64,000 nt of DNA from Tangfeifania diversioriginum (lineage in GTDB: Bacteria; Bacteroidota; Bacteroidia; Bacteroidales; Prolixibacteraceae), in the NCBI GenBank assembly GCA_945873105.1, contig CAMCBW010000003.1:1-64000 (forward strand). The letters are read 5' to 3'. Shown piece after piece: positions 1-64,000 of the stretch (position 1 is the first letter of the stretch; each line of letters begins with the position of its first letter). Made by a program: the position numbers and the translations under genes. The notes beneath the pieces were generated by a model. It was not told the origin of the DNA and made no database searches. It saw only the letters and a list, made by a program, of their open reading frames with translations.

Positions 1-364
1 GCTGCGTGGTCAGCGGAACCTGCTCCCCATCGGCTACCTCCGATGGTGCGGCAACACTCACCGTCAATACCGCCCCGGCCATCTCCGGGCAGCCTGCCAG
101 TCCGGCGGCCGTTTGTGCCGGGACCAACAGCAGCAACTTCACCGTGACTGCCACAGGAACTGCCCTTACCTACCAGTGGCAGAGGGGAATATCCGGAGCC
201 TACACCAACATCACTGCGGCTACCACCCCCAACGACGGGGCAACCTATTCCAACTATACCACCGCGACCCTCACCGTGGCCAATGCACCGGCCACCATGA
301 ACGCATACACCTACCGTTGCGTGGTCAGCGGAACCTGCTCGCCTTCGGCTACCTCCGATGGTAG
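1..364 (+). repeat. 315-bp tandem repeat encoding a 105-aa Ig-like domain
   Basis: The segment starting TGCGTGGTCAGCGGAACCTG at base 3 recurs almost identically at 318-337 in the same frame. This shows near-identical tandem copies of one domain. More copies probably lie left of the window. Confidence 0.75.
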
Positions 365-2486
365 TGCAACATTCACAGTCTATGCACCTCCAACAGCCAA
401 TGCTGGGACAGTTCTCACCGTCTGTTCGAATGCCGGGGGTACCAACATCACCACAGGGTCGAGTGCCACAAATTATTCGGCAGTTGCCTGGAGTTCCAGT
501 GGAACAGGCTCATTTACCAATGCAAATTCATTGACTACTTGCACCTATTCACCAAGTATTGCAGATATCACGGCAGGTAGTGTTACCTTGACGCTTACCG
601 TAACGGGAAATTCTCCCTGCGGAATCGCCACCTCCAACAAGACGCATACCATCAAGCTGGATGGTTCATGGAATGGTTCAATTGGTACGGATTGGAACAA
701 TCCGGGTAACTGGGATTGTAACCTACTTCCCACCTTGACAACCAATGTCCTGATTGCCAATTCCAAACCCAACTATCCAAACAATTCGACAGGTACCGCC
801 GACCAGGCAAAAGATTTGACCATTCAGGGCAGTGCATCGGTCACCGTTACCGGCAATACACTCGAAATTGCGGGTGCAATTTCCAACAGTGGCACCTTTA
901 CCGCTTCAGCCGGTACCATTGAGATGAAAGGCAGCCTTGCCCAATCGATTCCGTCCGGCACTTTTTCCGGAAATACCATCATGAACCTGAACATCAACAA
1001 CTCAGCGGGTGTAACCCTGGGAGGTCCTTTGAATGTTACCGGAATCCTGCAGCCCACCCTGGGCACCTTTAACTCCGCTGGAAATTTGACATTGGTTTCG
1101 ACAGGATCACAAACTGCATTGATTTCAGGCAGTGGTTCCGGTCAGGTTACAGGCATTGTTAACATGCAGCGGTACCTTGCCTCCGGATTTGGATACAAGT
1201 ACTTTGCCTCCCCATTCAGTGATGCCACTGTTGCACAATTTTCGGGATATCTGAGTGGAACCGCGACCATTCCTACCTTTTTCGCCTATGACGAGAACCA
1301 TACCAATGCAGGCAATGACATGACCGGATGGACCGCCTACACTGCTGGAGGATTGTCGCCAATGTCAGGTTATGCAGCAAACCTGGGTGCCGGAGTAGCT
1401 CCCGTAACCATCAGCTTGAATGGAACAGTCAACAACGGAGTCTATTCTACGCCACTTTTCAACCACAACAGAACTTATACCAAAGGATTTAGCCTGGTGG
1501 GGAATCCATATCCCTCGCCCATCGACTGGGATGCCTCGGGATGGACAAAGACCAACATCGACAATGCCATCTACTTTTTCGATGCAAGTGGTGGCGCAGA
1601 TCAATACTCAGGTAGTTACAGCAGTTATGTCAATGGGGTATCCGGTGGTTCGACCAATCTCATACCATCCATGCAAGCCTTTTTTGTCCATGTAACGGAT
1701 GGATCTTACCCTGTATCAGGGACTTTGGAAATGACCAATAATATTCGTACCACTGATTTAAACCCTTCGTTTAAATCAGCGGTTGCGGATCCAAGGACTA
1801 TTCTTCGTTTTGCCGCTGTTTTTGATGGCAATGCAGGCAAACCGGATCCATTTGTCATCTATTTTGATCCAACTACCACCAACAAATTCGACAAGGAGGC
1901 CGATGCCTTGAAACTGATGAACACCGATGATCTGGTAACCAATCTATATGCCTTTACGGCCGACAACAGGCAGGTTGCCATCAATGGGATGCCTCTGCCG
2001 GTAGATAGCCTGACAACAATTCCATTGGGATTGACCACATTCAAGGATGGTTGGGTCACCATCCAGGCAAAAAAGATAGAACAACTTCCCCAGGAATTGG
2101 GATTGTACCTGCTGGACAATGTAACAAAAGTCAACCAGGATTTAAAGAAATACCCCAATTACAGGTTCTACCTCAAACAGGGTGCCTACAACCAAAGATT
2201 TTCCATTCAGCTAAGAATTGAAGAGAAATCAGTAATTACGCCACTTTCTGAAAGGCTTTTCGCATTGAATAAATACAATGGGGCTTTGCAGGTAAAGATC
2301 AATTTGCCAAACGATGATAATGGCAAGTTGTATCTCACTGATATGATGGGTAGGATTATTTTACAAAAGGAGGTATCCAATCTTCAAACCATTGACATCG
2401 GGAAAGGATTGAATGATGGAGTTTATGTGATAACCGTGACTGCCGGAAAACGCAAACAATCTGAAAAAACAATCATCCGTAAATGA
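1..2486 (+). CDS. T9SS-secreted repetitive Ig-like adhesin (5' end outside window)
   Basis: Large secreted surface protein, probably an adhesin. The frame is open from the first base, so the gene begins left of the window. The N-terminal visible part holds copies of a roughly 105-residue Ig-like domain (repeat period 315 bp; the CVVSGTCSP segment at base 3 recurs at base 318). Then come a beta-rich region rich in S/T/N/G (LTIQGSASVTV and similar) and a C-terminal T9SS type A sorting domain of about 75 residues (LYLTDMMGRII, GVYVITVTAGKRKQSEK). This domain is known to target proteins through the type IX system for surface attachment or release. The stop overlaps the start of the next gene (ATGA), so it is translationally coupled to a DUF4402 pilin-like gene and an usher. 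Function as an adhesin is inferred; the class of protein is clear. Confidence 0.85.
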   Translation, partial: CVVSGTCSPSATSDGAATLTVNTAPAISGQPASPAAVCAGTNSSNFTVTATGTALTYQWQRGISGAYTNITAATTPNDGATYSNYTTATLTVANAPATMNAYTYRCVVSGTCSPSATSDGSATFTVYAPPTANAGTVLTVCSNAGGTNITTGSSATNYSAVAWSSSGTGSFTNANSLTTCTYSPSIADITAGSVTLTLTVTGNSPCGIATSNKTHTIKLDGSWNGSIGTDWNNPGNWDCNLLPTLTTNVLIANSKPNYPNNSTGTADQAKDLTIQGSASVTVTGNTLEIAGAISNSGTFTASAGTIEMKGSLAQSIPSGTFSGNTIMNLNINNSAGVTLGGPLNVTGILQPTLGTFNSAGNLTLVSTGSQTALISGSGSGQVTGIVNMQRYLASGFGYKYFASPFSDATVAQFSGYLSGTATIPTFFAYDENHTNAGNDMTGWTAYTAGGLSPMSGYAANLGAGVAPVTISLNGTVNNGVYSTPLFNHNRTYTKGFSLVGNPYPSPIDWDASGWTKTNIDNAIYFFDASGGADQYSGSYSSYVNGVSGGSTNLIPSMQAFFVHVTDGSYPVSGTLEMTNNIRTTDLNPSFKSAVADPRTILRFAAVFDGNAGKPDPFVIYFDPTTTNKFDKEADALKLMNTDDLVTNLYAFTADNRQVAINGMPLPVDSLTTIPLGLTTFKDGWVTIQAKKIEQLPQELGLYLLDNVTKVNQDLKKYPNYRFYLKQGAYNQRFSIQLRIEEKSVITPLSERLFALNKYNGALQVKINLPNDDNGKLYLTDMMGRIILQKEVSNLQTIDIGKGLNDGVYVITVTAGKRKQSEKTIIRK

Positions 2487-3013
2487 GAAGAAATCGTACC
2501 GGCACCGCCAAAATAAAATCGATATTGTTCCTGCTGCTCTGTCTTGTGCTCACTGCACTTTTTCCGCAACTAAGCCATGCTCAAGTACCCGAAAAACCAC
2601 CAAAACCGATAATAATCACAGTAAGTACGCTTCAGCATCTGGATTTTGGCAGGATAGTAGCTACCGGAACCTATGGTTATGTTACCGTTCCTCCCATCGG
2701 TGCTCCTTCTACATTTGGGGATGTTTACCTCCTTAATCTTACCACACCGGGGCTCATTGAGGTGGAATCCCAACCAGGCACCTTGATCACGATAGGATTT
2801 CCGCTAAATGTTACCATGATAGGTGGAACTCCTGCAGGTTCGCTTAATCTTACTGATTTTACTTCAGATCACTCTCCATCTTTTATTTCAACCAGCGCTT
2901 CAACCTTTGTATATTTTGGAGGAAAACTGGAAGTAAGAACTATATTAAGCGACAATCCACCTGGTGATTACAGCGGAAATATCCTTGTTACTTTCACACA
3001 AATCCACCAATAA
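2483..3013 (+). CDS. DUF4402 pilin-like secreted protein
   Basis: 176 residues. A signal peptide (hydrophobic about 13-33, ending SHAQ) precedes a DUF4402-type domain: an HLDFGRI segment, a GDVYLLNLT strand, and the typical C-terminal NPPGDYSGNILVTFTQ block. DUF4402 proteins are small beta-sandwich proteins of Bacteroidota and Proteobacteria often encoded beside chaperone/usher-like genes; a fibre-subunit role is inferred, not proven. The start codon overlaps the stop of the T9SS adhesin, and the usher-like gene follows after 14 bp, so the three are probably one operon. A second DUF4402 protein lies at 5709-6257. Confidence 0.8.
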   Translation: MRRNRTGTAKIKSILFLLLCLVLTALFPQLSHAQVPEKPPKPIIITVSTLQHLDFGRIVATGTYGYVTVPPIGAPSTFGDVYLLNLTTPGLIEVESQPGTLITIGFPLNVTMIGGTPAGSLNLTDFTSDHSPSFISTSASTFVYFGGKLEVRTILSDNPPGDYSGNILVTFTQIHQ

Positions 3014-3027
3014 TTCCCGGTTTTCAC

Positions 3028-5640
3028 ATGTACCAGTCAACATCAACCGAACCGCCAGCGTTGTTAGACCGGAGAGACATTCTTCTTTCCGGTATCATTA
3101 AGGCGTTTATGGTGTTGTCTTTTATTCTATTTATTTTCCCATTTCAAACTAGCTCCCAGGAGAGTACTGATTTGGAGGAGATTTCCATCTTTTTCCAGGT
3201 GCAAAACATGGGAGGCGTTGAACTCTCAGGTTTAATTGATAAGCAAGAGGTATTGCTTCCAGTCTCTGACATATTCGATTTTCTCAAAATAAAAAATAGT
3301 CTTTCACCAGGAATGGATTCTATAACAGGATTTTTCCTTTCCACGGATGCTCCTTTCCTGATCGATAGAACTGGCAACAGGATCCAATTTCAGGGCAAGG
3401 ATTATCCGTTGAAAAAGAACGAACTAATACGGACAGAGACCAATCTGTACCTGAAGTCCCAATATCTTGGAGAGATCTTTGGCCTGGATTGTAAATTTTC
3501 CTTTCGAACACTCTCTGTCAATATGACCACAAAATTGGAACTACCTATGATGCGGGAGATGCGCCTGGAACAAATCCGTAAAAACATAAATCGGTTGAAG
3601 GGAACATCAAATGTAGATAGTATCATCCCCAGAAGTCGTCCTGCATTTCAAATTGGTATGGCTGACTGGTCGATAGTATCGACACAAGAGATTGGTCGTA
3701 AAGCAGATGCCAGAATTAACCTGGCACTTGGTGCGGTACTTCTTGGCGGTGAAGCCAAAGTTGTTTTAAATTTAGATACCAATTCCCCATTGAAGGAAAG
3801 AGAGCAATTCTACAACTGGAGATTTGTCAACAACGACAAAAATTTCATCAAACAGACGATCCTGGGAAAGATAGGAACTGAAGCAACCTCTTCAATTTAC
3901 GATCCTGTCATCGGCATAAAATTGACCAATACGCCGACGACCTACCGCAAATCGTTCGGCACCTACCCTTTGAGTGATTATACCAGTCCCGGCTGGATGG
4001 TGGAATTGTATGTGAACAATGTGCTGGTCGATTACAAAAAGGCCGATGCCTCAGGCTTTTTCACCTTTCAGGTACCCCTTGTTTATGGCAATTCAAATGT
4101 CAAATTGAAATTTTATGGTCCATGGGGCGAAGAGCGGTTCAAGGAACAGCAAATCAATGTGCCTTTTAGTTTTCTGCCTACAGGAGAGCTTGAATATACA
4201 CTGGTAGCAGGCATAGTTGAAGATGGCCAACAATCCATCCTTTCGAGGGGTTCCCTGCATTATGGAATAGCAAAAAATTTAACCATGGGCACTGGAGTAG
4301 AATATCTCTCTTCGGTTACCTCAGGAAGGGTAATGCCTTTTGTAAACATTGCGGCACGTCCGCTTTCATCCATGATATTAAGTGGCGAATTTACCTATGG
4401 AGTGCGCGGAAAGGGGATTATTACCTATCACTTTTTAAACAATATTGAAGCTGAACTGAATTATACCAAATACAAAAAAGGTCAGACAGCTGTTAGAAAC
4501 AACTACCTTGAAGAACGGAAAGCTATATTGACGCTGCCATTAAAGGGGAAAGTCTTTTCATTCTACAACAGAATCAGCTACGATCAAATTCTTCTTCCGG
4601 GAACAGGTTTTTCTACCATGGAATGGTTAATCTCAGGTGCAATAATGGGTTTTAGCACCAACCTTACCAATTATGCGATGTTTACCAGTCAGACAAATCC
4701 CTATGTTTTCAGTAATCTCTCCTTTTCGTTCCGTTTGCCCAGGGGAATCATGTTTATTCCCCAGGTTCAATATGAATACAGCCAAAAGGAACTTATTTCA
4801 GTGAAAAGCGGGTTCGAAAAATATCTTTTTAGAAATGGTTTCCTCTCGTTGACATATGAAAACAATTTCAAGAGCAAAATCCAAAGTTTACAGTTTGGCT
4901 TCCGCTACGATTTACCATTTGCACAAACCGGTTTTACTGCCAGGCAAACCAACAGAACAACTACTTTAATGGAAAATGCAAGGGGTAGTTTAATTGTTGA
5001 CCTCAAATCAGATTACCTAGGGGTAAATAGCCGTACCAGTGTTGGGAAAGGAGGAATCGTTTTTTCCCCCTTTCTGGATTTGAATTGCAACAATAAACGT
5101 GACACAGGGGAGCCGAAAGTTGCTGGTTTAAACATTAGGATGAGCGGTGGACTAGCATCTGAGAATGACCGGGATACCACCATTCGGGTCACAGATGTCG
5201 AGCCCTATACACCCCATCTGATAGAGCTGGATGCCAACAGTTTTGACAATATCTCCTGGAAACTCCGGTACAAAACTTTTAGTGTTGTTGTTGATCCCAA
5301 TATGTTCAAACGGATCGAGATCCCTGTCTCTGTAGTTGGGGAGGTATCGGGAACTGTCTACAGGGAAAAAAATAATGATCAGTTGGGTATTGGGCGTATT
5401 TCTGTAAATATCTTTGATGAAAAAGGCAAGTTGGCAGGAAAAACCCTGAGTGAGCCGGATGGCTTTTTCAGTTACCTGGGACTCGCTCCCGGCAACTACG
5501 AGGTCAGTATAGATCCTGTTCAGATGAACAAACTCCACTTGGTTGCATCACCGGAAAAACAAAAAATTACCATAAATCTTGGTATAAACGGAGATACTGT
5601 AGAGGATGTAGATTTTGTTTTGAAGAGTAAGGTGGAATAG
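3028..5640 (+). CDS. Usher-like outer-membrane beta-barrel protein
   Basis: 870 residues. An N-terminal extension and hydrophobic signal segment (about 25-43) are followed by a periplasmic-type N-domain, then a long beta-rich region with alternating hydrophobic strands. A GPWGEERFKEQQINVPF segment near residue 365 resembles the GPFG...LLPPG conserved region of fimbrial ushers (FimD/PapC). After about residue 674 the protein has SdrD-B/carboxypeptidase-regulatory-like beta domains (FLDLNCNNKRDTGEP; LSEPDGFFSYLGLAPGNYEV). It is likely an outer-membrane secretion pore for the neighbouring DUF4402 subunits. No periplasmic chaperone gene is visible. A close paralogue lies at 6824-11035. Usher assignment is from remote motif similarity and context. 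Confidence 0.65.
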   Translation: MYQSTSTEPPALLDRRDILLSGIIKAFMVLSFILFIFPFQTSSQESTDLEEISIFFQVQNMGGVELSGLIDKQEVLLPVSDIFDFLKIKNSLSPGMDSITGFFLSTDAPFLIDRTGNRIQFQGKDYPLKKNELIRTETNLYLKSQYLGEIFGLDCKFSFRTLSVNMTTKLELPMMREMRLEQIRKNINRLKGTSNVDSIIPRSRPAFQIGMADWSIVSTQEIGRKADARINLALGAVLLGGEAKVVLNLDTNSPLKEREQFYNWRFVNNDKNFIKQTILGKIGTEATSSIYDPVIGIKLTNTPTTYRKSFGTYPLSDYTSPGWMVELYVNNVLVDYKKADASGFFTFQVPLVYGNSNVKLKFYGPWGEERFKEQQINVPFSFLPTGELEYTLVAGIVEDGQQSILSRGSLHYGIAKNLTMGTGVEYLSSVTSGRVMPFVNIAARPLSSMILSGEFTYGVRGKGIITYHFLNNIEAELNYTKYKKGQTAVRNNYLEERKAILTLPLKGKVFSFYNRISYDQILLPGTGFSTMEWLISGAIMGFSTNLTNYAMFTSQTNPYVFSNLSFSFRLPRGIMFIPQVQYEYSQKELISVKSGFEKYLFRNGFLSLTYENNFKSKIQSLQFGFRYDLPFAQTGFTARQTNRTTTLMENARGSLIVDLKSDYLGVNSRTSVGKGGIVFSPFLDLNCNNKRDTGEPKVAGLNIRMSGGLASENDRDTTIRVTDVEPYTPHLIELDANSFDNISWKLRYKTFSVVVDPNMFKRIEIPVSVVGEVSGTVYREKNNDQLGIGRISVNIFDEKGKLAGKTLSEPDGFFSYLGLAPGNYEVSIDPVQMNKLHLVASPEKQKITINLGINGDTVEDVDFVLKSKVE

Positions 5641-5649
5641 TACGGTTTA

Positions 5650-5696
5650 AATTGTAACTTTGACCGTGGCTGGACGTAAACAGTCTGAAAATCACT
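5650..5696 (+). pseudogene. Relic of a T9SS sorting-domain tail
   Basis: The short intergenic frame reads IVTLTVAGRKQSENH then stop. This closely resembles the last residues of the adhesin ending at 2486 (VITVTAGKRKQSEK). There is no start and no upstream domain. It is best read as the leftover 3' end of a second adhesin copy, lost after duplication of an adhesin/DUF4402/usher module. Confidence 0.5.
5655..5662 (+). promoter_or_regulatory. Bacteroidota-type -7 box upstream of second DUF4402 gene
   Basis: TAACTTTG matches the TAnnTTTG -7 consensus and lies 46 bp before the ATG at 5709. I do not see a convincing TTTG at the -33 spacing, so confidence is low. Confidence 0.35.
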
Positions 5697-5708
5697 AAAC
5701 AAAGAAAG

Positions 5709-6257
5709 ATGATGAAAAACACCAATGAATTTCGGTTTGGAAGGGGTTTGCTAGTCATTTTATTCAGCCTATTTTTTCTTCTAAATTGGAATCATAGGGT
5801 CGATGGACAGGAAAAACCACCCCGTCCGATACAAGTCAATGTAAAAACAGCCGGAGATCTCCATTTTGGAGCCTTTTGTCACGGACCATCAGGTGGAACC
5901 CTGACCATGCTTTATGGTGGTTCCAGGGTGGCAGGAGGCGATGTGATTCCCTTGAATCTGGGTTACACCTATGGACCAGCCATCTTTGAAATCTCCGGAA
6001 TCAAAGGCACCATCATCTCCATCACCGACAATTCGGCCACCCCTTTTACCCTCTCCGGAAGCAATGGAGGGTCACTGACCCTTCACATGGGAACCCCCTC
6101 CTCCAATACCGACAGTGGGACGCCATTTGTCCTCAATGCTGAATATCCTTTCAAGATGGAGGTCCGTTTTGGAGGCATCCTGACTGTAGGCAGTGCAGCT
6201 GCAAATCCACCCGGCAACTACAGCGGTACATTTTCCATCACCTTTAACCAGGAGTGA
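5709..6257 (+). CDS. DUF4402 pilin-like secreted protein (second copy)
   Basis: 182 residues with a signal peptide (hydrophobic about 12-28, ending VDGQ). The mature part matches DUF4402: DLHFGAFCHGPSGGTLTM, a GDVIPLNL strand, AIFEISGIKGTIISI, and the closing NPPGNYSGTFSITFNQE block. It is paralogous to 2483-3013. It probably belongs with the usher genes on either side as a secreted or fibre subunit; that role is inferred from context. A strong hairpin terminator lies 96 bp downstream. Confidence 0.8.
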   Translation: MMKNTNEFRFGRGLLVILFSLFFLLNWNHRVDGQEKPPRPIQVNVKTAGDLHFGAFCHGPSGGTLTMLYGGSRVAGGDVIPLNLGYTYGPAIFEISGIKGTIISITDNSATPFTLSGSNGGSLTLHMGTPSSNTDSGTPFVLNAEYPFKMEVRFGGILTVGSAAANPPGNYSGTFSITFNQE

Positions 6258-6352
6258 TCATTCTTACTTTCAAAAAATAGAAATATCAGTCAAACCATTT
6301 CAACTGAACTGGTTTGCCTAATATAAGGATTGGTTTTTGAGACCAATATTTT

Positions 6353-6396
6353 AAAAATGAATGCCTGAATCCGCTGTGATTCAGGCATTCATTTTT
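6353..6396 (+). terminator. Perfect 19-bp stem terminator
   Basis: Left arm 6353-6371 and right arm 6378-6396 are perfect reverse complements around a 6-nt loop, with A and T runs at the ends. It probably works in both directions and closes the adhesin/DUF4402/usher operon. Confidence 0.85.
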
Positions 6397-6823
6397 GGTA
6401 ACTGGTAATATCTGGAACGCTAAAGACAGGAGATTGGTTGTTTTTGAAGTCAGGTATAAATTTCACAACCTACAATAAAAGCAATTATACACCTATCATA
6501 ATACATACAGAAAGACAAAACCTGTCACCGGACCAAATACACCAATCAAATATCAATGAGTCGTAGCCTTATCAACTGCACAAAGTTGATAACTAACCTT
6601 GTCACCCCCCTTGGCGAAGGGTTTCGAAAAATATATAACGAATAACTTCGCAGCTGGTGCAGAAGCCAGGTCGTTACATTGGATATGAAATTTTCCTGTT
6701 CGATTCCCAGCTTATGCTTCACCCATGAGTAAGAAATATTTGCCGTTCCAAAAGTGTTTTTTATGAATCTTCAAGGTATGATTATCAGAATCAGGTAAAC
6801 TGTAAAAACGAAATAACGAAAAA
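6397..6823. other. Intergenic, no gene recognised
   Basis: About 430 bp between the terminator and the second usher gene. Stops occur in every frame and I see no RNA gene. It presumably holds the promoter of the SPOR-tailed usher, but I cannot point to a clear box. Confidence 0.5.
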
Positions 6824-9800
6824 TTGACAGACAGTTTAACCAAGGTTAACGAAACTGCCTCTTGTCGCTCAGGACATTGGTACTGTATGCCTACCTATAT
6901 GTGGGTTACCGTGGCTCTCTGTCTGTTTTTATCATGTACGACCTTTGTAACCAGCGCTCAGGAGGAGCCGGAATTCGAAGAGTTGTCTGTATTCTTTCAG
7001 GTTCAAAATATTGGTGCCATTGAAATACCTGCCGTGATCCGGGATCAGGAGGTTCTTTTACCGGTTTCTGAACTATTTACTTTCCTGAAAATCAAAAACA
7101 CCCTTTCTTCCGAAATGGACTCTGTCTCCGGATTTTTCTTGTCCCCGGATGCCCCCTACCTGATCGATCGGACAAAGAACAGTATCAGCTTTCAAGGTAA
7201 AAATTACCAGCTTAAAAACACCGATTTTATTCGAACCGAGACCAATCTCTACCTGCTGTCGAGGTTTTTTGGCGAAATTTTTGGTCTGGATTGTAAATAC
7301 AACCCCAGGGCATTGGCCGTCAACTTAACCACCCAACTTGAATTGCCGGTCATGCGAGAGATGCGTTTGGAGCAGATGCGTCAAAACATCAATAGACTAA
7401 AAGGTGATGCCAAATCTGATAGTACGATCCGTTTGAGTAGAAAGGCATTTAATTTTGGGATGGCTGATTGGTCAGTAATCTCTACACAAAACTTTACAAT
7501 CGGTCAAAACTCAAATGTTTCCAATGGTTCAGAGTATTCAAGAAAACAAATAGATACAAGAATAAATCTCGCTTTGGGAGCTGTTGTAGCTGGTGGCGAA
7601 GCAAATATTTTACTGAATTATGACACCAATGAACCATTTTCCGAGAAGCAACAATCCTACTATTGGCGCCTCGTCAATAACAACAATATTCTGGTTAAAC
7701 AAACAACACTCGGTAAAATAGCAACAGGAGCAACATCCTCCATTTACAATCCCGTTGTCGGGGTCAGGTTGACAAACACACCAACTACCTACAGAAGGTC
7801 GTTCGGCACTTATCCTCTAAGTGATTACACCAATCCGGGTTGGATGGTCGAATTGTATGTCAATAATGTACTGGTAGATTACAAAAAAGCGGATGCCTCA
7901 GGTTTTTTCAATTTTCAGGTACCCCTGGTATATGGAAATTCCAGCGTCAAGCTCAAATTCTATGGCCCATGGGGTGAAGAACGTTTCAGGGAACAGCAGA
8001 TCAATGTTCCCTTTAATTTCTTACCACCGGGAGAGGTGGAATACACCTTAAATGCTGGAATGGTGGAAGATGGTAAACAATCTATCTTTTCGCGGGGTGA
8101 AGTTCATTACGGATTATCAAGAGCTATCACATTGGGCTCCGGTGTTGAATTTCTATCATCCGTTGTTAGTGGGCCAATCATGCCATTTCTTTCAATGGCT
8201 ACAAGGCCATTCTCCAATGTATTGCTTTCCGCTGAATACACCTATGGGGTTAGGGGGAAAGGGATGTTCAGTATCCAATTGCCGAAGAATTCACAATTAG
8301 AGCTCAACTATATCAAGTACCAGCCAGGTCAAAAAGCTGTCAACTACAATTATCTTGAAGAAAGAAAAGCAACCCTCACTCTGCCAATAAAGGGCAGAAA
8401 TATTTCTATGTTCAATAGGTTTACCTACGGACAAATTCTCCTTCCTGGCACAGGATATTCAACCGCAGAATGGCTTATTTCAGGTGCCATATACGGCATT
8501 AGTACCAACCTCTCCAATTATGCCATGTTTACCAATTCCACAAAACCCTATATCTATAGCAACCTCTCGATGTCTTTCCGGTTGCCCAGGGGAATCATGC
8601 TATTGCCCCAGGCGCAATATGAATTCAGCAACAAGGAGTTGATCTCCGTCAAAGCCGGTTTGGAGAAATACCTCTTCCGCAACGGATTTGTCTCCCTATC
8701 CTATGAAAACAACTTCAAGAGCAAGGTGCATAGTGCCCAATTCGGTTTCAGGTATGATCTCCCATTTGCGCAAACGGGCTATACTGCCAGGCAAACCAAC
8801 GACCAGACAACCATCATGGAGATGGCCAGAGGAAGTCTCATTTTTGATCCTAAAACAAACTATATCGGTGCTAACAGCAAGGTTAACGTTGGAAGGGGAG
8901 GTATTGTCTTTGCGCCGTTCCTCGATTTGAACTGCAACAACAGAAGAGACAACGGTGAACCCAGGGCTGATGGGCTGGATATCCGTATCAATGGTGGAAC
9001 GTCTACTTACAGCGAAAAGGATACCACAGTAAGGGTGACTGATCTTGAGCCTTACACCAGTTACCTGGTTGAGCTGGATGCCAACAGCTTTGACAATGTT
9101 GCCTGGAAAATCCGGAACAAAGTATTGAAGATCGTTGTCGATCCCAACTCTTTCAAATTGGTGAACATTCCTGTTGCCGTTGTCGGGGAGGTTTCTGGCA
9201 TCGTCTACAAGGAAAATGGAGATGAACAAGATGGCCTTGGCCGAATTATTATCAATATATTCAATTCAAAATCGCAGCTATCGGGTAAAACACTTAGTGA
9301 ACCGGATGGATACTACAGCTACCTTGGCTTGGCCCCTGGTGTATATGATGTAAGCGTGGATTCAGTCCAACTCAGGAAATTGCACCTTCAGGCAACCCCC
9401 ATAAAACAATCCATCACCATTCTAAAAAGCCAGGATGGAGATATCGTTGAAGGAATTGATTTTACCTTGAAAAGTACACGGTCCGAAGTAATTGATACAC
9501 TAGACAATGACTCGAAAAATCCTCCGTCAGATTTGACCATTCCGGTTCAACCACAAACGGTCTCCACTCAAAACGTACAACCAAGCCAGGCAATTGCAAG
9601 TCAAAACATTCCGCAAAAACAAGTTATACCCAATCCAAGTATTCCGGTCCAACAACAGGCTGTCTCCAGTCAAAACGCACAACCAAGCCAGGCAATTGCC
9701 AGTCAAAACATTCCGCAAAAACAAGTTATACCCAATCCAATTATTCCGGTCCAACAACAGGTTATTCCCAAACCTGACATTTCGCTAAACCAGACTACTC

Positions 9801-11035
9801 CCAATCAAAATATTCCACCCAAACAGGATGTATCCAATCCAGCCATTCCGGTACCACAGCAGGTTATTCCTAAAGCTGACATTTCGCTGAACCAGACTAC
9901 TACCAATCAAAATATTCCACCCAAAAAGGTTGTATCCAATCCAACCATTCCGGTGCAACAACAGGTTATTGCCAAACCTGACATCTCGCTGAACCAGGCT
10001 ACTGCCAAGCAAAATATTCCACCAAAACAAATTAATACCCATCCAATTCTTCAGCCACAACGAATCATTGAAGATCAGAACAAAGGCAGGCAGATGGGGC
10101 AAACCTTCCTGCAGGTTGGAGCTTTCAAGGGAATCAACAATGCCCGGAGATTGTCTGATATGCTGGGCAAAACGATGAACTACCCAATTGAGTTGGTGCA
10201 CGAAGATGGATGGTACAAGGTAAGATTTGGAGCGTTCTCCGATAGCCGATCGGCAGATTTGTGCAGAACTGAAATACTTGCGAATGGGATCATATCCGCA
10301 GATCAAATCAAGGAGATAAATCTTCAGGGATCATTCACTTCAGCAAACAACCAAGTCAAACCCATCGCTAGCACCTCTGCAAATGAACAGGTCATTCAGG
10401 CGGATCCAATCCTGCCTGCAAAAGTGGTGGTTCCCGTCATACCGCCTGCCACAGAGAGTGCTGGTATAGCCGCCCCTATAGTAGAGGCTCCAGCCACGAT
10501 AAAAATTGCAAAGAGTGAAAAATATCTTCAAAAGCACTATTTTGTGCAGGTCGGTGCATTTGCTATTCCAAAAAATGCGACCCGCATGAAAAAGAATATT
10601 GCACCGCTTGTTGCATATGCTGTTGAGATAGTTTTCAGGGACCAATTGTACAAAGTTAGATTTGGTCCATTTGAAACCCAGGTGGAACTCAACAACTGCA
10701 TCAGGCAAGTCGTTCAATCGGGCATCATGACAAGGGAATTGATGAAAATATACTATGAAGAGATCGGTGCTACTCCTTTGGTCGATCAGCCGCATGTAAT
10801 GACCGGTTTTCATATTCAGGTGGGAGCCTTCAAAGACAAGATCAATGCCACAAAATTCTACCATAAAATGTCAGGGGAGTATGCTTTCCCAGCGCTTATC
10901 GCGGAAGAAGATGGATATTACAAGGTACGATTCGGTCCATTCAAATCCCTTTCTGAAACCAAAAAGTACAGCAAAGAGCTGGAAAAAAACAGGGTAGATT
11001 GTTTTATCCGAAACAATACTGTGAATTATTTCTAA
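6824..11035 (+). CDS. Usher-like outer-membrane protein with 34-aa repeat linker and three SPOR domains
   Basis: 1403 residues counted from a TTG at 6824; an ATG at 6887 (22 codons later) lies just before the signal-peptide hydrophobic stretch and is an equally likely start. Residues to about 885 parallel the 870-residue usher at 3028-5640, including the GPWGEERFREQQINVPF motif and SdrD-B-like C-terminal domains. The extra 500 residues are a Pro/Gln-rich linker of five near-copies of a 34-residue unit (about 905-1078) and three SPOR domains (about 1092-1165, 1238-1312, 1328-1398). Each SPOR domain has the QVGAF and YKVRFGPF/GAF hallmarks. SPOR domains bind denuded septal peptidoglycan. Usher C-termini face the periplasm, so a wall-anchored barrel is topologically reasonable. 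Function is inferred. Confidence 0.75.
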   Translation: MTDSLTKVNETASCRSGHWYCMPTYMWVTVALCLFLSCTTFVTSAQEEPEFEELSVFFQVQNIGAIEIPAVIRDQEVLLPVSELFTFLKIKNTLSSEMDSVSGFFLSPDAPYLIDRTKNSISFQGKNYQLKNTDFIRTETNLYLLSRFFGEIFGLDCKYNPRALAVNLTTQLELPVMREMRLEQMRQNINRLKGDAKSDSTIRLSRKAFNFGMADWSVISTQNFTIGQNSNVSNGSEYSRKQIDTRINLALGAVVAGGEANILLNYDTNEPFSEKQQSYYWRLVNNNNILVKQTTLGKIATGATSSIYNPVVGVRLTNTPTTYRRSFGTYPLSDYTNPGWMVELYVNNVLVDYKKADASGFFNFQVPLVYGNSSVKLKFYGPWGEERFREQQINVPFNFLPPGEVEYTLNAGMVEDGKQSIFSRGEVHYGLSRAITLGSGVEFLSSVVSGPIMPFLSMATRPFSNVLLSAEYTYGVRGKGMFSIQLPKNSQLELNYIKYQPGQKAVNYNYLEERKATLTLPIKGRNISMFNRFTYGQILLPGTGYSTAEWLISGAIYGISTNLSNYAMFTNSTKPYIYSNLSMSFRLPRGIMLLPQAQYEFSNKELISVKAGLEKYLFRNGFVSLSYENNFKSKVHSAQFGFRYDLPFAQTGYTARQTNDQTTIMEMARGSLIFDPKTNYIGANSKVNVGRGGIVFAPFLDLNCNNRRDNGEPRADGLDIRINGGTSTYSEKDTTVRVTDLEPYTSYLVELDANSFDNVAWKIRNKVLKIVVDPNSFKLVNIPVAVVGEVSGIVYKENGDEQDGLGRIIINIFNSKSQLSGKTLSEPDGYYSYLGLAPGVYDVSVDSVQLRKLHLQATPIKQSITILKSQDGDIVEGIDFTLKSTRSEVIDTLDNDSKNPPSDLTIPVQPQTVSTQNVQPSQAIASQNIPQKQVIPNPSIPVQQQAVSSQNAQPSQAIASQNIPQKQVIPNPIIPVQQQVIPKPDISLNQTTPNQNIPPKQDVSNPAIPVPQQVIPKADISLNQTTTNQNIPPKKVVSNPTIPVQQQVIAKPDISLNQATAKQNIPPKQINTHPILQPQRIIEDQNKGRQMGQTFLQVGAFKGINNARRLSDMLGKTMNYPIELVHEDGWYKVRFGAFSDSRSADLCRTEILANGIISADQIKEINLQGSFTSANNQVKPIASTSANEQVIQADPILPAKVVVPVIPPATESAGIAAPIVEAPATIKIAKSEKYLQKHYFVQVGAFAIPKNATRMKKNIAPLVAYAVEIVFRDQLYKVRFGPFETQVELNNCIRQVVQSGIMTRELMKIYYEEIGATPLVDQPHVMTGFHIQVGAFKDKINATKFYHKMSGEYAFPALIAEEDGYYKVRFGPFKSLSETKKYSKELEKNRVDCFIRNNTVNYF
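9537..10060 (+). repeat. 102-bp tandem repeats (34-aa units) in usher linker
   Basis: CCAAGCCAGGCAATTGC at 9581 recurs at 9683 (102-bp spacing). The following IPVQQQVIPKPDISLNQ-type units keep the same 34-codon period for about three more degenerate copies. They encode a flexible Pro/Gln/Asn linker before the SPOR domains. Confidence 0.8.
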
Positions 11036-11052
11036 TCGTATTATTCACTCAA

Positions 11053-12024
11053 TCATTTCCGCTGCCTCCGCTGAAGTTCCAGCAACGGCCGGTAGCCAAT
11101 AAGAATTACCCCTTGCTCTTTCAACAATTTCAGGATGTCCGGGTCGTTGGTAAAACAGGCAGCCTCCTGGGCACGCTTTTCAGCAGTACCGGTGATGGCT
11201 TTCAACTCCTCACTCAATCTGGAGGCATGGATGAAGATCTCGGTTACCCCTGGTTTCAGATTCTTGATAACGGAGGACCAAAATGGCTTCACCTCTTTGT
11301 AGTCGGACATCTCCTCATAGACAAAATAGTCGGTAAAGACCACTCCCTGTCTGGCAAGTTCTTCCCTTAAATTGGGCTGTTTGAACTTTTCCATGGTGGA
11401 TTGGGAGGGCATCCGCAAGGGAAGATTAAACTCCAGTGCCAACTGAACATAGGATTTAACAAAGTCGGGAGCATACTGCATCGTTCCCATGTGCGAGTCA
11501 ATATGGGTGATGGGAACACCCCAGGAGAGCGCCCGCTTAATTTGGGCACGTCCCTCGATCAGTGCCTCTTCCGGATTGGAGTGGGCATATACCTCCTCCA
11601 CACTGCGCCACAAAAAACCATCCGGGTCGCACAACCCTTTGACCTGATCTTTGGGGGCAATAGGTCCCCAGCGGTAAAAGCGCCATTCGGCCGTGTGGGT
11701 CAGGTGTACACCAAAATCCTTATCAGGATGGTTCTTGGCGTAATCGGCGATGGCACTTGACCACGGGCAAGGAATCATGATCGTCGCAGAGGTGATCTGA
11801 CCCTTTTCCTGCCCCTCAATTGCCGCAAGGTTGGCCGCATTACACATGCCGGCATCGTCACAATTGACGATCAGCAACTTGTCTGTTGGCTTGTAACCCA
11901 ACCGCTCACTCAGCAGTTTGGTCTGACCGAATGCGGAGGAGAATGAAAGAACAGAACCAAGCAAACAAATGAAAGTAATTTTAAACCTGCCTGAAGCAAG
12001 ATGAAAGGATTTCTTTGAACACAT
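11053..12024 (-). CDS. YdjC/ChbG-type secreted carbohydrate deacetylase
   Basis: 323 residues from the ATG at 12024. The frame is open further upstream, but that start lies before a TAAATTTG promoter box (12088-12095, - strand), and the signal peptide (about 14-33, ending AFGQ) fits the 12024 start. The domain shows the YdjC metal/catalytic motifs: NCDDAG at about residue 54, GVHLTHTAEW in the middle, and THIDSHMG. Family members remove acetyl groups from chitooligosaccharides or related N-acetylated sugars; the true substrate here is unknown. Periplasmic or secreted. It runs convergent with the SPOR-tailed usher, 17 bp apart. Confidence 0.8.
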   Translation of the reverse strand: MCSKKSFHLASGRFKITFICLLGSVLSFSSAFGQTKLLSERLGYKPTDKLLIVNCDDAGMCNAANLAAIEGQEKGQITSATIMIPCPWSSAIADYAKNHPDKDFGVHLTHTAEWRFYRWGPIAPKDQVKGLCDPDGFLWRSVEEVYAHSNPEEALIEGRAQIKRALSWGVPITHIDSHMGTMQYAPDFVKSYVQLALEFNLPLRMPSQSTMEKFKQPNLREELARQGVVFTDYFVYEEMSDYKEVKPFWSSVIKNLKPGVTEIFIHASRLSEELKAITGTAEKRAQEAACFTNDPDILKLLKEQGVILIGYRPLLELQRRQRK

Positions 12025-12087
12025 TGCTTTGTATTTAATAGTAGTTATAGAATTCTTGTACCCGCCTGACGGAAACAATTCATTTTT

Positions 12088-12095
12088 CAAATTTA
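12088..12095 (-). promoter_or_regulatory. -7 box (TAAATTTG) for the deacetylase gene
   Basis: On the - strand this is TAAATTTG, a match to TAnnTTTG, 64 bp before the ATG at 12024. It supports the shorter start for that gene. Confidence 0.4.
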
Positions 12096-12168
12096 GAACA
12101 AATCGCAGAGGCAATATGATAATTAATTGTCAAAAATCAATTCAATATGATCTTCCCAAGTGCGCCAG

Positions 12169-13908
12169 CTATTTTTCCTTTGGAACGACCAACCGGTCTC
12201 CGGTTCCCTGGATCATGATTCTTTCCCACTCCTTGCTGTATCCAGGATGAAGCGGTTTTTGCGGCACATTCTTCCCATTTCCATTCTCCTTCAAACGATC
12301 TCCTTCGGTGATTTTCAGGTTTCCATCGTGGTATTTCATGAAGAGGTAACGGTAGAAATCCTGCCACTCCTTCACCAGTTTGTTGCCGCTCGAAACCGAG
12401 TAGTTGGTGAGCAAATCCAAGGTCTCTGATGAATCCTTGCCCAGCAGCTCCATGGCCTTTTTGTCGATTTCCTTTACCTCCGCAACAAACCTGTTTTCTA
12501 ATTCACGCTGTTTCTTTTCTATTTCAGGATGTATCATATTGTACCGCGTATAAGCCCAATTGTTGACCTGGCTGAAGCTCCAGTAGGCAGAGGTCTCCGA
12601 CCAGGTAATCATCGAACCATTGCCCAGAAGGTAACTTTCGGGCACCCTTCTTATCGCGCTGTACATGGGGGCATAAACACAACCATCGGCATCATCCACC
12701 CCAAACCAGAAGATTCCCCCAATGGCATCCGGCAAACTGCTTCTTGACTGTGCCACAAAGCTGTAACCAGTCTGTTGGGTCGCCACTGCCCGCTCATTCA
12801 GGTAGGTCACACTGTCCACTTCAAACTCCATGGGTCGCCAGCGGTAAGGCAGTTTGAACGGACCCGCACCCGGATCGTTCCGCATATCCAGGGGAGTCTC
12901 CTCGTAATGGTCGCGCATCCTTGCCATCACCATTTGCAGGGAGATGGTCGAATCAGGTTTTACCCACAAGGGGAGACGGTTGGAGGCATACCCATTGGGA
13001 TTCGGCGTGTTGTCCATCATTCTGTCCTTGCGGGAGAATTTCCCCTGTGCATAGCTTGTATAAGACTGGTTCTCCCTGATCTCCCTGGAAATATTCCTGA
13101 AAAAGGACCAGACTCTCGCATCGCAAAATCTGGCTCCTCCAAATTTCAGTGGATTGTACACATCCGAGAAGCTGAAGGCTTCGTTGCTTCCCTGGTAAAA
13201 TCCCTGTTTTTTGGCAAAAGAGATGACATCTGCCGAATGATAGACTGTTTGCCGGGGATCGTTCCAGTTGTTAATTTTTTGGTAAGGGAAGGTGGTAATC
13301 CTCGCCTGATTGGCATGACCGCTTACATAGCCATCAGGAACGAGTCGGGCCACCCAGACTGCCCCCTTTTCGTATTTGCCTTTGCCGATCAGCTCCATGA
13401 TCCATGCCTCATGGGCATCGGAGATGGAAAACGACTCCCCCCCTGTAGCATAGCCATATTCAGCAACCAATTCTGTCATCACTTTGATCATCTCACGGGC
13501 ACTCCTGGAGCGTTGCAGTCCGATCCGCATCAGGGATCCATAATCCAGTATTGCTCCCGGCTGGGTGGCAAGAGAATCCAATCCGCCAAAGGTGGTCTCC
13601 CCAATGGCTACCTGGTGTTCATTCATAAACTGCACCACAGAATAAGTATGCGGAACCTCCGGGATGGTACCCAACAATTTTCCATTTTCGTAGTGATATA
13701 CCTCGCAGCGACTTCCTGGTAAGTGGTTCGCTGCCGGATAGAAGGCAATGGCACCATAACGGGTATGAGAATCCGCAGCATAGGTAATGAAAACAGAGCC
13801 GTCCTTACTGGCACCTTTGGTAACGATAAAATTGGTGCAGGCAGATATGGAGGATGGAGTAAATGCAACAAAAAGAGATGCTGCAAGTGAAAAAAGGAGT
13901 TTCTTCAT
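12169..13908 (-). CDS. C69-family dipeptidase (secreted)
   Basis: 579 residues. A signal peptide (residues 1-23, ending SISA) is followed at once by Cys24 in the CTNFIVTKGASKDGS motif. Cys24 would become the N-terminal nucleophile after cleavage, as in peptidase family C69/U34 (PepD-like N-terminal-nucleophile dipeptidases). Later segments such as GGESFSISDAHEAWIMELIGKGK are also typical. It probably hydrolyses dipeptides in the periplasm. The deacetylase downstream is in the same orientation, but the 144-bp gap and its own -7 box suggest separate transcription. Confidence 0.85.
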   Translation of the reverse strand: MKKLLFSLAASLFVAFTPSSISACTNFIVTKGASKDGSVFITYAADSHTRYGAIAFYPAANHLPGSRCEVYHYENGKLLGTIPEVPHTYSVVQFMNEHQVAIGETTFGGLDSLATQPGAILDYGSLMRIGLQRSRSAREMIKVMTELVAEYGYATGGESFSISDAHEAWIMELIGKGKYEKGAVWVARLVPDGYVSGHANQARITTFPYQKINNWNDPRQTVYHSADVISFAKKQGFYQGSNEAFSFSDVYNPLKFGGARFCDARVWSFFRNISREIRENQSYTSYAQGKFSRKDRMMDNTPNPNGYASNRLPLWVKPDSTISLQMVMARMRDHYEETPLDMRNDPGAGPFKLPYRWRPMEFEVDSVTYLNERAVATQQTGYSFVAQSRSSLPDAIGGIFWFGVDDADGCVYAPMYSAIRRVPESYLLGNGSMITWSETSAYWSFSQVNNWAYTRYNMIHPEIEKKQRELENRFVAEVKEIDKKAMELLGKDSSETLDLLTNYSVSSGNKLVKEWQDFYRYLFMKYHDGNLKITEGDRLKENGNGKNVPQKPLHPGYSKEWERIMIQGTGDRLVVPKEK

Positions 13909-13972
13909 GACAATTGATTTGGGTCACGAATTTAACAACTATTGCCGGGTTATAAAAATTGGCAAAAAAATG

Positions 13973-13980
13973 TAAGTTTG
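13973..13980 (+). promoter_or_regulatory. -7 box (TAAGTTTG)
   Basis: Matches TAnnTTTG and lies 46 bp before the ATG at 14027, the same distance as the box before 5709. No clear -33 partner is seen. Confidence 0.35.
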
Positions 13981-14026
13981 TAAGAAGCTGTTTAAAATTG
14001 TAACACAGAGGATTTATATCTCCACA

Positions 14027-14809
14027 ATGAAAATAAAATTTCTATCCATCCTGGTACTGGTTTGTACCACCTTGGCTACCAATGCCCAATATACCCCCAA
14101 GAATGCCCACTCCCACAACGACTACGAGCAAAAGCAACCTTTTTATCTTGCTTACAATGCCCATTTCGGTTCCATGGAAGCCGATATCTGGGCCGTAGAT
14201 GGTGAGTTGTATGTCGCGCACAACAAAAGTGAAATCAGTGCAGGTAGAACTTTGGAAATGCTCTACCTAAAACCAATATCCGTACTTTTCGAAAAGAATG
14301 CAGGGAAAGCGTGGAGTGACTCCCCCACTACTTTTCAGTTAATGATTGATTTGAAAACGCCTGTGGAACCCACGCTTACCATCCTATCCGAGAAACTAAA
14401 AAAATACCCTGCACTGTTTGATCCAACGGTCAACAAAAATGCAGTTCGAATCGTCATAACGGGCAACCGACCGGATCCCTCAAAATTTCAGGATTATCCC
14501 TCCTTCCTCTTTTTCGATGGCAATATCTCCAGGCAGTATAATGCCGGGCAGCTTGCCAGGGTGGGTTTGTACAGCGAAAATCTTGCCCAGTATACCAAAT
14601 GGAGGGGAACTGAATCGATACCAGCGAAAGAGGAGGTGCGATTGAAACAAATCATAGATTCGGTTCATGGGATTGGTAAAAGAATCAGGTTCTGGAATGC
14701 TCCCGATACGGAAGTTTCCTGGAAGATCCTGATGAAATTGAAAGTGGACTTTATCAATACGGACCACATCCCCGAACTGACATCTTTCCTGAAAAACAAT
14801 CAGAACTAA
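14027..14809 (+). CDS. PI-PLC/GDPD-like phosphodiesterase, secreted
   Basis: 260 residues. Signal peptide 1-20 (ending TNAQ). The start of the mature chain, NAHSHNDYEQ, with MEADIW and LYVAHNK shortly after, matches the His and Glu/Asp metal and catalytic motifs of the glycerophosphodiester phosphodiesterase / PI-PLC-like TIM barrel, here the AIM6-like branch. INTDHIPELTSFL ends the barrel. It probably cleaves a phosphodiester in the periplasm; the substrate is unknown. It stands alone, convergent with the LytTR regulator. Confidence 0.7.
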   Translation: MKIKFLSILVLVCTTLATNAQYTPKNAHSHNDYEQKQPFYLAYNAHFGSMEADIWAVDGELYVAHNKSEISAGRTLEMLYLKPISVLFEKNAGKAWSDSPTTFQLMIDLKTPVEPTLTILSEKLKKYPALFDPTVNKNAVRIVITGNRPDPSKFQDYPSFLFFDGNISRQYNAGQLARVGLYSENLAQYTKWRGTESIPAKEEVRLKQIIDSVHGIGKRIRFWNAPDTEVSWKILMKLKVDFINTDHIPELTSFLKNNQN

Positions 14810-14848
14810 ATAGTGGGACAATATTAAAAACACTTTTCTCCGATCCAA

Positions 14849-15529
14849 CTATTTAATCATTCGTTCCAGCAAATTGGCCTTGTACGCTTCCGATAAAGGG
14901 AGTTTATGGGTACCTATCTGGACCTGGTTGCCCTCCAGATGATCAATTTTCCGAAGATTGACCAGGTTGGTACGGTGCACCTTCAGGAACAAATCACCAT
15001 CCAACCGCTCTTCCCAGCTTTTCAGGGTACCATGGACTACCAATTTCTTACCAGGAAGTTGAATGGAGACATAGTCGCCGCAAGCCTCAACGAAAAGGAT
15101 ATCCTCCACCTCAATCTGGTAAATCCTGCGGTCGGCCTTCACGGTTATCTTGGGGGGTACCGTCTGTTTTCCCTTGGTAAGGAAGCGATCTTTTGCCTTG
15201 TTGACCGCCTTGCTGAAGCGCTCAAAGGAGAAAGGTTTCAACAGAAAATCGACGATCTCCAGGTCGAACCCTTCGATGGCGTATTGGGGATAGGCTGTCG
15301 TAAATATCACCTGGGGAGGATGTACCAGCGAACGCAGGAAGCTCACCCCCGACATCTCCGGTAAATTGATGTCCAGGAAGATCAGATCAACCTTGTTGTG
15401 GTCAAGAAAGGCCTGTGCCGACATCGCATCCGGGAAAATTCCGGCACAACTTAAGCCGGGAGTCAAATTGATGTTGTGCTCCAGGATCGACTGGGCAGCA
15501 GGCTCGTCTTCTACGATGATACAGTTCAT
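14849..15529 (-). CDS. LytTR-family response regulator
   Basis: 226 residues. An N-terminal receiver domain (IVEDE near the N-terminus, phospho-acceptor Asp in LIFLDINLPEMSG, conserved Lys in LLKPFS) is joined to a C-terminal LytTR DNA-binding domain (about 125-226; KVHRTNLVNLRKIDHLEGNQV). The cognate kinase is almost certainly the LytS-like protein at 15869-17107 on the same strand. The pair is separated by a small DUF433 gene on the opposite strand, which is unusual. It probably activates promoters with LytTR direct repeats; targets are not evident. Confidence 0.9.
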   Translation of the reverse strand: MNCIIVEDEPAAQSILEHNINLTPGLSCAGIFPDAMSAQAFLDHNKVDLIFLDINLPEMSGVSFLRSLVHPPQVIFTTAYPQYAIEGFDLEIVDFLLKPFSFERFSKAVNKAKDRFLTKGKQTVPPKITVKADRRIYQIEVEDILFVEACGDYVSIQLPGKKLVVHGTLKSWEERLDGDLFLKVHRTNLVNLRKIDHLEGNQVQIGTHKLPLSEAYKANLLERMIK

Positions 15530-15595
15530 AGTATCTAAAATATCAAGTTGTTGTATTGATAATCAGAAATCTCAATCTAATTATTTAAAATATCG

Positions 15596-15603
15596 TACAT
15601 TTG
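15596..15603 (+). promoter_or_regulatory. -7 box (TACATTTG) for DUF433 gene
   Basis: TACATTTG fits TAnnTTTG and lies 16 bp before the ATG at 15620. The sequence around it is AT-rich. Confidence 0.4.
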
Positions 15604-15619
15604 AATAAAATATGAAGAT

Positions 15620-15817
15620 ATGGATTCATTTATAAATAGAATTACGATAAATCCAGATATTTGTCACGGAAAGCCAACAGTTCGAAATATGCGCTATCCG
15701 GTAGAGATGATCTTGGATTTACTATCCTCCGGAATGACTGTTCCTGATATCATTGTGGATTATCCAGCATTGGTTGAAGAGGATATAAAAGCATGTGAAA
15801 TTATAGGACACGAGTAA
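15620..15817 (+). CDS. DUF433-family antitoxin-like protein (orphan)
   Basis: 65 residues. The motif set NPDICHGKPTVRNMRYPVEMILDLLSSGMTVPDII is the winged-HTH DUF433 signature. DUF433 genes usually precede a DUF5615 PIN-like toxin gene; none follows here. The C-terminus (DIKACEIIGHE) is shorter than usual for the family. It sits inside a LytS/LytTR two-component unit, on the opposite strand. It may be a remnant of a toxin-antitoxin pair or a stand-alone regulator. Confidence 0.75.
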   Translation: MDSFINRITINPDICHGKPTVRNMRYPVEMILDLLSSGMTVPDIIVDYPALVEEDIKACEIIGHE

Positions 15818-15868
15818 AAACAAACCAATGCCCTATTCTCTATGCTCATTGCCCCATGCTCCATGCCC

Positions 15869-17107
15869 TCATAGTTCAACCCTCATCTCCAAACCAAAAA
15901 TCCCTTCCTTCGCTTCGAAAGTCAGTTTGTGCCTTCCGGGGTAGAGCAAATTTAATCGTTTTTGCACATTGTTGATACCGATGCCTCCATACTCCTCCGT
16001 TCCACTCTTTTCACGAAGTACAATGGTGTTCTCCGTCGTGAAGCAGAGTTCCCTGCCTTTGATGGCGATAAGAATATGGATGAAGCCATCTTTTTTCCCG
16101 GAGCCATGTTTGAAACAGTTTTCTGCCAGGGGCAGCAGCAGCAAAGGAGCTATCAGGCGGTTTTCCAATTCACCGGTCACCTCAAGCGTCACAGTTGTTA
16201 TGCCAGCATCAATCCTGGCTTTCTGCAGTTCCACATAGGTCTGGATGATCTCAACCTCCTTTTCGAGGGGAATGAATTCGCTGGTCGTGTCATAAAGAAC
16301 ATACCGCAGAAAATCTGACAGTTGAAGGATCACCTCCTTGGTGTTTTCATCATTCCTGGAGGCCATCGAATAGATCGTATTGAGGTTGTTGAAGAGGAAG
16401 TGCGGATTGATCTGCGCTTTCAGGGCAGACAATTCATTTTGGGCCTTGTCGCGGTTGGCGATCAGTACTACGGCATACTGTCTGACCAGGTACAATACTG
16501 TAGTGAAAACCAGGTAGGCGCCCATGATCACCATCAACTCCCATACTTTGTAATAGGAGATAAAGTAAAGGGAAGGGAATAACTTGTCGATGATCCCATC
16601 AAAAAGAACAAAGTTGAGGAAGGCGGCAAAAACCAGGAGCCCCGAAACAAAGAGCAGGTAAGTTCCGAAACGACTCTCTTTTAAATATTTGGCAATCAAT
16701 ACCTGCAGATTGAAATAGACGGCTGCTGCGATGGTTAGGTGAAAAACCAGCACATACAAAAATCCAGACAGGAACAAATCGGTAATAAAGGAGAGGTCTT
16801 GCCTGCTATCTTCGGGCTGCATGAATTCGAAAATCAGGTAAACTGCAGGTAAAATAAATAGAATAGTTGCCAAAATCTTGAGCCATTTCCTGACATTCTT
16901 CAGGCACCAGACAAATGGAAGCAGGCAGTAGAGCAAAAATAAAAAGTCAAGCATGAGCAATTCTGCCCAATAATCTTGCAACCCTTTGATTGCTGCGGTT
17001 GACTCCACACCGGGATTGAATATGATGTTCCAGGCACTGATGGAGACCATCCAAAAAATCAGGTGCAACAAACCGATCAGTTGATTCTTGTATTTCAGGG
17101 ATTTCAT
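15869..17107 (-). CDS. LytS/YehU-type sensor histidine kinase
   Basis: 412 residues. The N-terminal half has about six predicted membrane segments without an obvious ligand domain. The C-terminal half is a His_kinase (PF06580) plus ATPase domain: the phosphorylated His lies in QINPHFLFNNLN, followed by a PLAENCFKHG N-box and GIGINNVQKRL. These kinases phosphorylate LytTR regulators; the partner at 14849-15529 is close by. A lipoprotein gene lies 7 bp upstream on the same strand, so the two are probably cotranscribed and the lipoprotein may feed the sensor. Confidence 0.9.
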   Translation of the reverse strand: MKSLKYKNQLIGLLHLIFWMVSISAWNIIFNPGVESTAAIKGLQDYWAELLMLDFLFLLYCLLPFVWCLKNVRKWLKILATILFILPAVYLIFEFMQPEDSRQDLSFITDLFLSGFLYVLVFHLTIAAAVYFNLQVLIAKYLKESRFGTYLLFVSGLLVFAAFLNFVLFDGIIDKLFPSLYFISYYKVWELMVIMGAYLVFTTVLYLVRQYAVVLIANRDKAQNELSALKAQINPHFLFNNLNTIYSMASRNDENTKEVILQLSDFLRYVLYDTTSEFIPLEKEVEIIQTYVELQKARIDAGITTVTLEVTGELENRLIAPLLLLPLAENCFKHGSGKKDGFIHILIAIKGRELCFTTENTIVLREKSGTEEYGGIGINNVQKRLNLLYPGRHKLTFEAKEGIFGLEMRVEL

Positions 17108-17114
17108 AGCGTTA

Positions 17115-17840
17115 TTAGTTTATGCGGTTTAACTTCAACATGGCCGGCTGCCTTTCCCAATCGATGAACCGTGACTGGTCGGCATACCTTTCAATCATAC
17201 CTGTCAGTTGTTCTGAGCTACCCGTCAGAAGTAACCTTTTGGCCTGACTCACCCACCGGTAGTTCACCCGCACCCGCTTCTCCTCAATCATCTCCTTCAT
17301 TTGCTCAGCGCCCAACCACGAAATCCGGAATTGCCCGTCTATCAGAAAAATCCTTGCAAGGGTGTGGATCTTGAAATAACTCTCTGCCGCAAAGCGGCTC
17401 TTCTCCAAACCGGTGCTCTCTATTGGCATAAAATCAGCATAAATGCCCTCCCTGACCACAAAAAGGACCATTTTAAACTGGTAAAGGGTTGAATCAGAGA
17501 AATTGTCAAGCAGCTTTACACGGTAATAATCCTGTGGCCGGTATACCGTCGAATCACCCCCATCTTTTGCCTTGATGGTCTCCTGGTTGATCACCCGGTC
17601 AATTTTCCAGACGGCAGAAGTGTCCATCTGGTTCCATACCTCCGGCGATTCATCCTTGTCCGGGATGGCCTTCATTTTCAATGGAGAAGCACTCCAGCTC
17701 CCTACTATTTCTTGTTTCAGGCGGATGTTTTTCTCTAGGTAGAAGGGACTCAGCGAACAGATCATAAAGAAATCGGAACATCCCGTAAGTAACAGGACCA
17801 TCCCAAGTAGAAAGATTTTTTTTGGACTACGCATCATCAC
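17115..17840 (-). CDS. Lipoprotein of unknown function, upstream of LytS kinase
   Basis: 241 residues. A short signal sequence with lipobox LLLTGCS predicts lipidation at Cys21. I recognise no domain; there is no metal motif or repeat. The stop lies 7 bp before the kinase start, so it belongs to the same transcript. A role as an envelope sensor or accessory of the LytS/LytTR system is only suggested by position. Confidence 0.7.
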   Translation of the reverse strand: MMMRSPKKIFLLGMVLLLTGCSDFFMICSLSPFYLEKNIRLKQEIVGSWSASPLKMKAIPDKDESPEVWNQMDTSAVWKIDRVINQETIKAKDGGDSTVYRPQDYYRVKLLDNFSDSTLYQFKMVLFVVREGIYADFMPIESTGLEKSRFAAESYFKIHTLARIFLIDGQFRISWLGAEQMKEMIEEKRVRVNYRWVSQAKRLLLTGSSEQLTGMIERYADQSRFIDWERQPAMLKLNRIN

Positions 17841-17957
17841 TGAATTTTAATTTCAGACGAAAGGTAATCCCAATTTTGATGGTTGATTTTTATTTTCGAT
17901 CAAAGTCCCGGTTTTTTCGACGAAAAGGGAAGATAATTGGGAAATGGGGAAATTGGG

Positions 17958-18024
17958 AAATGTGGAAATGTGAAAATTGAAAAGGCATTTGTACAACGCG
18001 ATCATTTTCACATTTCCACATTTT
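17958..18024. repeat. Inverted and tandem TTTCACATT repeat
   Basis: An AAATGTGGAAATGTGAAAAT arm at 17958-17977 is complementary to the TTTTCACATTTCCACATTT stretch starting near 18005; the latter also repeats CACATTTT several times. It lies just past the ABC-F stop codon (18032, - strand), so it may act as its terminator. Confidence 0.5.
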
Positions 18025-18031
18025 CACATTT

Positions 18032-19675
18032 TCACATTTTGATTTTGCGTTCCAGCTCTTTCAGGTTGTCCATCTTCTTCTTGGCCAGGAAGCTGTAGAT
18101 GTCGCCCAGGTGCTCTTTGACCCGCTTGTTCCCGAATTCGAAGACTTTGTTGACGAGGCCGCCAAGGAAGTCGCGGTCGTGGGAGACCAATATCAGGGTA
18201 CCATCAAAATCCTTGAGGGCTGTCTTGAGAATATCCTTGGTGCGCATATCCAGGTGGTTGGTTGGCTCGTCGAGGATCAGCAAATTGACCGGTTCAAGCA
18301 GCAGTTTCACCATGGCCAGCCTGGTCCGCTCGCCACCCGAAAGTACCTTTACCTTCTTGAAGATGTCGTCCCCGCTGAACATGAAGGCCCCCAGCATGTC
18401 CTTGATTTTGGTACGGATATCCCCTACTGCCACATCGTCGATGGTTTGAAATACGGTCAACTCTTCGTCCAGCAGGGATGCCTGGTTTTGGGCGAAATAT
18501 CCGATCATTGTATTGTGACCCAGTGTCAGCTTGCCCTGGTACTCAATTTCGTTCATGATGGCCTTTACCAGGGTGGATTTACCCTCCCCGTTTTTCCCTA
18601 CAAAGGCGATCTTCTCTCCTCTTTCGAGGGTCAGGGAGACCTTGGAAAAGACCAGGTGCTCTCCGTAGCTCTTGGCCAACTCCTCCACAATCACCGGATA
18701 ATTACCGGATCTTGGGGAGGGAGGAAACTTCAGCCGCAGGGCTGAACTATCTACTTCATCCACTTCGACCATCTCCAATTTTTCCAGCATCTTCACCCTG
18801 GATTGTACCTGGAGGGTCTTTGAATAGGTACCCTTGAACCGTTCGATGAATTCGGTGGTTTCGGCAATCATCTTCTGCTGCTCGTCGAACTGCTTCTGCT
18901 GCTGTTCGCGGCGTTCCCTGCGCAGTTCAAGGTATTTGGAGTAGTTTACCTTGTAGTCGTAGATGCGGCCCATGGTCACCTCGATGGTTCGGGTGGTGAT
19001 GTTGTCGACAAAGGCACGGTCGTGCGAAATGACCATGACTGCCTTGGCACTGTTGACCAAAAACTCCTCCAGCCACTGCACCGATTCGATGTCCATGTGG
19101 TTGGTAGGCTCATCCAGCAGGATCAGGTCCGGCTTCTGCAACAGGATCTTGGCCAGTTCGATGCGCATCCGCCAGCCTCCGCTGAATTCACTGGTGGGTC
19201 GGGTAAAATCCTCCCTTACAAAACCAAGTCCCAGCAAGATCTTTTCAATCTCGGCATCGAAATTGATCTCCTCAATCGAATAGTACATTTCGCTCAGGGC
19301 AGAGACCCGCTCGATCAAATCACTGTAACTTTCCGATTCATAATCGGTACGGGTAGCCAACGCTTCGTTCAGGGCGGCGATTTCACTCTCCATTTCGTGG
19401 ATGCGGGAAAAGGCCTGGGCAGCCTCCTCAAATACCGTACGGTGATCGACGGTCAGCAGGTGCTGGGGCAAATAGGCAATCACCGCCTCCTTGGGGGCAG
19501 AGATCCTACCCTTGCTGGCCGTTTTGGCCCCCGCCATGATCTTCAGCAAGGTCGATTTTCCGGCTCCATTCTTTCCCATCAGGGCAATCCGGTCCTTGTC
19601 GTTGACCACAAAGGAGATATCCGAAAAGAGGGTTGATCCGCCAAATTCTACTGTAAGTCCGTCCACTGAAATCAT
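18032..19675 (-). CDS. ABC-F family ATPase (translation factor-like)
   Basis: 547 residues from the ATG at 19675; the open frame continues upstream without domain content, and a TATCTTTG promoter box at 19697-19704 lies inside that extension. Two ABC domains: Walker A GKNGAGKST (about 37) and GKNGEGKST (second half), signature FSGGWRMR and LSGGERTR, Walker B LILLDEPTNHMD and LLILDEPTNHLD. A charged inter-domain linker (FIERFKGTYSKTLQVQSR) is typical of ABC-F proteins. There are no membrane segments. ABC-F proteins act on ribosomes; some give antibiotic resistance, others are general factors (Uup/YdiF-like). Nothing here points to resistance. Confidence 0.9.
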   Translation of the reverse strand: MISVDGLTVEFGGSTLFSDISFVVNDKDRIALMGKNGAGKSTLLKIMAGAKTASKGRISAPKEAVIAYLPQHLLTVDHRTVFEEAAQAFSRIHEMESEIAALNEALATRTDYESESYSDLIERVSALSEMYYSIEEINFDAEIEKILLGLGFVREDFTRPTSEFSGGWRMRIELAKILLQKPDLILLDEPTNHMDIESVQWLEEFLVNSAKAVMVISHDRAFVDNITTRTIEVTMGRIYDYKVNYSKYLELRRERREQQQKQFDEQQKMIAETTEFIERFKGTYSKTLQVQSRVKMLEKLEMVEVDEVDSSALRLKFPPSPRSGNYPVIVEELAKSYGEHLVFSKVSLTLERGEKIAFVGKNGEGKSTLVKAIMNEIEYQGKLTLGHNTMIGYFAQNQASLLDEELTVFQTIDDVAVGDIRTKIKDMLGAFMFSGDDIFKKVKVLSGGERTRLAMVKLLLEPVNLLILDEPTNHLDMRTKDILKTALKDFDGTLILVSHDRDFLGGLVNKVFEFGNKRVKEHLGDIYSFLAKKKMDNLKELERKIKM

Positions 19676-19696
19676 GCCTGCCTGTTTTTGAAGGCG

Positions 19697-19704
19697 CAAA
19701 GATA
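19697..19704 (-). promoter_or_regulatory. -7 box (TATCTTTG) for ABC-F gene
   Basis: On the - strand reads TATCTTTGCG, an excellent match to the Bacteroidota -7 element, 22 bp before the chosen start at 19675. Confidence 0.5.
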
Positions 19705-19856
19705 TCGGGATTTCGGGAAATAATTGCTTGTGTACAGAACAATTCTTCAACCACATTGTTTTAGAGTTAAATAGGTCACTATTTCATTTTGGTGGAAAAA
19801 ATGTCTTCAGGAAGAGAAATGAAGGTTTGAGTCAGGGAAAAATGAATTGGAAGGAC

Positions 19857-20108
19857 AGAAAAACGGATTTCACCTTCAGAAAAATGCATTTTGACCTGAC
19901 GCAAGGTCAGTTTATGGTAGCGAAAAATGTATTTGTGCAACGGAAAAATGGATTCTGTCAAGAGAAAAATGAATTCAGTCAAGAGAAATATAGATTCTGT
20001 CAAGAGAAAAATGCATTCAGTCAAAAGAAATATAGGTTCAGTCAAGAGAAAAATGCATTCAGTCAAGAGAAATATAGGTTCAGTCAAGAGAAAAGTGCAT
20101 TGGAGGTA
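19857..20108. repeat. 21-bp tandem repeat tract
   Basis: About nine clear units of 21 bp (consensus GAGAAAAATGCATTCAGTCAA) from 19920 to 20108, with more degenerate units before them. Units alternate between two forms (GAGAAAAATGCATTC... and GAGAAATATAGGTTC...), giving a 42-bp higher-order period. Both strands stay open because the unit is a multiple of three, so long frames of heptapeptides appear on each strand (QEKNAFS on +, IFLLTEC on -). I see no sign that either is a real protein. Confidence 0.85.
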
Positions 20109-20256
20109 AAGAAATGTCATTTTGATGCAAAGAAAAGGTAATTTAAGGAGTTGAAAAGTTCGCTTTAAATGGAGTATCGATCATCAGTACAGGAGAACGG
20201 TCAACCATAAGCAGAGCAATGAGTATTGGGTATTAAGCGTTGAATGATACAGCAGC

Positions 20257-21099
20257 ATGGAGAATAAATACAAAGGGATTGGGGAGCTTTTAATGACATC
20301 CCGTGGAATAGATATTTCGGGATTTGATTCTTCTTTTGTGGAAAAATCCATTGGAAGAAGGCGCTCTGTCTGCAATGATCTCACGAATGCCGAATACCTT
20401 GAGTTTCTAAAGGCAAACGACCTTGAAGCAGATCTGCTGATCGATTCACTGCATGTCTCCTATACGGAATTTTTCCGCAACCCATTGACCTTTTCCTGCC
20501 TCGAGCAGGTGGTATTGCCACTGCTGCTGGCTGCCAAGGTCAAGCGGAAGGAGAAGAGCATCCGTATCTGGTCTGCTGCCTGTGCATCAGGGCCTGAACC
20601 CTACAGTCTTGCCATGCTGATCGACGAATTGAATTGCAATCATCCGGGCAAAATCAACTTTCAGATTTTTGCTACTGACAACAATCTGCCTGAATTGTCC
20701 AAGGCTGAAATGGGGATTTATCCCCCCAATTCCATGACGAAGGTGACAGTGAAAAGAGCCCAGAGCTACTTTTCCATGGATGGCGAGCAATACGCAATCT
20801 CCCCGCACCTGAAGGGTATGGTGGATTTTTCCTACTTCGACCTGCTGTCAGACAGCAGGTCATGCCCTGAGCCAAGCATCTACGGCAATTTTGACCTGGT
20901 TATGTGCAGCAATCTGCTTTTTTATTACCAACCAGAACTACGCCTTAAAATCCTCAAAAAAGTGGAAGCGACCATGACACCCGGTGCCTTCCTGGTAACA
21001 GGGGAGACAGAGCGGGATTTCCTGCTGAAAAACGGCTACCAGGAGGTCATTGAATACTCAGCCATCTTTAGAAAAAGGTACCAAGTACAAAAGCCATAA
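20257..21099 (+). CDS. cheR: CheR-type protein-glutamate methyltransferase
   Basis: 280 residues. An N-terminal CheR helical domain (about 1-75) precedes a SAM-binding methyltransferase fold: SYTEFFRNPLTF, then IRIWSAACASGPEPYSLAM (SAM motif I) and FDLVMCSNLLFYY. CheR methylates glutamates of chemoreceptors using S-adenosylmethionine. No methyl-accepting protein or CheB is present here; the gene lies 11 bp upstream of a hybrid kinase with a chemoreceptor-like 4-helix sensor, so it may modify that sensor. In Bacteroidota, CheR is often seen beside hybrid kinases. Confidence 0.85.
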   Translation: MENKYKGIGELLMTSRGIDISGFDSSFVEKSIGRRRSVCNDLTNAEYLEFLKANDLEADLLIDSLHVSYTEFFRNPLTFSCLEQVVLPLLLAAKVKRKEKSIRIWSAACASGPEPYSLAMLIDELNCNHPGKINFQIFATDNNLPELSKAEMGIYPPNSMTKVTVKRAQSYFSMDGEQYAISPHLKGMVDFSYFDLLSDSRSCPEPSIYGNFDLVMCSNLLFYYQPELRLKILKKVEATMTPGAFLVTGETERDFLLKNGYQEVIEYSAIFRKRYQVQKP

Positions 21100-21110
21100 A
21101 CAGATTTTCT

Positions 21111-24100
21111 ATGCAACAGTTTACTGACCTGAAAATAGGAACACAATTAAGAATCGGATTCGGAATAATTCTGGCACTAATCATGATGCTGGGTGCCATC
21201 TCTTGGCATCAATCCAACAGAATTGCTGCACAAACCTCTTACTTATACAGCCACCCATTGCAGGTTAGGCGGGCGCTTAGTGACTTAAAGTCCAATCTCC
21301 TCCAGATGCGCTGGGAGCTATTGAGTTTGCAGCTCAACAAGGATGAAAAACTGAGACAAAGTTCCCTTCAAAAGATGGATCTCTGCCAATTAAATGCCGA
21401 AAAAAGCCTGGATACCATCTCCATATCCTATCTCGGACCTAAATCGGATGTGGTTGATGCACGCAAAGCATTCCATTCATGGGTATCCACCGTGAAAGAA
21501 TACAGTACACTTGTAATCGTCAATAAGAGTGGCACCGAACTTACACACTTTGACCAGGTGGCAGATATGAACAAAAAAATTGACCTGGTATTGACATCCA
21601 TTGAGACGATCAGCGCGTTTGCTTACATGAAGGGTAATTCGTTCTACGCTGCCAGTGTGCAGATGAAAAAATCGCTGGATCTTCAGCTCTTGTTTACTGT
21701 GATTGTAATTTTTTCATTTTCATTTCTGATCATTTACATCCTGCTGCGAAATACCCAACAACCTGTGAGTGAACTAATCAGAGCCACCAGGTTGTTTGGA
21801 AAGGGCAAGATGGAAACGCGCAGCAATTATGTTTCGCACAACGAATTCGGGATCTTGTCAGACTCGTTCAACAAACTCGCAGAAACGCTTGAACAGGAGT
21901 TCTATTTCAGGGATCATGTCGCAAATATCAACGCCTTCATGCTCAAGGGGCTTGAATCGAGCAGCTCTATTCGCCAGGTGCTGGAACCGTTGATGAAGCA
22001 GACCAACACCCAGGTTGGAGCAGTCTACCTGCTCAACGATCTTAAAACAAAATTTGAACTTGCCGAATCGATAGGCCTGACCGCTTCGGCCAAAAAATCA
22101 TTTTCAGCCAACAGTTTTGAAGGTGAAATGGGCATTGCCTTGTCCAGCAAGAAAATAGAACACATTACCAAAATTCCTGCAGAAACAGATTTATACCTGG
22201 CAACCGTCAACGGGAAAATCAGACCCAAAGAGATCATTACCATTCCGTTGCTGGAGAAAAAAGAGGTGGTGGCTATTATCTCACTCTCCAGTCTTCAGGG
22301 CCATGGCGAGGTTGCGGTAAGGTTGGTCAGGGAGATTCAAAGCGCACTGACCAACTGGATCAGTGTGATCATTGCCAGCAGGAGAATCCAAAAAATGGGT
22401 GAGAACCTGGTACAACAAAACACTGAACTGGAAGCACAGAAGCATGAACTGCAAGCCCAAAAGCATGAGTTGGAGGTCCAGTCGAATGAATTGCTTGAAC
22501 AGAATGCAGAACTGGAAATGCAGAAAAAGCAGTTGAACGAAAGCAACCAACTGAAAACCAACTTCCTTTCCAATATGAGTCATGAGTTGCGTACACCGCT
22601 CAATTCGGTCATAGCCCTCAGTGGGGTATTGAACCGAAGGCTGGCATCCAAAATTGCAGAAGAGGAGTACAGTTACCTGAGCATCATTGAACGCAACGGA
22701 AAACAGCTTTTATCCCTGATCAACGACATCCTGGATCTTTCCAGAATCGAGGCAGGGTTCGAAGAGGTGCACCTCAACAAATTCAACATCAATTCCCTCT
22801 TAAGTGAGGTGGTAGATTTAATTGGTCAGCAGGCCATTGAGAAAAACATTGACCTCACCTTCGAGGTAAATGAAGAGATGCCCCCCCTCCAAAGCGATTA
22901 TGAAAAATGCCGCCACATCTTGCAGAACATTGTTGCCAACGCCATTAAGTTCACCGACCAGGGTGAAGTAAGCATCAAAGCGAGCGCGGATGATCATTCG
23001 GTGTATGTGGAGATCAAAGATACCGGGATTGGGATTGACCAGGAGTTTCTCCAGCAGATCTTTGAGGAGTTCAGACAGGCCGACAACAGCAATTCCAGAA
23101 AATATGGAGGAACCGGTCTGGGATTGTCAATCGCCAAAAAATATGCCCGCTTGTTGGGCGGCGACATTACGGTAGAGAGCTGGAAAGGGAAAGGATCCCT
23201 GTTTACGCTTGTTTTACCCATTACCCCTCCTGCTATTCCAGGTGATCATTTTGTTCAGGAGTTGTTTCCACTTCCCCATTTGAAAACGGCTGCGCCAATG
23301 GCCAGTGAAAACCAGATACAGGGAAAAAACATTTTGCTGGTGGAAGACTCGGAAGCGGTGATCATACAGATGAAGGAGATGCTCACTGCCGAGGGATACC
23401 ACATTTCGGTGGCGCACAATGGCACTGAAGCGTTGGAGAGGACTGCAGAAAGTATCCCGGATGCCATGATCCTGGATCTGATGATGCCCGGGATAGATGG
23501 GTTTGAAGTTTTGAGAAGAGTTCGGGAAAGGGAGGAGACTGCTCAATTACCCATCATCATCCTTACCGCCAAATATGTAACACGGGAAGAACTTGCCTTT
23601 CTCAAGCACAACCACGTACAGCAGCTCATCCAAAAGGGTGAGGTGAATAAAAGGCAACTCCTGGACATTGTATCAACTATGATTTTCGGAAAGGAGGCAG
23701 ACACAAAACCGGTGCCGGAGATGAAACAGATCTCTCCCAGGGAGGGCACACCTCTGATTTTAGTGGTAGAAGACAATCCTGATAATATGATGACCATCAA
23801 GGCATTGCTGGAAGGTTATGGCCAGGTGCTCGAGGCTACAGACGGACTCAACGGTATCGAAATGGCAATGGTGCACCAACCCAACCTTATCCTCATGGAC
23901 ATTGCCCTACCGGGAATGAACGGTATCGAGACCATGCAGGAGATTCGAAAATCAGAATTATTGAAGAATACTCCGGTGGTGGCGGTATCTGCCAGCGCAA
24001 TGAAAGGCGACCGTGAACATTTTCTGGCTTGCGGGTTCAACGAATACATATCCAAACCCATTGACCATTTGACACTTGACCATACCCTAACCAAAACCTT

Positions 24101-24128
24101 TGGTCTTAAACGCATTCACCATGATTAA
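21111..24128 (+). CDS. Hybrid histidine kinase (4HB-HAMP-GAF-HK-REC-REC)
   Basis: 1005 residues. Two membrane segments (about 13-32 and 192-213) flank a periplasmic four-helix-bundle-type domain. A HAMP domain (about 215-265), a GAF domain (about 280-415), and a long QKHELEAQ-type coiled coil (about 425-485) follow. The kinase core has His491 in MSHELRTP, an N-box VANAIKF and GTGLGLS. Two receiver domains end the protein, with Asp789 (LDLMMP) and Asp930 (LMDIALP). It is cotranscribed with cheR upstream (11-bp gap) and overlaps the next kinase gene by 8 bp. The stimulus is unknown. Confidence 0.9.
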   Translation: MQQFTDLKIGTQLRIGFGIILALIMMLGAISWHQSNRIAAQTSYLYSHPLQVRRALSDLKSNLLQMRWELLSLQLNKDEKLRQSSLQKMDLCQLNAEKSLDTISISYLGPKSDVVDARKAFHSWVSTVKEYSTLVIVNKSGTELTHFDQVADMNKKIDLVLTSIETISAFAYMKGNSFYAASVQMKKSLDLQLLFTVIVIFSFSFLIIYILLRNTQQPVSELIRATRLFGKGKMETRSNYVSHNEFGILSDSFNKLAETLEQEFYFRDHVANINAFMLKGLESSSSIRQVLEPLMKQTNTQVGAVYLLNDLKTKFELAESIGLTASAKKSFSANSFEGEMGIALSSKKIEHITKIPAETDLYLATVNGKIRPKEIITIPLLEKKEVVAIISLSSLQGHGEVAVRLVREIQSALTNWISVIIASRRIQKMGENLVQQNTELEAQKHELQAQKHELEVQSNELLEQNAELEMQKKQLNESNQLKTNFLSNMSHELRTPLNSVIALSGVLNRRLASKIAEEEYSYLSIIERNGKQLLSLINDILDLSRIEAGFEEVHLNKFNINSLLSEVVDLIGQQAIEKNIDLTFEVNEEMPPLQSDYEKCRHILQNIVANAIKFTDQGEVSIKASADDHSVYVEIKDTGIGIDQEFLQQIFEEFRQADNSNSRKYGGTGLGLSIAKKYARLLGGDITVESWKGKGSLFTLVLPITPPAIPGDHFVQELFPLPHLKTAAPMASENQIQGKNILLVEDSEAVIIQMKEMLTAEGYHISVAHNGTEALERTAESIPDAMILDLMMPGIDGFEVLRRVREREETAQLPIIILTAKYVTREELAFLKHNHVQQLIQKGEVNKRQLLDIVSTMIFGKEADTKPVPEMKQISPREGTPLILVVEDNPDNMMTIKALLEGYGQVLEATDGLNGIEMAMVHQPNLILMDIALPGMNGIETMQEIRKSELLKNTPVVAVSASAMKGDREHFLACGFNEYISKPIDHLTLDHTLTKTFGLKRIHHD

Positions 24129-27100
24129 AATTCTTGCGATAGATGATATCAACGACAACCTCGTCAGCCTGAAAGCCATCCTGACCGATCTTTTCCCGGA
24201 TGTTGCCGTTTTAACCGCACAGTCTGGTCAGAAAGGCTACGAACTGGCTGTTGCAGAAAACCCTGACGTAATCCTGCTCGACATTGTGATGCCCGGATTG
24301 GATGGCTTTGACGTTTGCCGCCAGCTTAAAAAAAATGAACTGGTATGGGATATCCCCGTCGTTTTTCTGACCGCATTGAAGGGTGACCAGGAGAGCCGCA
24401 TCAAAGCATTGGAGGCCGGGGCAGAGGGATTCCTGGCCAAACCCATCGACGAAACTGAATTGACTGCCCAGATTAGGGCCATGGTGAAAATAAAGCAGGC
24501 CAAAGAGCATCAGCAGGATGAAAAAATTACGCTCCAAAGAATGGTGGAAGAGCGGACAGCAGCCCTTGAAAATGAACTGAACGAAAGGAAACGGGCGGAA
24601 AAATTGCTGCATGAAAGTGAATATTTCTTCAAAGAGACCCAGGAAGCGGCATTCATTGGCTCCTACAAGTTTGACATCGTAAAAGATCATTGGACTACTT
24701 CCGAAATTTTGAATCAGATTTTTGGCATCGACAACAGCTACCCCAGGGCGTTCAAGGATTGGCAAGAATTGATCCATCCTGACGACCGGGAGATGATGTC
24801 CGGTTATTTCATGGACGAGGTATTTGCCCAACTGAAACCATTTAACAAAGAGTATCGCATCGTCCGCCGTTCTGACCAGGAAACCAGGTGGGTACTGGGG
24901 CTCGGACGACTCCATACAGACGAGGAGGGAAACATCATCTCCATGATGGGAACCATTCAGGACATTACTGAAATAGTCCTCGCTAAAAATGCCATCTTAC
25001 TCAATGAACAGAAATACAGAAGGCTCTTTGAATCCAATTCAGACAGCATCGCAATTTTCCTCCTCAACGAAGCGGACTCCACTGTGAGGTTTGTGGATTG
25101 CAATGAAAACAATGTGCGGTTGCTGGGATACAGCAAGGAGGAGCTTTTTCACCAAGATCCTTTGGAGATTGAATTGGCAATTACCCCCGAAAAGATTGAC
25201 TGGCGGAAAAATGAACTCCTAAAGAACGGCACTGCAGTATTTGAGACAAAACTGAGGCACAAAACCGGAACTGTCATTGATGTTGAGATCAAGGCGGTAT
25301 TGATCAATTACAACGATCAGCCTGCCATCATGAACATTACCAGTGATATTACCAAGCGAAAACACCAGGAAGAGTCCCTGAAGCAATCGAATGAATTGAA
25401 CCGTTCGTTGATACAAACCATTCCATTCGGGATAAACATCGTGGATGAAACGGGGAATATCCTCTTCATGAATGACAACCTGAAAAAATTTGCATCCAAA
25501 AGAGTGACCGTCCAGAAATGTTGGGAATTCTACCGGGACGACAAAACACAATGCGCAGCGTGTCCATTGGCCAAGGGAATCACCATTGGTAAAACGGATT
25601 TGTATGAGTCTTCCGGTGTATTGGGCGGGAAGACCTTCCAGATCAGTCATACCGGCATGATTTTTCAGGGCAAGAAGGCCATACTCGAAGTTTTTCAGGA
25701 CATCACAGAAAAAATGGAGACTGATAAAAAAGTAAAATTACTAGCCCATTCCCTGGAAAGCATCAATGAATGTGTCTCTGTGACAGACAATGAGGACACC
25801 ATTATCTATGTGAACCAATCCTTTTTAAATACCTATGGTTACAGCTATGATGAATTGATTGGCCAGCACACCAATATTTTGAGAGCACCCGACAACACCC
25901 AGCCGCATGCAAGGGATATTCTCCCACTCACGAAAGAGGGGGGTTGGAAAGGTGAGATCATCAACCGGAAAAAAGATGGGACACTCTTCCCCATCTCCCT
26001 TTCAACTTCTGTCATCAAGGATGACACGGATCATCCAGTGGCCCTGATCGGAGTAGCCACCGACATTACCGAAACGAGGAGATCCAGAAACGAACTGATC
26101 GCAGCCAGGGACCGGGCAGAGGAGAACAACCGGCTTAAAACAGCCTTTCTCAACAACATGAGCCACGAGATTCGTACGCCCATGAACCACATTATGGGAT
26201 TTTCCAGTTTGATGTCGGAAGCTGCATGCAGTGAAAAGGATGCATTTGCAGCCATTATTCAGAATAGTTCAAACCAACTGCTATCCCTGATAGAGAATGT
26301 AATATTGCTTTCCAGGCTTCAAAGTGAAAGACCCGTCATCAACAACCAGGTAGTAGGAGCCAAAGAGTTTGTTTCCAATTTGGGTGAAATATTCAGATCT
26401 GATTGCAAGCAGAAGAACCTGGAATTGCAGTTCAGTATTCCGGATCTCTACCAGGATCTGACCATCCAGGCTGATACAGAAAAGCTACGCCTGATCATGG
26501 TGAACCTCCTGTCAAATGCTTTAAAATACACGGATACCGGATCTATCACGATTGGATTCAATGTATTGGAGGCAAAACATGTGGCCGTAGAGACAAGGTA
26601 TGCCTTGTCTCAATTGCATACCACGGAGGCAAAGCATGCCCTGTCTCTGCATGAACCCTACCTGCAATTTTTTGTAAAAGATACCGGTTTTGGCATACAA
26701 GCAACCGAACAAGCCAAAATATTCGATTCATTCTACCGAACCGAAAAGGCGATATCCTTGGCCATTGGCGGAACCGGTCTTGGGTTAAGCATTGTAAAGG
26801 AGCTGGTAAAATCGATCAATGGCACCATCCACCTGGCATCAGAACCAGGCAACGGTTCTACCTTCTATTTTACCATTCCATTGGTTTCAACTGAAAGTAG
26901 CCCGGAATCGGTGAAGTCGCACTTCAATTTTTATCCTAAAATGGAGGATATGGTACTGCTCATCGCGGATGATGAACACATGAATTTCCTCTACCTTGAA
27001 ATATTGCTAAAAAATCTCGTAAAGAAAATTGACCATGCCAGCAACGGCAGGCAAGCATTGGAAATGGTTTCAAAACAACGCTACGATCTGATTTTCATGG

Positions 27101-27330
27101 ATCTAAAAATGCCTGAAGTGAATGGATATGAGGCAACAAAAATGATAAAGCAACAACAACCGGAAGTAACCATCATCGCCCAGACTGCCTACTCCTCCCC
27201 GGAAGACGAAGAGAAAGCCCTCCTGGCCGGATGCGATGACTTTATCTCAAAACCAATAAAAAAGTCACTACTCCTGGAAAAATTGCAAAAATTCAGTTCA
27301 TGGGAAAAGGGCATAAATTACATAGACTAA
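24121..27330 (+). CDS. Hybrid histidine kinase (REC-PASx4-HK-REC)
   Basis: 1069 residues from the ATG at 24121, which overlaps the upstream stop (ATGATTAA). Soluble. An N-terminal receiver (Asp54 in LLDIVMP) and a short coiled coil precede four PAS-like domains (about 155-285, 290-415, 425-530, 535-655). The kinase core follows with His682 (MSHEIRTP), then the ATPase domain and a C-terminal receiver (Asp994 in FMDLKMP). Odd: the ATPase domain carries an insertion of about 25 residues (VETRYALSQ... EAKHALSLHE), encoded by GTAGAGAC-type palindromes, just before FFVKDTGFG. The third PAS has a Cys-rich segment (DKTQCAACPLAKG). Confidence 0.9.
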   Translation: MIKILAIDDINDNLVSLKAILTDLFPDVAVLTAQSGQKGYELAVAENPDVILLDIVMPGLDGFDVCRQLKKNELVWDIPVVFLTALKGDQESRIKALEAGAEGFLAKPIDETELTAQIRAMVKIKQAKEHQQDEKITLQRMVEERTAALENELNERKRAEKLLHESEYFFKETQEAAFIGSYKFDIVKDHWTTSEILNQIFGIDNSYPRAFKDWQELIHPDDREMMSGYFMDEVFAQLKPFNKEYRIVRRSDQETRWVLGLGRLHTDEEGNIISMMGTIQDITEIVLAKNAILLNEQKYRRLFESNSDSIAIFLLNEADSTVRFVDCNENNVRLLGYSKEELFHQDPLEIELAITPEKIDWRKNELLKNGTAVFETKLRHKTGTVIDVEIKAVLINYNDQPAIMNITSDITKRKHQEESLKQSNELNRSLIQTIPFGINIVDETGNILFMNDNLKKFASKRVTVQKCWEFYRDDKTQCAACPLAKGITIGKTDLYESSGVLGGKTFQISHTGMIFQGKKAILEVFQDITEKMETDKKVKLLAHSLESINECVSVTDNEDTIIYVNQSFLNTYGYSYDELIGQHTNILRAPDNTQPHARDILPLTKEGGWKGEIINRKKDGTLFPISLSTSVIKDDTDHPVALIGVATDITETRRSRNELIAARDRAEENNRLKTAFLNNMSHEIRTPMNHIMGFSSLMSEAACSEKDAFAAIIQNSSNQLLSLIENVILLSRLQSERPVINNQVVGAKEFVSNLGEIFRSDCKQKNLELQFSIPDLYQDLTIQADTEKLRLIMVNLLSNALKYTDTGSITIGFNVLEAKHVAVETRYALSQLHTTEAKHALSLHEPYLQFFVKDTGFGIQATEQAKIFDSFYRTEKAISLAIGGTGLGLSIVKELVKSINGTIHLASEPGNGSTFYFTIPLVSTESSPESVKSHFNFYPKMEDMVLLIADDEHMNFLYLEILLKNLVKKIDHASNGRQALEMVSKQRYDLIFMDLKMPEVNGYEATKMIKQQQPEVTIIAQTAYSSPEDEEKALLAGCDDFISKPIKKSLLLEKLQKFSSWEKGINYID
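26587..26647. repeat. Two palindromic repeats inside a kinase gene
   Basis: 26587-26611 is GTAGAGACAAGG-TATG-CCTTGTCTC: 9-bp arms (GAGACAAGG/CCTTGTCTC) around TATG. 26626-26647 is a degenerate second copy (GAGGCAAAGCATGCCCTGTCTC). Both lie in frame in the ATP-binding domain. The first encodes VETRYALS, nearly the same peptide as the copy at 28000-28027. Confidence 0.8.
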
Positions 27331-27349
27331 AAGCACTACTCCGCAAACA

Positions 27350-29314
27350 TTAAAAATACTTCCCTACCAAGGAGAGCAAATCATTTTTCTGAATGGGTTT
27401 GGAAATCCAATCGTTGCATCCTGCTTCCAGCGATCGCTCCTTATCCCCTACCAGACCAAAGGCTGTTTGGGCTACAATGACCACCTGCTTGTTAAAATTC
27501 CTGATCATTCTGGCAGTCTCGATCCCATTCATTCCGGGCATACGAATATCCATCAGGACCAGGTCAATCTCAGGATGGTTGTGCATGATCTCCAATGCAT
27601 CCAATCCTGACTGAGCCAAATAAGTTCTTTCACTCATTTTTTCCACGTAGGCAATGATCAGCTTACTGGAAATCTCGTCGTCTTCAACAACCAGGATATG
27701 AAGTTTCCTCTGCCTTTTATCCTCCTCTGTAGGAGCAATTTCAAGCTGATTAAAAGCCATTACTTCTGGTTCCATTTTGTATGGAAGGGTAAAATAGAAG
27801 GTAGATCCTTCCCCTGGTGTGCTCTTGACCCAAATTTTGCCTTGCAACATCTGAACATAGGCGCGGGCAATGGTCAATCCCAATCCACTGCCCTGCCGGG
27901 CCTGTACATCTGCAATATCTGCCTGCACAAATCGCTCAAATATGGCCTCCTGTCTTTCTAATGGTATCCCGATACCGGTGTCCTTCACATAAAATTGCAG
28001 TAGAGACGAGGCATGCCTTGTCTCTACAACATCGTACCCAAACTCAATGGAACCGTGGTCAGTATATTTTATGGCATTTTTAACAAGGTTGGTAAGAATG
28101 GAATAGAGTTTCTCCGGATCTGTCAAAACAATGGCACTGCTGGCAGGAAGTGGAGTCTGGCAGGAGATCTCAATTTTCCTTTGCTGCGCTTCCGGCTTCA
28201 TCAGATTACAAATGGATTCAATCTGTTCGTTGATATTTGTCTCTTTGAGACTGACCTCCATCAGGCCGGATTCAATCTTCGAAATGTCCATTATTTCATT
28301 GATGATGTTGAGCATTCGGACACCACTTTTCTGAATAATCCCAATGTATTTCGACCGGTCTTCCCCATCAAGCCCTGGCTCACTCAGCAAGGAGGAGAAG
28401 CCAAGTATTCCGTTCATCGGGGTACGAATTTCGTGGCTCATGTTGGCCAGAAATGCTGATTTCAGCCGGTCACTCTCTTCTGCCCTCTCTTTCGCGGCAA
28501 TGAGATCAATGGTCAGCTTCCTTTGCTCTGTGATATCCTGATTGATCACCTGAAAATGACGCTTTCCATCCCATAGCACCTCATTCCTTAGAATCTTCAC
28601 ATAACTGATCGACTTGTCTTTTCTGACAATGCCCAGTTCATATTCCAAAATATCCTTTCCGTTTTTTCTAAGCTCCATTCGTTCAAGATGCTGCAAATAA
28701 CTCTCCGGTAAATAATGCTCTTTGGCAGGCGTATGAATGTACTCCTCCAGGCTGCTAAAATCGAATATCTTCAGAAAGGCTTTGTTCGCATAAATGGTTT
28801 CCCCCTCCATGTTGACGATCCGAATTCCCAGCGGAGACTCAGAAATTGATTGTCTGAAATTTTCTTCTGATTGAAGCAGTGCCTTTTCAGCTGCTGCCCT
28901 TGCCCGATGGGTCTGCGCTTCCCGGTAGGCTCTTTTCAGGGCCGGGATCAAGCGCTCCATCTTATTTTTGAGCACGTAGTCCGTAGCGCCATTTAACAAG
29001 GAGTCGATGGCGACATCTTCGCCCATGGTTCCACTCAGGAAAACAAAAGGAGTGGATGGGAAATGGTCCCTGGCAAACGCAAGGGCTTCAGACCCGCTGT
29101 AATCCGGCAGGTGATAGTCAGAAAGTATTAAATCAAAATTTCCGTTTTTGAGTTTGAATTGAAACTCCTCTTCGCCATCAGTCTGGTGGTAATCAACCAG
29201 AAAGTGGTCGCGGTCAAACAGGGACTTCACCAATTGTGAATCAAATTGGTTGTCCTCCAGGTGAAGAATTTTGATTGGACCACTCATTTCCAAGTTCAGC
29301 GCTGCATCTTTCAT
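27350..29314 (-). CDS. Hybrid histidine kinase (REC-PAS-HK-REC)
   Basis: 654 residues; soluble. N-terminal receiver (IKILHLEDN; LILSDYHLP), a PAS domain (about 150-275), a kinase core with MSHEIRTPMNG, N-box LVKNAIKYTD, DTGIGI and GSGLGLT, and a C-terminal receiver (LMDIRMP). The start overlaps the stop of the single-domain regulator upstream (ATGA), so the two are translationally coupled in an operon headed by the copper ATPase-kinase fusion. A VETRHASSLL insertion before the FYVKDTG motif comes from a 28-bp palindrome. The gene runs convergent with the REC-PASx4 kinase, 19 bp apart. Confidence 0.9.
   Translation of the reverse strand: MKDAALNLEMSGPIKILHLEDNQFDSQLVKSLFDRDHFLVDYHQTDGEEEFQFKLKNGNFDLILSDYHLPDYSGSEALAFARDHFPSTPFVFLSGTMGEDVAIDSLLNGATDYVLKNKMERLIPALKRAYREAQTHRARAAAEKALLQSEENFRQSISESPLGIRIVNMEGETIYANKAFLKIFDFSSLEEYIHTPAKEHYLPESYLQHLERMELRKNGKDILEYELGIVRKDKSISYVKILRNEVLWDGKRHFQVINQDITEQRKLTIDLIAAKERAEESDRLKSAFLANMSHEIRTPMNGILGFSSLLSEPGLDGEDRSKYIGIIQKSGVRMLNIINEIMDISKIESGLMEVSLKETNINEQIESICNLMKPEAQQRKIEISCQTPLPASSAIVLTDPEKLYSILTNLVKNAIKYTDHGSIEFGYDVVETRHASSLLQFYVKDTGIGIPLERQEAIFERFVQADIADVQARQGSGLGLTIARAYVQMLQGKIWVKSTPGEGSTFYFTLPYKMEPEVMAFNQLEIAPTEEDKRQRKLHILVVEDDEISSKLIIAYVEKMSERTYLAQSGLDALEIMHNHPEIDLVLMDIRMPGMNGIETARMIRNFNKQVVIVAQTAFGLVGDKERSLEAGCNDWISKPIQKNDLLSLVGKYF
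28000..28027. repeat. 28-bp palindromic repeat inside a kinase gene
   Basis: GTAGAGACGAGG-CATG at 28000-28015 continues to a right arm ending GTCTCTAC; the arms are perfect reverse complements except for one position. It is in frame in the ATPase domain of the - strand kinase and encodes VETRHASSL. Confidence 0.85.
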
Positions 29315-29751
29315 AAAACTGGCAACTCATTGATAATTACCCAATATTTACCCAAATCCTTGACAACCTGCATAAAGGAGCTCATGTTGACTGGTTTGAC
29401 CACGAAGGAGTTCGCCCCGTTGTCGTAGCAAGCCTGAAGATCACGGGAGTCACGAGAGGAGGTAAGCATAATGACCGGAATTTGATTGAATTCAGGATCC
29501 TGACGGATAATTTTCAAAACTTCAATCCCGTCCATCATGGGCATCTTAATGTCGAGCAGTACGAAAATTGGTTTACCTCCTTTGTACCCGGAAAATTTCC
29601 CTCGGTTGTAAAGAAAATCAATCGCCTCTTCCCCATCTTCAGCCACGATTATTTCATTGCCGAAATTGGCATCTTTCAAGGCCGCCTTGATCAAAGTAAC
29701 ATCGTTTGCACTGTCATCCACCAGCAGAATATCCTTAACGATTGTCCTCAT
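29311..29751 (-). CDS. Single-domain response regulator (Rcp1-like)
   Basis: 146 residues, a receiver domain only. ILLVDDSANDV supplies the acidic pocket, the phospho-acceptor Asp is in VLLDIKMPMMDG, Thr/Ser in MLTSSRD and Lys in VVKPVN. The EDGEEAIDFLYNRGKFSG segment is typical of Rcp1-like regulators that pair with phytochrome-type kinases lacking their own receiver. The upstream fusion protein ends in just such a kinase ([13 protein letters not shown]) without a receiver, so this is its likely phosphorylation target. It overlaps the downstream hybrid kinase gene. It lies 88 bp after the fusion gene. Confidence 0.9.
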   Translation of the reverse strand: MRTIVKDILLVDDSANDVTLIKAALKDANFGNEIIVAEDGEEAIDFLYNRGKFSGYKGGKPIFVLLDIKMPMMDGIEVLKIIRQDPEFNQIPVIMLTSSRDSRDLQACYDNGANSFVVKPVNMSSFMQVVKDLGKYWVIINELPVL

Positions 29752-29839
29752 AGCTTTCGCATTTTTTTACTGGTACAAAATCTGATAATATTACAACTCC
29801 TCAACAAGATAACGATCACACGCCCATTATTGTTTATTA

Positions 29840-32800
29840 TTAATTCGGTAGCGTGAAATAAAACCTGGCACCTTTGTCAACCTCCCCTTCGGCCCAGCAT
29901 CTGCCGCCGTGCCTGGTTACAATTCGCTTGATATTTGCAAGCCCGATCCCGACTCCCTCGAAATCCCGCGACTTGTGCAGACGCTGAAAAACCCCGAACA
30001 GTTTGTCGGCATATTTCATGTGAAAACCGGAGCCGTTGTCCTGAATGTAGAAAACCGTCTCATCACCTTCAAGGTAACTTCCAATCTTTACAATCGCCTT
30101 CTCACGCTTACCGGTATACTTAATGGCATTGGAGAGCAGATTGACCCAAACCTGGCCAATGAGCTGATGGTCGCCATAGGTAGCTGGCAAAGGATCAATT
30201 ACTATCTCAATTTCCCGCTCTTTCATCTCCTTAGCAAAGAGTTTTAACCCCTGCTCTATGACCAGGGAGGTATCAAACAGACTCTTGTGCAGTTCGGCCC
30301 GGTTCAGTCTGGAAAAGGAGAGCAGTGCATCTATCAATTCTCCCATTTCGATGGCAGAGTTGGTGACAGTTTTGAGATAGTCAAGCTCCTCCTCTGTTAA
30401 ATGCGAGGATCCAGTTTCTAGAAAGAGGTTTATAAATCCGGTAATGTGGCGCAATGGAGCCCGTAAATCGTGGGATACGGAATAGGAAAATGCCTCCAGC
30501 TCCTTGTTGGCCAGCTCCAGTTGCTTTGTACGCTCGACTACACGCTGCTCCAGTGTTTCATTGAGTTTTTGAATCTCGTTTTCTGCCTTCTTACGATCGG
30601 TAATGTCCAAAGCAAATGCCGCAATGTGTTCTTCCGGACCGGGTATCATCCGATCTGCCAGCAATACAGAAACCCTTGACCCATCCTTGAGTTGATACTC
30701 TTTTTCGTAGGGTGTGCAGATTCCCATTTCACGCATCTCCCGGATTGCCTTGTCATCGGCAGGAAGCCATTCCTGGGGGGTAATCGACAACCAGTCGACA
30801 TTCCCCTCCTCGAATTCCTTTCGGGTAAAACCGACCAAATTCAGGTAATAATCATTGGCGTCAATTATTTTGCCATCGGTAGTTGCCAAAACGACCCCTA
30901 TGAGGTTCGAATCGATGAAACTCCTCAAACGGTTGTTGGTCTGAAGCAGTTTTTCTTCCGCTTGCTTCCGTTCAGTGATGTCGAAACAATAACCTATATA
31001 TCCTACAAATTCATTGTTGCTTGTAAAATTTGGGGTCCCAAAGTCACTAATCCAACGATAATTCCCACTTGCATGGTACATGCGATACTCCATCTCAAAT
31101 TTTTCCCGCTGATCAAATGCGCGATCAAAAGTATCCAGGCAACGATTCAAATCATCCGGATGCACTCCTTCAGTCCAACCTTTTCCAAGTTCCTGTTCAA
31201 GGGTTCGCCCGGTAAATTTCAACCAGGGTTCATTGAAAAATGTACAGTTCTTTTCCACATCGGAGGTCCAGATCAATGCTATTCCGGAATTGGCCAGGTT
31301 CCGGTATTGTACCTCGCTTTCCTTCAGTTGAATCTGTACAAGCATTTGCTCCGTAATGTCCTGGATGGAGGTGATGAAGTATTGCGGATTTCCTTTAGTA
31401 TCCCTCTGCAGCACGGTACTTAGATCGACCCAAACAATGTGTCCATTCTTGTGGATGTAGCGTTTCTCAAAACGCGCGCTGTTTCTTTCGCCGGAAAAAA
31501 TTGAATCCAGATGGTCCTGGTTCAACTTTACGTCATCGGGATGAGTGATGCTGGGCCATTTTTGGTTGGCCAATTCTGATTCAGAATAACCAAGTATCTC
31601 CCGAAACCGTCTGTTGGTTCGCAAAGTACCATCTACGGCTGTTATCGATTTACCTACTGTGGAATACTCAAATATATTTCTGAAGTACTCTTCACTTAGT
31701 CGCATGGACTCTTCCGCCTTTTGGCGGTCCCTGATCTCTTCCTGCAATGCGTTGTTGACTATTGAAAGCTCCTCTGTCCTTTCCCTGACCCGTTGCTCCA
31801 CCGCTTCATAGGCCCTATTCAACTCTTTTTGGGTATAGACCAGCTTGTCCCGCTCCCTTTGAAGTTCATCGTTGACCATTTTAAGCTGTTTGGCACTTGG
31901 AATGGCAAGAATTTTAGGCAGGTAAGGCCAAACTACCACCGCAGTGGCCAGCGAGATGATGGCACAAATGGAATCTGCAGTTGCCTGCCACCAGTCCACC
32001 TCCCACCACAAACCAATTACATGCATGACATGGGTTGTACCACAGGCAAGGATGAAAAGTCCAAACAGGAAGATGATCCAGGTGAATGGCATATCCTTCC
32101 GTTTCCGGACAAAAACCACGAGGAAGAATGGAATAGAGGCATAGGAAATGGCAATGATGGCATTGGAAAGAGCCATCACCATCATTAAAAGCGGTGTCAT
32201 ATTGCCTGGAATGGTACCCTTGATCTCCATACTCTCACCCGGCATGAATACCATTGGTCCTATGATCAGCACCGCAAGGGCGATGGCCGGTGCTACGATG
32301 CGCGGCACCAACTCCAACGTCTGCCGCAAAACGCTCTTTGCGGGAGCAAAAGTCTCCACCTTGTAAGCGCGAAGCCTGAGGCTATTGGTTACTACAAAGA
32401 GGGAACTGAAAGCCATTGCGCCGGCCGCAAACATTGGACTGAGCAGCCCATAGGCAGCGATTGGGATCAATGCCACATTGTAAAACAGCGCCCAAATCAG
32501 GTTCTGGATAATGGTTTTTGAAGTGCCCCTGGACAGAGAAATAGCCTTGCCAATCCCGGCCAGGTCTCCACTGATCAGGGTAATGCCGGCTGCTGCCATG
32601 GCAATATCCGTGCCGGTTCCGATGGCTATCCCCACATCGGCCTGGGCCAGTGCTGGAGCATCGTTGATGCCATCCCCCACCATGGCCACCATCGGATGGG
32701 CGAAATTCCCCATAGATTTGCTCTCTTGCAGTTCCTTGATAACCTCCGCCTTTTTCCCGGGGAGGATTTCTGCATAGAACCTTGTAATCCCTACCTGTTT

Positions 32801-34801
32801 GGCAATGGCTGCAGCAGCCTGCTGGTTGTCACCGGTAATCATCACCAGTTCCAGTCCAAGCTTCCGGAGATCGCCAATGGCCTCCACTGCTCCTTGTTTC
32901 AGGGTATCAGCGACGGCAATCATCCCGGCAATTTCACCCGGAAGTTCTGAATCTGCCGCCTTCACAGCGACCAGCATCACGGTTTTACCCTCCGACTGCA
33001 GCCTGACCACCGCTGGATCCAGCTCCGAGGTGTCGATACCCTCTTTTTGCATCATCCGCAAATTGCCCATGGATACGAGCTGCGCTCCTACCCTTGCACG
33101 GATGCCAAAACCACCAAATGCCCTGAATTGCGTCGGTTCTGTAAGCAGCATGCCTTTTGATTTCGCATAGTTGACAATGGCCTTACCCAAAGGATGTTCT
33201 GAGCCCAGTTCTGCGCTGGCCGCCAAATGAAGCAGTTGATCGGCCTCATACAGACCCGAAGGCAAGAGTTCTGTTATTTGTGGTTCTCCGCGTGTAATGG
33301 TTCCTGTCTTATCCAGGACAATGACGTTCAGTTTCCCGGCTCGCTCCAGCATCTCGCTGTTTTTGAAGAGTATCCCATTCTCTGCCCCCTTTGAGGTACC
33401 CACCATGACTGCTGTCGGGGTAGCCAGTCCAATGGCACAGGGACAGGCAATCACCAGTACCGCCACGGCATTCATCATGGCGATGGTCCAATCTGCCTCT
33501 GCAACATATATCCACCCAAGAAAAGTAAACAGGGCAATGGCTACGATGATGGGAACAAAATATTTGCCAATTTCATCGGTCAACTTCTGGATGGGTGCCT
33601 TGCTGCCTTGCGCTTGCTGCACCATCTTGACAATCTGCGCCAAAGTACTGTTCTTCCCCACCCTGGTAGCCTCGTACCGGATCATCCCCTCCCTGTTGAT
33701 CGTCGCACCGATAATTTCATCACCCGGTCCTTTGCTGACCGGGATAAACTCTCCGGTAATCATGGACTCTTCGAAGGCCGACCTTCCCTCGCTGATGATA
33801 CCATCTACAGGAACTTTCTCCCCCGGACGAACCACGATGGTATCTCCAACCTCAACCTCATCGATATTGACCGCTGTTTCAACGCCGAACTTTACCACTG
33901 TAGCAGTTTTGGCCCGCAATCCCATCAGCGCTTTCAACGCTTCGGAGGTTTTTCCCTTTGCTTTGGATTCGAGGTATTTTCCGAGCCTGATCAAGGTAAT
34001 GATGGCGGCACCCGTTTCAAAATAGACATTGGGACTATCGATCCAACCGATGGTGACCAGCAAGCTGGAAAAATAGGCCGCCGAGGCACCCATCATAATC
34101 AGGACATCCATGTTGGCACTCCCAAAACGAAGGCTCTTGTAGGCTCCCACATAAAAATGCCAGCCTACCACAAACTGAACGACCGTAGCAGCAAATAGCA
34201 TGGCAAAATTGTCGTATTGGAAACCAACAATCTTAAAATCACGCGCCATGCTGTAAAATACCAACGGAACCGTAAAGAGGAGTCCTACGACCAGCAATTT
34301 CTTTTGTTTGGAAAGTTCGGAAGCCCGGACTTTTGCCTCTACATCCTCCATCTCCTCCATCTCCCCGGCCTGAACAATGTTGAATCCTGCTTTCCGGATG
34401 ATGGAGACCAGTTCTGCAATGGAGGTCATGCCTGGTACAAACTCCATTCTGGCATGCTCTGTGCCGTACGCCACCTCCCCGGCGATGACCCCATTTTGTC
34501 TTAGCAGTAATTTTTCCAGCGTCAAGGCATCTGTAGCATCCTGCATCCCTGTGATTGCAAACTCAACCTTACCAATGGCAACATCGTAACCAAGTTGCCT
34601 GACTACAGCAATCACCCCGGCGTCATTCAGCAGGGTTGAATCAAAGGAGATATTCAGTTTTTCGGCGGCAAAGTCAACGGCAACAGACTCAATGCCATTG
34701 ATCTTTCGCACATTGGACTCGATGGACAATGCACAATTGCTGCACGACATTCCTGTTATAGGCATGATGGAAGTTTTGATACGAGTCATATGTCCAGACA
34801 T
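29840..34801 (-). CDS. Cu(I) P-type ATPase fused to ETR1-like copper/ethylene-sensor domain, PAS domains and histidine kinase
   Basis: 1653 residues in one unbroken frame. An HMA domain with GMSCSNC (Cys20, Cys23) and a second HMA-like domain without CxxC (about 80-140) precede a full P1B-1 ATPase: TGE 349-351, CPC 453-455, DKTGT 497-501, HP 536-537, GDGINDAP 709-716, Tyr774/Asn775 and Met796/Ser800 copper-site residues. After an extra helix (834-853) comes a three-helix domain (about 868-965) that aligns with the ethylene-binding domain of ETR1: [19 protein letters not shown], and CGTTH, with Cys920 and His924 equal to copper ligands Cys65 and His69. Asp25 of ETR1 is Asn880 here. A coiled coil, three PAS domains (about 1035-1150, 1165-1275, 1290-1400), HisKA (His1444) and an ATPase domain follow. 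Family functions: Cu export or loading, and copper-dependent sensing. The joint role is inferred. Confidence 0.93.
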
Positions 34802-35203
34802 TACAACAGCAGGGTTAATATTTTCTGGTTACCATCCTTGGTTGGTAAAAGTGGAACAGATAAAATTAGGTAATTAAAATGATAAATCTGCAGCCAATGC
34901 GCGTCAAGATAAATGGGTTGTTGATGGAGTTATAATTGCATGTCAGTCAGCAGATTTGTGTGCAAATGGCATGGTTAAGTTGGAAGAACCACTCCATGTT
35001 GAAGTTCCAATTCATGCTTTCCTGCTCGCTTACCTTTAGTAGCACCTAAAGCTGCAAGGACCGCAAAGAAAAAAAATAGGACATTCTTATTGGTGAAATA
35101 CTTAGTGATTGTTTAACAATGGATTATTCCAAACTACTTGATATTTCAAAAGAATATACTTTACTTTGCATTTCAAAGTACTTTATATAAAATTAATGTG
35201 GTT
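34802..35203. other. Intergenic region between the fusion gene and a small membrane protein
   Basis: About 400 bp holding divergent promoters for the ATPase-kinase operon (-) and the small membrane protein (+). I see no hairpin terminator or RNA gene. A start-less frame of about 50 codons (KWVVDGVIIACQSADLC...) ends near 35038 but resembles nothing I know. No clear -33/-7 pair is visible. Confidence 0.45.
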
Positions 35204-35491
35204 ATGAAAAATGAGTGGCGATTGGGAGCTGTTGCAGGTTTGATTTTTGGTATCGTAGTGGTGGCCATCGGTTTGATCAACCTTTTTTGGGGGAATGACG
35301 CTGGTTTTGGCCTATTTTTGCTGCTACTCTCCACTGTCTATTTTCCAGCTTTCAATGTATATCTCCATCGATGGACTGGATTTTCCATACATTGGGCAAT
35401 AAAAATAGTACTGGGCCTCTTTGTATTATGGGCAGCGCTGGGAGTGGGCGAATTGTTTGGCAAAATTGACCTGATGCTGCAACATTTCTGA
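35204..35491 (+). CDS. Small membrane protein, unknown function
   Basis: 95 residues from the ATG at 35204 (the frame is open upstream to 35138). Three to four hydrophobic segments (LGAVAGLIFGIVVVAIGLI; FGLFLLLLSTVYF; IHWAIKIVLGLFVLWAALG) predict an integral membrane protein. No family is recognised. A terminator hairpin follows at 35671-35697. It lies divergent to the ATPase-kinase fusion; nothing links them functionally. Confidence 0.55.
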   Translation: MKNEWRLGAVAGLIFGIVVVAIGLINLFWGNDAGFGLFLLLLSTVYFPAFNVYLHRWTGFSIHWAIKIVLGLFVLWAALGVGELFGKIDLMLQHF

Positions 35492-35626
35492 ATGAGTGGA
35501 TCACCTTGATCTGAACTTCTGTAGTTTTCGCTGGTAGAGATAATAGTAATAAGAGTACAACCTTCCATGCGACAGCCCCTTGAAAAATTAGACATAGATG
35601 AACCCGCTACCTTCCATCAAAAACAA

Positions 35627-35659
35627 AACCCCATGCAATTATCTCTAATTCATGGGGTT
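35627..35659. terminator. Hairpin AACCCCATG/CATGGGGTT
   Basis: 9-bp perfect arms at 35627-35635 and 35651-35659 with further AATT pairing inside the loop; no T-run follows, so termination is uncertain. Confidence 0.5.
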
Positions 35660-35670
35660 ATCTAATTAAA

Positions 35671-35697
35671 AAGTGACCCGGCTTGGGTCATTTTTTT
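35671..35697 (+). terminator. Rho-independent terminator
   Basis: AAGTGACCC (35671-35679) pairs with GGGTCATTT (35685-35693) across GGCTT, followed by a T-run. It closes the small membrane protein transcript. Confidence 0.75.
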
Positions 35698-35808
35698 CAG
35701 TTAATCCGAATTAAGCACATGGAATATTTTATATGTAATCAATTATATTACAAATATTTACATAATATAAATCAGTTTAAAAATAATTAGGAAAAATTTG
35801 ATATAATC

Positions 35809-35848
35809 AAAAAGTGTATGTAATTTTAGCCTCTTACATACACTTTTT
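35809..35848 (+). promoter_or_regulatory. Perfect hairpin immediately before the integrase start
   Basis: AAAAAGTGTATGTAA (35809-35823) and TTACATACACTTTTT (35834-35848) are exact reverse complements with a 10-nt loop. The right arm ends 6 bp before the integrase ATG at 35855. It would either terminate upstream transcription or fold over the ribosome-binding region and damp integrase translation. Confidence 0.8.
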
Positions 35849-35854
35849 ATTACA

Positions 35855-37117
35855 ATGAAAACTAAAGACGCAATCAAGAAAATAAACTTCTACCCGGAGA
35901 AAAGAGGTGACAATATCGACAATGTTCCTGTCATTCTCAGTGTTGCATATTCTGGTAAAAGAATGTTCTATTATACTGGCAAAAGGTGCAATATCTCACA
36001 ATGGAATTATGATGACAATAAACTAAAGCGAAACAACATTGCACCAAATGGTCAGACATCCACATCCTTTAATTCTGATCTCACTGAAATTGAAGATGCC
36101 TTAGATGCATTATTTAACGAATATGTAATTACAAAAACAATTCCCGCTACAAACAAGCTTCGAGAAGATCTGAAAACTAAGTTGGGCAAAAAAACAACAA
36201 TCCGAGAAAGTGATCACCAGGAACCTAGATTTTTTGATTGGTTTGATAAGTATATAAAAGACGCTGACCTAAGTGCCGGAAGGAAAAAGCATCTTAACAC
36301 TACTTTAAACAAGGTACGCGGATATGATCCAAATACAACATTTGAAATATTGGATACTCAATACCTGACCGACTTTCGAAATCACCTGCTTGTCAAATGT
36401 AATTTAAGCAAGAACACAGTAATATCCGAGCTCAGGAGATTAAGAGCGTTTTACAGCTATGCTCAAAAAAATAAATGGACCAATCAACGGCCCTTTGAAG
36501 GCTTCCAAATCGGGGCAGAATCATTCGGGGATCCAGTATTCATTACCTTAGAGGAAAGAGATTTATTGTACAATGCTATCATAGAGAATGATACACTAAG
36601 ACGAGTAAGGGATATCTTTGTATTTCAATGTTTCATCGGCTGTCGTGTAGGAGACCTGGTAAAACTGAAGAAATCGAACATTATAGATGGCTGTATTCAA
36701 TACATTGCTGGAAAAACAAAAGATGAAAAGCCAAGGGTGGCTCGTATACCTTTGACAGAAAAAGCCTTGACCATTCTTTCACGATATGACCTTCCCAATG
36801 GCGATCTCCTACCCTACTATTCCGATCAGAAATACAACAAATACATTAAAGACATATTCAAGCTCAATGACATTAAAATAACCAGGATGGTAACTATTGC
36901 TGATCCAAAGACGCGCAAAAGCATTCAGAAGTCAATTGCAGACCTGGCAAGCTCTCACATGGCAAGACGCGTTTTCGTAAGCAGTTTGTACAAGAAAGGC
37001 GTTAAAAACGAAATCATCGCAAGCATGAGCGGACATTCTGAAAATTCACGAGCGTTCGGGCGATACCATGGAATTGACCAAGAGGATCAGACAAAAGCCA
37101 TTAAATTGATTGAATAA
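35855..37117 (+). CDS. Tyrosine recombinase / phage-type integrase
   Basis: 420 residues. An N-terminal Arm/SAM-like region of the Bacteroidota transposon-integrase type (about 1-110) and a core-binding domain (about 125-225) precede the catalytic domain. Catalytic residues visible: Arg in GCRVGDLVKLKKSN, Lys in AGKTKDEKPR, HxxR in SSHMARRVFVSS, His in MSGHSENSRAF and the nucleophile Tyr in GRYHGI. It catalyses site-specific integration or excision. It is AT-rich compared with the genes to its left. A perfect hairpin lies just before the ATG, and a tRNA-3'-end-like sequence follows 12 bp after the stop, as expected for an integrase next to its attachment site. Confidence 0.9.
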   Translation: MKTKDAIKKINFYPEKRGDNIDNVPVILSVAYSGKRMFYYTGKRCNISQWNYDDNKLKRNNIAPNGQTSTSFNSDLTEIEDALDALFNEYVITKTIPATNKLREDLKTKLGKKTTIRESDHQEPRFFDWFDKYIKDADLSAGRKKHLNTTLNKVRGYDPNTTFEILDTQYLTDFRNHLLVKCNLSKNTVISELRRLRAFYSYAQKNKWTNQRPFEGFQIGAESFGDPVFITLEERDLLYNAIIENDTLRRVRDIFVFQCFIGCRVGDLVKLKKSNIIDGCIQYIAGKTKDEKPRVARIPLTEKALTILSRYDLPNGDLLPYYSDQKYNKYIKDIFKLNDIKITRMVTIADPKTRKSIQKSIADLASSHMARRVFVSSLYKKGVKNEIIASMSGHSENSRAFGRYHGIDQEDQTKAIKLIE

Positions 37118-37129
37118 TTCTCTTTTTTA

Positions 37130-37153
37130 GGTTAGAGTCCCGCCCCGGGTACA
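37130..37153 (+). other. Possible attachment-site core (tRNA 3'-end-like)
   Basis: GGTTAGAGTCCCGCCCCGGG followed by TACA resembles a T-loop, 3' T-stem and acceptor strand of a tRNA with one changed loop base. No 5' tRNA half is present. Its place 12 bp after the integrase and before a terminator fits an att site. The other end was not found in the window. Confidence 0.4.
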
Positions 37154-37157
37154 GATT

Positions 37158-37204
37158 AACTCCGATAAAACATTGAATAGCAATGTGTTATAGGAGTTTT
37201 TTTT
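37158..37204 (+). terminator. Rho-independent terminator downstream of integrase
   Basis: AACTCC...AACATTG pairs with CAATGTGTT...GGAGTT around AATAG, followed by a run of eight T. Confidence 0.8.
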
Positions 37205-37338
37205 ATTTGCTACTGTAACCCTACTGAAACATTTCGTTTCTAGAGTGAAAAAGTGATCTTAGGATATGTGTGAAATATTAATATGAATGAACAAAGTCGC
37301 CATTTTTGGTCGTTGTGAAATTTATTTTAGAGCATCTG

Positions 37339-37834
37339 ACTCATAGTAGCTTATATCCAAAAAATCAAATTTTTGGGATACTCCTTCTATGAGAATGGGA
37401 AAGGGGGACGACTTCGGGCACACCCCAAAAGCATCGCCAGGATGAAGGAGCGGATTAGAACGCTCACATCCAGGAGCAACGGCTGAGGGAATGCTAGACG
37501 GAAAGAGGTACTCAGGCATTATACTGGCTGGGTTAACTACTTTAGGCTGGCAGATATAAAAAGACTTCTGCTCAATGTGGATGAATGGTATCGCAGACGT
37601 TTGCAGATGGTTAACTGGAAACAATGGAAACTGACACGAACCCGTTTGCGGAATCTCATTAAAGTTGGCATCAATAAATCCAAGGTATGTGAATATGCTA
37701 ATACCAGAAAAGGCCATTGGCATACTGCCAATAGCCCAATATTATTAACCATTTTCATCACCACCGACCGTCTTCAACATGCAGGCTACATCTTCTTTTC
37801 GGATTATTACCGAAAGGTCTATAGCGTAAATTAA
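37339..37834 (+). pseudogene. Group II intron reverse transcriptase/maturase, C-terminal relic
   Basis: The frame reads IKFLGYSFYENGKGGRLR, HPKSIARMKERIRTLTSRSNG, then TGA at 37484-37486 where intact relatives have Trp, then ARRKEVLRHYTGWVNYF and the GIIM maturase domain (DEWYRRRLQMVNWKQWK, RNLIKVGINKSK, NTRKGHWHTANSPIL). A stop also precedes it. The N-terminal reverse-transcriptase motifs, including YADD, are absent. It is a 5'-truncated, inactivated intron ORF. The intron domain V follows directly. Confidence 0.85.
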
Positions 37835-37905
37835 GGAACCGCCGTGTACCGAACGGTTCGCACGGTGGTGTGGAAGGACGAAACGGGAATTAATCCCGTT
37901 TCTCC
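37835..37905 (+). ncRNA. Group II intron 3' end (domains V and VI)
   Basis: GGAACCGCCGTGTACCGAAC and CACGGTGGT form the domain V hairpin (stem CCGCCGTG/CACGGTGG) right after the maturase stop; AAACGGGA-ATTAA-TCCCGTTT (37881-37901) forms a domain VI-like stem. The 5' part of the intron was not recognised, so the ribozyme is incomplete. Confidence 0.75.
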
Positions 37906-37987
37906 TATCCGATTTTACGCCAGGAAGACGCCAGGATTTGAAGCTGTTTAGAGGTTTTGTGCTGAAAAAATATGCACATGATTTCGT

Positions 37988-38224
37988 TTAAAATTCATTT
38001 TTATAGCTTACACAGGCAATCAATAGCCTGTCAAATAATTTTTCTCCAAAGGATCTTCTATTATACTTATAGCAAAATTCATTGAGGTAGCCTTGTAAAT
38101 ATTGGGGCCTCACATCATGATGAATATCGAGCAGTAATCGTTTAGCATTGCTGATGGCCAGGTGTACCCATGGAAGCATTTCGCTGACACTTTCTTTTGG
38201 TATTACAACAGGTTTATGATATAT
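37988..38224 (-). pseudogene. IS1595 (ISXO2-like) transposase, C-terminal relic
   Basis: The frame reads HKPVVIPKESVSEMLPWVH, AISNAKRLLLDIHHDV, QGYLNEFCYKYNRR, FGEKLFDRLLIA, which are the C-terminal motifs of IS1595-family transposases. The N-terminal two thirds are missing. No terminal inverted repeats were found. It adds to the integrase and intron relics in this junction. Confidence 0.8.
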
Positions 38225-38365
38225 TTAATAAAATTCTGAATGAAATGTGTGTTTTGTTTCTCATAACAGTATCAATACTTAGTATTTTGTCTAATCTCAA
38301 TTATTTAAAATAAATATTCTATTTTTTCATTAAATGGTAGTCTCAGTAAATATTCCATTTCATTT

Positions 38366-40000
38366 CTACCAAAAATATGCGTAGAAACCTACACAAATAA
38401 GAACTACTACGCCTGTTGTAATGATATCCCAATTACTCCAGCTACTGCGGGTTTCAGCGATTTGTTCCGGACTTTGTGAGAAATATGTTAGACCCTGAAG
38501 CTGTGTTTCACTTGCACGAGGGGTGAACATACTGATAAGAACCATCGCGCTCATTGTAAAGAAAAACAGGAACAGACAGAAATGCAGCCAGTTAATATCC
38601 AACAACATACCAAATAAGCTATCGGCAGCAAACGATGATTTAAAGATCATTAAGGTTAACCTGAACATCCCAATAAAAAAACCAAGCAAAAGACCCCATT
38701 CACCTGCTTTTGGAGTAATCCGCCGGTTAAATACACCCATCAGGAATACCGCAGAGATTGCAGGTGCAATCAAAGACTGAACATTCTGTAAATATTCGTA
38801 AAGTACACTGCCCAGACCTCTCATGATTGGTATCCAAACCAGACCTAATACTACAACCGCCACAGTAGCCATCCGGCCTACCCATACCAATTTGTGCTCG
38901 CTGGCATTAGGTCTGTAATTTTTATAAAAGTCGATAGTAAAAAGTGTAGCTGAAGAATTAAAGTGAGCAGCTAGTGAAGTCATCAATGCAGCAATAAATC
39001 CAACGACTACAATTCCTTTAACGCCTATTGGTAATAAATTGGTTACCATACTGCCATAAGCTTTGTCGTTACTGTCGAAGTCGAATCCAGGAACCCCTTT
39101 GGCTTTGAGAGCTGCTGCGATCATACCGGGAATCAGGAACATAAATACGGGAAGAATTTTCAGGAATCCAGCCAGAATAGTTCCTTTACGCGCATTATCC
39201 AAATCTTTTGCAGCGAGGGCACGTTGCACAATGTGCTGATCGGTACACCAGTACCAGAAACCAATGATTGCTGATCCGAAAATAACACCAATCCCCGGGA
39301 ATTTGTCGTACCATGGATCCCCTTTAATGTGAATTAAATGCATATTGTCGCCTGAATATTTTACAACTTCGCTCCATCCGTCCAAAAGTCCACCACCACC
39401 TACTTTCAGAAGACCAAGTATCAGAATGGTAAACGCTCCTACAATCAAGATCGGGGTTTGTATTACCGAAATTGTCATAATCCCTTTCATTCCGCCTAAT
39501 ACAGTAAATACCCCCGTGAACAGAACCAGTCCGATTGCTCCATACCAAAAGTCGATTCCCATAACTGTTTCCAGAAAAATGCCACCAGTAAATGCTGTTA
39601 CGGATACTTTGGTAAGCACATAGCTGATCAGTGTAATAATAGATAAAGTAGAACTGGTGTTCTTATTGAAACGTTTCAGTAAGAATTCGGGCATTGTAAA
39701 CACTTTGCTATGAGCGTAAAATGGTACAAATACCCAACCTAGTACTAAAACCAACCAGCCTTGCATTTCCCAGTGAGCCATAGCCATACCACTCTCGGCA
39801 CCTGCTCCAGCCAAACCAACGAGATGTTCCGAACCTATATTTGCCGCAAAAATTGCCGCACCAACGGCTAGCCATGTTTCACTCCGGCCCGAAAGAAAGT
39901 AATCACTTGTATCATCTTTTTTGTTTTTCAGAACCCATAGTACAATGCCAATCAGTCCGAATAGAAAAAGGACAAGAATAATCCAGTCAATTGTGCTCAT
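38366..40000 (-). CDS. SSS-family sodium/solute (sugar) symporter
   Basis: 544 residues with about 13-14 membrane segments. SSS hallmarks include FLSGRSETWLAVGAAIFAANIGSEHLVG at the N-terminus, the GGMKGIMTISVIQ segment, WYWCTDQHIVQRAL and SSATLFTIDFYK. It most resembles the Na+/sugar (SGLT-like) branch. It is the last gene of a run of - strand sugar-catabolism genes (46334 to 38366), so it is the probable importer for the sugar metabolised by the isomerase, kinase and aldolase upstream. The exact sugar cannot be told from sequence. Confidence 0.9.
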   Translation of the reverse strand: MSTIDWIILVLFLFGLIGIVLWVLKNKKDDTSDYFLSGRSETWLAVGAAIFAANIGSEHLVGLAGAGAESGMAMAHWEMQGWLVLVLGWVFVPFYAHSKVFTMPEFLLKRFNKNTSSTLSIITLISYVLTKVSVTAFTGGIFLETVMGIDFWYGAIGLVLFTGVFTVLGGMKGIMTISVIQTPILIVGAFTILILGLLKVGGGGLLDGWSEVVKYSGDNMHLIHIKGDPWYDKFPGIGVIFGSAIIGFWYWCTDQHIVQRALAAKDLDNARKGTILAGFLKILPVFMFLIPGMIAAALKAKGVPGFDFDSNDKAYGSMVTNLLPIGVKGIVVVGFIAALMTSLAAHFNSSATLFTIDFYKNYRPNASEHKLVWVGRMATVAVVVLGLVWIPIMRGLGSVLYEYLQNVQSLIAPAISAVFLMGVFNRRITPKAGEWGLLLGFFIGMFRLTLMIFKSSFAADSLFGMLLDINWLHFCLFLFFFTMSAMVLISMFTPRASETQLQGLTYFSQSPEQIAETRSSWSNWDIITTGVVVLICVGFYAYFW

Positions 40001-40096
40001 TGATTTAGTAGTTTAAATTGATATTTAACTTAAATGAATTTAATGTATAGGTAAAGTTTGTCAGAAAAAAACCTGTCCCCGCGTTATTTTTATCGG

Positions 40097-41284
40097 TTAC
40101 ACCTTCAATCCAGAGGTAATAATCCTGCTTATTATTTTACAATCCTCAACCGAATTTAATCCGCATATATTCGTTAAAACATATGATAATCCTTTGTCAT
40201 GAAGAGTATTTGAAAACTCTACGTCACCAGGAAACATGTTCTTGTTTTCATCCATTGCCCTAAAACATAGACCGTAGGCAAACGTTTGCAAGATCTTGCT
40301 CACAGGTACTTTAAATTGAATTCCGTCTATAAGTGGGCTGAGAATCCTGTCATTTCTGTGCAATTTTCGTTTGAGGTCGCAGCCTACCCTGAATACAGTA
40401 TCACCCAAGGCACGGTTTTCAAAACGATAGAGTAAATCGTCAATATGTTTTATAAGGTCTGACTTTGAAAACTCCCCGGGATATTTCCTCATGAGAATTT
40501 CTGCACTTTGCAACATCGCACTGCGCGTAAAGTGCTTAACTTCCGAATTGCAGAGTATATCAGATAAATATGTAACAGAAGGATCAGCCAGAAAACCAGC
40601 ATAAGCAGCAACAGCATGTCCGAAATTATGAATATACGATTTGCGGTCAACCCAGGCATTTATATTTTCTTTTGGTACCAATCCATTAACTTCTGGTATG
40701 GGATTTACGAATGCTCTTTTATCCAGAATCAGTGAATTGTAGGGTTCTGCATATACGAGTAGCAGGTCTTTTCCCTGCTCTTCCAGTGGCATTATAGGAA
40801 CCATCTTGCCAATACTGGTTTCAATCAATCCAACAAGTTCGTCAATTGGAAAAGCTTCATCCAAAGCACCTTTAAGTACGTCTTTGACATACATGCCTGC
40901 ATTTCTCATATTTTCAGCCAGTATGATATCCAGAGGCATTTCCCCAAACTTTTTCTGCCGTAAGATCAGCCCTTTTGCTATCAAAGTAATAACATGTGGC
41001 AAGCCCCGTTGTCCTACAGAGATGGCTGCAATATCACAGTTGGATAACTCTTTAGCAACCTGAGTTTCATTTTTAGCCCAAACACCACGTACGTTTTGAA
41101 CCCTGATAATTTCATCGGGATGAGCACTTTTAATAACAACATCATACTCATTCCGGTGATTCAGTTCCTGAATTATAGATTCAAACAAATCAACGAATAC
41201 CACTTCATATCCCGATCTCGAAAATAGCTGGCCAACAAATGATCGTCCAATTTTACCCGCACCAAATAGAACAAGCTTCTTCAT
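40097..41284 (-). CDS. Mannitol-dehydrogenase-family NAD-dependent oxidoreductase (MtlD-like)
   Basis: 395 residues. N-terminal Rossmann fold with FGAGKIGRSFVGQLF, the AENMRNAG and SIGKMVPIMP segments of mannitol-1-phosphate 5-dehydrogenase relatives, and KSYIHNFGHAVAAYAGF with the catalytic Lys/His region. Members interconvert polyols or polyol phosphates and ketoses with NAD(H). It lies 12 bp from the DUF4432 epimerase gene, so it is part of the same operon. The substrate may be a hexitol or hexitol phosphate; this is inferred. Confidence 0.85.
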   Translation of the reverse strand: MKKLVLFGAGKIGRSFVGQLFSRSGYEVVFVDLFESIIQELNHRNEYDVVIKSAHPDEIIRVQNVRGVWAKNETQVAKELSNCDIAAISVGQRGLPHVITLIAKGLILRQKKFGEMPLDIILAENMRNAGMYVKDVLKGALDEAFPIDELVGLIETSIGKMVPIMPLEEQGKDLLLVYAEPYNSLILDKRAFVNPIPEVNGLVPKENINAWVDRKSYIHNFGHAVAAYAGFLADPSVTYLSDILCNSEVKHFTRSAMLQSAEILMRKYPGEFSKSDLIKHIDDLLYRFENRALGDTVFRVGCDLKRKLHRNDRILSPLIDGIQFKVPVSKILQTFAYGLCFRAMDENKNMFPGDVEFSNTLHDKGLSYVLTNICGLNSVEDCKIISRIITSGLKV

Positions 41285-41296
41285 TCTTTCCTGATT

Positions 41297-42307
41297 TTAA
41301 AAGAATAAATCCTGAACTGAAATTTCGATGATATTCGTCGTACTTTCCCCAGGAAGCAGCATTGGCAAGGCATTTTCTTCACGAAGGATTTTACGTGATT
41401 TCCCCAAAACATTGCAGGGCTCTATTCCCAGCACAAATTCGCCATTGCCCATCATTTTCCACTCCGTCAGGTAAGGAAGTTGGCTAATATTGAATTTGAT
41501 ACTGACGGATGCCCCCAATTTCTTGTTTTTCAGGGTGACCATAGTTTCATTATTTTGGTCGCCCTTCATGGTGTGAAAAAAAACCTGTTCCTTGTAACCT
41601 GATTCAGGTTTTATGAAATTTCTGAATTGATTCATTCCCGGAACCGCATTAGCATCGCGCGGCTCAGTAGCTGAAGGATCGATCACGAATTCGGCATCTT
41701 CAGATAAAAGCGGAAAACCAAAGTTCATGTGGTAAAGAATCATATAAGGACTAACCACACTGCCGAAATTGGTGATCGTATCGGAAATTCGGATGACGTT
41801 TTGGCCGTGTATGGAAGAAATTTCGCGTTCCATCCGGATTTTTTTTCCGAACAGAAAACCTTCTTCAACTGTACCTCTCACCTTGGTGTGATATTCGTCG
41901 CCTACCCAGCCCGATAAATCAGCATACTGTTTGACCGGTAATGTAGAATATCTGCCATGAAGTCCAAATTCTTCCCCTTCATCTGTTGTAGGGCCCCCAA
42001 AATGGCTTAATCCGCAAGTAGTGAGAAGTCCGCCTGCAAAAGTGCGAAGCCAGCCAATTCCTTCAGGTTCATAATAGGAAGGGTGGGTTTCTCCGTTGCA
42101 GGTAAGATAAACCAAATTCATCCCTTTATAACTGGCTAGCGAAATGTCCAGCCCACGATCGGGCAATACGGTATATTGAAGTCCACCGCCGGTATTGATA
42201 TCCGTTGCCCTCATTCCACGTCCCCAACCTTCGCTCAGAATATAATGCCGGCAACTGCCTATTTGTGAAAGGTTGCCAATATAGGCGAGTAATTCATCTT
42301 TTTTCAT
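41297..42307 (-). CDS. DUF4432 / aldose-1-epimerase-like protein
   Basis: 336 residues with a galactose-mutarotase-like beta-sandwich fold: VLPDRGLDISLASYKGMNLVYL near the N-terminus, FAGGLLTTCGLSHFGGP, GLHGRYSTLPV and the C-terminal LGIEPCNVLGKSR. No signal peptide, so cytoplasmic. DUF4432 proteins are found in sugar-catabolism operons and are thought to epimerise the anomeric carbon; direct data are scarce. It is followed by the MtlD-like gene after 12 bp. Confidence 0.85.
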   Translation of the reverse strand: MKKDELLAYIGNLSQIGSCRHYILSEGWGRGMRATDINTGGGLQYTVLPDRGLDISLASYKGMNLVYLTCNGETHPSYYEPEGIGWLRTFAGGLLTTCGLSHFGGPTTDEGEEFGLHGRYSTLPVKQYADLSGWVGDEYHTKVRGTVEEGFLFGKKIRMEREISSIHGQNVIRISDTITNFGSVVSPYMILYHMNFGFPLLSEDAEFVIDPSATEPRDANAVPGMNQFRNFIKPESGYKEQVFFHTMKGDQNNETMVTLKNKKLGASVSIKFNISQLPYLTEWKMMGNGEFVLGIEPCNVLGKSRKILREENALPMLLPGESTTNIIEISVQDLFF

Positions 42308-42360
42308 GAAGTTGTTTTTGTTGTTTTAACAGATCTCTAATCTCTTTGGGGTTAGTTCCC

Positions 42361-42426
42361 CGAAGCTCTGCTTCGCATTAAAAAACTGAATTACAAGTGA
42401 TACCTCGTTAGGTCTGCTGCGAGGTA
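42361..42426. repeat. REP-like hairpin pair in the kinase-epimerase gap
   Basis: CGAAGC-TCT-GCTTCG (42361-42375) and TACCTCG...CGAGGTA (42401-42426) are two stem-loops, both with TCTGCT in or beside the loop. They sit between the FGGY kinase and the epimerase. They look like extragenic palindromic repeats rather than a T-tailed terminator. Confidence 0.5.
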
Positions 42427-42457
42427 ATTCATTTTTAGTGAATGTTGAATTTGCCGT

Positions 42458-43948
42458 TTATACCTTCCAGAATTGCTTTAGAACTGGGTATAACTGCTTA
42501 TAAGCTGTGAATTTTTTATTATACAATTTAGCATTTTGTGCATTTGGAGTAAAAATTTCATTTTTATTATGCTTTATCAACTGATCTACTGGGATTTTCT
42601 CAAATGCGCTACAGGCCAAAAGTGCGGCTCCATAGCATCCAGCCTCATTGATTTCCCCTACAATAATTTTCTTGTTCAGGATATCTGCTTTCAATTGAGT
42701 CCAGCTACTATTGCGTGCACCGCCACCTGTTGCAATGAAGGTATGGATCTTCATTCCTGATCTTTCCATCAGTTGAAGATTAAGTTTCATTTCCATTGCT
42801 ACTCCCTCCAGAAGTGCCTTAGTAATTTCTCCTTTTGTAGTCGTATGTTGAAGTCCGATGATAGCTCCTTTTGCCCTGGTGTCAAAATAGGGAGTTCCGG
42901 TGGCTGAAAAATAGGGCAGTACAAGTAGTTCTGTTGGCGATTTCGGCATTGCATCAAGGAGCAATGTATAAGCATTCTCTCCCGTTTTAGCTGCCTGATC
43001 AACTTCAGATTGTCCGAGTTCATCACGCATCCAGCGAAGAATATTACCACCTGTTAAACTGTATGCAACGGTTGTATATTTACCCTTTATGGTATAGTCG
43101 TAACAACAAAGATTGTTTTTTTGAAGTTCTTCCGAGAAACTTGGTTTATCAAACATCGGGCAGAAACACTCCACGGTTCCGGTCGCATACATGCACATAC
43201 CCGGTTCTATAACGCCAGCTCCCAAGGCTGCACAAGTTTGGTCGTGTCCTCCTGCAACAATCATGACCGGATTTTTAAAACCAAGTTTTTCACCCCTGGC
43301 CAGACCAAGAATTCCTGTTTTTTCCCCTGAAGGAACAGGAGTAGCAAGTTTTTTGACTGCAAGTCCTGTAGCGTTAAGAATATCTTTACTCCATTGATGT
43401 CCAATCACATCAAACAACATCGTTCGACCTGCCAAAGACCAACTTATCTTTGGATCAAGACCTATTCTAAAATGAAACAGATCTTCGAAACAAAGAAAAT
43501 ATTTTGAATTGTTCCATATTTCAGGTTGGCTCTTTTTGATCCATAGAATTTTGAAAAGCGTGAATATTGGATGAGGAGTATGTCCGGTGATATCATAAAT
43601 TTTATCTATACCGAAACTCTTGCTCCAATCAGTCGCGATATCTCTTGCTCTCGAATCGGATGAAACCATTGCATTTCCTAAAGTCTGCCCATCCCATCCA
43701 ACCGGCGTAAATGCTTCACCCTGACTCGAGATACTCATGGATACAACAGGATCCGAAATTTTTGAATTGACTTCTTCAATGACTTCGAAACATTTGTCGA
43801 TCACTTCATTTGGATTGAGTTCTGCCCAATCAGGGTGAAGATGTAAGATTGTGTATTCACGGAAAGCTGAAGCAAGCTCAACTCCTGCACCATTGAATAC
43901 GACCGCCTTACATCCCCCTGTACCTATATCTAAACCCAGATAGCTCAT
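42458..43948 (-). CDS. FGGY-family carbohydrate kinase (xylulokinase-like)
   Basis: 496 residues. N-terminal phosphate-binding LGLDIGTGGCKAVVF, an internal GGHDQTCAALGAG segment (catalytic Asp region) and the adenosine motif TGGGARNSSWTQLKADILN are all typical of FGGY kinases. It phosphorylates a ketose, probably the product of the isomerase gene immediately upstream; the two genes overlap by one base at 43948. The sugar is not identified. Cytoplasmic. Confidence 0.9.
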   Translation of the reverse strand: MSYLGLDIGTGGCKAVVFNGAGVELASAFREYTILHLHPDWAELNPNEVIDKCFEVIEEVNSKISDPVVSMSISSQGEAFTPVGWDGQTLGNAMVSSDSRARDIATDWSKSFGIDKIYDITGHTPHPIFTLFKILWIKKSQPEIWNNSKYFLCFEDLFHFRIGLDPKISWSLAGRTMLFDVIGHQWSKDILNATGLAVKKLATPVPSGEKTGILGLARGEKLGFKNPVMIVAGGHDQTCAALGAGVIEPGMCMYATGTVECFCPMFDKPSFSEELQKNNLCCYDYTIKGKYTTVAYSLTGGNILRWMRDELGQSEVDQAAKTGENAYTLLLDAMPKSPTELLVLPYFSATGTPYFDTRAKGAIIGLQHTTTKGEITKALLEGVAMEMKLNLQLMERSGMKIHTFIATGGGARNSSWTQLKADILNKKIIVGEINEAGCYGAALLACSAFEKIPVDQLIKHNKNEIFTPNAQNAKLYNKKFTAYKQLYPVLKQFWKV

Positions 43949-45354
43949 TAAATTTCAGTAATTTCGTAACCCAGGTAGCGTGTAAATGCTTCGCGTATAG
44001 CTTTAGCAGAATGTCCTGGAGTCACGCTCACATGGTGGCGGTAACCATTGTATCCGATTTTATATAGCTTATCCTGTAAGTTGTCGATTTTCGCTACTCC
44101 ACCGCAACCAAAGAATCCTTCCTGAATCACATCGTTAGTGAACTCTCCTTCGCCCAGATAAATGTGAATTTTTCCATCTTGTGTTTTGGAACTGGCAAAA
44201 GTGATTTTGTTTGGAGCAATCCGACCTACATTGGGACCCCAACCATTTCCTTCACCCAGTGCCTTGGCGAACATCGGATGGTCAATCACTTCTCCTTTGC
44301 CTGTCATGAGACTCTGCGGTACCGGGCCGCAGTGGAACAGGATACATTTATCGGGATCGGTGTCATAGTTATTGTTCCAGTCGAGACAAGTAGCCGGTTT
44401 CCCAGATGCCAGATTAAGCGCATGCATGGTTATTGCGTTACAGATATCGAGTTCACAAGCTGCCGGAATTCCACGATCGTTAATTTCACTCAATAAAGAG
44501 CACGGAGCAACTCCAAATTCCATTTCCATTTCAATCCAGCAGCGTAATGCAAGTGCATCAAGACTATATTCAACAATAATATCATCAAGTACAACACCGA
44601 AACGGACCATATTCTCAAACGCTTTTGCCGGAACTTTCTTGAAATTAGTGTAATTTGTTAGACGGTAGGCTTTTTGTTTTGCGGCTACTGACTCAATATC
44701 CACCAACCGGACCCGTCTGAAAACTTCAGACAAATCAAGTACCTCGGTGGTAATACCATATTTTTGCAATGTTAGCTCGTCGTAGCGGACAGTTTTAAAT
44801 GCAGTAGTTCTTGCGCCGATAGCACCGACTGTCATTCGTTTCATGCCTTTTACAACTTTACAGACTTTGTCGAAAATATCAATCTGCTCTTCGAATTCTT
44901 TAGAGAACGGATGAACAGTATGTGGCATAAAAGCAGTATAAGGCAACTGATATTGGTAAAAGACATCCATGATGGAGAATTTACCACAGAATGCATCACG
45001 ACGCTGGTGGAATTTCAATTTGTATAAATCGTCAGGATAGGCCAGAATAAAAATAGGCACACCGGCATCCTGAAGGGCAGAAATGGCACCGGTTTCGTCA
45101 CCAAAATTCGGAAGACAAAGAATTACACCTTCAAACTTACCTTTGTGTTCATCGAGGAACTTGGCGTATTTACGGCCTTCTTCAGGACTTTCAACAGCTC
45201 CGAAACGGGTCAGATTACTTTCTAACATCAGGAAATCATGACCTAACTTTTTCAAGATTTCGCTTAGTTCCGTGCGGGCTTCAGCTATTAATGATTCCGG
45301 GAAAAATCCACGGTTGCCAAAATAAAGCGCGAAAGTCGATTTTTGCTTTTTCAT
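43948..45354 (-). CDS. L-fucose/L-arabinose isomerase-family protein
   Basis: 468 residues. The fold is that of the FucI/AraA C-terminal-like family: RFGAVESPEEGRKYAKFL near the N-terminus, ALRCWIEMEMEFGVAPCSLLSEIND with acidic metal-binding residues, ACELDICNAI and NGWGPNVGRI. Members interconvert aldoses and ketoses. With the FGGY kinase downstream and the class II aldolase upstream, it makes an isomerase, kinase, aldolase route. Fucose, galactose or arabinose-like sugars are all possible substrates. Confidence 0.85.
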   Translation of the reverse strand: MKKQKSTFALYFGNRGFFPESLIAEARTELSEILKKLGHDFLMLESNLTRFGAVESPEEGRKYAKFLDEHKGKFEGVILCLPNFGDETGAISALQDAGVPIFILAYPDDLYKLKFHQRRDAFCGKFSIMDVFYQYQLPYTAFMPHTVHPFSKEFEEQIDIFDKVCKVVKGMKRMTVGAIGARTTAFKTVRYDELTLQKYGITTEVLDLSEVFRRVRLVDIESVAAKQKAYRLTNYTNFKKVPAKAFENMVRFGVVLDDIIVEYSLDALALRCWIEMEMEFGVAPCSLLSEINDRGIPAACELDICNAITMHALNLASGKPATCLDWNNNYDTDPDKCILFHCGPVPQSLMTGKGEVIDHPMFAKALGEGNGWGPNVGRIAPNKITFASSKTQDGKIHIYLGEGEFTNDVIQEGFFGCGGVAKIDNLQDKLYKIGYNGYRHHVSVTPGHSAKAIREAFTRYLGYEITEI

Positions 45355-45425
45355 AATCTTAATATTTATTAGTTTTATTGGGCAAAAATTATTATTGCTA
45401 TTTTGTAAGATCTAAGATTTTCATT

Positions 45426-46334
45426 TTAAAAAATACGATTAGCTGATCCTGCAATTTCAAGTTGATTATTGATAAGGTCGAGCATTTCACGATAAACTGC
45501 TTCCTGTGCAGTAGAAACTGAATCATTCATCAGTTTTTCATAAGGTTGTCTTATGGCTGTAGCGATGTTTATTTTAGCTATACCCTGCTTAAATGACTGC
45601 ATCAGGTATTCTTTGGCAATGCCAGTTCCTCCATGTAATACAAGAGGAATATTTACAGATTCATTAATCAATTTTAAGTGAGGTATAGCAAGACGGGCTT
45701 CTATTTTCTTCTCAGTCCGTGTTACAGCAGATATAGCTCCATGAATATTTCCAATGGCTACTGACAACCAGTCAGTTTGGGTCTCCTCTACAAAGCGTTT
45801 TGCTTCTTCCGGCGAGGTAAATCCTTTTCCTGAAGCAAAAAGTTCTTCATATGGAGGCAATGGTCCTGATTCATGACCCATTACTGCTCCGAGTTCAGCT
45901 TCAATCGGGATGCCTGCATTATGGGCCAACAAAGCAATTTTGCGGGTCGCCTCAATATTATCTGCCAATGAAAGACGTGAACCGTCTATCATCACCGAAT
46001 CATATCCAAGGTCAATCGCTTCAGCAATAATACGTTCAAAATTAGTATGCAGATTATCTTCATCAATCACAGGTACATGATCAAGATGAAGCCGTGTAAA
46101 TCGTCTGTCCTTTAATTTTTCATATTCATCGCGAATAGATTTCATGCTTCCCGATTTAAATTTGATCCATTCAAGACGAGCGACCATAATCATCCCAAAA
46201 GTATCCGTGTCATGAAGGGCTCTCATTACGGGCTCCATCATTGGAAGATAAGGAATATTAAAACCTGGGATTACAATTCCTTTTTCTCTCGCCTTGTTTA
46301 CCAACATGTCTGTACTATGCTTATATTCAATCAT
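45426..46334 (-). CDS. Class II ketose-bisphosphate aldolase family protein
   Basis: 302 residues. TIM barrel of the FbaA/GatY/KbaY family: GIVIPGFNIPYLPMMEPV at the start, HLDHVP zinc ligands, the SVMIDGSRLSLADNIEATRKI block, EAELGAVMGHE, and PLVLHGGTGIAKEYLMQSFKQGIAKINIAT. It cleaves a ketose phosphate with retro-aldol chemistry using zinc. It is the first gene of the - strand sugar operon and is divergent from the AraC regulator. Longer inserts than in tagatose aldolases make the exact substrate uncertain. Confidence 0.85.
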   Translation of the reverse strand: MIEYKHSTDMLVNKAREKGIVIPGFNIPYLPMMEPVMRALHDTDTFGMIMVARLEWIKFKSGSMKSIRDEYEKLKDRRFTRLHLDHVPVIDEDNLHTNFERIIAEAIDLGYDSVMIDGSRLSLADNIEATRKIALLAHNAGIPIEAELGAVMGHESGPLPPYEELFASGKGFTSPEEAKRFVEETQTDWLSVAIGNIHGAISAVTRTEKKIEARLAIPHLKLINESVNIPLVLHGGTGIAKEYLMQSFKQGIAKINIATAIRQPYEKLMNDSVSTAQEAVYREMLDLINNQLEIAGSANRIF

Positions 46335-46527
46335 AAATAAAATATTTAAATAAAATAATTTTTATTAAAATCCTATGCAGATGTTTAAAACTACATCATA
46401 TTCCTTCAACCTCTGGAAATACAATTATAGATGTTTAAGAACCATAAAGTGTAGCATTCAATGTGCTGAATCATGAACTATATTTACACACTTAGTGTAT
46501 TGAATGGATCATTAATTAAATATTATT
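46335..46527. promoter_or_regulatory. Divergent promoter region with ACACTTAGTGT palindrome
   Basis: 193 AT-rich bp between the sugar operon and the AraC gene. ACAC-TTA-GTGT at 46488-46498 is a perfect short palindrome and a possible regulator-binding site. ATTCA...TGAAT near 46456-46471 is a weaker inverted repeat. Confidence 0.35.
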
Positions 46528-47391
46528 ATGGAAATTGCTTACGAAAAACTTTTTTTTGATGAAAATTGTATTTTTCATTTTCAGGAATTCATCCTGCCTC
46601 GTTTCAATTCACCTTTCCATCTGCATGATGAATACGAACTTATCTTAATAAAAAAAAGCCACGGCAAATTATATATAGGAAATAATGTGTTAAACTTTAC
46701 TGATGGAGATTTATTTTTATTTGCACCTGGATTGCCCCACTGTTTCTTCAATACAAGTGGATATGAATTAGAAAATATCTCTGCTCATGCTGTAGTCATT
46801 CAATTTCAAAAAGATTTTCTTGAGAATCGGTTTTTCAACACAAGAGAAGCTTCCCAGTTAATAAGACTACTGGAAAAATCAAAATATGGGATACAATTTT
46901 GCAGTCCGAAAAAATCAATTTTAAAGAAATTTTTGCGATTAAATCAGAAGAAGAACTTAAGAAGATTAGGAGATTTTCTAATCATATTAGATGAACTTTC
47001 TTCTAAAAGAAATATTAAATTATTATGCCCTGAAAATACTCTAAACATCAGTAATTTAAATGATTCAAAGGTTATAACTAATATATACAAATATGTTGCT
47101 GAAAATTTCCAGAAGAAAATCAGTTTCGATGTTGCAGCATCAGTCGCTAATATGCAGAGGTCTGCTTTCTGTAGGTATTTCAAACGAAAAACAAAGAAAA
47201 AGTTTTCGGAATTTGTAAATGAAACGCGTATTATGCATGCCCGAAAACTTTTAGCTGAATCAGACTTAACCATTATAGAGATTGGATTTGAATGCGGTTA
47301 TGAGAATACTTCCTACTTTAACCGTCAATTTAAAATCTACTGTGATACTACGCCTACTGCATTCAAGGATCAAGTTACATCTTTAAAATAA
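46528..47391 (+). CDS. AraC-family transcriptional regulator
   Basis: 287 residues. An N-terminal cupin-like sensor domain (FNSPFHLHDEYELILI, LFLFAPGLPHCFFN) and a C-terminal double helix-turn-helix domain (about 185-285; MQRSAFCRYFKRKTKKKFSEF, IGFECGYENTSYFNRQFK). It is divergent from the isomerase-kinase-aldolase operon and is its most likely regulator, responding to a sugar or intermediate bound in the cupin domain. Effector unknown. Confidence 0.9.
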   Translation: MEIAYEKLFFDENCIFHFQEFILPRFNSPFHLHDEYELILIKKSHGKLYIGNNVLNFTDGDLFLFAPGLPHCFFNTSGYELENISAHAVVIQFQKDFLENRFFNTREASQLIRLLEKSKYGIQFCSPKKSILKKFLRLNQKKNLRRLGDFLIILDELSSKRNIKLLCPENTLNISNLNDSKVITNIYKYVAENFQKKISFDVAASVANMQRSAFCRYFKRKTKKKFSEFVNETRIMHARKLLAESDLTIIEIGFECGYENTSYFNRQFKIYCDTTPTAFKDQVTSLK

Positions 47392-47550
47392 ACTCGATTT
47401 TCTGATTATCTGTTCGACCTAAACGCCTAACAAACCTGGACAGAAATGGATGTTGCAACTTCGACCGTTATATTTTTTTGTATCCGTCCGACCAACCCAT
47501 CATATCTTCTGATGGTTGTTATGCTTTTAGTTGAAAAAAATTGTGAGTGA
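47392..47550. other. Short intergenic stretch, nothing recognised
   Basis: No gene or clear hairpin terminator seen between the AraC gene and the IS66 relic. Confidence 0.4.
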
Positions 47551-47640
47551 TTAAAGCTTTAGATTCTGTGGTAGCAGGTCGCCGATTTTGTTGGCAGGAT
47601 ATTCCGGAATTATTTCCAGTACTCTTTTGAGCCACTCTAT
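47551..47640 (-). pseudogene. IS66-family transposase tail
   Basis: The frame EWLKRVLEIIPEYPANKIGDLLPQNLKL followed by stop resembles the C-terminus of IS66 transposases (usually ending LLPHNW). Only about 28 codons remain. It abuts the broken MFS transporter gene. Confidence 0.6.
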
Positions 47641-47905
47641 AATGTAAACACTGCGATCGACATGGCTGTTCCCCGGATCCTGTTCGGAAACATCTCTGAT
47701 AACAATGCCCAAACGATAGGAGCCATCAAGAACGAATAGAAAGCAATGGCCAAAACCGTTAATATCAGCACAGGAAATCCGGTAAGATGAAGTTGGTTAC
47801 TTAACCCAATCAGAATCCAATCATAACCGAACAAAAAGCCACCATAGCAGCAACCAGAGATATCATCCAAATGTATCGGTAGTTATATTCTGTTGCCTGT
47901 TTCAT
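47637..47905 (-). pseudogene. MFS sugar-porter relic
   Basis: Starts MKQATEYNYRYIWMISLVAA like Bacteroidota xylose/sugar porters. It then shifts frame into FLFGYDWILIGL and jumps to the TM10/11 region (GFPVLILTVLAIAFYSFLMAPIVWALLSEMFPNRIRGTAMS). Most of the middle is missing and both frameshift and deletion are visible. It was probably a sugar transporter of this locus, lost to an IS66-linked rearrangement. Confidence 0.75.
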
Positions 47906-47906
47906 T

Positions 47907-49181
47907 TCAAAAGTCTGATTTAAATCCGCGTGCATCGTTTACTGCCCTGAACATCGCCAGGATATTTTCTACAGGCACATTGCTTTGAATGTTGTGGATG
48001 GGATTAAATACAAACCCTCCGCCTTTGCTGAAAATATCGATCCGTTCGCGGACTTCACGATAGATTTCGTCGGGTGTCCCGAATGGCAAGGTTTTTTGGG
48101 TATCAACACCACCCCCCCAAAACACGAGGTCTTTTCCGAATTCTTTCTTCAGCCTTTCTGCATCCATGCCTGTTGCAGAGACCTGTACCGGATTCAATAC
48201 ATCGAAGCCAACTTCGATCAGGTCGGGGATCAGATCATAAATAGCGCCGCAACTGTGGATGAAGATCTTCCAATCAGTCAGTTCGTGAATTTTGTCGTTA
48301 ATGGCTTTTTGAAAGGGTTTGAACAGCGAACGGTAGGTTTCAAGTCCAATAAACAAGCTATTTTGGGTGCCAAAATCAGTTCCGCTGACAAAAACTACCT
48401 GTGCATGATGCCCAATAGCTTTAGCCAACAATTCTACATTCTTCATGGCTATCTCGCATTGTTTTTCAAATACCTGGTATAAATAATCAGGTCGCATCAG
48501 AAGCGACATAACCCATTCCTGGATGTCGCGGATGCCTTTTGTCTGCTTCCGCCAGGTAGCTGGTACGAGAGCAACATCACCGAAAGCCATTCCGGGGAGA
48601 GTGACATAAATGCCATAATCGGTTTCTTCGTACAATTGCCGGGTAGTTCTGGCATAATAATCCAGGTCATTTTCTGACAGTATCCCAAAATCTTCGGAAT
48701 TATCCTGTGGGTCTAACTTTTCATCATCAATAAGCTCCTGTCTTGTTATGGCATCAAAGAAAAAACCGGAATCGGGCATTTTTGCACTCGGCTGGCCTGA
48801 AAAATCACCTTCCGGATAAATTAGATATGCTCCATTCGCATCTCTTTTATAATTAAATTTATCAGGAACTAATACTTCTGTTCCATCAGGCATTGTAAAT
48901 GGTTTCCAGTTTTCATTTTTAAACCCGAATAAGGTAGTAAGGCCGTGGACGCCAACAACATCGAGTTGCAGTTTTTTCAGAAGTGGTTCTTCCACACCAC
49001 CTAACATCTGGAAAGGTTCAATAATCTTCACTTTCTCTTTGTATCCGGGGAAAAGTGCCTGATTCAGGTGATGCAAGGCAGTTGCACCGATTCCAGTCTG
49101 CCCGCCAGCACCCATGTCCACGCATAAATGGTCGGGTGTTTCATGGTTCAACGTTTTTATCAGTCTCTCTCTTGGTGTCAT
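47907..49181 (-). CDS. Uroporphyrinogen-decarboxylase-family protein (URO-D/MtaA-like)
   Basis: 424 residues. Begins MTPRERLIKTLNHETPDHLCVDMG, typical of the URO-D/corrinoid methyltransferase superfamily. HSCGAIYDLIPDLIEVGFDVLNPVQ near residue 310 matches the zinc/His-Cys region of MtaA/MtbA-type proteins, and LVFWGGGVDTQKTLPFG follows. It is unlikely to be HemE. Such proteins occur in Bacteroidota carbohydrate loci, where their reaction is not known. No corrinoid partner is visible nearby. Confidence 0.75.
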   Translation of the reverse strand: MTPRERLIKTLNHETPDHLCVDMGAGGQTGIGATALHHLNQALFPGYKEKVKIIEPFQMLGGVEEPLLKKLQLDVVGVHGLTTLFGFKNENWKPFTMPDGTEVLVPDKFNYKRDANGAYLIYPEGDFSGQPSAKMPDSGFFFDAITRQELIDDEKLDPQDNSEDFGILSENDLDYYARTTRQLYEETDYGIYVTLPGMAFGDVALVPATWRKQTKGIRDIQEWVMSLLMRPDYLYQVFEKQCEIAMKNVELLAKAIGHHAQVVFVSGTDFGTQNSLFIGLETYRSLFKPFQKAINDKIHELTDWKIFIHSCGAIYDLIPDLIEVGFDVLNPVQVSATGMDAERLKKEFGKDLVFWGGGVDTQKTLPFGTPDEIYREVRERIDIFSKGGGFVFNPIHNIQSNVPVENILAMFRAVNDARGFKSDF

Positions 49182-49289
49182 ATAATTGTGTTTAATGAAA
49201 TAGACTAAGCCTTGAAATAATCATGATGTACAGATAAATGTATAATATATACTGATCTGATTTTCAGTTAATTAATTTTCTTCATTTAT

Positions 49290-50930
49290 TTAAAGGTTAG
49301 GCTTGCCAATTTTGAGCAGCACCACGCCACGGCTCGGCACTTCGGCTACGAACTCGCTGCTGAATTTTCCGAGGTCTTTTTGCCGCCACAGATCGCGAAC
49401 CCGTAGTTTACCCTTCACGCCGACGTCGCTCCATTTGGCTGTGACGCTCACTTTGTTTTCGCTTTGATTGCACAACCCGACCGCTTTCGTGCCATCCGCC
49501 AGATCCTTCACCATAAGGAACGTGCCCTCATCAAGTTTCACAACACGGGCGCACTGGCCGAGTGGGTCTTGATCCACATCAATTACCTCTGGATTGCACA
49601 GCACATTGAGTGTAAACTCGTCGAGTTTGCTCATGTCACCACTAAAGAAAAGCGGCGAGGCCATAAGTGCCCAGAGTGACATGAACGAATACTGCTCTGT
49701 GGGGGTAAATGGACATGGTGCAGTATTGTTTTTCCAATTGTAAATGTATCCGATCTGGATGTAGTCTGGATCGTTCCACGCGCCGGGCTTTTGCCAGTCT
49801 CGATATTCGCAATTTTTGAGTGCCACTTCGAAGAGACGACTCAACTCGTTACCGAGATCGCCACCCGTGCGCCACGATTGTCCACCGACTTCCTCTCCCC
49901 ATTTCCATACATCGTTCCAGCCGTATTGGCAGAGGTTAAAAACGATGTCGCGTGACTGATGACGGAGCAACCCGCCCATGAGTTTAAACGGCCGAATCAT
50001 ATCATCAAGTTCGGGCAACGGTCGATTAAAATTACCTGACATACTACCATAGCTACAAAAGTCGTATTTCAGAAAATCAAAACCCCAACCGGCATAGGTC
50101 TCAGCATCCTGCTCCTCATGCTGCCAGGAACCAGAAGCATCCACACAATCCCATACTCCCGGACTTGAATAAATTCCTGCCTTCAATCCAAGGCCATGAA
50201 TATAATCGGTCATCCCTTTCATATCCGGAAAATTTCTGTTTGGCCTGATTATGCCATTTTCATCACGTGGAGGATTTTCTCCACGCATCCCCGGCCCATT
50301 AGCAAGAACAGGATTCGATCGTGGGCGTCCAGCCCAATCGGTTGCATCCTTTGACTCCGGATTCGTGCTAAAAGCAGCAGGGATTGGATACACCTGCCAA
50401 CATGCATCAACGTTGACATATTGATACCCTACGTCGGCCATGCCGCTGCTAATCATGATATCTGCCGCCTCTCGCATCTTTGCATCGGTTATGCGTCCTT
50501 TGTGGGCATACCAGGAATTCCACCCCATTGGCGGGGTGAGGGAAAGCTTGTCACCACTCACAAGCTTAAGACTGCGGCGATCGTGGCCGTGGGCGTTTTT
50601 CGCATGGAGGGTGATTTTGTATTCGCCATGCGGTGGCGTTGTGCCAGTAATGATACCGGTCTGTGCGTCGAGCTGAAGTCCCTTGGGCATACCGCTCGCG
50701 GAAAACGTCATCGGGCGTTCACCCTGCGCCGGGATGCGATACAAAAACGGATTTCCGGGGCGCGCACCGTAAATTTTAGGTCCGTTTATGCGCGGTGCGG
50801 AGACTGGCTTTGGTGTAAGAATAACAGATGGTTCCGTGTTTTTTATATTTATCCCCTCTCCCTTGCCAGCAAAGACATTTGTAGAAGTAAGGCAAAAAAT
50901 TATGAATAGAATAAGAATGTTATTTTGCAT
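49290..50930 (-). CDS. GH27 alpha-galactosidase-like glycosidase with N-terminal He_PIG domain
   Basis: 546 residues. Signal peptide 1-21 (ending NVFA). A putative-Ig (He_PIG) domain (about 45-130; LFLYRIPAQGE-like and GLQLDAQTGIITGTTP) precedes a GH27 barrel: TPPMGWNSWYAH, ADVGYQYVNVDACWQ, the nucleophile Asp in FLKYDFCSYG, and SWRTGGDLGNE. A C-terminal beta-domain follows (LDEFTLNVLCNPEVIDVDQDPLGQ). GH27 enzymes release alpha-galactose (or N-acetylgalactosamine/arabinose). A paralogue of the same length lies at 60860. Confidence 0.88.
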   Translation of the reverse strand: MQNNILILFIIFCLTSTNVFAGKGEGINIKNTEPSVILTPKPVSAPRINGPKIYGARPGNPFLYRIPAQGERPMTFSASGMPKGLQLDAQTGIITGTTPPHGEYKITLHAKNAHGHDRRSLKLVSGDKLSLTPPMGWNSWYAHKGRITDAKMREAADIMISSGMADVGYQYVNVDACWQVYPIPAAFSTNPESKDATDWAGRPRSNPVLANGPGMRGENPPRDENGIIRPNRNFPDMKGMTDYIHGLGLKAGIYSSPGVWDCVDASGSWQHEEQDAETYAGWGFDFLKYDFCSYGSMSGNFNRPLPELDDMIRPFKLMGGLLRHQSRDIVFNLCQYGWNDVWKWGEEVGGQSWRTGGDLGNELSRLFEVALKNCEYRDWQKPGAWNDPDYIQIGYIYNWKNNTAPCPFTPTEQYSFMSLWALMASPLFFSGDMSKLDEFTLNVLCNPEVIDVDQDPLGQCARVVKLDEGTFLMVKDLADGTKAVGLCNQSENKVSVTAKWSDVGVKGKLRVRDLWRQKDLGKFSSEFVAEVPSRGVVLLKIGKPNL

Positions 50931-51524
50931 TTGTTTAATTTTTATAAAAATGTTTCTATTTCAATATATGAATTTATTTACTTGACAACAATGCTTTATG
51001 GTTTCATGGCATTTCATTTTCTGAATTCAATTTCGACAATACAAGCCATATATTCATCCGGAAATTCGACTTTCAATAAATTTCCGTTTCCGGTTACTTT
51101 TATCCCCAGATCGTTTAGTATAAGAATAGTAGCCGACTGCGTGGTACTTTTCTGTCAAGCTACAAGTAAGTTTAAGCGGACTAAAACTCATGATATTACT
51201 ACTATCTCGTTTATTATTTTTATACATTATTGGCAGCTTTTGTTATGTCTAAAATTTTCCATTGATTATTTTCATTGAGTTCGATTTTCAGTTATGTGAA
51301 ACCTAGATTTATCCAGGCTTGAAATTTACCAGTCAAAAGGTCGATCTTCCAAAGCAACAGGATTCAATCGGTCATTATTTTTTTAACCATACTTAATCGT
51401 GTTTTCTTTATAATCTGTTTAGTTTCTTTCAGCCGAATAATTCCTATGACCATATGAAATATCCGGGTTAAAAGCTATTGCCTTAATCCCGTGACAAATA
51501 TCGAGTTCAACCAATAGTAAAGAC
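50931..51524. other. Intergenic with a decayed coding relic on the - strand
   Basis: About 590 bp. On the - strand a frame ending at 51014 reads LNDLGIKVTGNGNLLKVEF, PDEYMACIVEIEFRK, and a shifted frame just upstream reads MSFSPLKLTCSLTEKYHAVGYYSY. The split frames look like the C-terminal remains of a secreted hydrolase, but I cannot name the family. The rest shows nothing. Confidence 0.4.
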
Positions 51525-53738
51525 TTATTTAAGCTTATTTAGCAGTTTTTCAGAAATTTCCAGACTGATCGGAGCATTGCTGCCAAGTTCAAGGCTGCGC
51601 ATTGTTGGCAGTGCGCCACCAACATACATTTTAAAATCACCCTTTGGCAAAAAGTTGGTTCCATCGGCTGCTACCAGCATAAATTTTGATTTAGGCAGTT
51701 CAAATTCCATGATTCTGGTTTCTTCGCCTTTCAGACTTATTCTTTTATATGATGATAGATTATAGAGAGGATGCCCTTTGCCTGCCATTGGAGAAGAAAG
51801 ATACAGCTGTATTACTTCATCAGCATCAATATTTCCGCTGTTGCTTACGTTTACCGAAACTTTTATTACGTTCCCAGCCTGTTTAACTGCAATATTACTG
51901 TAGGTAAATGATGTATAGCTCAATCCGAACCCGAATGGATAAAAAGGTTCCTGTTCCATGTAGCGGTAGGTACGGTCTTTCATGCTGTAATCAGCATAAG
52001 GTGGCAGTTGTTCGAGCGATTTTGGGAAGGTGATGGGCAATCGTCCCGAAGGCGAAACATTTCCGAAAATAATATCTGCCACTGCGTTTCCGCCTTCTTC
52101 TCCCGGGTACCAGGCAAATAAAACAGCATCGGCAAGCTCGCTTATTTCGGCCATATTCACCGGACTACCAGCCGTAATGACCACAATTACCGGTTTTTTA
52201 TTGTCTTTTCGTAATTTCTTTAGAAATTCTATTTGGTTTCGGGGAAGTTCGTATGATAAACGGTCTCCAAAATCGGGAGAAGAAATGGCCTCACCTTCTT
52301 CGCCTTCAAGATTTCCGGTTAATCCCATAACAACTACCATAGCATCGGCTTCTTTGGCATCTCCCGAAGTCCAATCAATGGGGTTTGTGTTTTCACGGTC
52401 CAGTAAAAACCCGGGTTTGTATTGAACAAGACTACCATTGGCCAATCGTCCGCTGATGCCTTCCAGAATAGTTACCATTTGCTGATTTACACCGTAGTAA
52501 TTTCCTATAAGCGCATCAACATTCGCTGCATTCGGACCGGTAACAAAAAGATATGGAATGGTATTTTTTAAGGGCAAAACGCCATTATTTTTTAACAAAA
52601 CGATAGATTTTTGGGCAGATTCGAGGGCAAGTTTCCGGTGCTGAGGGGAATTAATCACTGATTCGGGAATTTTGGCATATGGGTTCTTATCCTGCTCATC
52701 GAACATTCCTAACCGGAAACGGGTGCGCAAAAGTACGGCAAGCGACTGGTCAATTTCTTTTTCGGTCACAAGCCCTTGTTTTACGGCTTCGATCAAATAT
52801 GGATAATACTCGTCGCCACAATTCAGGTTTACGCCGTTTTTCAGGGCGTAGGCAGCCGATTCAACCACTGATTTCGTTACTTTATGGCCTTCGTGAATAT
52901 CTTTTAGTGCCCAGCAATCGGATACCACATGGCCTTTGAAACCCCACTTGTTTCGGAGAACATCGCCCAGCAGACTTGTACTTCCACAGCAGGGCTGGCT
53001 GTTTGTGCGGTTGTAAGCGCACATCACCGATTCAACTTTGCCATCAACCAGCATCTTAAAGGCAGGCAGGTAGGTTTCGAACATGTCTTTATCTGAAGCC
53101 ACGGCATTGAACTCATGGCGCAAGCGCTCAGGGCCGCTATGCACGGCATAATGCTTGGCGCAGGCGGCCACTTTCAGGTAGTTCGGGTCATTGCCCTGCA
53201 AACCATTTACAAAATTAAGTCCCATGGTTCCGGTCAGATACGGGTCTTCGCCATAGGTTTCCTGTCCGCGCCCCCAACGTGGGTCTCTGAAAATGTTTAT
53301 GTTAGGTGTCCAAAAGGTTAATCCACCATAGCGAAGGTGATGTTTGTTTTTGATGGCTGCATGGTAGATGGCCCGGGCTTCGTCGGAAATAGCATTGGCG
53401 GTGCGAAAGGCCAGGTCTTCGTCGAACGTGGCAGCCAAACCAATGGCCTGTGGGAAAACCGTGGCATTGCCCGAACGTGCAACCCCGTGCAGGGCTTCGT
53501 TCCACCAGTTATATACGGGAATGCCCAAACGTTCTATTGCCGGGGAACTGTGCGCCATTTGACCTGCTTTTTCCTCAAGTGTTAGCTTGCTTATAAGATC
53601 ATTAATACGTTCTTCCATAGAAACTTTGGCATCTCTGAAATTTGGGGTTGATTTCTGTGCCGCACAATTAACAGTTGAAAATGTAAGTGCAAAAATTACG
53701 CCAATTCCGAAAATGAAATTATGTTGTCCATTTTTCAT
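51525..53738 (-). CDS. GH3 beta-glycosidase
   Basis: 737 residues. A signal peptide (about 7-26, ending NCAAQ or a lipobox-like Cys) leads into the GH3 N-terminal barrel (TLEEKAGQMAHSSPAIERLGIPVYNWWNEALHG; RDPRWGRGQETYGEDP; KHYAVHSGPE). The nucleophile Asp lies in GHVVSDCWAL. The (alpha/beta)6 sandwich and a C-terminal FnIII-like domain follow (PFGFGLSYTSFTYSN). The closest look is to xylosidase/glucosidase-type GH3. It is exported and probably trims oligosaccharides released by the locus. Confidence 0.9.
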   Translation of the reverse strand: MKNGQHNFIFGIGVIFALTFSTVNCAAQKSTPNFRDAKVSMEERINDLISKLTLEEKAGQMAHSSPAIERLGIPVYNWWNEALHGVARSGNATVFPQAIGLAATFDEDLAFRTANAISDEARAIYHAAIKNKHHLRYGGLTFWTPNINIFRDPRWGRGQETYGEDPYLTGTMGLNFVNGLQGNDPNYLKVAACAKHYAVHSGPERLRHEFNAVASDKDMFETYLPAFKMLVDGKVESVMCAYNRTNSQPCCGSTSLLGDVLRNKWGFKGHVVSDCWALKDIHEGHKVTKSVVESAAYALKNGVNLNCGDEYYPYLIEAVKQGLVTEKEIDQSLAVLLRTRFRLGMFDEQDKNPYAKIPESVINSPQHRKLALESAQKSIVLLKNNGVLPLKNTIPYLFVTGPNAANVDALIGNYYGVNQQMVTILEGISGRLANGSLVQYKPGFLLDRENTNPIDWTSGDAKEADAMVVVMGLTGNLEGEEGEAISSPDFGDRLSYELPRNQIEFLKKLRKDNKKPVIVVITAGSPVNMAEISELADAVLFAWYPGEEGGNAVADIIFGNVSPSGRLPITFPKSLEQLPPYADYSMKDRTYRYMEQEPFYPFGFGLSYTSFTYSNIAVKQAGNVIKVSVNVSNSGNIDADEVIQLYLSSPMAGKGHPLYNLSSYKRISLKGEETRIMEFELPKSKFMLVAADGTNFLPKGDFKMYVGGALPTMRSLELGSNAPISLEISEKLLNKLK

Positions 53739-53765
53739 AAAAATTTTGATTTTATTATTTGTTAA

Positions 53766-55949
53766 CTATTTGGTCACTTTTATTATGGCAGCCATATATT
53801 GTCTAGGAAACGAGATGGTTATTACATCAGCGCCTTGAATCATTTTTATTTCTAAATCGGTTGGATAAAGAATATCAGCTTTACCTTTGTTTTTTAGATT
53901 CAGACGAATTACGTTATTTCCTTCAAGTCGCCAAACAGCATAATAATCAGCTTTTTGATCTTCGAGACCTAAACTTACGGGTGTGAACTTATCCGAAATA
54001 TCAGTCATCCCAAAAGGGAAAAAGGGAATGGCCTTCGGAATAACCGGTGCCAATTCAGCTTTATAGATTTCAATCCCTATTTTGACCTGGTTGAAACTTT
54101 CTTCCGGAAGTTCGGCAAGGTGTCCGCTTTGATGAATCCGGCCCAGCATGGCATTAACCATATTGAATGAAGCCTCATACCGGTTACCATTTTTCAATGG
54201 ATATGACCAGACAGCATTTTGTTCCGGAAGAACAGCGGCCATCGTCCCTACTAAAATAGCGGGATATTTGCGATAATCTGTCTGGTCGCTGGAAGACTGC
54301 AACTGATTTTGCGATAGCATGGCATAATCCATTCGGCAGCCACCACTTCCGCAATTTTCAATAACCAGATCATTATACTTCTTATATACTTCATTCATCC
54401 AGTTAAGGTATGCTCTCTGATGCTCGAGTAAGCCTTGTCCCATACTGCTCCCATTGGTTTCGGTACCCATCAGAGCATTGAAATTGTAGTCCATTTTAAT
54501 ATAGCCTGCACCATAGGTATTAACTATACGGTTAACCACTTCATTGGCGTGGGCAATAACCTGCGGATTTCTGAAATCAAGGAAATTACTGCTGTTATCA
54601 ATTACCCTCTTCCCATGCCGCATAAAAAACCAATCGTCAGGTTTGGTACTAAGAGGTGAATTAACTCCAGATCGTTCTATTTCAAGCCAAAGACCAGGGG
54701 TCATATTTTTGTCGCGAATAAGCTGCAACAGTTCTTCGATACCACCAGGAAAGCGGCTATTCCCGGGTTGCCACATGCCTACAGAGTTCCACCACGATTC
54801 ATTACGCTCGGCATACCAGCCTGCATCAATCACATAGTAATCGCATCCTGCTTTAGCAGCTGCTTCTATGATGGGTTTCTCCTTTTCGGTGGTAGGATCA
54901 CCAAACAAACAATTCATGTAATCATTGAAAATCACTGGACAGTTTTGGTTATCAGGATGGGGGGCAAGACAGGCTTTGCGGCGATATTTGGTAAGTGCAG
55001 CCACAGCCTCACCAAATCCACCCGAGACACAACCAATGGCAACGGGTACTGTTTGATAGATCTGGCCGGGTTTGAGCGATTTCCAGGCGTGGTGATGTTC
55101 TTCATCGGGGCCTCCCAAATAAACATAGGTTGGAGTGGTTGTGGAATAGTTATTATTATCACCTCGTGTACGGACATTGGAGAACTCCCAATGCCACGAT
55201 CCGTTATGTTCGATTTGCCAGAACCAGGTAAGCCCGACTGCTTTGTTCTCGATCATCGCCATGGGTAATTCTTTTACCGACGACCAGGATCCAATATTGG
55301 TGTGAAATACTCCCGATAGATTAAACGCCCCGTTTTCTGTCCATCCCATTTCTGAAGGGCGATTACTTTTCCATTGTCCTTCTCCTTTCCATGAGTTAAA
55401 CGCCCAGTGAATCAGAACTTTATCATCAACACTTCCATAACCCAGATTACCGATATTGTTTATCATTGCAGAGCTCAGGTACTCGATTCCCACTTCTTTT
55501 TTCCCCTGATTCCGGACAATCGTGTATCTACGACAAGTATTGGTCCCTGAATAGAAATCGTAATAAGATTCAATAGAAAGGTTGAGTATTGGGTCTTTTT
55601 GATAAACGATAACCTGCTTTCCCCACTTTGTATTTTTTTCTTCATATCTCTCATAATGAAGCCTGAGTCCAGGCATACCACCACAAAGTTTAGCACCATG
55701 GTGCGATGCACGGTCTTCGCCGGTGCAATGCATTGAAACCGACAGATCGGCCTCATCAACAGTATTTTGAATAATTATGTTTCCATTATAAACAGAAGGC
55801 AGCATAAGTCTTTCCTTCAATCTGTTGCTAACTACTTCAAATTGAATTTTCAGGCTATCATCTCCTAATTGAAATGTCTTATTTTGTGCAAAGCCATGCA
55901 CTATGCATAAATAAAAAAACATGAAAAGTAATAATTGACTTTTTTTCAT
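53766..55949 (-). CDS. GH36 alpha-galactosidase
   Basis: 727 residues. Signal peptide 1-21 (ending VHGFAQ). An N-terminal beta-supersandwich (about 25-310) precedes a barrel: YYVIDAGWYAERN, PGLWLEIER, the nucleophile Asp in YIKMDYNFN, ENCGSGGCRMDYAML, and acid/base Asp in SSSDQTDYRKYP. A C-terminal beta-domain ends the protein. It would hydrolyse alpha-1,6- or other alpha-galactosides in the periplasm. It lies 27 bp upstream of the GH3 gene, so the two are one operon. Confidence 0.9.
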   Translation of the reverse strand: MKKSQLLLFMFFYLCIVHGFAQNKTFQLGDDSLKIQFEVVSNRLKERLMLPSVYNGNIIIQNTVDEADLSVSMHCTGEDRASHHGAKLCGGMPGLRLHYERYEEKNTKWGKQVIVYQKDPILNLSIESYYDFYSGTNTCRRYTIVRNQGKKEVGIEYLSSAMINNIGNLGYGSVDDKVLIHWAFNSWKGEGQWKSNRPSEMGWTENGAFNLSGVFHTNIGSWSSVKELPMAMIENKAVGLTWFWQIEHNGSWHWEFSNVRTRGDNNNYSTTTPTYVYLGGPDEEHHHAWKSLKPGQIYQTVPVAIGCVSGGFGEAVAALTKYRRKACLAPHPDNQNCPVIFNDYMNCLFGDPTTEKEKPIIEAAAKAGCDYYVIDAGWYAERNESWWNSVGMWQPGNSRFPGGIEELLQLIRDKNMTPGLWLEIERSGVNSPLSTKPDDWFFMRHGKRVIDNSSNFLDFRNPQVIAHANEVVNRIVNTYGAGYIKMDYNFNALMGTETNGSSMGQGLLEHQRAYLNWMNEVYKKYNDLVIENCGSGGCRMDYAMLSQNQLQSSSDQTDYRKYPAILVGTMAAVLPEQNAVWSYPLKNGNRYEASFNMVNAMLGRIHQSGHLAELPEESFNQVKIGIEIYKAELAPVIPKAIPFFPFGMTDISDKFTPVSLGLEDQKADYYAVWRLEGNNVIRLNLKNKGKADILYPTDLEIKMIQGADVITISFPRQYMAAIIKVTK

Positions 55950-56017
55950 ATCGCTACATACATTTTTAAATTACACATATTCTACAATAGGCATTGTATT
56001 TCAGTATTTTAGAAATT

Positions 56018-57439
56018 TTAATTTACCTTTTCTATATGTTTTCTGAGTGCTGTGCTAAGCGAATCTTTTATTCCCTGCATTTCTGGTTTACCAGCAATGT
56101 TTACATTCTCAAATGGATCTGTTTGATGGTCATAGAGCATATTTGACAGGTAAATTCCAGCTTCACTATGGTATTCGGTATAGACATATCGCTCTGTAAC
56201 AATTGTTTCACCGTTTGGATACCTGCAGTAAACAGTATCTTGATTTAGTTTCGGATCTTTCATTTTGTCCACAAAACTATTTCCCTGCAATTGTTCTGGT
56301 ATTTTGAGGTCCGCAAGTTCGCACAGCGATGGGAAGATATCTATGAAATCTGTTAACCCTAAAGGTTTTGAAGGCTTAATTCCGGGTGCCCTTACTATCA
56401 TTGGCACTTGCAAAGAATTATGAAAACAGGTGTGCTTACACCAGTGGGTGTGTTCACCCAGGCTCCAGCCATGGTCGCCCCATATAACAACAATGGTATT
56501 TTTTGCAAGACCTGTTTCTTCAAGCTTATCCAATAGCTTTCCGATTTGCGCATCAGTATAACTTACACAGGCATAATAACCATGTTTCAGGTTATACGCC
56601 AGCGAATCCTCCAATGGTTTTTCATCTTTGGGAATATTGGAATAGGCCCTTAATTCACCAAAATTATAAATGGCTTCTTTGGGTGCATTTTCCGGCATAT
56701 AAGGATTTGGCGCCAGTTGAATTTCTTCACGGGTATACATGTCCCAATATTTTGAAGGAGCGTTAAAGGGCAAATGTGGCTTCACAAAACCCACAGCAAG
56801 GAAAAAAGGTGCATCTGAATTTTGCAACATATTAAGTCTTTCAAGTGCCTTATCGGCAATGAGTCCGTCAAAGTAAGTGTTGTCCGGTACGTCAGATTTT
56901 TCCCATGCCGGACCGGCTGCACCACCGGGCAATAGCGAATCGCGGGTCCAAAGGTTGTCGGAGTCCTGGTAATCGCGCGATAATTCCTGAATATTTATAT
57001 CGTTTGGATAATCTGGCCGCCAGGGTGTTTCACTCCAGCTTTGAAGTCCATCATCGGGATGGTGGAATACTTTACCATAACTGATTGTTGTATAACCGTT
57101 GGTTTTAAAATGTTCAGGAAGAGTAACTACTGCGGGGGCATCTTCATCGGTTCGGGTAAACCAGGTTGTGAACCTTTTCCGGGTTGGGTGCATTCCTGAT
57201 AAAAGGCTTGCCCTTGAAGCACCGCATACCGGAATGTTGCAGTAGGCACGGCTGAACATGCTTCCTGAATTTGCCAGTTTATCAATGTTGGGCGAATGAA
57301 TATGTGAGTTCCCGTAACAGTTCAGCTCTGGTCGCAAATCGTCGACCGCAATAAATAGAACATTGAGTTTTTCAGGTTCTTTGGTATTGCAGGCTGTTAA
57401 AGTAGCAGCCAAAGTGATAAATGACAGTAGTTTATTCAT
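56018..57439 (-). CDS. Type I sulfatase (iduronate-2-sulfatase-like)
   Basis: 473 residues from the ATG at 57439, where a lipoprotein-type signal (LTAC) follows; the frame is open ten codons upstream. The N-terminal LNVLFIAVDDLRPELNCYG supplies the metal-binding Asp pair, and CGASRASLLSG contains the C-x-A-x-R site whose Cys is oxidised to formylglycine by an anaerobic or aerobic maturase (not in the window). IWGDHGWSLGEH gives further metal ligands. It removes sulfate esters from glycans, in keeping with the alpha-galactosidases nearby. Confidence 0.9.
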   Translation of the reverse strand: MNKLLSFITLAATLTACNTKEPEKLNVLFIAVDDLRPELNCYGNSHIHSPNIDKLANSGSMFSRAYCNIPVCGASRASLLSGMHPTRKRFTTWFTRTDEDAPAVVTLPEHFKTNGYTTISYGKVFHHPDDGLQSWSETPWRPDYPNDINIQELSRDYQDSDNLWTRDSLLPGGAAGPAWEKSDVPDNTYFDGLIADKALERLNMLQNSDAPFFLAVGFVKPHLPFNAPSKYWDMYTREEIQLAPNPYMPENAPKEAIYNFGELRAYSNIPKDEKPLEDSLAYNLKHGYYACVSYTDAQIGKLLDKLEETGLAKNTIVVIWGDHGWSLGEHTHWCKHTCFHNSLQVPMIVRAPGIKPSKPLGLTDFIDIFPSLCELADLKIPEQLQGNSFVDKMKDPKLNQDTVYCRYPNGETIVTERYVYTEYHSEAGIYLSNMLYDHQTDPFENVNIAGKPEMQGIKDSLSTALRKHIEKVN

Positions 57440-57503
57440 GATATTAGTATTTAATTTTTCCCAAAACATAGTTGGAAGTAATCGGGTACATTGCTTTCCT
57501 ACC

Positions 57504-60500
57504 TCATAGATTAATCTTTAAGCTTTTAATATTCTTTTGATTTTTTATCCAAACCCAGGTTGCTGGTTTGTTTTTGTAGCTGCCTGAAACGGTTGCTTCT
57601 GCTGAATAACCCTGTTTTTTGAATTTTTCTATGACAAGTGTACCTTCTTCAGAACTTTCGAAAGGACCAAATCTTACTGAGAGATCTGGAATCTGTATAC
57701 TGCTATTCAGGATAAAGCTTTCCCCCTTATTATATTCATAGTCAACTTTAGCCTTTACCAGATTATTCCCCTCCTTGATAAGAACTGCATGATTGATCAC
57801 TGAAATACCTTCCATGGGGTCAGGGATTCGGGGCAATATTTTTATGAACGCATTGTTGGTATCATCTACACCGGCACAAGCTTCAATTGCATGCATTACC
57901 GGACCCTGATTTGCGCCGTTGGAAAGGTCATTGATCCGGTGCCAGCTTCCGTCTGGCAAAATGTTAGTTCCCTCGGGAATAATCCACATCCATTTTCTCC
58001 AGTCATTTCCCCTTACAGAATCCACATAATTCATGTTTTTGTCGTAAGAATATTTCGCTGCATTCACCAATAAAGTGCCAGCATCATCCATTTCGTCGAG
58101 TAAAAGAGCAGCATGTGTCAGCCAGCCATGTCCGTAACCCATTGCCAGTACAGGCTGATATTTGTATGGCATCTTCATGTGTTCATGGTATGTATTCCTG
58201 GTGATTGTAAGCATTTCCTGATTCCATTTTTGCGGGTCAAGGCCTTCCTTATATAGGGAAAAAAAAGTTTGAACAAGTCTGTCCTGAAAGGTTGTTAATA
58301 TGGAATAAGGAGAAATTTTCCATGTCAATTCATTAAAATCTCCGCAGATTAACTGTCTCAACATTGCCTTCTTAATCTTTTCAGCATAAAAATTCCACTT
58401 ATCCTCCATTTGACTATTCCCCACTGAATTTGCCATTTCTGCTGCACAATGAAGGGCTGTCATACAGGCAAAATTAGGATAGGGCTCATACATATTGCAG
58501 TTGGCATAGTTCTCTTTGATTTTTGCATAGTCGGTTTCATTCCGCATATTTTCCGGAACCAGACAATAATTTTTTCTTATGCCGCCCCATCCGGTAAATT
58601 CACCCTCCGAATAAACAAGATCCCTGCCTGTATAATCCATTAGCCAGCAAATAAACTCTGTAGCATCTATTGTACTCTCCCAGCGACTTTTATTAAAGAT
58701 GTTTTCACGCTTTCTCAATAACCAGTCATTAGCAGAACCTCCCTGGAGTCTCCATGCAACCCATCGCCCGATGATTGTTGAAGCATGCCCGTCCATTTCC
58801 TCATCTCCATCAATTTCGTTTATCTGCCTACTTCCCCCCTTGTACGATCCATTATTCAATTCCATTGCCCAATGTGGAGGAGCACCTTTTGGATAACGGC
58901 TGATATCCAGATTATCATTTGGCGGACCTTTTTCCGGATCTCTGTTGCTCCTGAAGTAGTAAAGGAAATAATCGCAAAAATCGACAAAAGAACTCTCTCT
59001 CTGAGGAATATTTATATGACGCAAAGCCAGGGTCACATAATGATCGCTGGTTCGGGAGTATGCTGCCGGGTAAATGCCCTGTACATTCCAGGTACCTATA
59101 CCTCTGTATCCACCATACCATGGACAATCATCACCGGTCTCTCTGAAATATCCGGTTGCGGCATCAAATTTGTCATGTATCTGAACAAGGTTAGCTGCCC
59201 ATAAATTGCTCAACCAGTTTGCTTCTTTACTACCTAAAAACCGGATGGTTGTAGCATCCAGTCCGGAAGGGATAGTTAATATTTCAGGATTTTCCGGAAG
59301 ATCTGAATGTTTGGTATACAATACATCAGCAAGTATTTTGACATTCATGTTTATACCTTGAGGTTTATTAATATCATAGCTGACTGAGAAATCCTCGGGG
59401 TCAATCCTTACCATCCCAAACGAATGCATTCCCTTCTGAGCTTTACCTGTTAATGATATGGCCGACAAAAGCGGAGCGCCCCTGGTATTGATATCATCCT
59501 CGACTATGATATTTTTAATTTTTTCGCTCCGTGGTTTAACAACCAGGTAAAAATGTTTATAATCTGAGGCAAAAGACGAATTATATTGATCTTCATATAC
59601 TAAAAGTGAATTCCTGAGAATCTTCATCAATTCGGGGCGGGAAGCAAAGGGTTCCTGGCAGGGAATGGAAACTGCTTTATCGGCGCCATGTGACCAGTGG
59701 TTTGAAAACCATACAGTTGATCCGACAATTAGCGGAATGGTATCTGAACCACCATTCTCATATTGAATATGAATCAAACCTATCCTGTTTCCGATATAGT
59801 TCTGATCATTTCTCTTTTTGCGTATTTCGGGATGTTCACTCCAGTGAGCAACGCCATTCTCCCATCCATAATTGATCATGCCCAGGAGAAATAATGTTTC
59901 TGCCATTGCATTCACAGAAATTATCTCCCGGTTTGCTTCAATAATTCTTGTTGTTTTATTTCTCAGTACTGGATCAACAGCAAGAAACGGTATGTTTCGA
60001 CAATATACCGGTGAAGCATTTTCATCGATCACGACAGCCTGTACCAGTTCACTTTGTGGATTAGCAGGCAGTTTTTCACTTACCTGCCGGTAATTTCCAA
60101 AGGCAATCCACTCAAGATTATCGCCTTGTAATTGGCAAATTGCAGGAGAAACGATTTCCAGTTGTACTTTTCCCCCGATTAATTCTTTCGTTGACCATCT
60201 TTCTTCAGATAAAAAGGGGTAGTTATTGCTTACCGTTTCCCTGAGCAGATCACTGCCGGGATAGGAGACCAGCCTTATTCTATTATAATCAAGCTTTCCG
60301 AATAAATTTTTCCCCCACTTGCCAGCTATGCTGAAAACCTGGAATTCCTTTTCTATGGTGAATACTTGTGACCTTAGTTTTCCCTGTGAACCACTTTCAT
60401 CCGGGTACCATTGGAGAAGATATTCCGGAGCAATCCCCTGAAGGCTTTTTTCCTGCTTATTGACTAAAACTTTCCATCTCCCTTTTCCCTGTTGTTCCCA

Positions 60501-60614
60501 TTTTGAAATTGTTGAAGGAGTTATTTCACAAGGTACTCCCTGACCATGAAGTTCAGAAAGTAATAAAAACGAAACAATTGAAAATAGAATTAAATAAGCC
60601 CCTTTTTTTTTCAT
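57504..60614 (-). CDS. Large secreted protein, putative glycosidase of unrecognised family
   Basis: 1036 residues from the Met at 60614, which directly precedes the signal peptide (KKKGAYLILFSIVSFLLLSELHGQ). The first 450 residues look beta-rich. The middle and C-terminal part resembles an (alpha/alpha)6 toroid: repeated helical blocks such as MDGHASTIIGRWVAWRLQGG, WESTIDATEFICWLMDYTG, PNFACMTALHCAAEMANSVGN and AMGYGHGWLTHAALLLDEMDDAG. A small beta-domain closes it. Acidic clusters (EIDGDEEMDGH; ETGDDCPWYGG) could be catalytic. I cannot assign a CAZy family. It sits between a sulfatase and a GH27 gene in the same orientation, so a role in the same glycan breakdown is likely. Confidence 0.6.
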   Translation of the reverse strand: MKKKGAYLILFSIVSFLLLSELHGQGVPCEITPSTISKWEQQGKGRWKVLVNKQEKSLQGIAPEYLLQWYPDESGSQGKLRSQVFTIEKEFQVFSIAGKWGKNLFGKLDYNRIRLVSYPGSDLLRETVSNNYPFLSEERWSTKELIGGKVQLEIVSPAICQLQGDNLEWIAFGNYRQVSEKLPANPQSELVQAVVIDENASPVYCRNIPFLAVDPVLRNKTTRIIEANREIISVNAMAETLFLLGMINYGWENGVAHWSEHPEIRKKRNDQNYIGNRIGLIHIQYENGGSDTIPLIVGSTVWFSNHWSHGADKAVSIPCQEPFASRPELMKILRNSLLVYEDQYNSSFASDYKHFYLVVKPRSEKIKNIIVEDDINTRGAPLLSAISLTGKAQKGMHSFGMVRIDPEDFSVSYDINKPQGINMNVKILADVLYTKHSDLPENPEILTIPSGLDATTIRFLGSKEANWLSNLWAANLVQIHDKFDAATGYFRETGDDCPWYGGYRGIGTWNVQGIYPAAYSRTSDHYVTLALRHINIPQRESSFVDFCDYFLYYFRSNRDPEKGPPNDNLDISRYPKGAPPHWAMELNNGSYKGGSRQINEIDGDEEMDGHASTIIGRWVAWRLQGGSANDWLLRKRENIFNKSRWESTIDATEFICWLMDYTGRDLVYSEGEFTGWGGIRKNYCLVPENMRNETDYAKIKENYANCNMYEPYPNFACMTALHCAAEMANSVGNSQMEDKWNFYAEKIKKAMLRQLICGDFNELTWKISPYSILTTFQDRLVQTFFSLYKEGLDPQKWNQEMLTITRNTYHEHMKMPYKYQPVLAMGYGHGWLTHAALLLDEMDDAGTLLVNAAKYSYDKNMNYVDSVRGNDWRKWMWIIPEGTNILPDGSWHRINDLSNGANQGPVMHAIEACAGVDDTNNAFIKILPRIPDPMEGISVINHAVLIKEGNNLVKAKVDYEYNKGESFILNSSIQIPDLSVRFGPFESSEEGTLVIEKFKKQGYSAEATVSGSYKNKPATWVWIKNQKNIKSLKINL

Positions 60615-60641
60615 TGGGAAAAGATTTATTAAATAATTCAT

Positions 60642-60859
60642 ATTGTTTTTAAAACTGGTATTATTCTGACAACTGGAAAAAAGCTACTTGATTTTGACCA
60701 ATTATTTTATTTCCCATCCAATGCGTTTGGATGGTATTTATGGAGGTACTTCCCAGCATCTGACTACGACAGTCAAAAAATTTCTGCGTGAGAATTATCC
60801 TCCGGAGGTAAGATAAAGTTTGAAAAGAGGAGATGGAGGAATGCCATTTCCCCTTTTCT
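60642..60859. other. Intergenic, no gene recognised
   Basis: 218 bp between the large secreted protein and the second GH27 gene. Nothing identifiable. Confidence 0.4.
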
Positions 60860-62419
60860 TTACTTGGTTTTTCCTGTTATTCTAACCATTACCACCCCTT
60901 GAGCAGGGACATTTGCGATATACTTCTCTCTGAAAATGCCAAGGTCTTTTTGATGCCACAAATCCCTTACGAGTTGTTTGTCAGAGACCTGCAGTTCTTT
61001 CCACTCGGCTGAAACCGCAGCTTCCTTTTCCCCACGGTTGAAAAAGCCTATTGCTTTTGATCCGTCAACCAGGTTCTTAATCATCACAAAGCACTTCTCA
61101 TTTCGATGGATCACTGTACCACATTCCCCCAGCGGATCCTGGTTGACTTCAATTACTTCCGGATTGCACAAAACGTTCAGGGTAAATTCATCCAATTTGG
61201 ACATATCCCCGCTATAGATGAGTGGTGCAGCCATCAGGCTCCACAACGACATATAGGCATATTGCATGGCTGCAGGCATGGGCGTAAGTTCAGAATTCCC
61301 CATTTTGGAGGCGTTGCCAATCCAACCAATCTGGATATAGTCAGGATCGTTCCATTCTCCAGGTTTTGAATATGTCCTGTATTCGCTGTTTTTAATGGCG
61401 ACCTCGAAGATCCTGTCGAGTTCAAATCCCAAATCACGGGAGGTTCTCCAGCAATGTCCGCCCACTTCACCGCCCCATTTCCATACCTCTCCTCTACCAT
61501 ACTGACAGAGATTGAAAACCACATCACGATCCAGCGATTTCAGAATCGTGCCCATTTGCCTGAATGGTTTCTGATGATCTTCCAGGCTTATAGCCTTCCC
61601 GGCTATCCTGTGGTATGTACACAAGTCGTATTTGAGAAAGTCAAATCCCCAGGAGGCAAACTGGCGTGCATCCTGCTCTTCGTGTTGCCACGTACCTGCA
61701 AAACCACTACAAGACAAGGTGCTGGGTGAGGTATAAATTCCTGCTTTAAGTCCTTTGTCGTGAATGTAGCCGGTAAGTGCCTTCATATCCGGGAAATGGC
61801 TGTTTGGAAGGATGTTTCCCTTGTCATCTCTCAGCGGACCGACCCTTTTGGGATCGTTATTTTTAGGCGCATTCATCCAGCAGTCATCGATGTTCACATA
61901 ATTATAACCAACGTCGGCCATCCCGCTTTTTATCATGATATCAGCGGCCTCACGCATCATTACATCTGTGATCCGGTCGTAATGGGCATACCAGTGGTTC
62001 CATCCCATGGGAGGTGTCAGTGCAAGTTTGTCGCCCGCAATAATTTTGAGTTCCCTGGAGTCTTTGCCTTTCGAATTTTTGGCTTTTATTGTCAGGGCAT
62101 AAGTCCCTTTAGCAGGAGACTTTCCGGAGATGATGCCCGTTGAAGGATCCAGTTTAAGTGTTTTTGGCAATCCTTTGACGGTAAAACGAACCGGGCGGTT
62201 GCCCTGGCATGGAATCCGGTAAAGGAAAGGCTTTCCAGGTGTGCATCCGTATACAAGGGGTCCGTTGATACGCGGAGAAGCTTTTGGTGCAGGAGTATAA
62301 ATCTCCTTTTTTTCCTGAGATGCCGGCGGACTCTTTTCCGTTCCCAGAATTGACATCGGAGTCAACATAACTGCCATTGTAACGAAATAAACAAGGCTAA
62401 ACACAACTGATTTTTTCAT
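60860..62419 (-). CDS. GH27 alpha-galactosidase-like glycosidase (second copy)
   Basis: 519 residues from the ATG at 62419, which starts the signal peptide (KKSVVFSLVYFVTMAVML). A He_PIG domain (PRINGPLVYGCTPGKPFLYR; STGIISGKSPAKGTY) precedes a GH27 barrel: TPPMGWNHWYAHYDR, ADVGYNYVNIDDCW, nucleophile Asp in FLKYDLCTYH, and CWRTSRDLGFELDR. The C-terminal domain keeps LDEFTLNVLCNPEVIEVNQDPLG. It is clearly paralogous to 49290-50930 with the same domain order. The acid/base region (RTSRDL versus RTGGDL) differs, so linkage or aglycone specificity may have diverged. Confidence 0.88.
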   Translation of the reverse strand: MKKSVVFSLVYFVTMAVMLTPMSILGTEKSPPASQEKKEIYTPAPKASPRINGPLVYGCTPGKPFLYRIPCQGNRPVRFTVKGLPKTLKLDPSTGIISGKSPAKGTYALTIKAKNSKGKDSRELKIIAGDKLALTPPMGWNHWYAHYDRITDVMMREAADIMIKSGMADVGYNYVNIDDCWMNAPKNNDPKRVGPLRDDKGNILPNSHFPDMKALTGYIHDKGLKAGIYTSPSTLSCSGFAGTWQHEEQDARQFASWGFDFLKYDLCTYHRIAGKAISLEDHQKPFRQMGTILKSLDRDVVFNLCQYGRGEVWKWGGEVGGHCWRTSRDLGFELDRIFEVAIKNSEYRTYSKPGEWNDPDYIQIGWIGNASKMGNSELTPMPAAMQYAYMSLWSLMAAPLIYSGDMSKLDEFTLNVLCNPEVIEVNQDPLGECGTVIHRNEKCFVMIKNLVDGSKAIGFFNRGEKEAAVSAEWKELQVSDKQLVRDLWHQKDLGIFREKYIANVPAQGVVMVRITGKTK

Positions 62420-62884
62420 TCTTCTGAATTTTTTACTTAAAAATCTAATTTGAATTTTTTGAACCGGCGATATTCCGGTCTGGGGGCAAAAGCAGGTCAA
62501 TTGCAGCCAAATTAGTTTAACTCTGCAGTTTTAAACTTCTGTTTTTCTTTGCCCATGTAGGGCGCATGCCACTTTTTAGCTGATAGTGGGACTATGCGAC
62601 CACATCGCTCACATACACTCCCATGCTAGCATCCATATTTTCCTCCTTTCTGTTATTATGCCGCTTCGATGAGTCGGTCAAGCTCTTCCCCGTCGGCTTT
62701 ATAAAAATGGTGTTCATACATCTTCAATTCTATCTCGGCTACGGAGTAGTTACTAAGGCCAAAGGCACTCTGAAATACCCCGTCATCATGGCTATGCGTG
62801 AAGGGACACAAACAGGATTGGGACTATACGCTCTCTCATACGAACAACTTGAGTAGCCAGACCATCTGAACCCGGAGTTTACAC
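62420..62884. other. Scarred intergenic region
   Basis: Roughly 460 bp. A - strand frame with no start reads FGLSNYSVAEIELKMYEHHF, YKADGEELDRLIEAA then stop (ends near 62657), like the end of a lost gene; I do not recognise it. No terminal inverted repeats or RNA gene were seen. Confidence 0.35.
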
Positions 62885-63082
62885 TTAGGGATTGCATGGG
62901 AAGCTTATCATACCAAGATACTGCTGGTCGGTAATGACGAACAGGATATTGGGTTTTTCGTTTGTATTTTCTGTTTGTGCAGACACAAAATGTATGGCCA
63001 GAATATGACCTACCTCACCTATTGATTTTTTACAGAACATTGCCTTTGATTGATTTTTAAAGTTGATTTTTGAGATTTTCAA
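62885..63082 (-). pseudogene. Sulfatase N-terminal relic
   Basis: 65 codons ending QTENTNEKPNILFVITDQQ, then LGMISFPCNP and stop. KPNILFVITDQQ is the standard start of type I sulfatases, but the protein breaks off before the formylglycine motif. It lies right after the stop of the sulfatase at 63100, in the same orientation. Confidence 0.6.
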
Positions 63083-63099
63083 ACGACTGCATTGTTATG

Positions 63100-64000
63100 T
63101 TACTTTTCTTTGTCCGGATGTTGACCCCATCCAAAACGGCGTTTTTCATCGAAATCAGGATTCGGAACCGGGAATTCAGCGTTTACACTTTTTTGCCAAA
63201 TTTTAAGCATTACTTTTAATTCTTCTGTTTTATCGGGATAAACAGTTGATAAGTCAATGAATTCGCTGATATCCGCGCGAAGATTATACAAGCTGTAGCT
63301 TCCTGCAACAAAGTTTTCCACCAGTTTCCAGTCTCCTTTGCGGACAGCACCCATCGGTTGTTCATGGTGGAAAACCGGATAGTGCCAGAAAATGGCCCGT
63401 TCTGGATCAAACTTGTTTTCAATGAGTTCAGGTAAAAGCGACTTTCCATCTAACACTTGATTTGGTTTTTCAGCCCTGGTAATTTCGAGCAAAGTGGGAT
63501 AAAAATCAACGCTGGTAATAATGGCGTCCGATACGGATCCTGGTTTTATTTTACCCGGCCATTTTACAATAAGTGGCTCCCTGATACCCCCTTCATAAAC
63601 GGTTCCCTTCTCACCACGCAATGGTGAATTCGACGTTGCAATGTACTTCAGCGGATTGTTTTCATACACGGGCAAACTTCCGTTGGCCAGCAAAGCTCCT
63701 TTATCATTTCTACCAATCAATCCTCCATTATCTGAAAAGAATATCACTATTGTATTTTTCTCCAAATTCAGTTCTTCCAACTTGGCAAGAATCCGGCCAA
63801 CACTTTTATCTAAATTCTCAATCATTGCAGCATAAACTGCATTACCCGGGTATTCATCCTTTCGCTCCTTTTTTAAATATTTTTCTATTAAATCCCGTTC
63901 AGCATCAAGTTGAGCATGAACATCGTAATGAGCTATGAATAAAAAAAATGGTTTGTGTTTGTTTTGTTCCATGAATTCAACACCCATGTCTGTCAGTATT
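63100..64000 (-). CDS. Type I sulfatase, C-terminal part (5' end outside window)
   Basis: The frame stays open to the right edge (ILTDMGVEFMEQN...), so the N-terminal part with the formylglycine site lies beyond the window. Visible sulfatase motifs: KPFFLFIAHYDVHAQ, VGRILAKLEELNLEKNTIVIFFSDNGG (metal ligands Asp/Asn), PLRGEKGTVYEGGIREPLIVKWPG, and the closing small domain (RKGDWKLVENF). It is probably exported and acts on a sulfated glycan with the other enzymes of the locus. Confidence 0.85.
   Translation of the reverse strand, partial: ILTDMGVEFMEQNKHKPFFLFIAHYDVHAQLDAERDLIEKYLKKERKDEYPGNAVYAAMIENLDKSVGRILAKLEELNLEKNTIVIFFSDNGGLIGRNDKGALLANGSLPVYENNPLKYIATSNSPLRGEKGTVYEGGIREPLIVKWPGKIKPGSVSDAIITSVDFYPTLLEITRAEKPNQVLDGKSLLPELIENKFDPERAIFWHYPVFHHEQPMGAVRKGDWKLVENFVAGSYSLYNLRADISEFIDLSTVYPDKTEELKVMLKIWQKSVNAEFPVPNPDFDEKRRFGWGQHPDKEK

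Follow-up and report, generated by a model that had tools for sequence, protein, structure and literature searches.

A bacterial polypeptide joining a predicted CopA-type copper pump, an ETR1-related sensor with a rebuilt copper site and a histidine kinase

Why would a bacterium join a copper pump, a domain related to the ethylene receptor ETR1 and a histidine kinase in a single polypeptide? The locus that raises this question lies in a 64,000-nt stretch of Tangfeifania diversioriginum DNA (hereafter, the window), where a gene on the minus strand (29840..34801) is open over 1653 codons. An earlier note had read it as one frame joining an HMA domain, a CopA-type ATPase, an ETR1-like domain, PAS domains and a kinase, which the uninterrupted frame and the Pfam and NCBIfam matches confirm. 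It had also left two explanations side by side, a pump that loads copper into its own sensor and an exporter whose fused kinase reports on transport; as detailed below, the residue changes in the sensor shift the weight toward the second.

The protein (all parts on the minus strand) begins with an HMA copper-binding domain bearing a CxxC motif (PF00403, residues 15-73, 34583..34759), followed at about residues 79-145 (34367..34567) by what the alignment suggests is a second HMA-like stretch without CxxC, Pfam recognizing one HMA only. Next comes a complete ATPase core (residues 161-812, 32366..34321), in which Pfam delimits E1-E2_ATPase (295-474) and HAD hydrolase (492-722) domains, and then a predicted extra transmembrane helix, TM9 (residues 824-852, 32246..32332). 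The ETR1_N domain (PF25487, residues 872-967, 31901..32188; E 1.1e-29, 103 bits against a cut-off of 27) is connected by a helical linker (residues 968-1035, 31697..31900; AF2 helix 970-1009, the model stopping at 1010) to three PAS domains at about residues 1036-1412 (30566..31696), seen as three PAS_9 stretches by Pfam and three sensory_box stretches by NCBIfam. The C-terminus carries the two Pfam domains of a sensor histidine kinase, HisKA (1436-1500) and HATPase_c (1543-1652; together 29846..30496). The translation contains [18 protein letters not shown] and CGTTH.

A faulty join between pump and sensor would undo the fusion, and the G+C content of the window does step near residue 810, as an artefact might. 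Against this, the same junction is present in 33 other records from environmental bacteria, one of them a 5.26-Mb contig, which rules out misassembly, one of the two outcomes that the earlier note had named as fatal to its reading. Moreover, in 30 of 31 relatives G+C is higher in the ATPase part than in the C-terminal one (the remaining relative, L088, stops at the sensor), so the step in the window is not the trace of a join, and we consider the chance of any assembly or gene-calling artefact negligible. Thirty-one of the 33 records make up the counted set, mostly Bacteroidota, with six further phyla represented among the bins and one bin lacking an assignment; the residue counts below cover these and the window (n = 32), and L051 and L052, outside the counts, have the same N, H and D at the sensor-site positions of the alignment. 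None of the 19 matching plasmid records (sequences of nine were taken) covers 80% of the junction query. Because the fusion is conserved across records, the functional ('Rosetta stone') link that had been proposed between its parts is likely, and our literature search, by title or abstract start, found no paper on a layout of pump, ETR1_N and kinase.

The pump part is, by its motifs and profile match, of the CopA (P1B-1) type and is predicted to transport Cu(I). It scores 568.6 bits with TIGR01511 (curated cut-off 397) and contains TGE (349-351), CPC (453-455), DKTGT (from 497) and GDGxND (from 709), together with the metal-path motifs YN (774-775) and MxxSS (796-800); C453, P454, D497, Y774, N775, M796, S799 and S800 are invariant in 48 aligned rows. 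Strict patterns recover CPC and DKTGT in 31 of the 32 fusions each (the miss being a contig-edge fragment), TGE in 27, GDGxNDxP in 32, YN in 26 and MxxSS in 32, and the CxxC of the N-terminal HMA in 28, with contig-edge cuts explaining three of the four misses. The top PDB match of the AF2 model is the copper ATPase 7r0g, which we take to be Legionella CopA. Six of 12 genomes have no TIGR01511 match above the cut-off other than the fusion, which makes it probable that the pump has more to do than supply a receptor; this argues for an exporter with a sensor and against a self-loading receptor. A second CopA-type pump, present in 6 of 12 genomes, counts the other way.

The genome of the window contains a single ETR1_N domain, and 14 control genomes contain none. 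An ETR1-like domain had been placed at residues 830-975; the profile match upholds the assignment, but narrows it to residues 872-967 and leaves an extra transmembrane helix in front. For TM9, AF2 gives a helix of low confidence (block means 49-58; 55-71 for the sensor), coinciding with a hydropathy peak at 835-853. Together with positive-inside counts, this helix would place the N-terminus of the sensor outside, on the side where the pump releases its ion. No PDB relative of the sensor was found by sequence at E up to 1.

Comparison with standalone ETR1-type proteins (excluding L009, L010-L012, L019-L021 and L026 as incomplete, broken or under the cut-off, and later L197 and L198, also under it) reveals a rebuilt site, which in the window comprises N880 (ETR1 D25), Y887, C920 (C65), H924 (H69), H927 (position 72), D943 (K91) and C946. 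The copper ligands C65 and H69 are kept in 32/32 fusions. By contrast, the helix-1 Asp is replaced by Asn in all 32 (Asp in 30/34 standalones), the helix-3 Lys by Asp in all 32 (K or R in 28/34 standalones, Asp in 1/30), and a His is fixed at position 72 (32/32 versus 1/34, or 1/30 in the smaller standalone set). A cysteine in the extracytoplasmic N-terminus has a role in ETR1; an aligned Cys is present in 27/30 standalones, and no Cys precedes the N880 column in any of the 32 fusions. Instead, the outer side carries a Met ladder at residues 853-876 (32174..32245), comprising M853, M858, M868, M873, M874 and M876, five of which are present in 32/32 fusions and M858 in 30/32, whereas in standalones M853 is found in 15/30 and the other five in 0/30. 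Judged by these residues, the fused sensor is different from a standard ethylene-binding domain; the earlier note's treatment of it as an ordinary one is not supported, and a plain ethylene receptor is weakened as a candidate. The fused clade is a single lineage, so the fixed differences represent few events.

Ethylene may nevertheless be the signal. A self-loading receptor, in which the pump feeds Cu(I) to its own ETR1-type domain and the kinase responds to ethylene or to a different small ligand of Cu(I), for instance CO or acetylene, would accommodate the helix-3 Asp as a replacement for the helix-1 Asp that retunes affinity. The profile match favours this, as does the conservation of Y32, I35, P36 and I62 alongside C65 and H69 in 32/32 fusions. 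That the six ethylene-binding residues of ETR1 other than the Asp are conserved in 32/32 counts against the exporter reading. The parallel drawn earlier with RAN1 also stands, since RAN1 is reported to be the main source of copper for ETR1 (PMC6656775). A helix-3 acid is found in what look like three lineages, D25 being gone each time; two of them are the single long-branched standalone rows L176 and L196. On the role of D25, published work places this Asp in the ETR1 copper site (PMC12643061) and reports, in one paper, that its mutation abolishes binding (PMC11819568) and, in a review, that an Asp-to-Asn ETR1 is a functional receptor with an affinity about 100-fold lower (PMC13012798). We therefore dropped the Asn at this position as proof against ethylene, and the still-working variant speaks for self-loading. 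Weighing against it, the fusions have lost the D25-K91 pair, through which the binding of ligand is proposed to be coupled to signalling, and the additional His and the fixed Met residues make copper the likelier ligand. With the loss pattern described below, we hold a self-loading receptor, the chief alternative, to be possible but doubtful.

For the reading we prefer, a Cu(I) exporter that carries its own Cu(I)-sensing kinase, the chances seem to us about even. In this mechanism, the HMA domain would take up copper and the ATPase move it out; the Met ladder would catch part of the exported copper and lead it into the ETR1-derived three-helix domain, where Cu(I) would sit at C920/H924 with H927 and perhaps D943 as added ligands. 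Occupancy of the site would then measure copper load or pump output and, by shifting helix 3, control how active the PAS-kinase part is; this part would in turn signal to a response regulator encoded next door. This reading draws on the recurrence of the fusion in 33 other records, on H72, D91 and the five outer Met being fixed with C65 and H69 in 32/32 fusions, on the predicted position of the sensor's N-terminus, and on copper loading alone rigidifying ETR1 as far as its C-terminal part (PMC12643061). The Met ladder would fit self-loading equally well, and the Asp at 91 may stand in for the lost carboxylate; both speak against the exporter reading.

The phylogeny bears on the same choice. 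In the ATPase tree (without L075 and L084, at contig edges, and L100, L115 and L133), the fusions and their relics fall on one side of a branch with SH-aLRT 100, in line with an exporter-sensor. Eight relatives (L092-L099), placed among the fusions, retain all nine of the pump motifs, but sensor-site patterns and kinase patterns are found in 0/8 each, and starred branches force at least three label changes. The sensor thus decays where the frame has lost its kinase. For five of the eight, no kinase was found in 4-10 kb of downstream sequence; L093 and L095, with kinases close by, could reflect assembly errors or breaks of recent date, and for L099 the downstream sequence spans only 385 bases. 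The reverse, a sensor of the fused type without a pump, was absent from the 80 loci kept by the genome scan (of 121 confirmed relatives; one of the two scan patterns is sensor-specific), and 0/34 standalones fall inside the fused clade. Since pumps occur without the sensor and the sensor was not seen without a pump, the sensor appears to work in the service of the pump, which weighs against a self-loading receptor.

The gene neighbourhood speaks to the output. A single-domain response regulator (PF00072; 29311..29751, minus strand) is the probable partner and has a similar small counterpart downstream in 18 of the 27 fusions with enough sequence; in the window its gene overlaps by 4 bases a hybrid histidine kinase (27350..29314, minus strand; ORF list, NCBIfam). 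Recurrent neighbours (BLAST-clustered, unprofiled families shared by three or more of the 32 loci) are mainly two-component genes, with only one copper-like family, which counts against the exporter reading; conserved copper genes were sought there, and that family, an HMA-type membrane protein recognized by eye at three loci, was the sole candidate. The window's own genome has no CsoR-type copper repressor. The kinase part or its partner might instead control the pump, signals at the PAS and ETR1_N domains adjusting export inside a single chain, with no readout of pump output by the sensor. PAS sets differ between members and are absent in L067 and L086, so that the inputs may be varied cytoplasmic signals, as such control would allow. 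Yet an unsystematic look found no feature suggesting pump phosphorylation, the recurrent downstream regulator points elsewhere, and the fusions L062, L068, L083 and L090 stop after PAS domains, the kinase apparently being the next gene; we consider this arrangement improbable.

The more specific idea of a self-reporting primary pump, in which the ion exported by a P-type ATPase is caught by a receptor domain of the same chain and the kinase reads the output directly, appears to us plausible, if somewhat short of an even chance. If true, an ethylene-receptor fold would have become a copper-flux sensor through the shift of its carboxylate from the first helix to the third and the gain of His and Met ligands. 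Were copper the ligand, the ETR1 fold would be a broader copper-sensing module, of which ethylene sensing is one use. The family is also a natural experiment on the roles of D25 and K91.

The fusion shares with CopA/P1B-1 Cu(I) ATPases (7r0g, ATP7B, plant RAN1) the fold, the catalytic and metal-path motifs and the N-terminal HMA, to which it adds a ninth, C-terminal transmembrane helix, the Met ladder, the ETR1_N domain and the kinase. With the ETR1 type (Arabidopsis ETR1, Synechocystis Slr1212, Azospirillum AzoEtr1) it has in common the three-helix PF25487 domain with C65 and H69, followed by cytoplasmic sensor domains and a kinase; it departs from it in D25 to N, K91 to D, the His at 72, a Met loop in place of the Cys-containing N-terminus, and a pump in cis. 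Transporter-kinase fusions such as CbrA likewise join a membrane transporter to a histidine kinase, but theirs is a secondary transporter, and here it is a primary, ATP-driven metal pump accompanied by a separate metal-site sensor. As in AzoEtr1, a regulator gene lies downstream (PMC11819568). For copper delivery to ETR1-type receptors, PMC12586476 sets transfer from a membrane-bound protein against release of copper into the lumen of the ER; with pump and receptor domain in one chain, transfer in cis becomes directly testable.

The fusion is real, conserved and unusual. As the earlier note had described, a single open frame of 1653 codons (29840-34801, minus strand) joins, by Pfam and NCBIfam profiles on that strand, an HMA domain (residues 15-73), a CopA-type ATPase (E1-E2 ATPase, 295-474; HAD hydrolase, 492-722), an ETR1-like domain and, in the C-terminal part, PAS domains, HisKA and HATPase_c. 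Judged by profile, the ATPase part classifies as a CopA-type P1B-1 enzyme (568.6 bits, NCBIfam cut-off 397), and the top PDB match of its predicted fold is 7r0g, a copper-transporting P1B ATPase; the sensor region, searched likewise, classifies as ETR1_N (residues 872-967; Pfam, 103 bits, cut-off 27), a domain found once in a whole-genome profile search of the window's genome. The earlier note knew of no protein with this layout, and our literature search of titles and abstract openings likewise found no description of a pump joined to ETR1_N and a kinase; according to passages of PMC7700396, prokaryotic ETR homologs differ in their output domains, and the word 'ATPase' is absent from its main text. 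About 1 kb upstream of the gene, a low-G+C stretch holds an XerC/XerD-like tyrosine recombinase gene (35855-37117, plus strand), and a 1045-aa frame elsewhere in the window (57504-60641, minus strand) has no Pfam match at 1e-5.

To trace the distribution, ETR1_N (PF25487) was run over whole genomes and fusions were called from loci by BLAST, each tally taking in the window's own genome. The family sample had matches above the cut-off in 9 of 140 genomes (six fused), the order sample in 6 of 393 (five fused) and the phylum sample in 21 of 395 (three fused); in a second phylum sample, centred on a Desulfuromonadales carrier, 4 of 395 genomes had one, and the centre genome was the sole fusion among them by frame length. 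Scanning named genome contigs with a 12-junction alignment, which kept 80 of 121 relatives, gave at least 31 fusions by frame analysis (L061-L091), four of them cut by a contig edge, all from MAGs by record title and nine already in the genome surveys. Together with the window and two further loci (L051, L052), this makes at least 34 distinct records, so that the list of carriers proposed in the earlier note holds at least 33 besides the window. Bin names are mainly Bacteroidota; the others are Geobacter, Desulfuromonadales, a Deltaproteobacteria bin, Spirochaetaceae, Clostridiaceae, Omnitrophota, Holophagaceae, Opitutia and one unassigned. Although bins are sometimes mislabelled, the ten carriers with non-Bacteroidota names are unlikely to be stray Bacteroidota contigs, because gene and flank differ in G+C by at most 0.05 in all ten; in each, the fused copy is the sole ETR1_N of the genome.

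The fusions are one lineage. In a rapid tree of the ATPase part (84 rows, several plain ones long-branched), a branch with SH-aLRT 100 splits 46 plain CopA from 30 fusions and eight relics (same-clade pumps lacking sensor site and kinase), and a sensor-domain tree (67 rows, trait columns omitted, few columns, several long branches) sets 32 fusions and one relic apart from 34 standalones, ETR1_N domains without a pump (support 99).

The relics (L092-L099) are natural knock-outs, their frames ending without a kinase and with the sensor decayed or gone: each of nine tested ATPase motifs is present in 8/8, and sensor-site and kinase patterns in 0/8. L092 retains an entire but decayed sensor domain (H69 to N, H72 to Y, Y32 to C, P36 to L; ETR1 numbering), L094 and L096 about one helix of it, L093 and L095 appear to be broken remnants, and the frame of L099 stops after the pump, with 385 bases downstream. 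According to the starred branches of the ATPase tree, the relic label must have switched three times or more. No kinase was found within 4-10 kb of downstream sequence in L092, L094, L096, L097 or L098; L093 has two downstream and L095 one upstream. Conversely, no sensor of the fused type without a pump was seen among the 80 loci kept and the standalones sampled. The strongest argument for a sensor that would report for the pump, and not a pump that serves the sensor, is that the pump persists without the sensor, with the reverse unseen. Of the two readings offered by the earlier note, the self-loading receptor, in which the pump supplies its own ETR1-type domain with copper, is rather unlikely; an exporter with a built-in putative Cu(I) sensor kinase has about an even chance of being correct. 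In its manner of working, the fusion would resemble an exporter of copper linked to a metal-site kinase of the ETR1 type. Among 12 genomes, six have the fusion as their sole TIGR01511 match above the cut-off and the other six have a second one; the window's own genome gave no match to a CsoR-type repressor and, besides the fusion, has HMA matches in two small frames.

As for topology, an AF2 model (48-row alignment, mean pLDDT 77.6; 49-58 in the extra helix TM9 and Met loop, 55-71 in the sensor) places helices at 824-852, 870-900, 906-932 and 937-964, and a long one starting at 970. Over 32 fusions, K+R averages 4.6 in the segment following TM8, 1.0 between TM9 and the sensor, 3.9 and 0.2 in sensor loops one and two, and 3.8 after the sensor; read with the positive-inside rule, these counts predict that both the Met ladder (M853, M858, M868, M873, M874, M876) and the N-terminus of the sensor lie outside, on the pump's copper-release side, and the helix ends would put N880, H924, H927 and D943 in the outer portions of the respective helices.

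On the output side, a small response regulator lies downstream of the fusion on the same strand (29311-29751), within a tightly packed group of genes for CheR-like proteins, hybrid kinases and response regulators (20257-29751). Of the 27 fusions whose downstream sequence exceeds 1.1 kb, 14 have a similar small same-strand regulator within 1.3 kb, four more, all kinase-less (L062, L068, L083, L090), have one farther downstream, five have only a weaker match in a larger or more distant frame, and four have none, L079 among them having a receiver of its own. The four kinase-less fusions finish in PAS domains, with kinase motifs in the adjoining gene (one motif only in L062), and are apparently natural split versions. 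Among ten profiled C-terminal parts, PAS domains number from 0 (L067, L086, L089) to about seven in L061, a 2452-aa fusion (L061:5729-13084) that carries them between sensor and kinase.

The sensor site itself is rebuilt. We compared 32 fusions with 30 standalones (21 from Bacteroidota and nine plasmid records, including Azospirillum brasilense Sp 7 plasmid ABSP7_p1, carrier of AzoEtr1, for which PMC11819568 reports demonstrated ethylene binding). C65, H69, Y32, I35, P36 and I62 are kept in 32/32 fusions, which also have His at 72 and Met at 853, 868, 873, 874 and 876 throughout (M858 in 30/32; Cys at the variable C946 in 25/32). Standalones have D25 in 27/30, H72 and D91 in 1/30 each, and Met at 853 in 15/30 and at the other five ladder positions in 0/30; because the fusions form one clade, the Fisher tests (p < 1e-14) describe clade-level differences. 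With the set widened by four, D25 stands in 30/34; two standalones have an acid at 91 without D25 (L176, L196; Ser/Asp and Asn/Asp in place of the helix-1 Asp and helix-3 Lys), which suggests a recurrent carboxylate swap beyond the fused clade, two others (L013, L032) lost D25 with no acid gained at 91, and no fusion or standalone has acids at both positions. The earlier note's ETR1-like sensor thus stands as regards the profile and C65/H69, but not D25 and K91, which are Asn and Asp in 32/32 fusions, and we therefore do not claim an ethylene receptor. PMC12643061 places copper at Asp25, Cys65 and His69, PMC11819568 reports that ETR1 no longer binds ethylene once C65 or D25 is mutated, and PMC13012798 describes the Asp as salt-bridged to Lys, its change to Asn cutting ethylene affinity about 100-fold in a still functional receptor.
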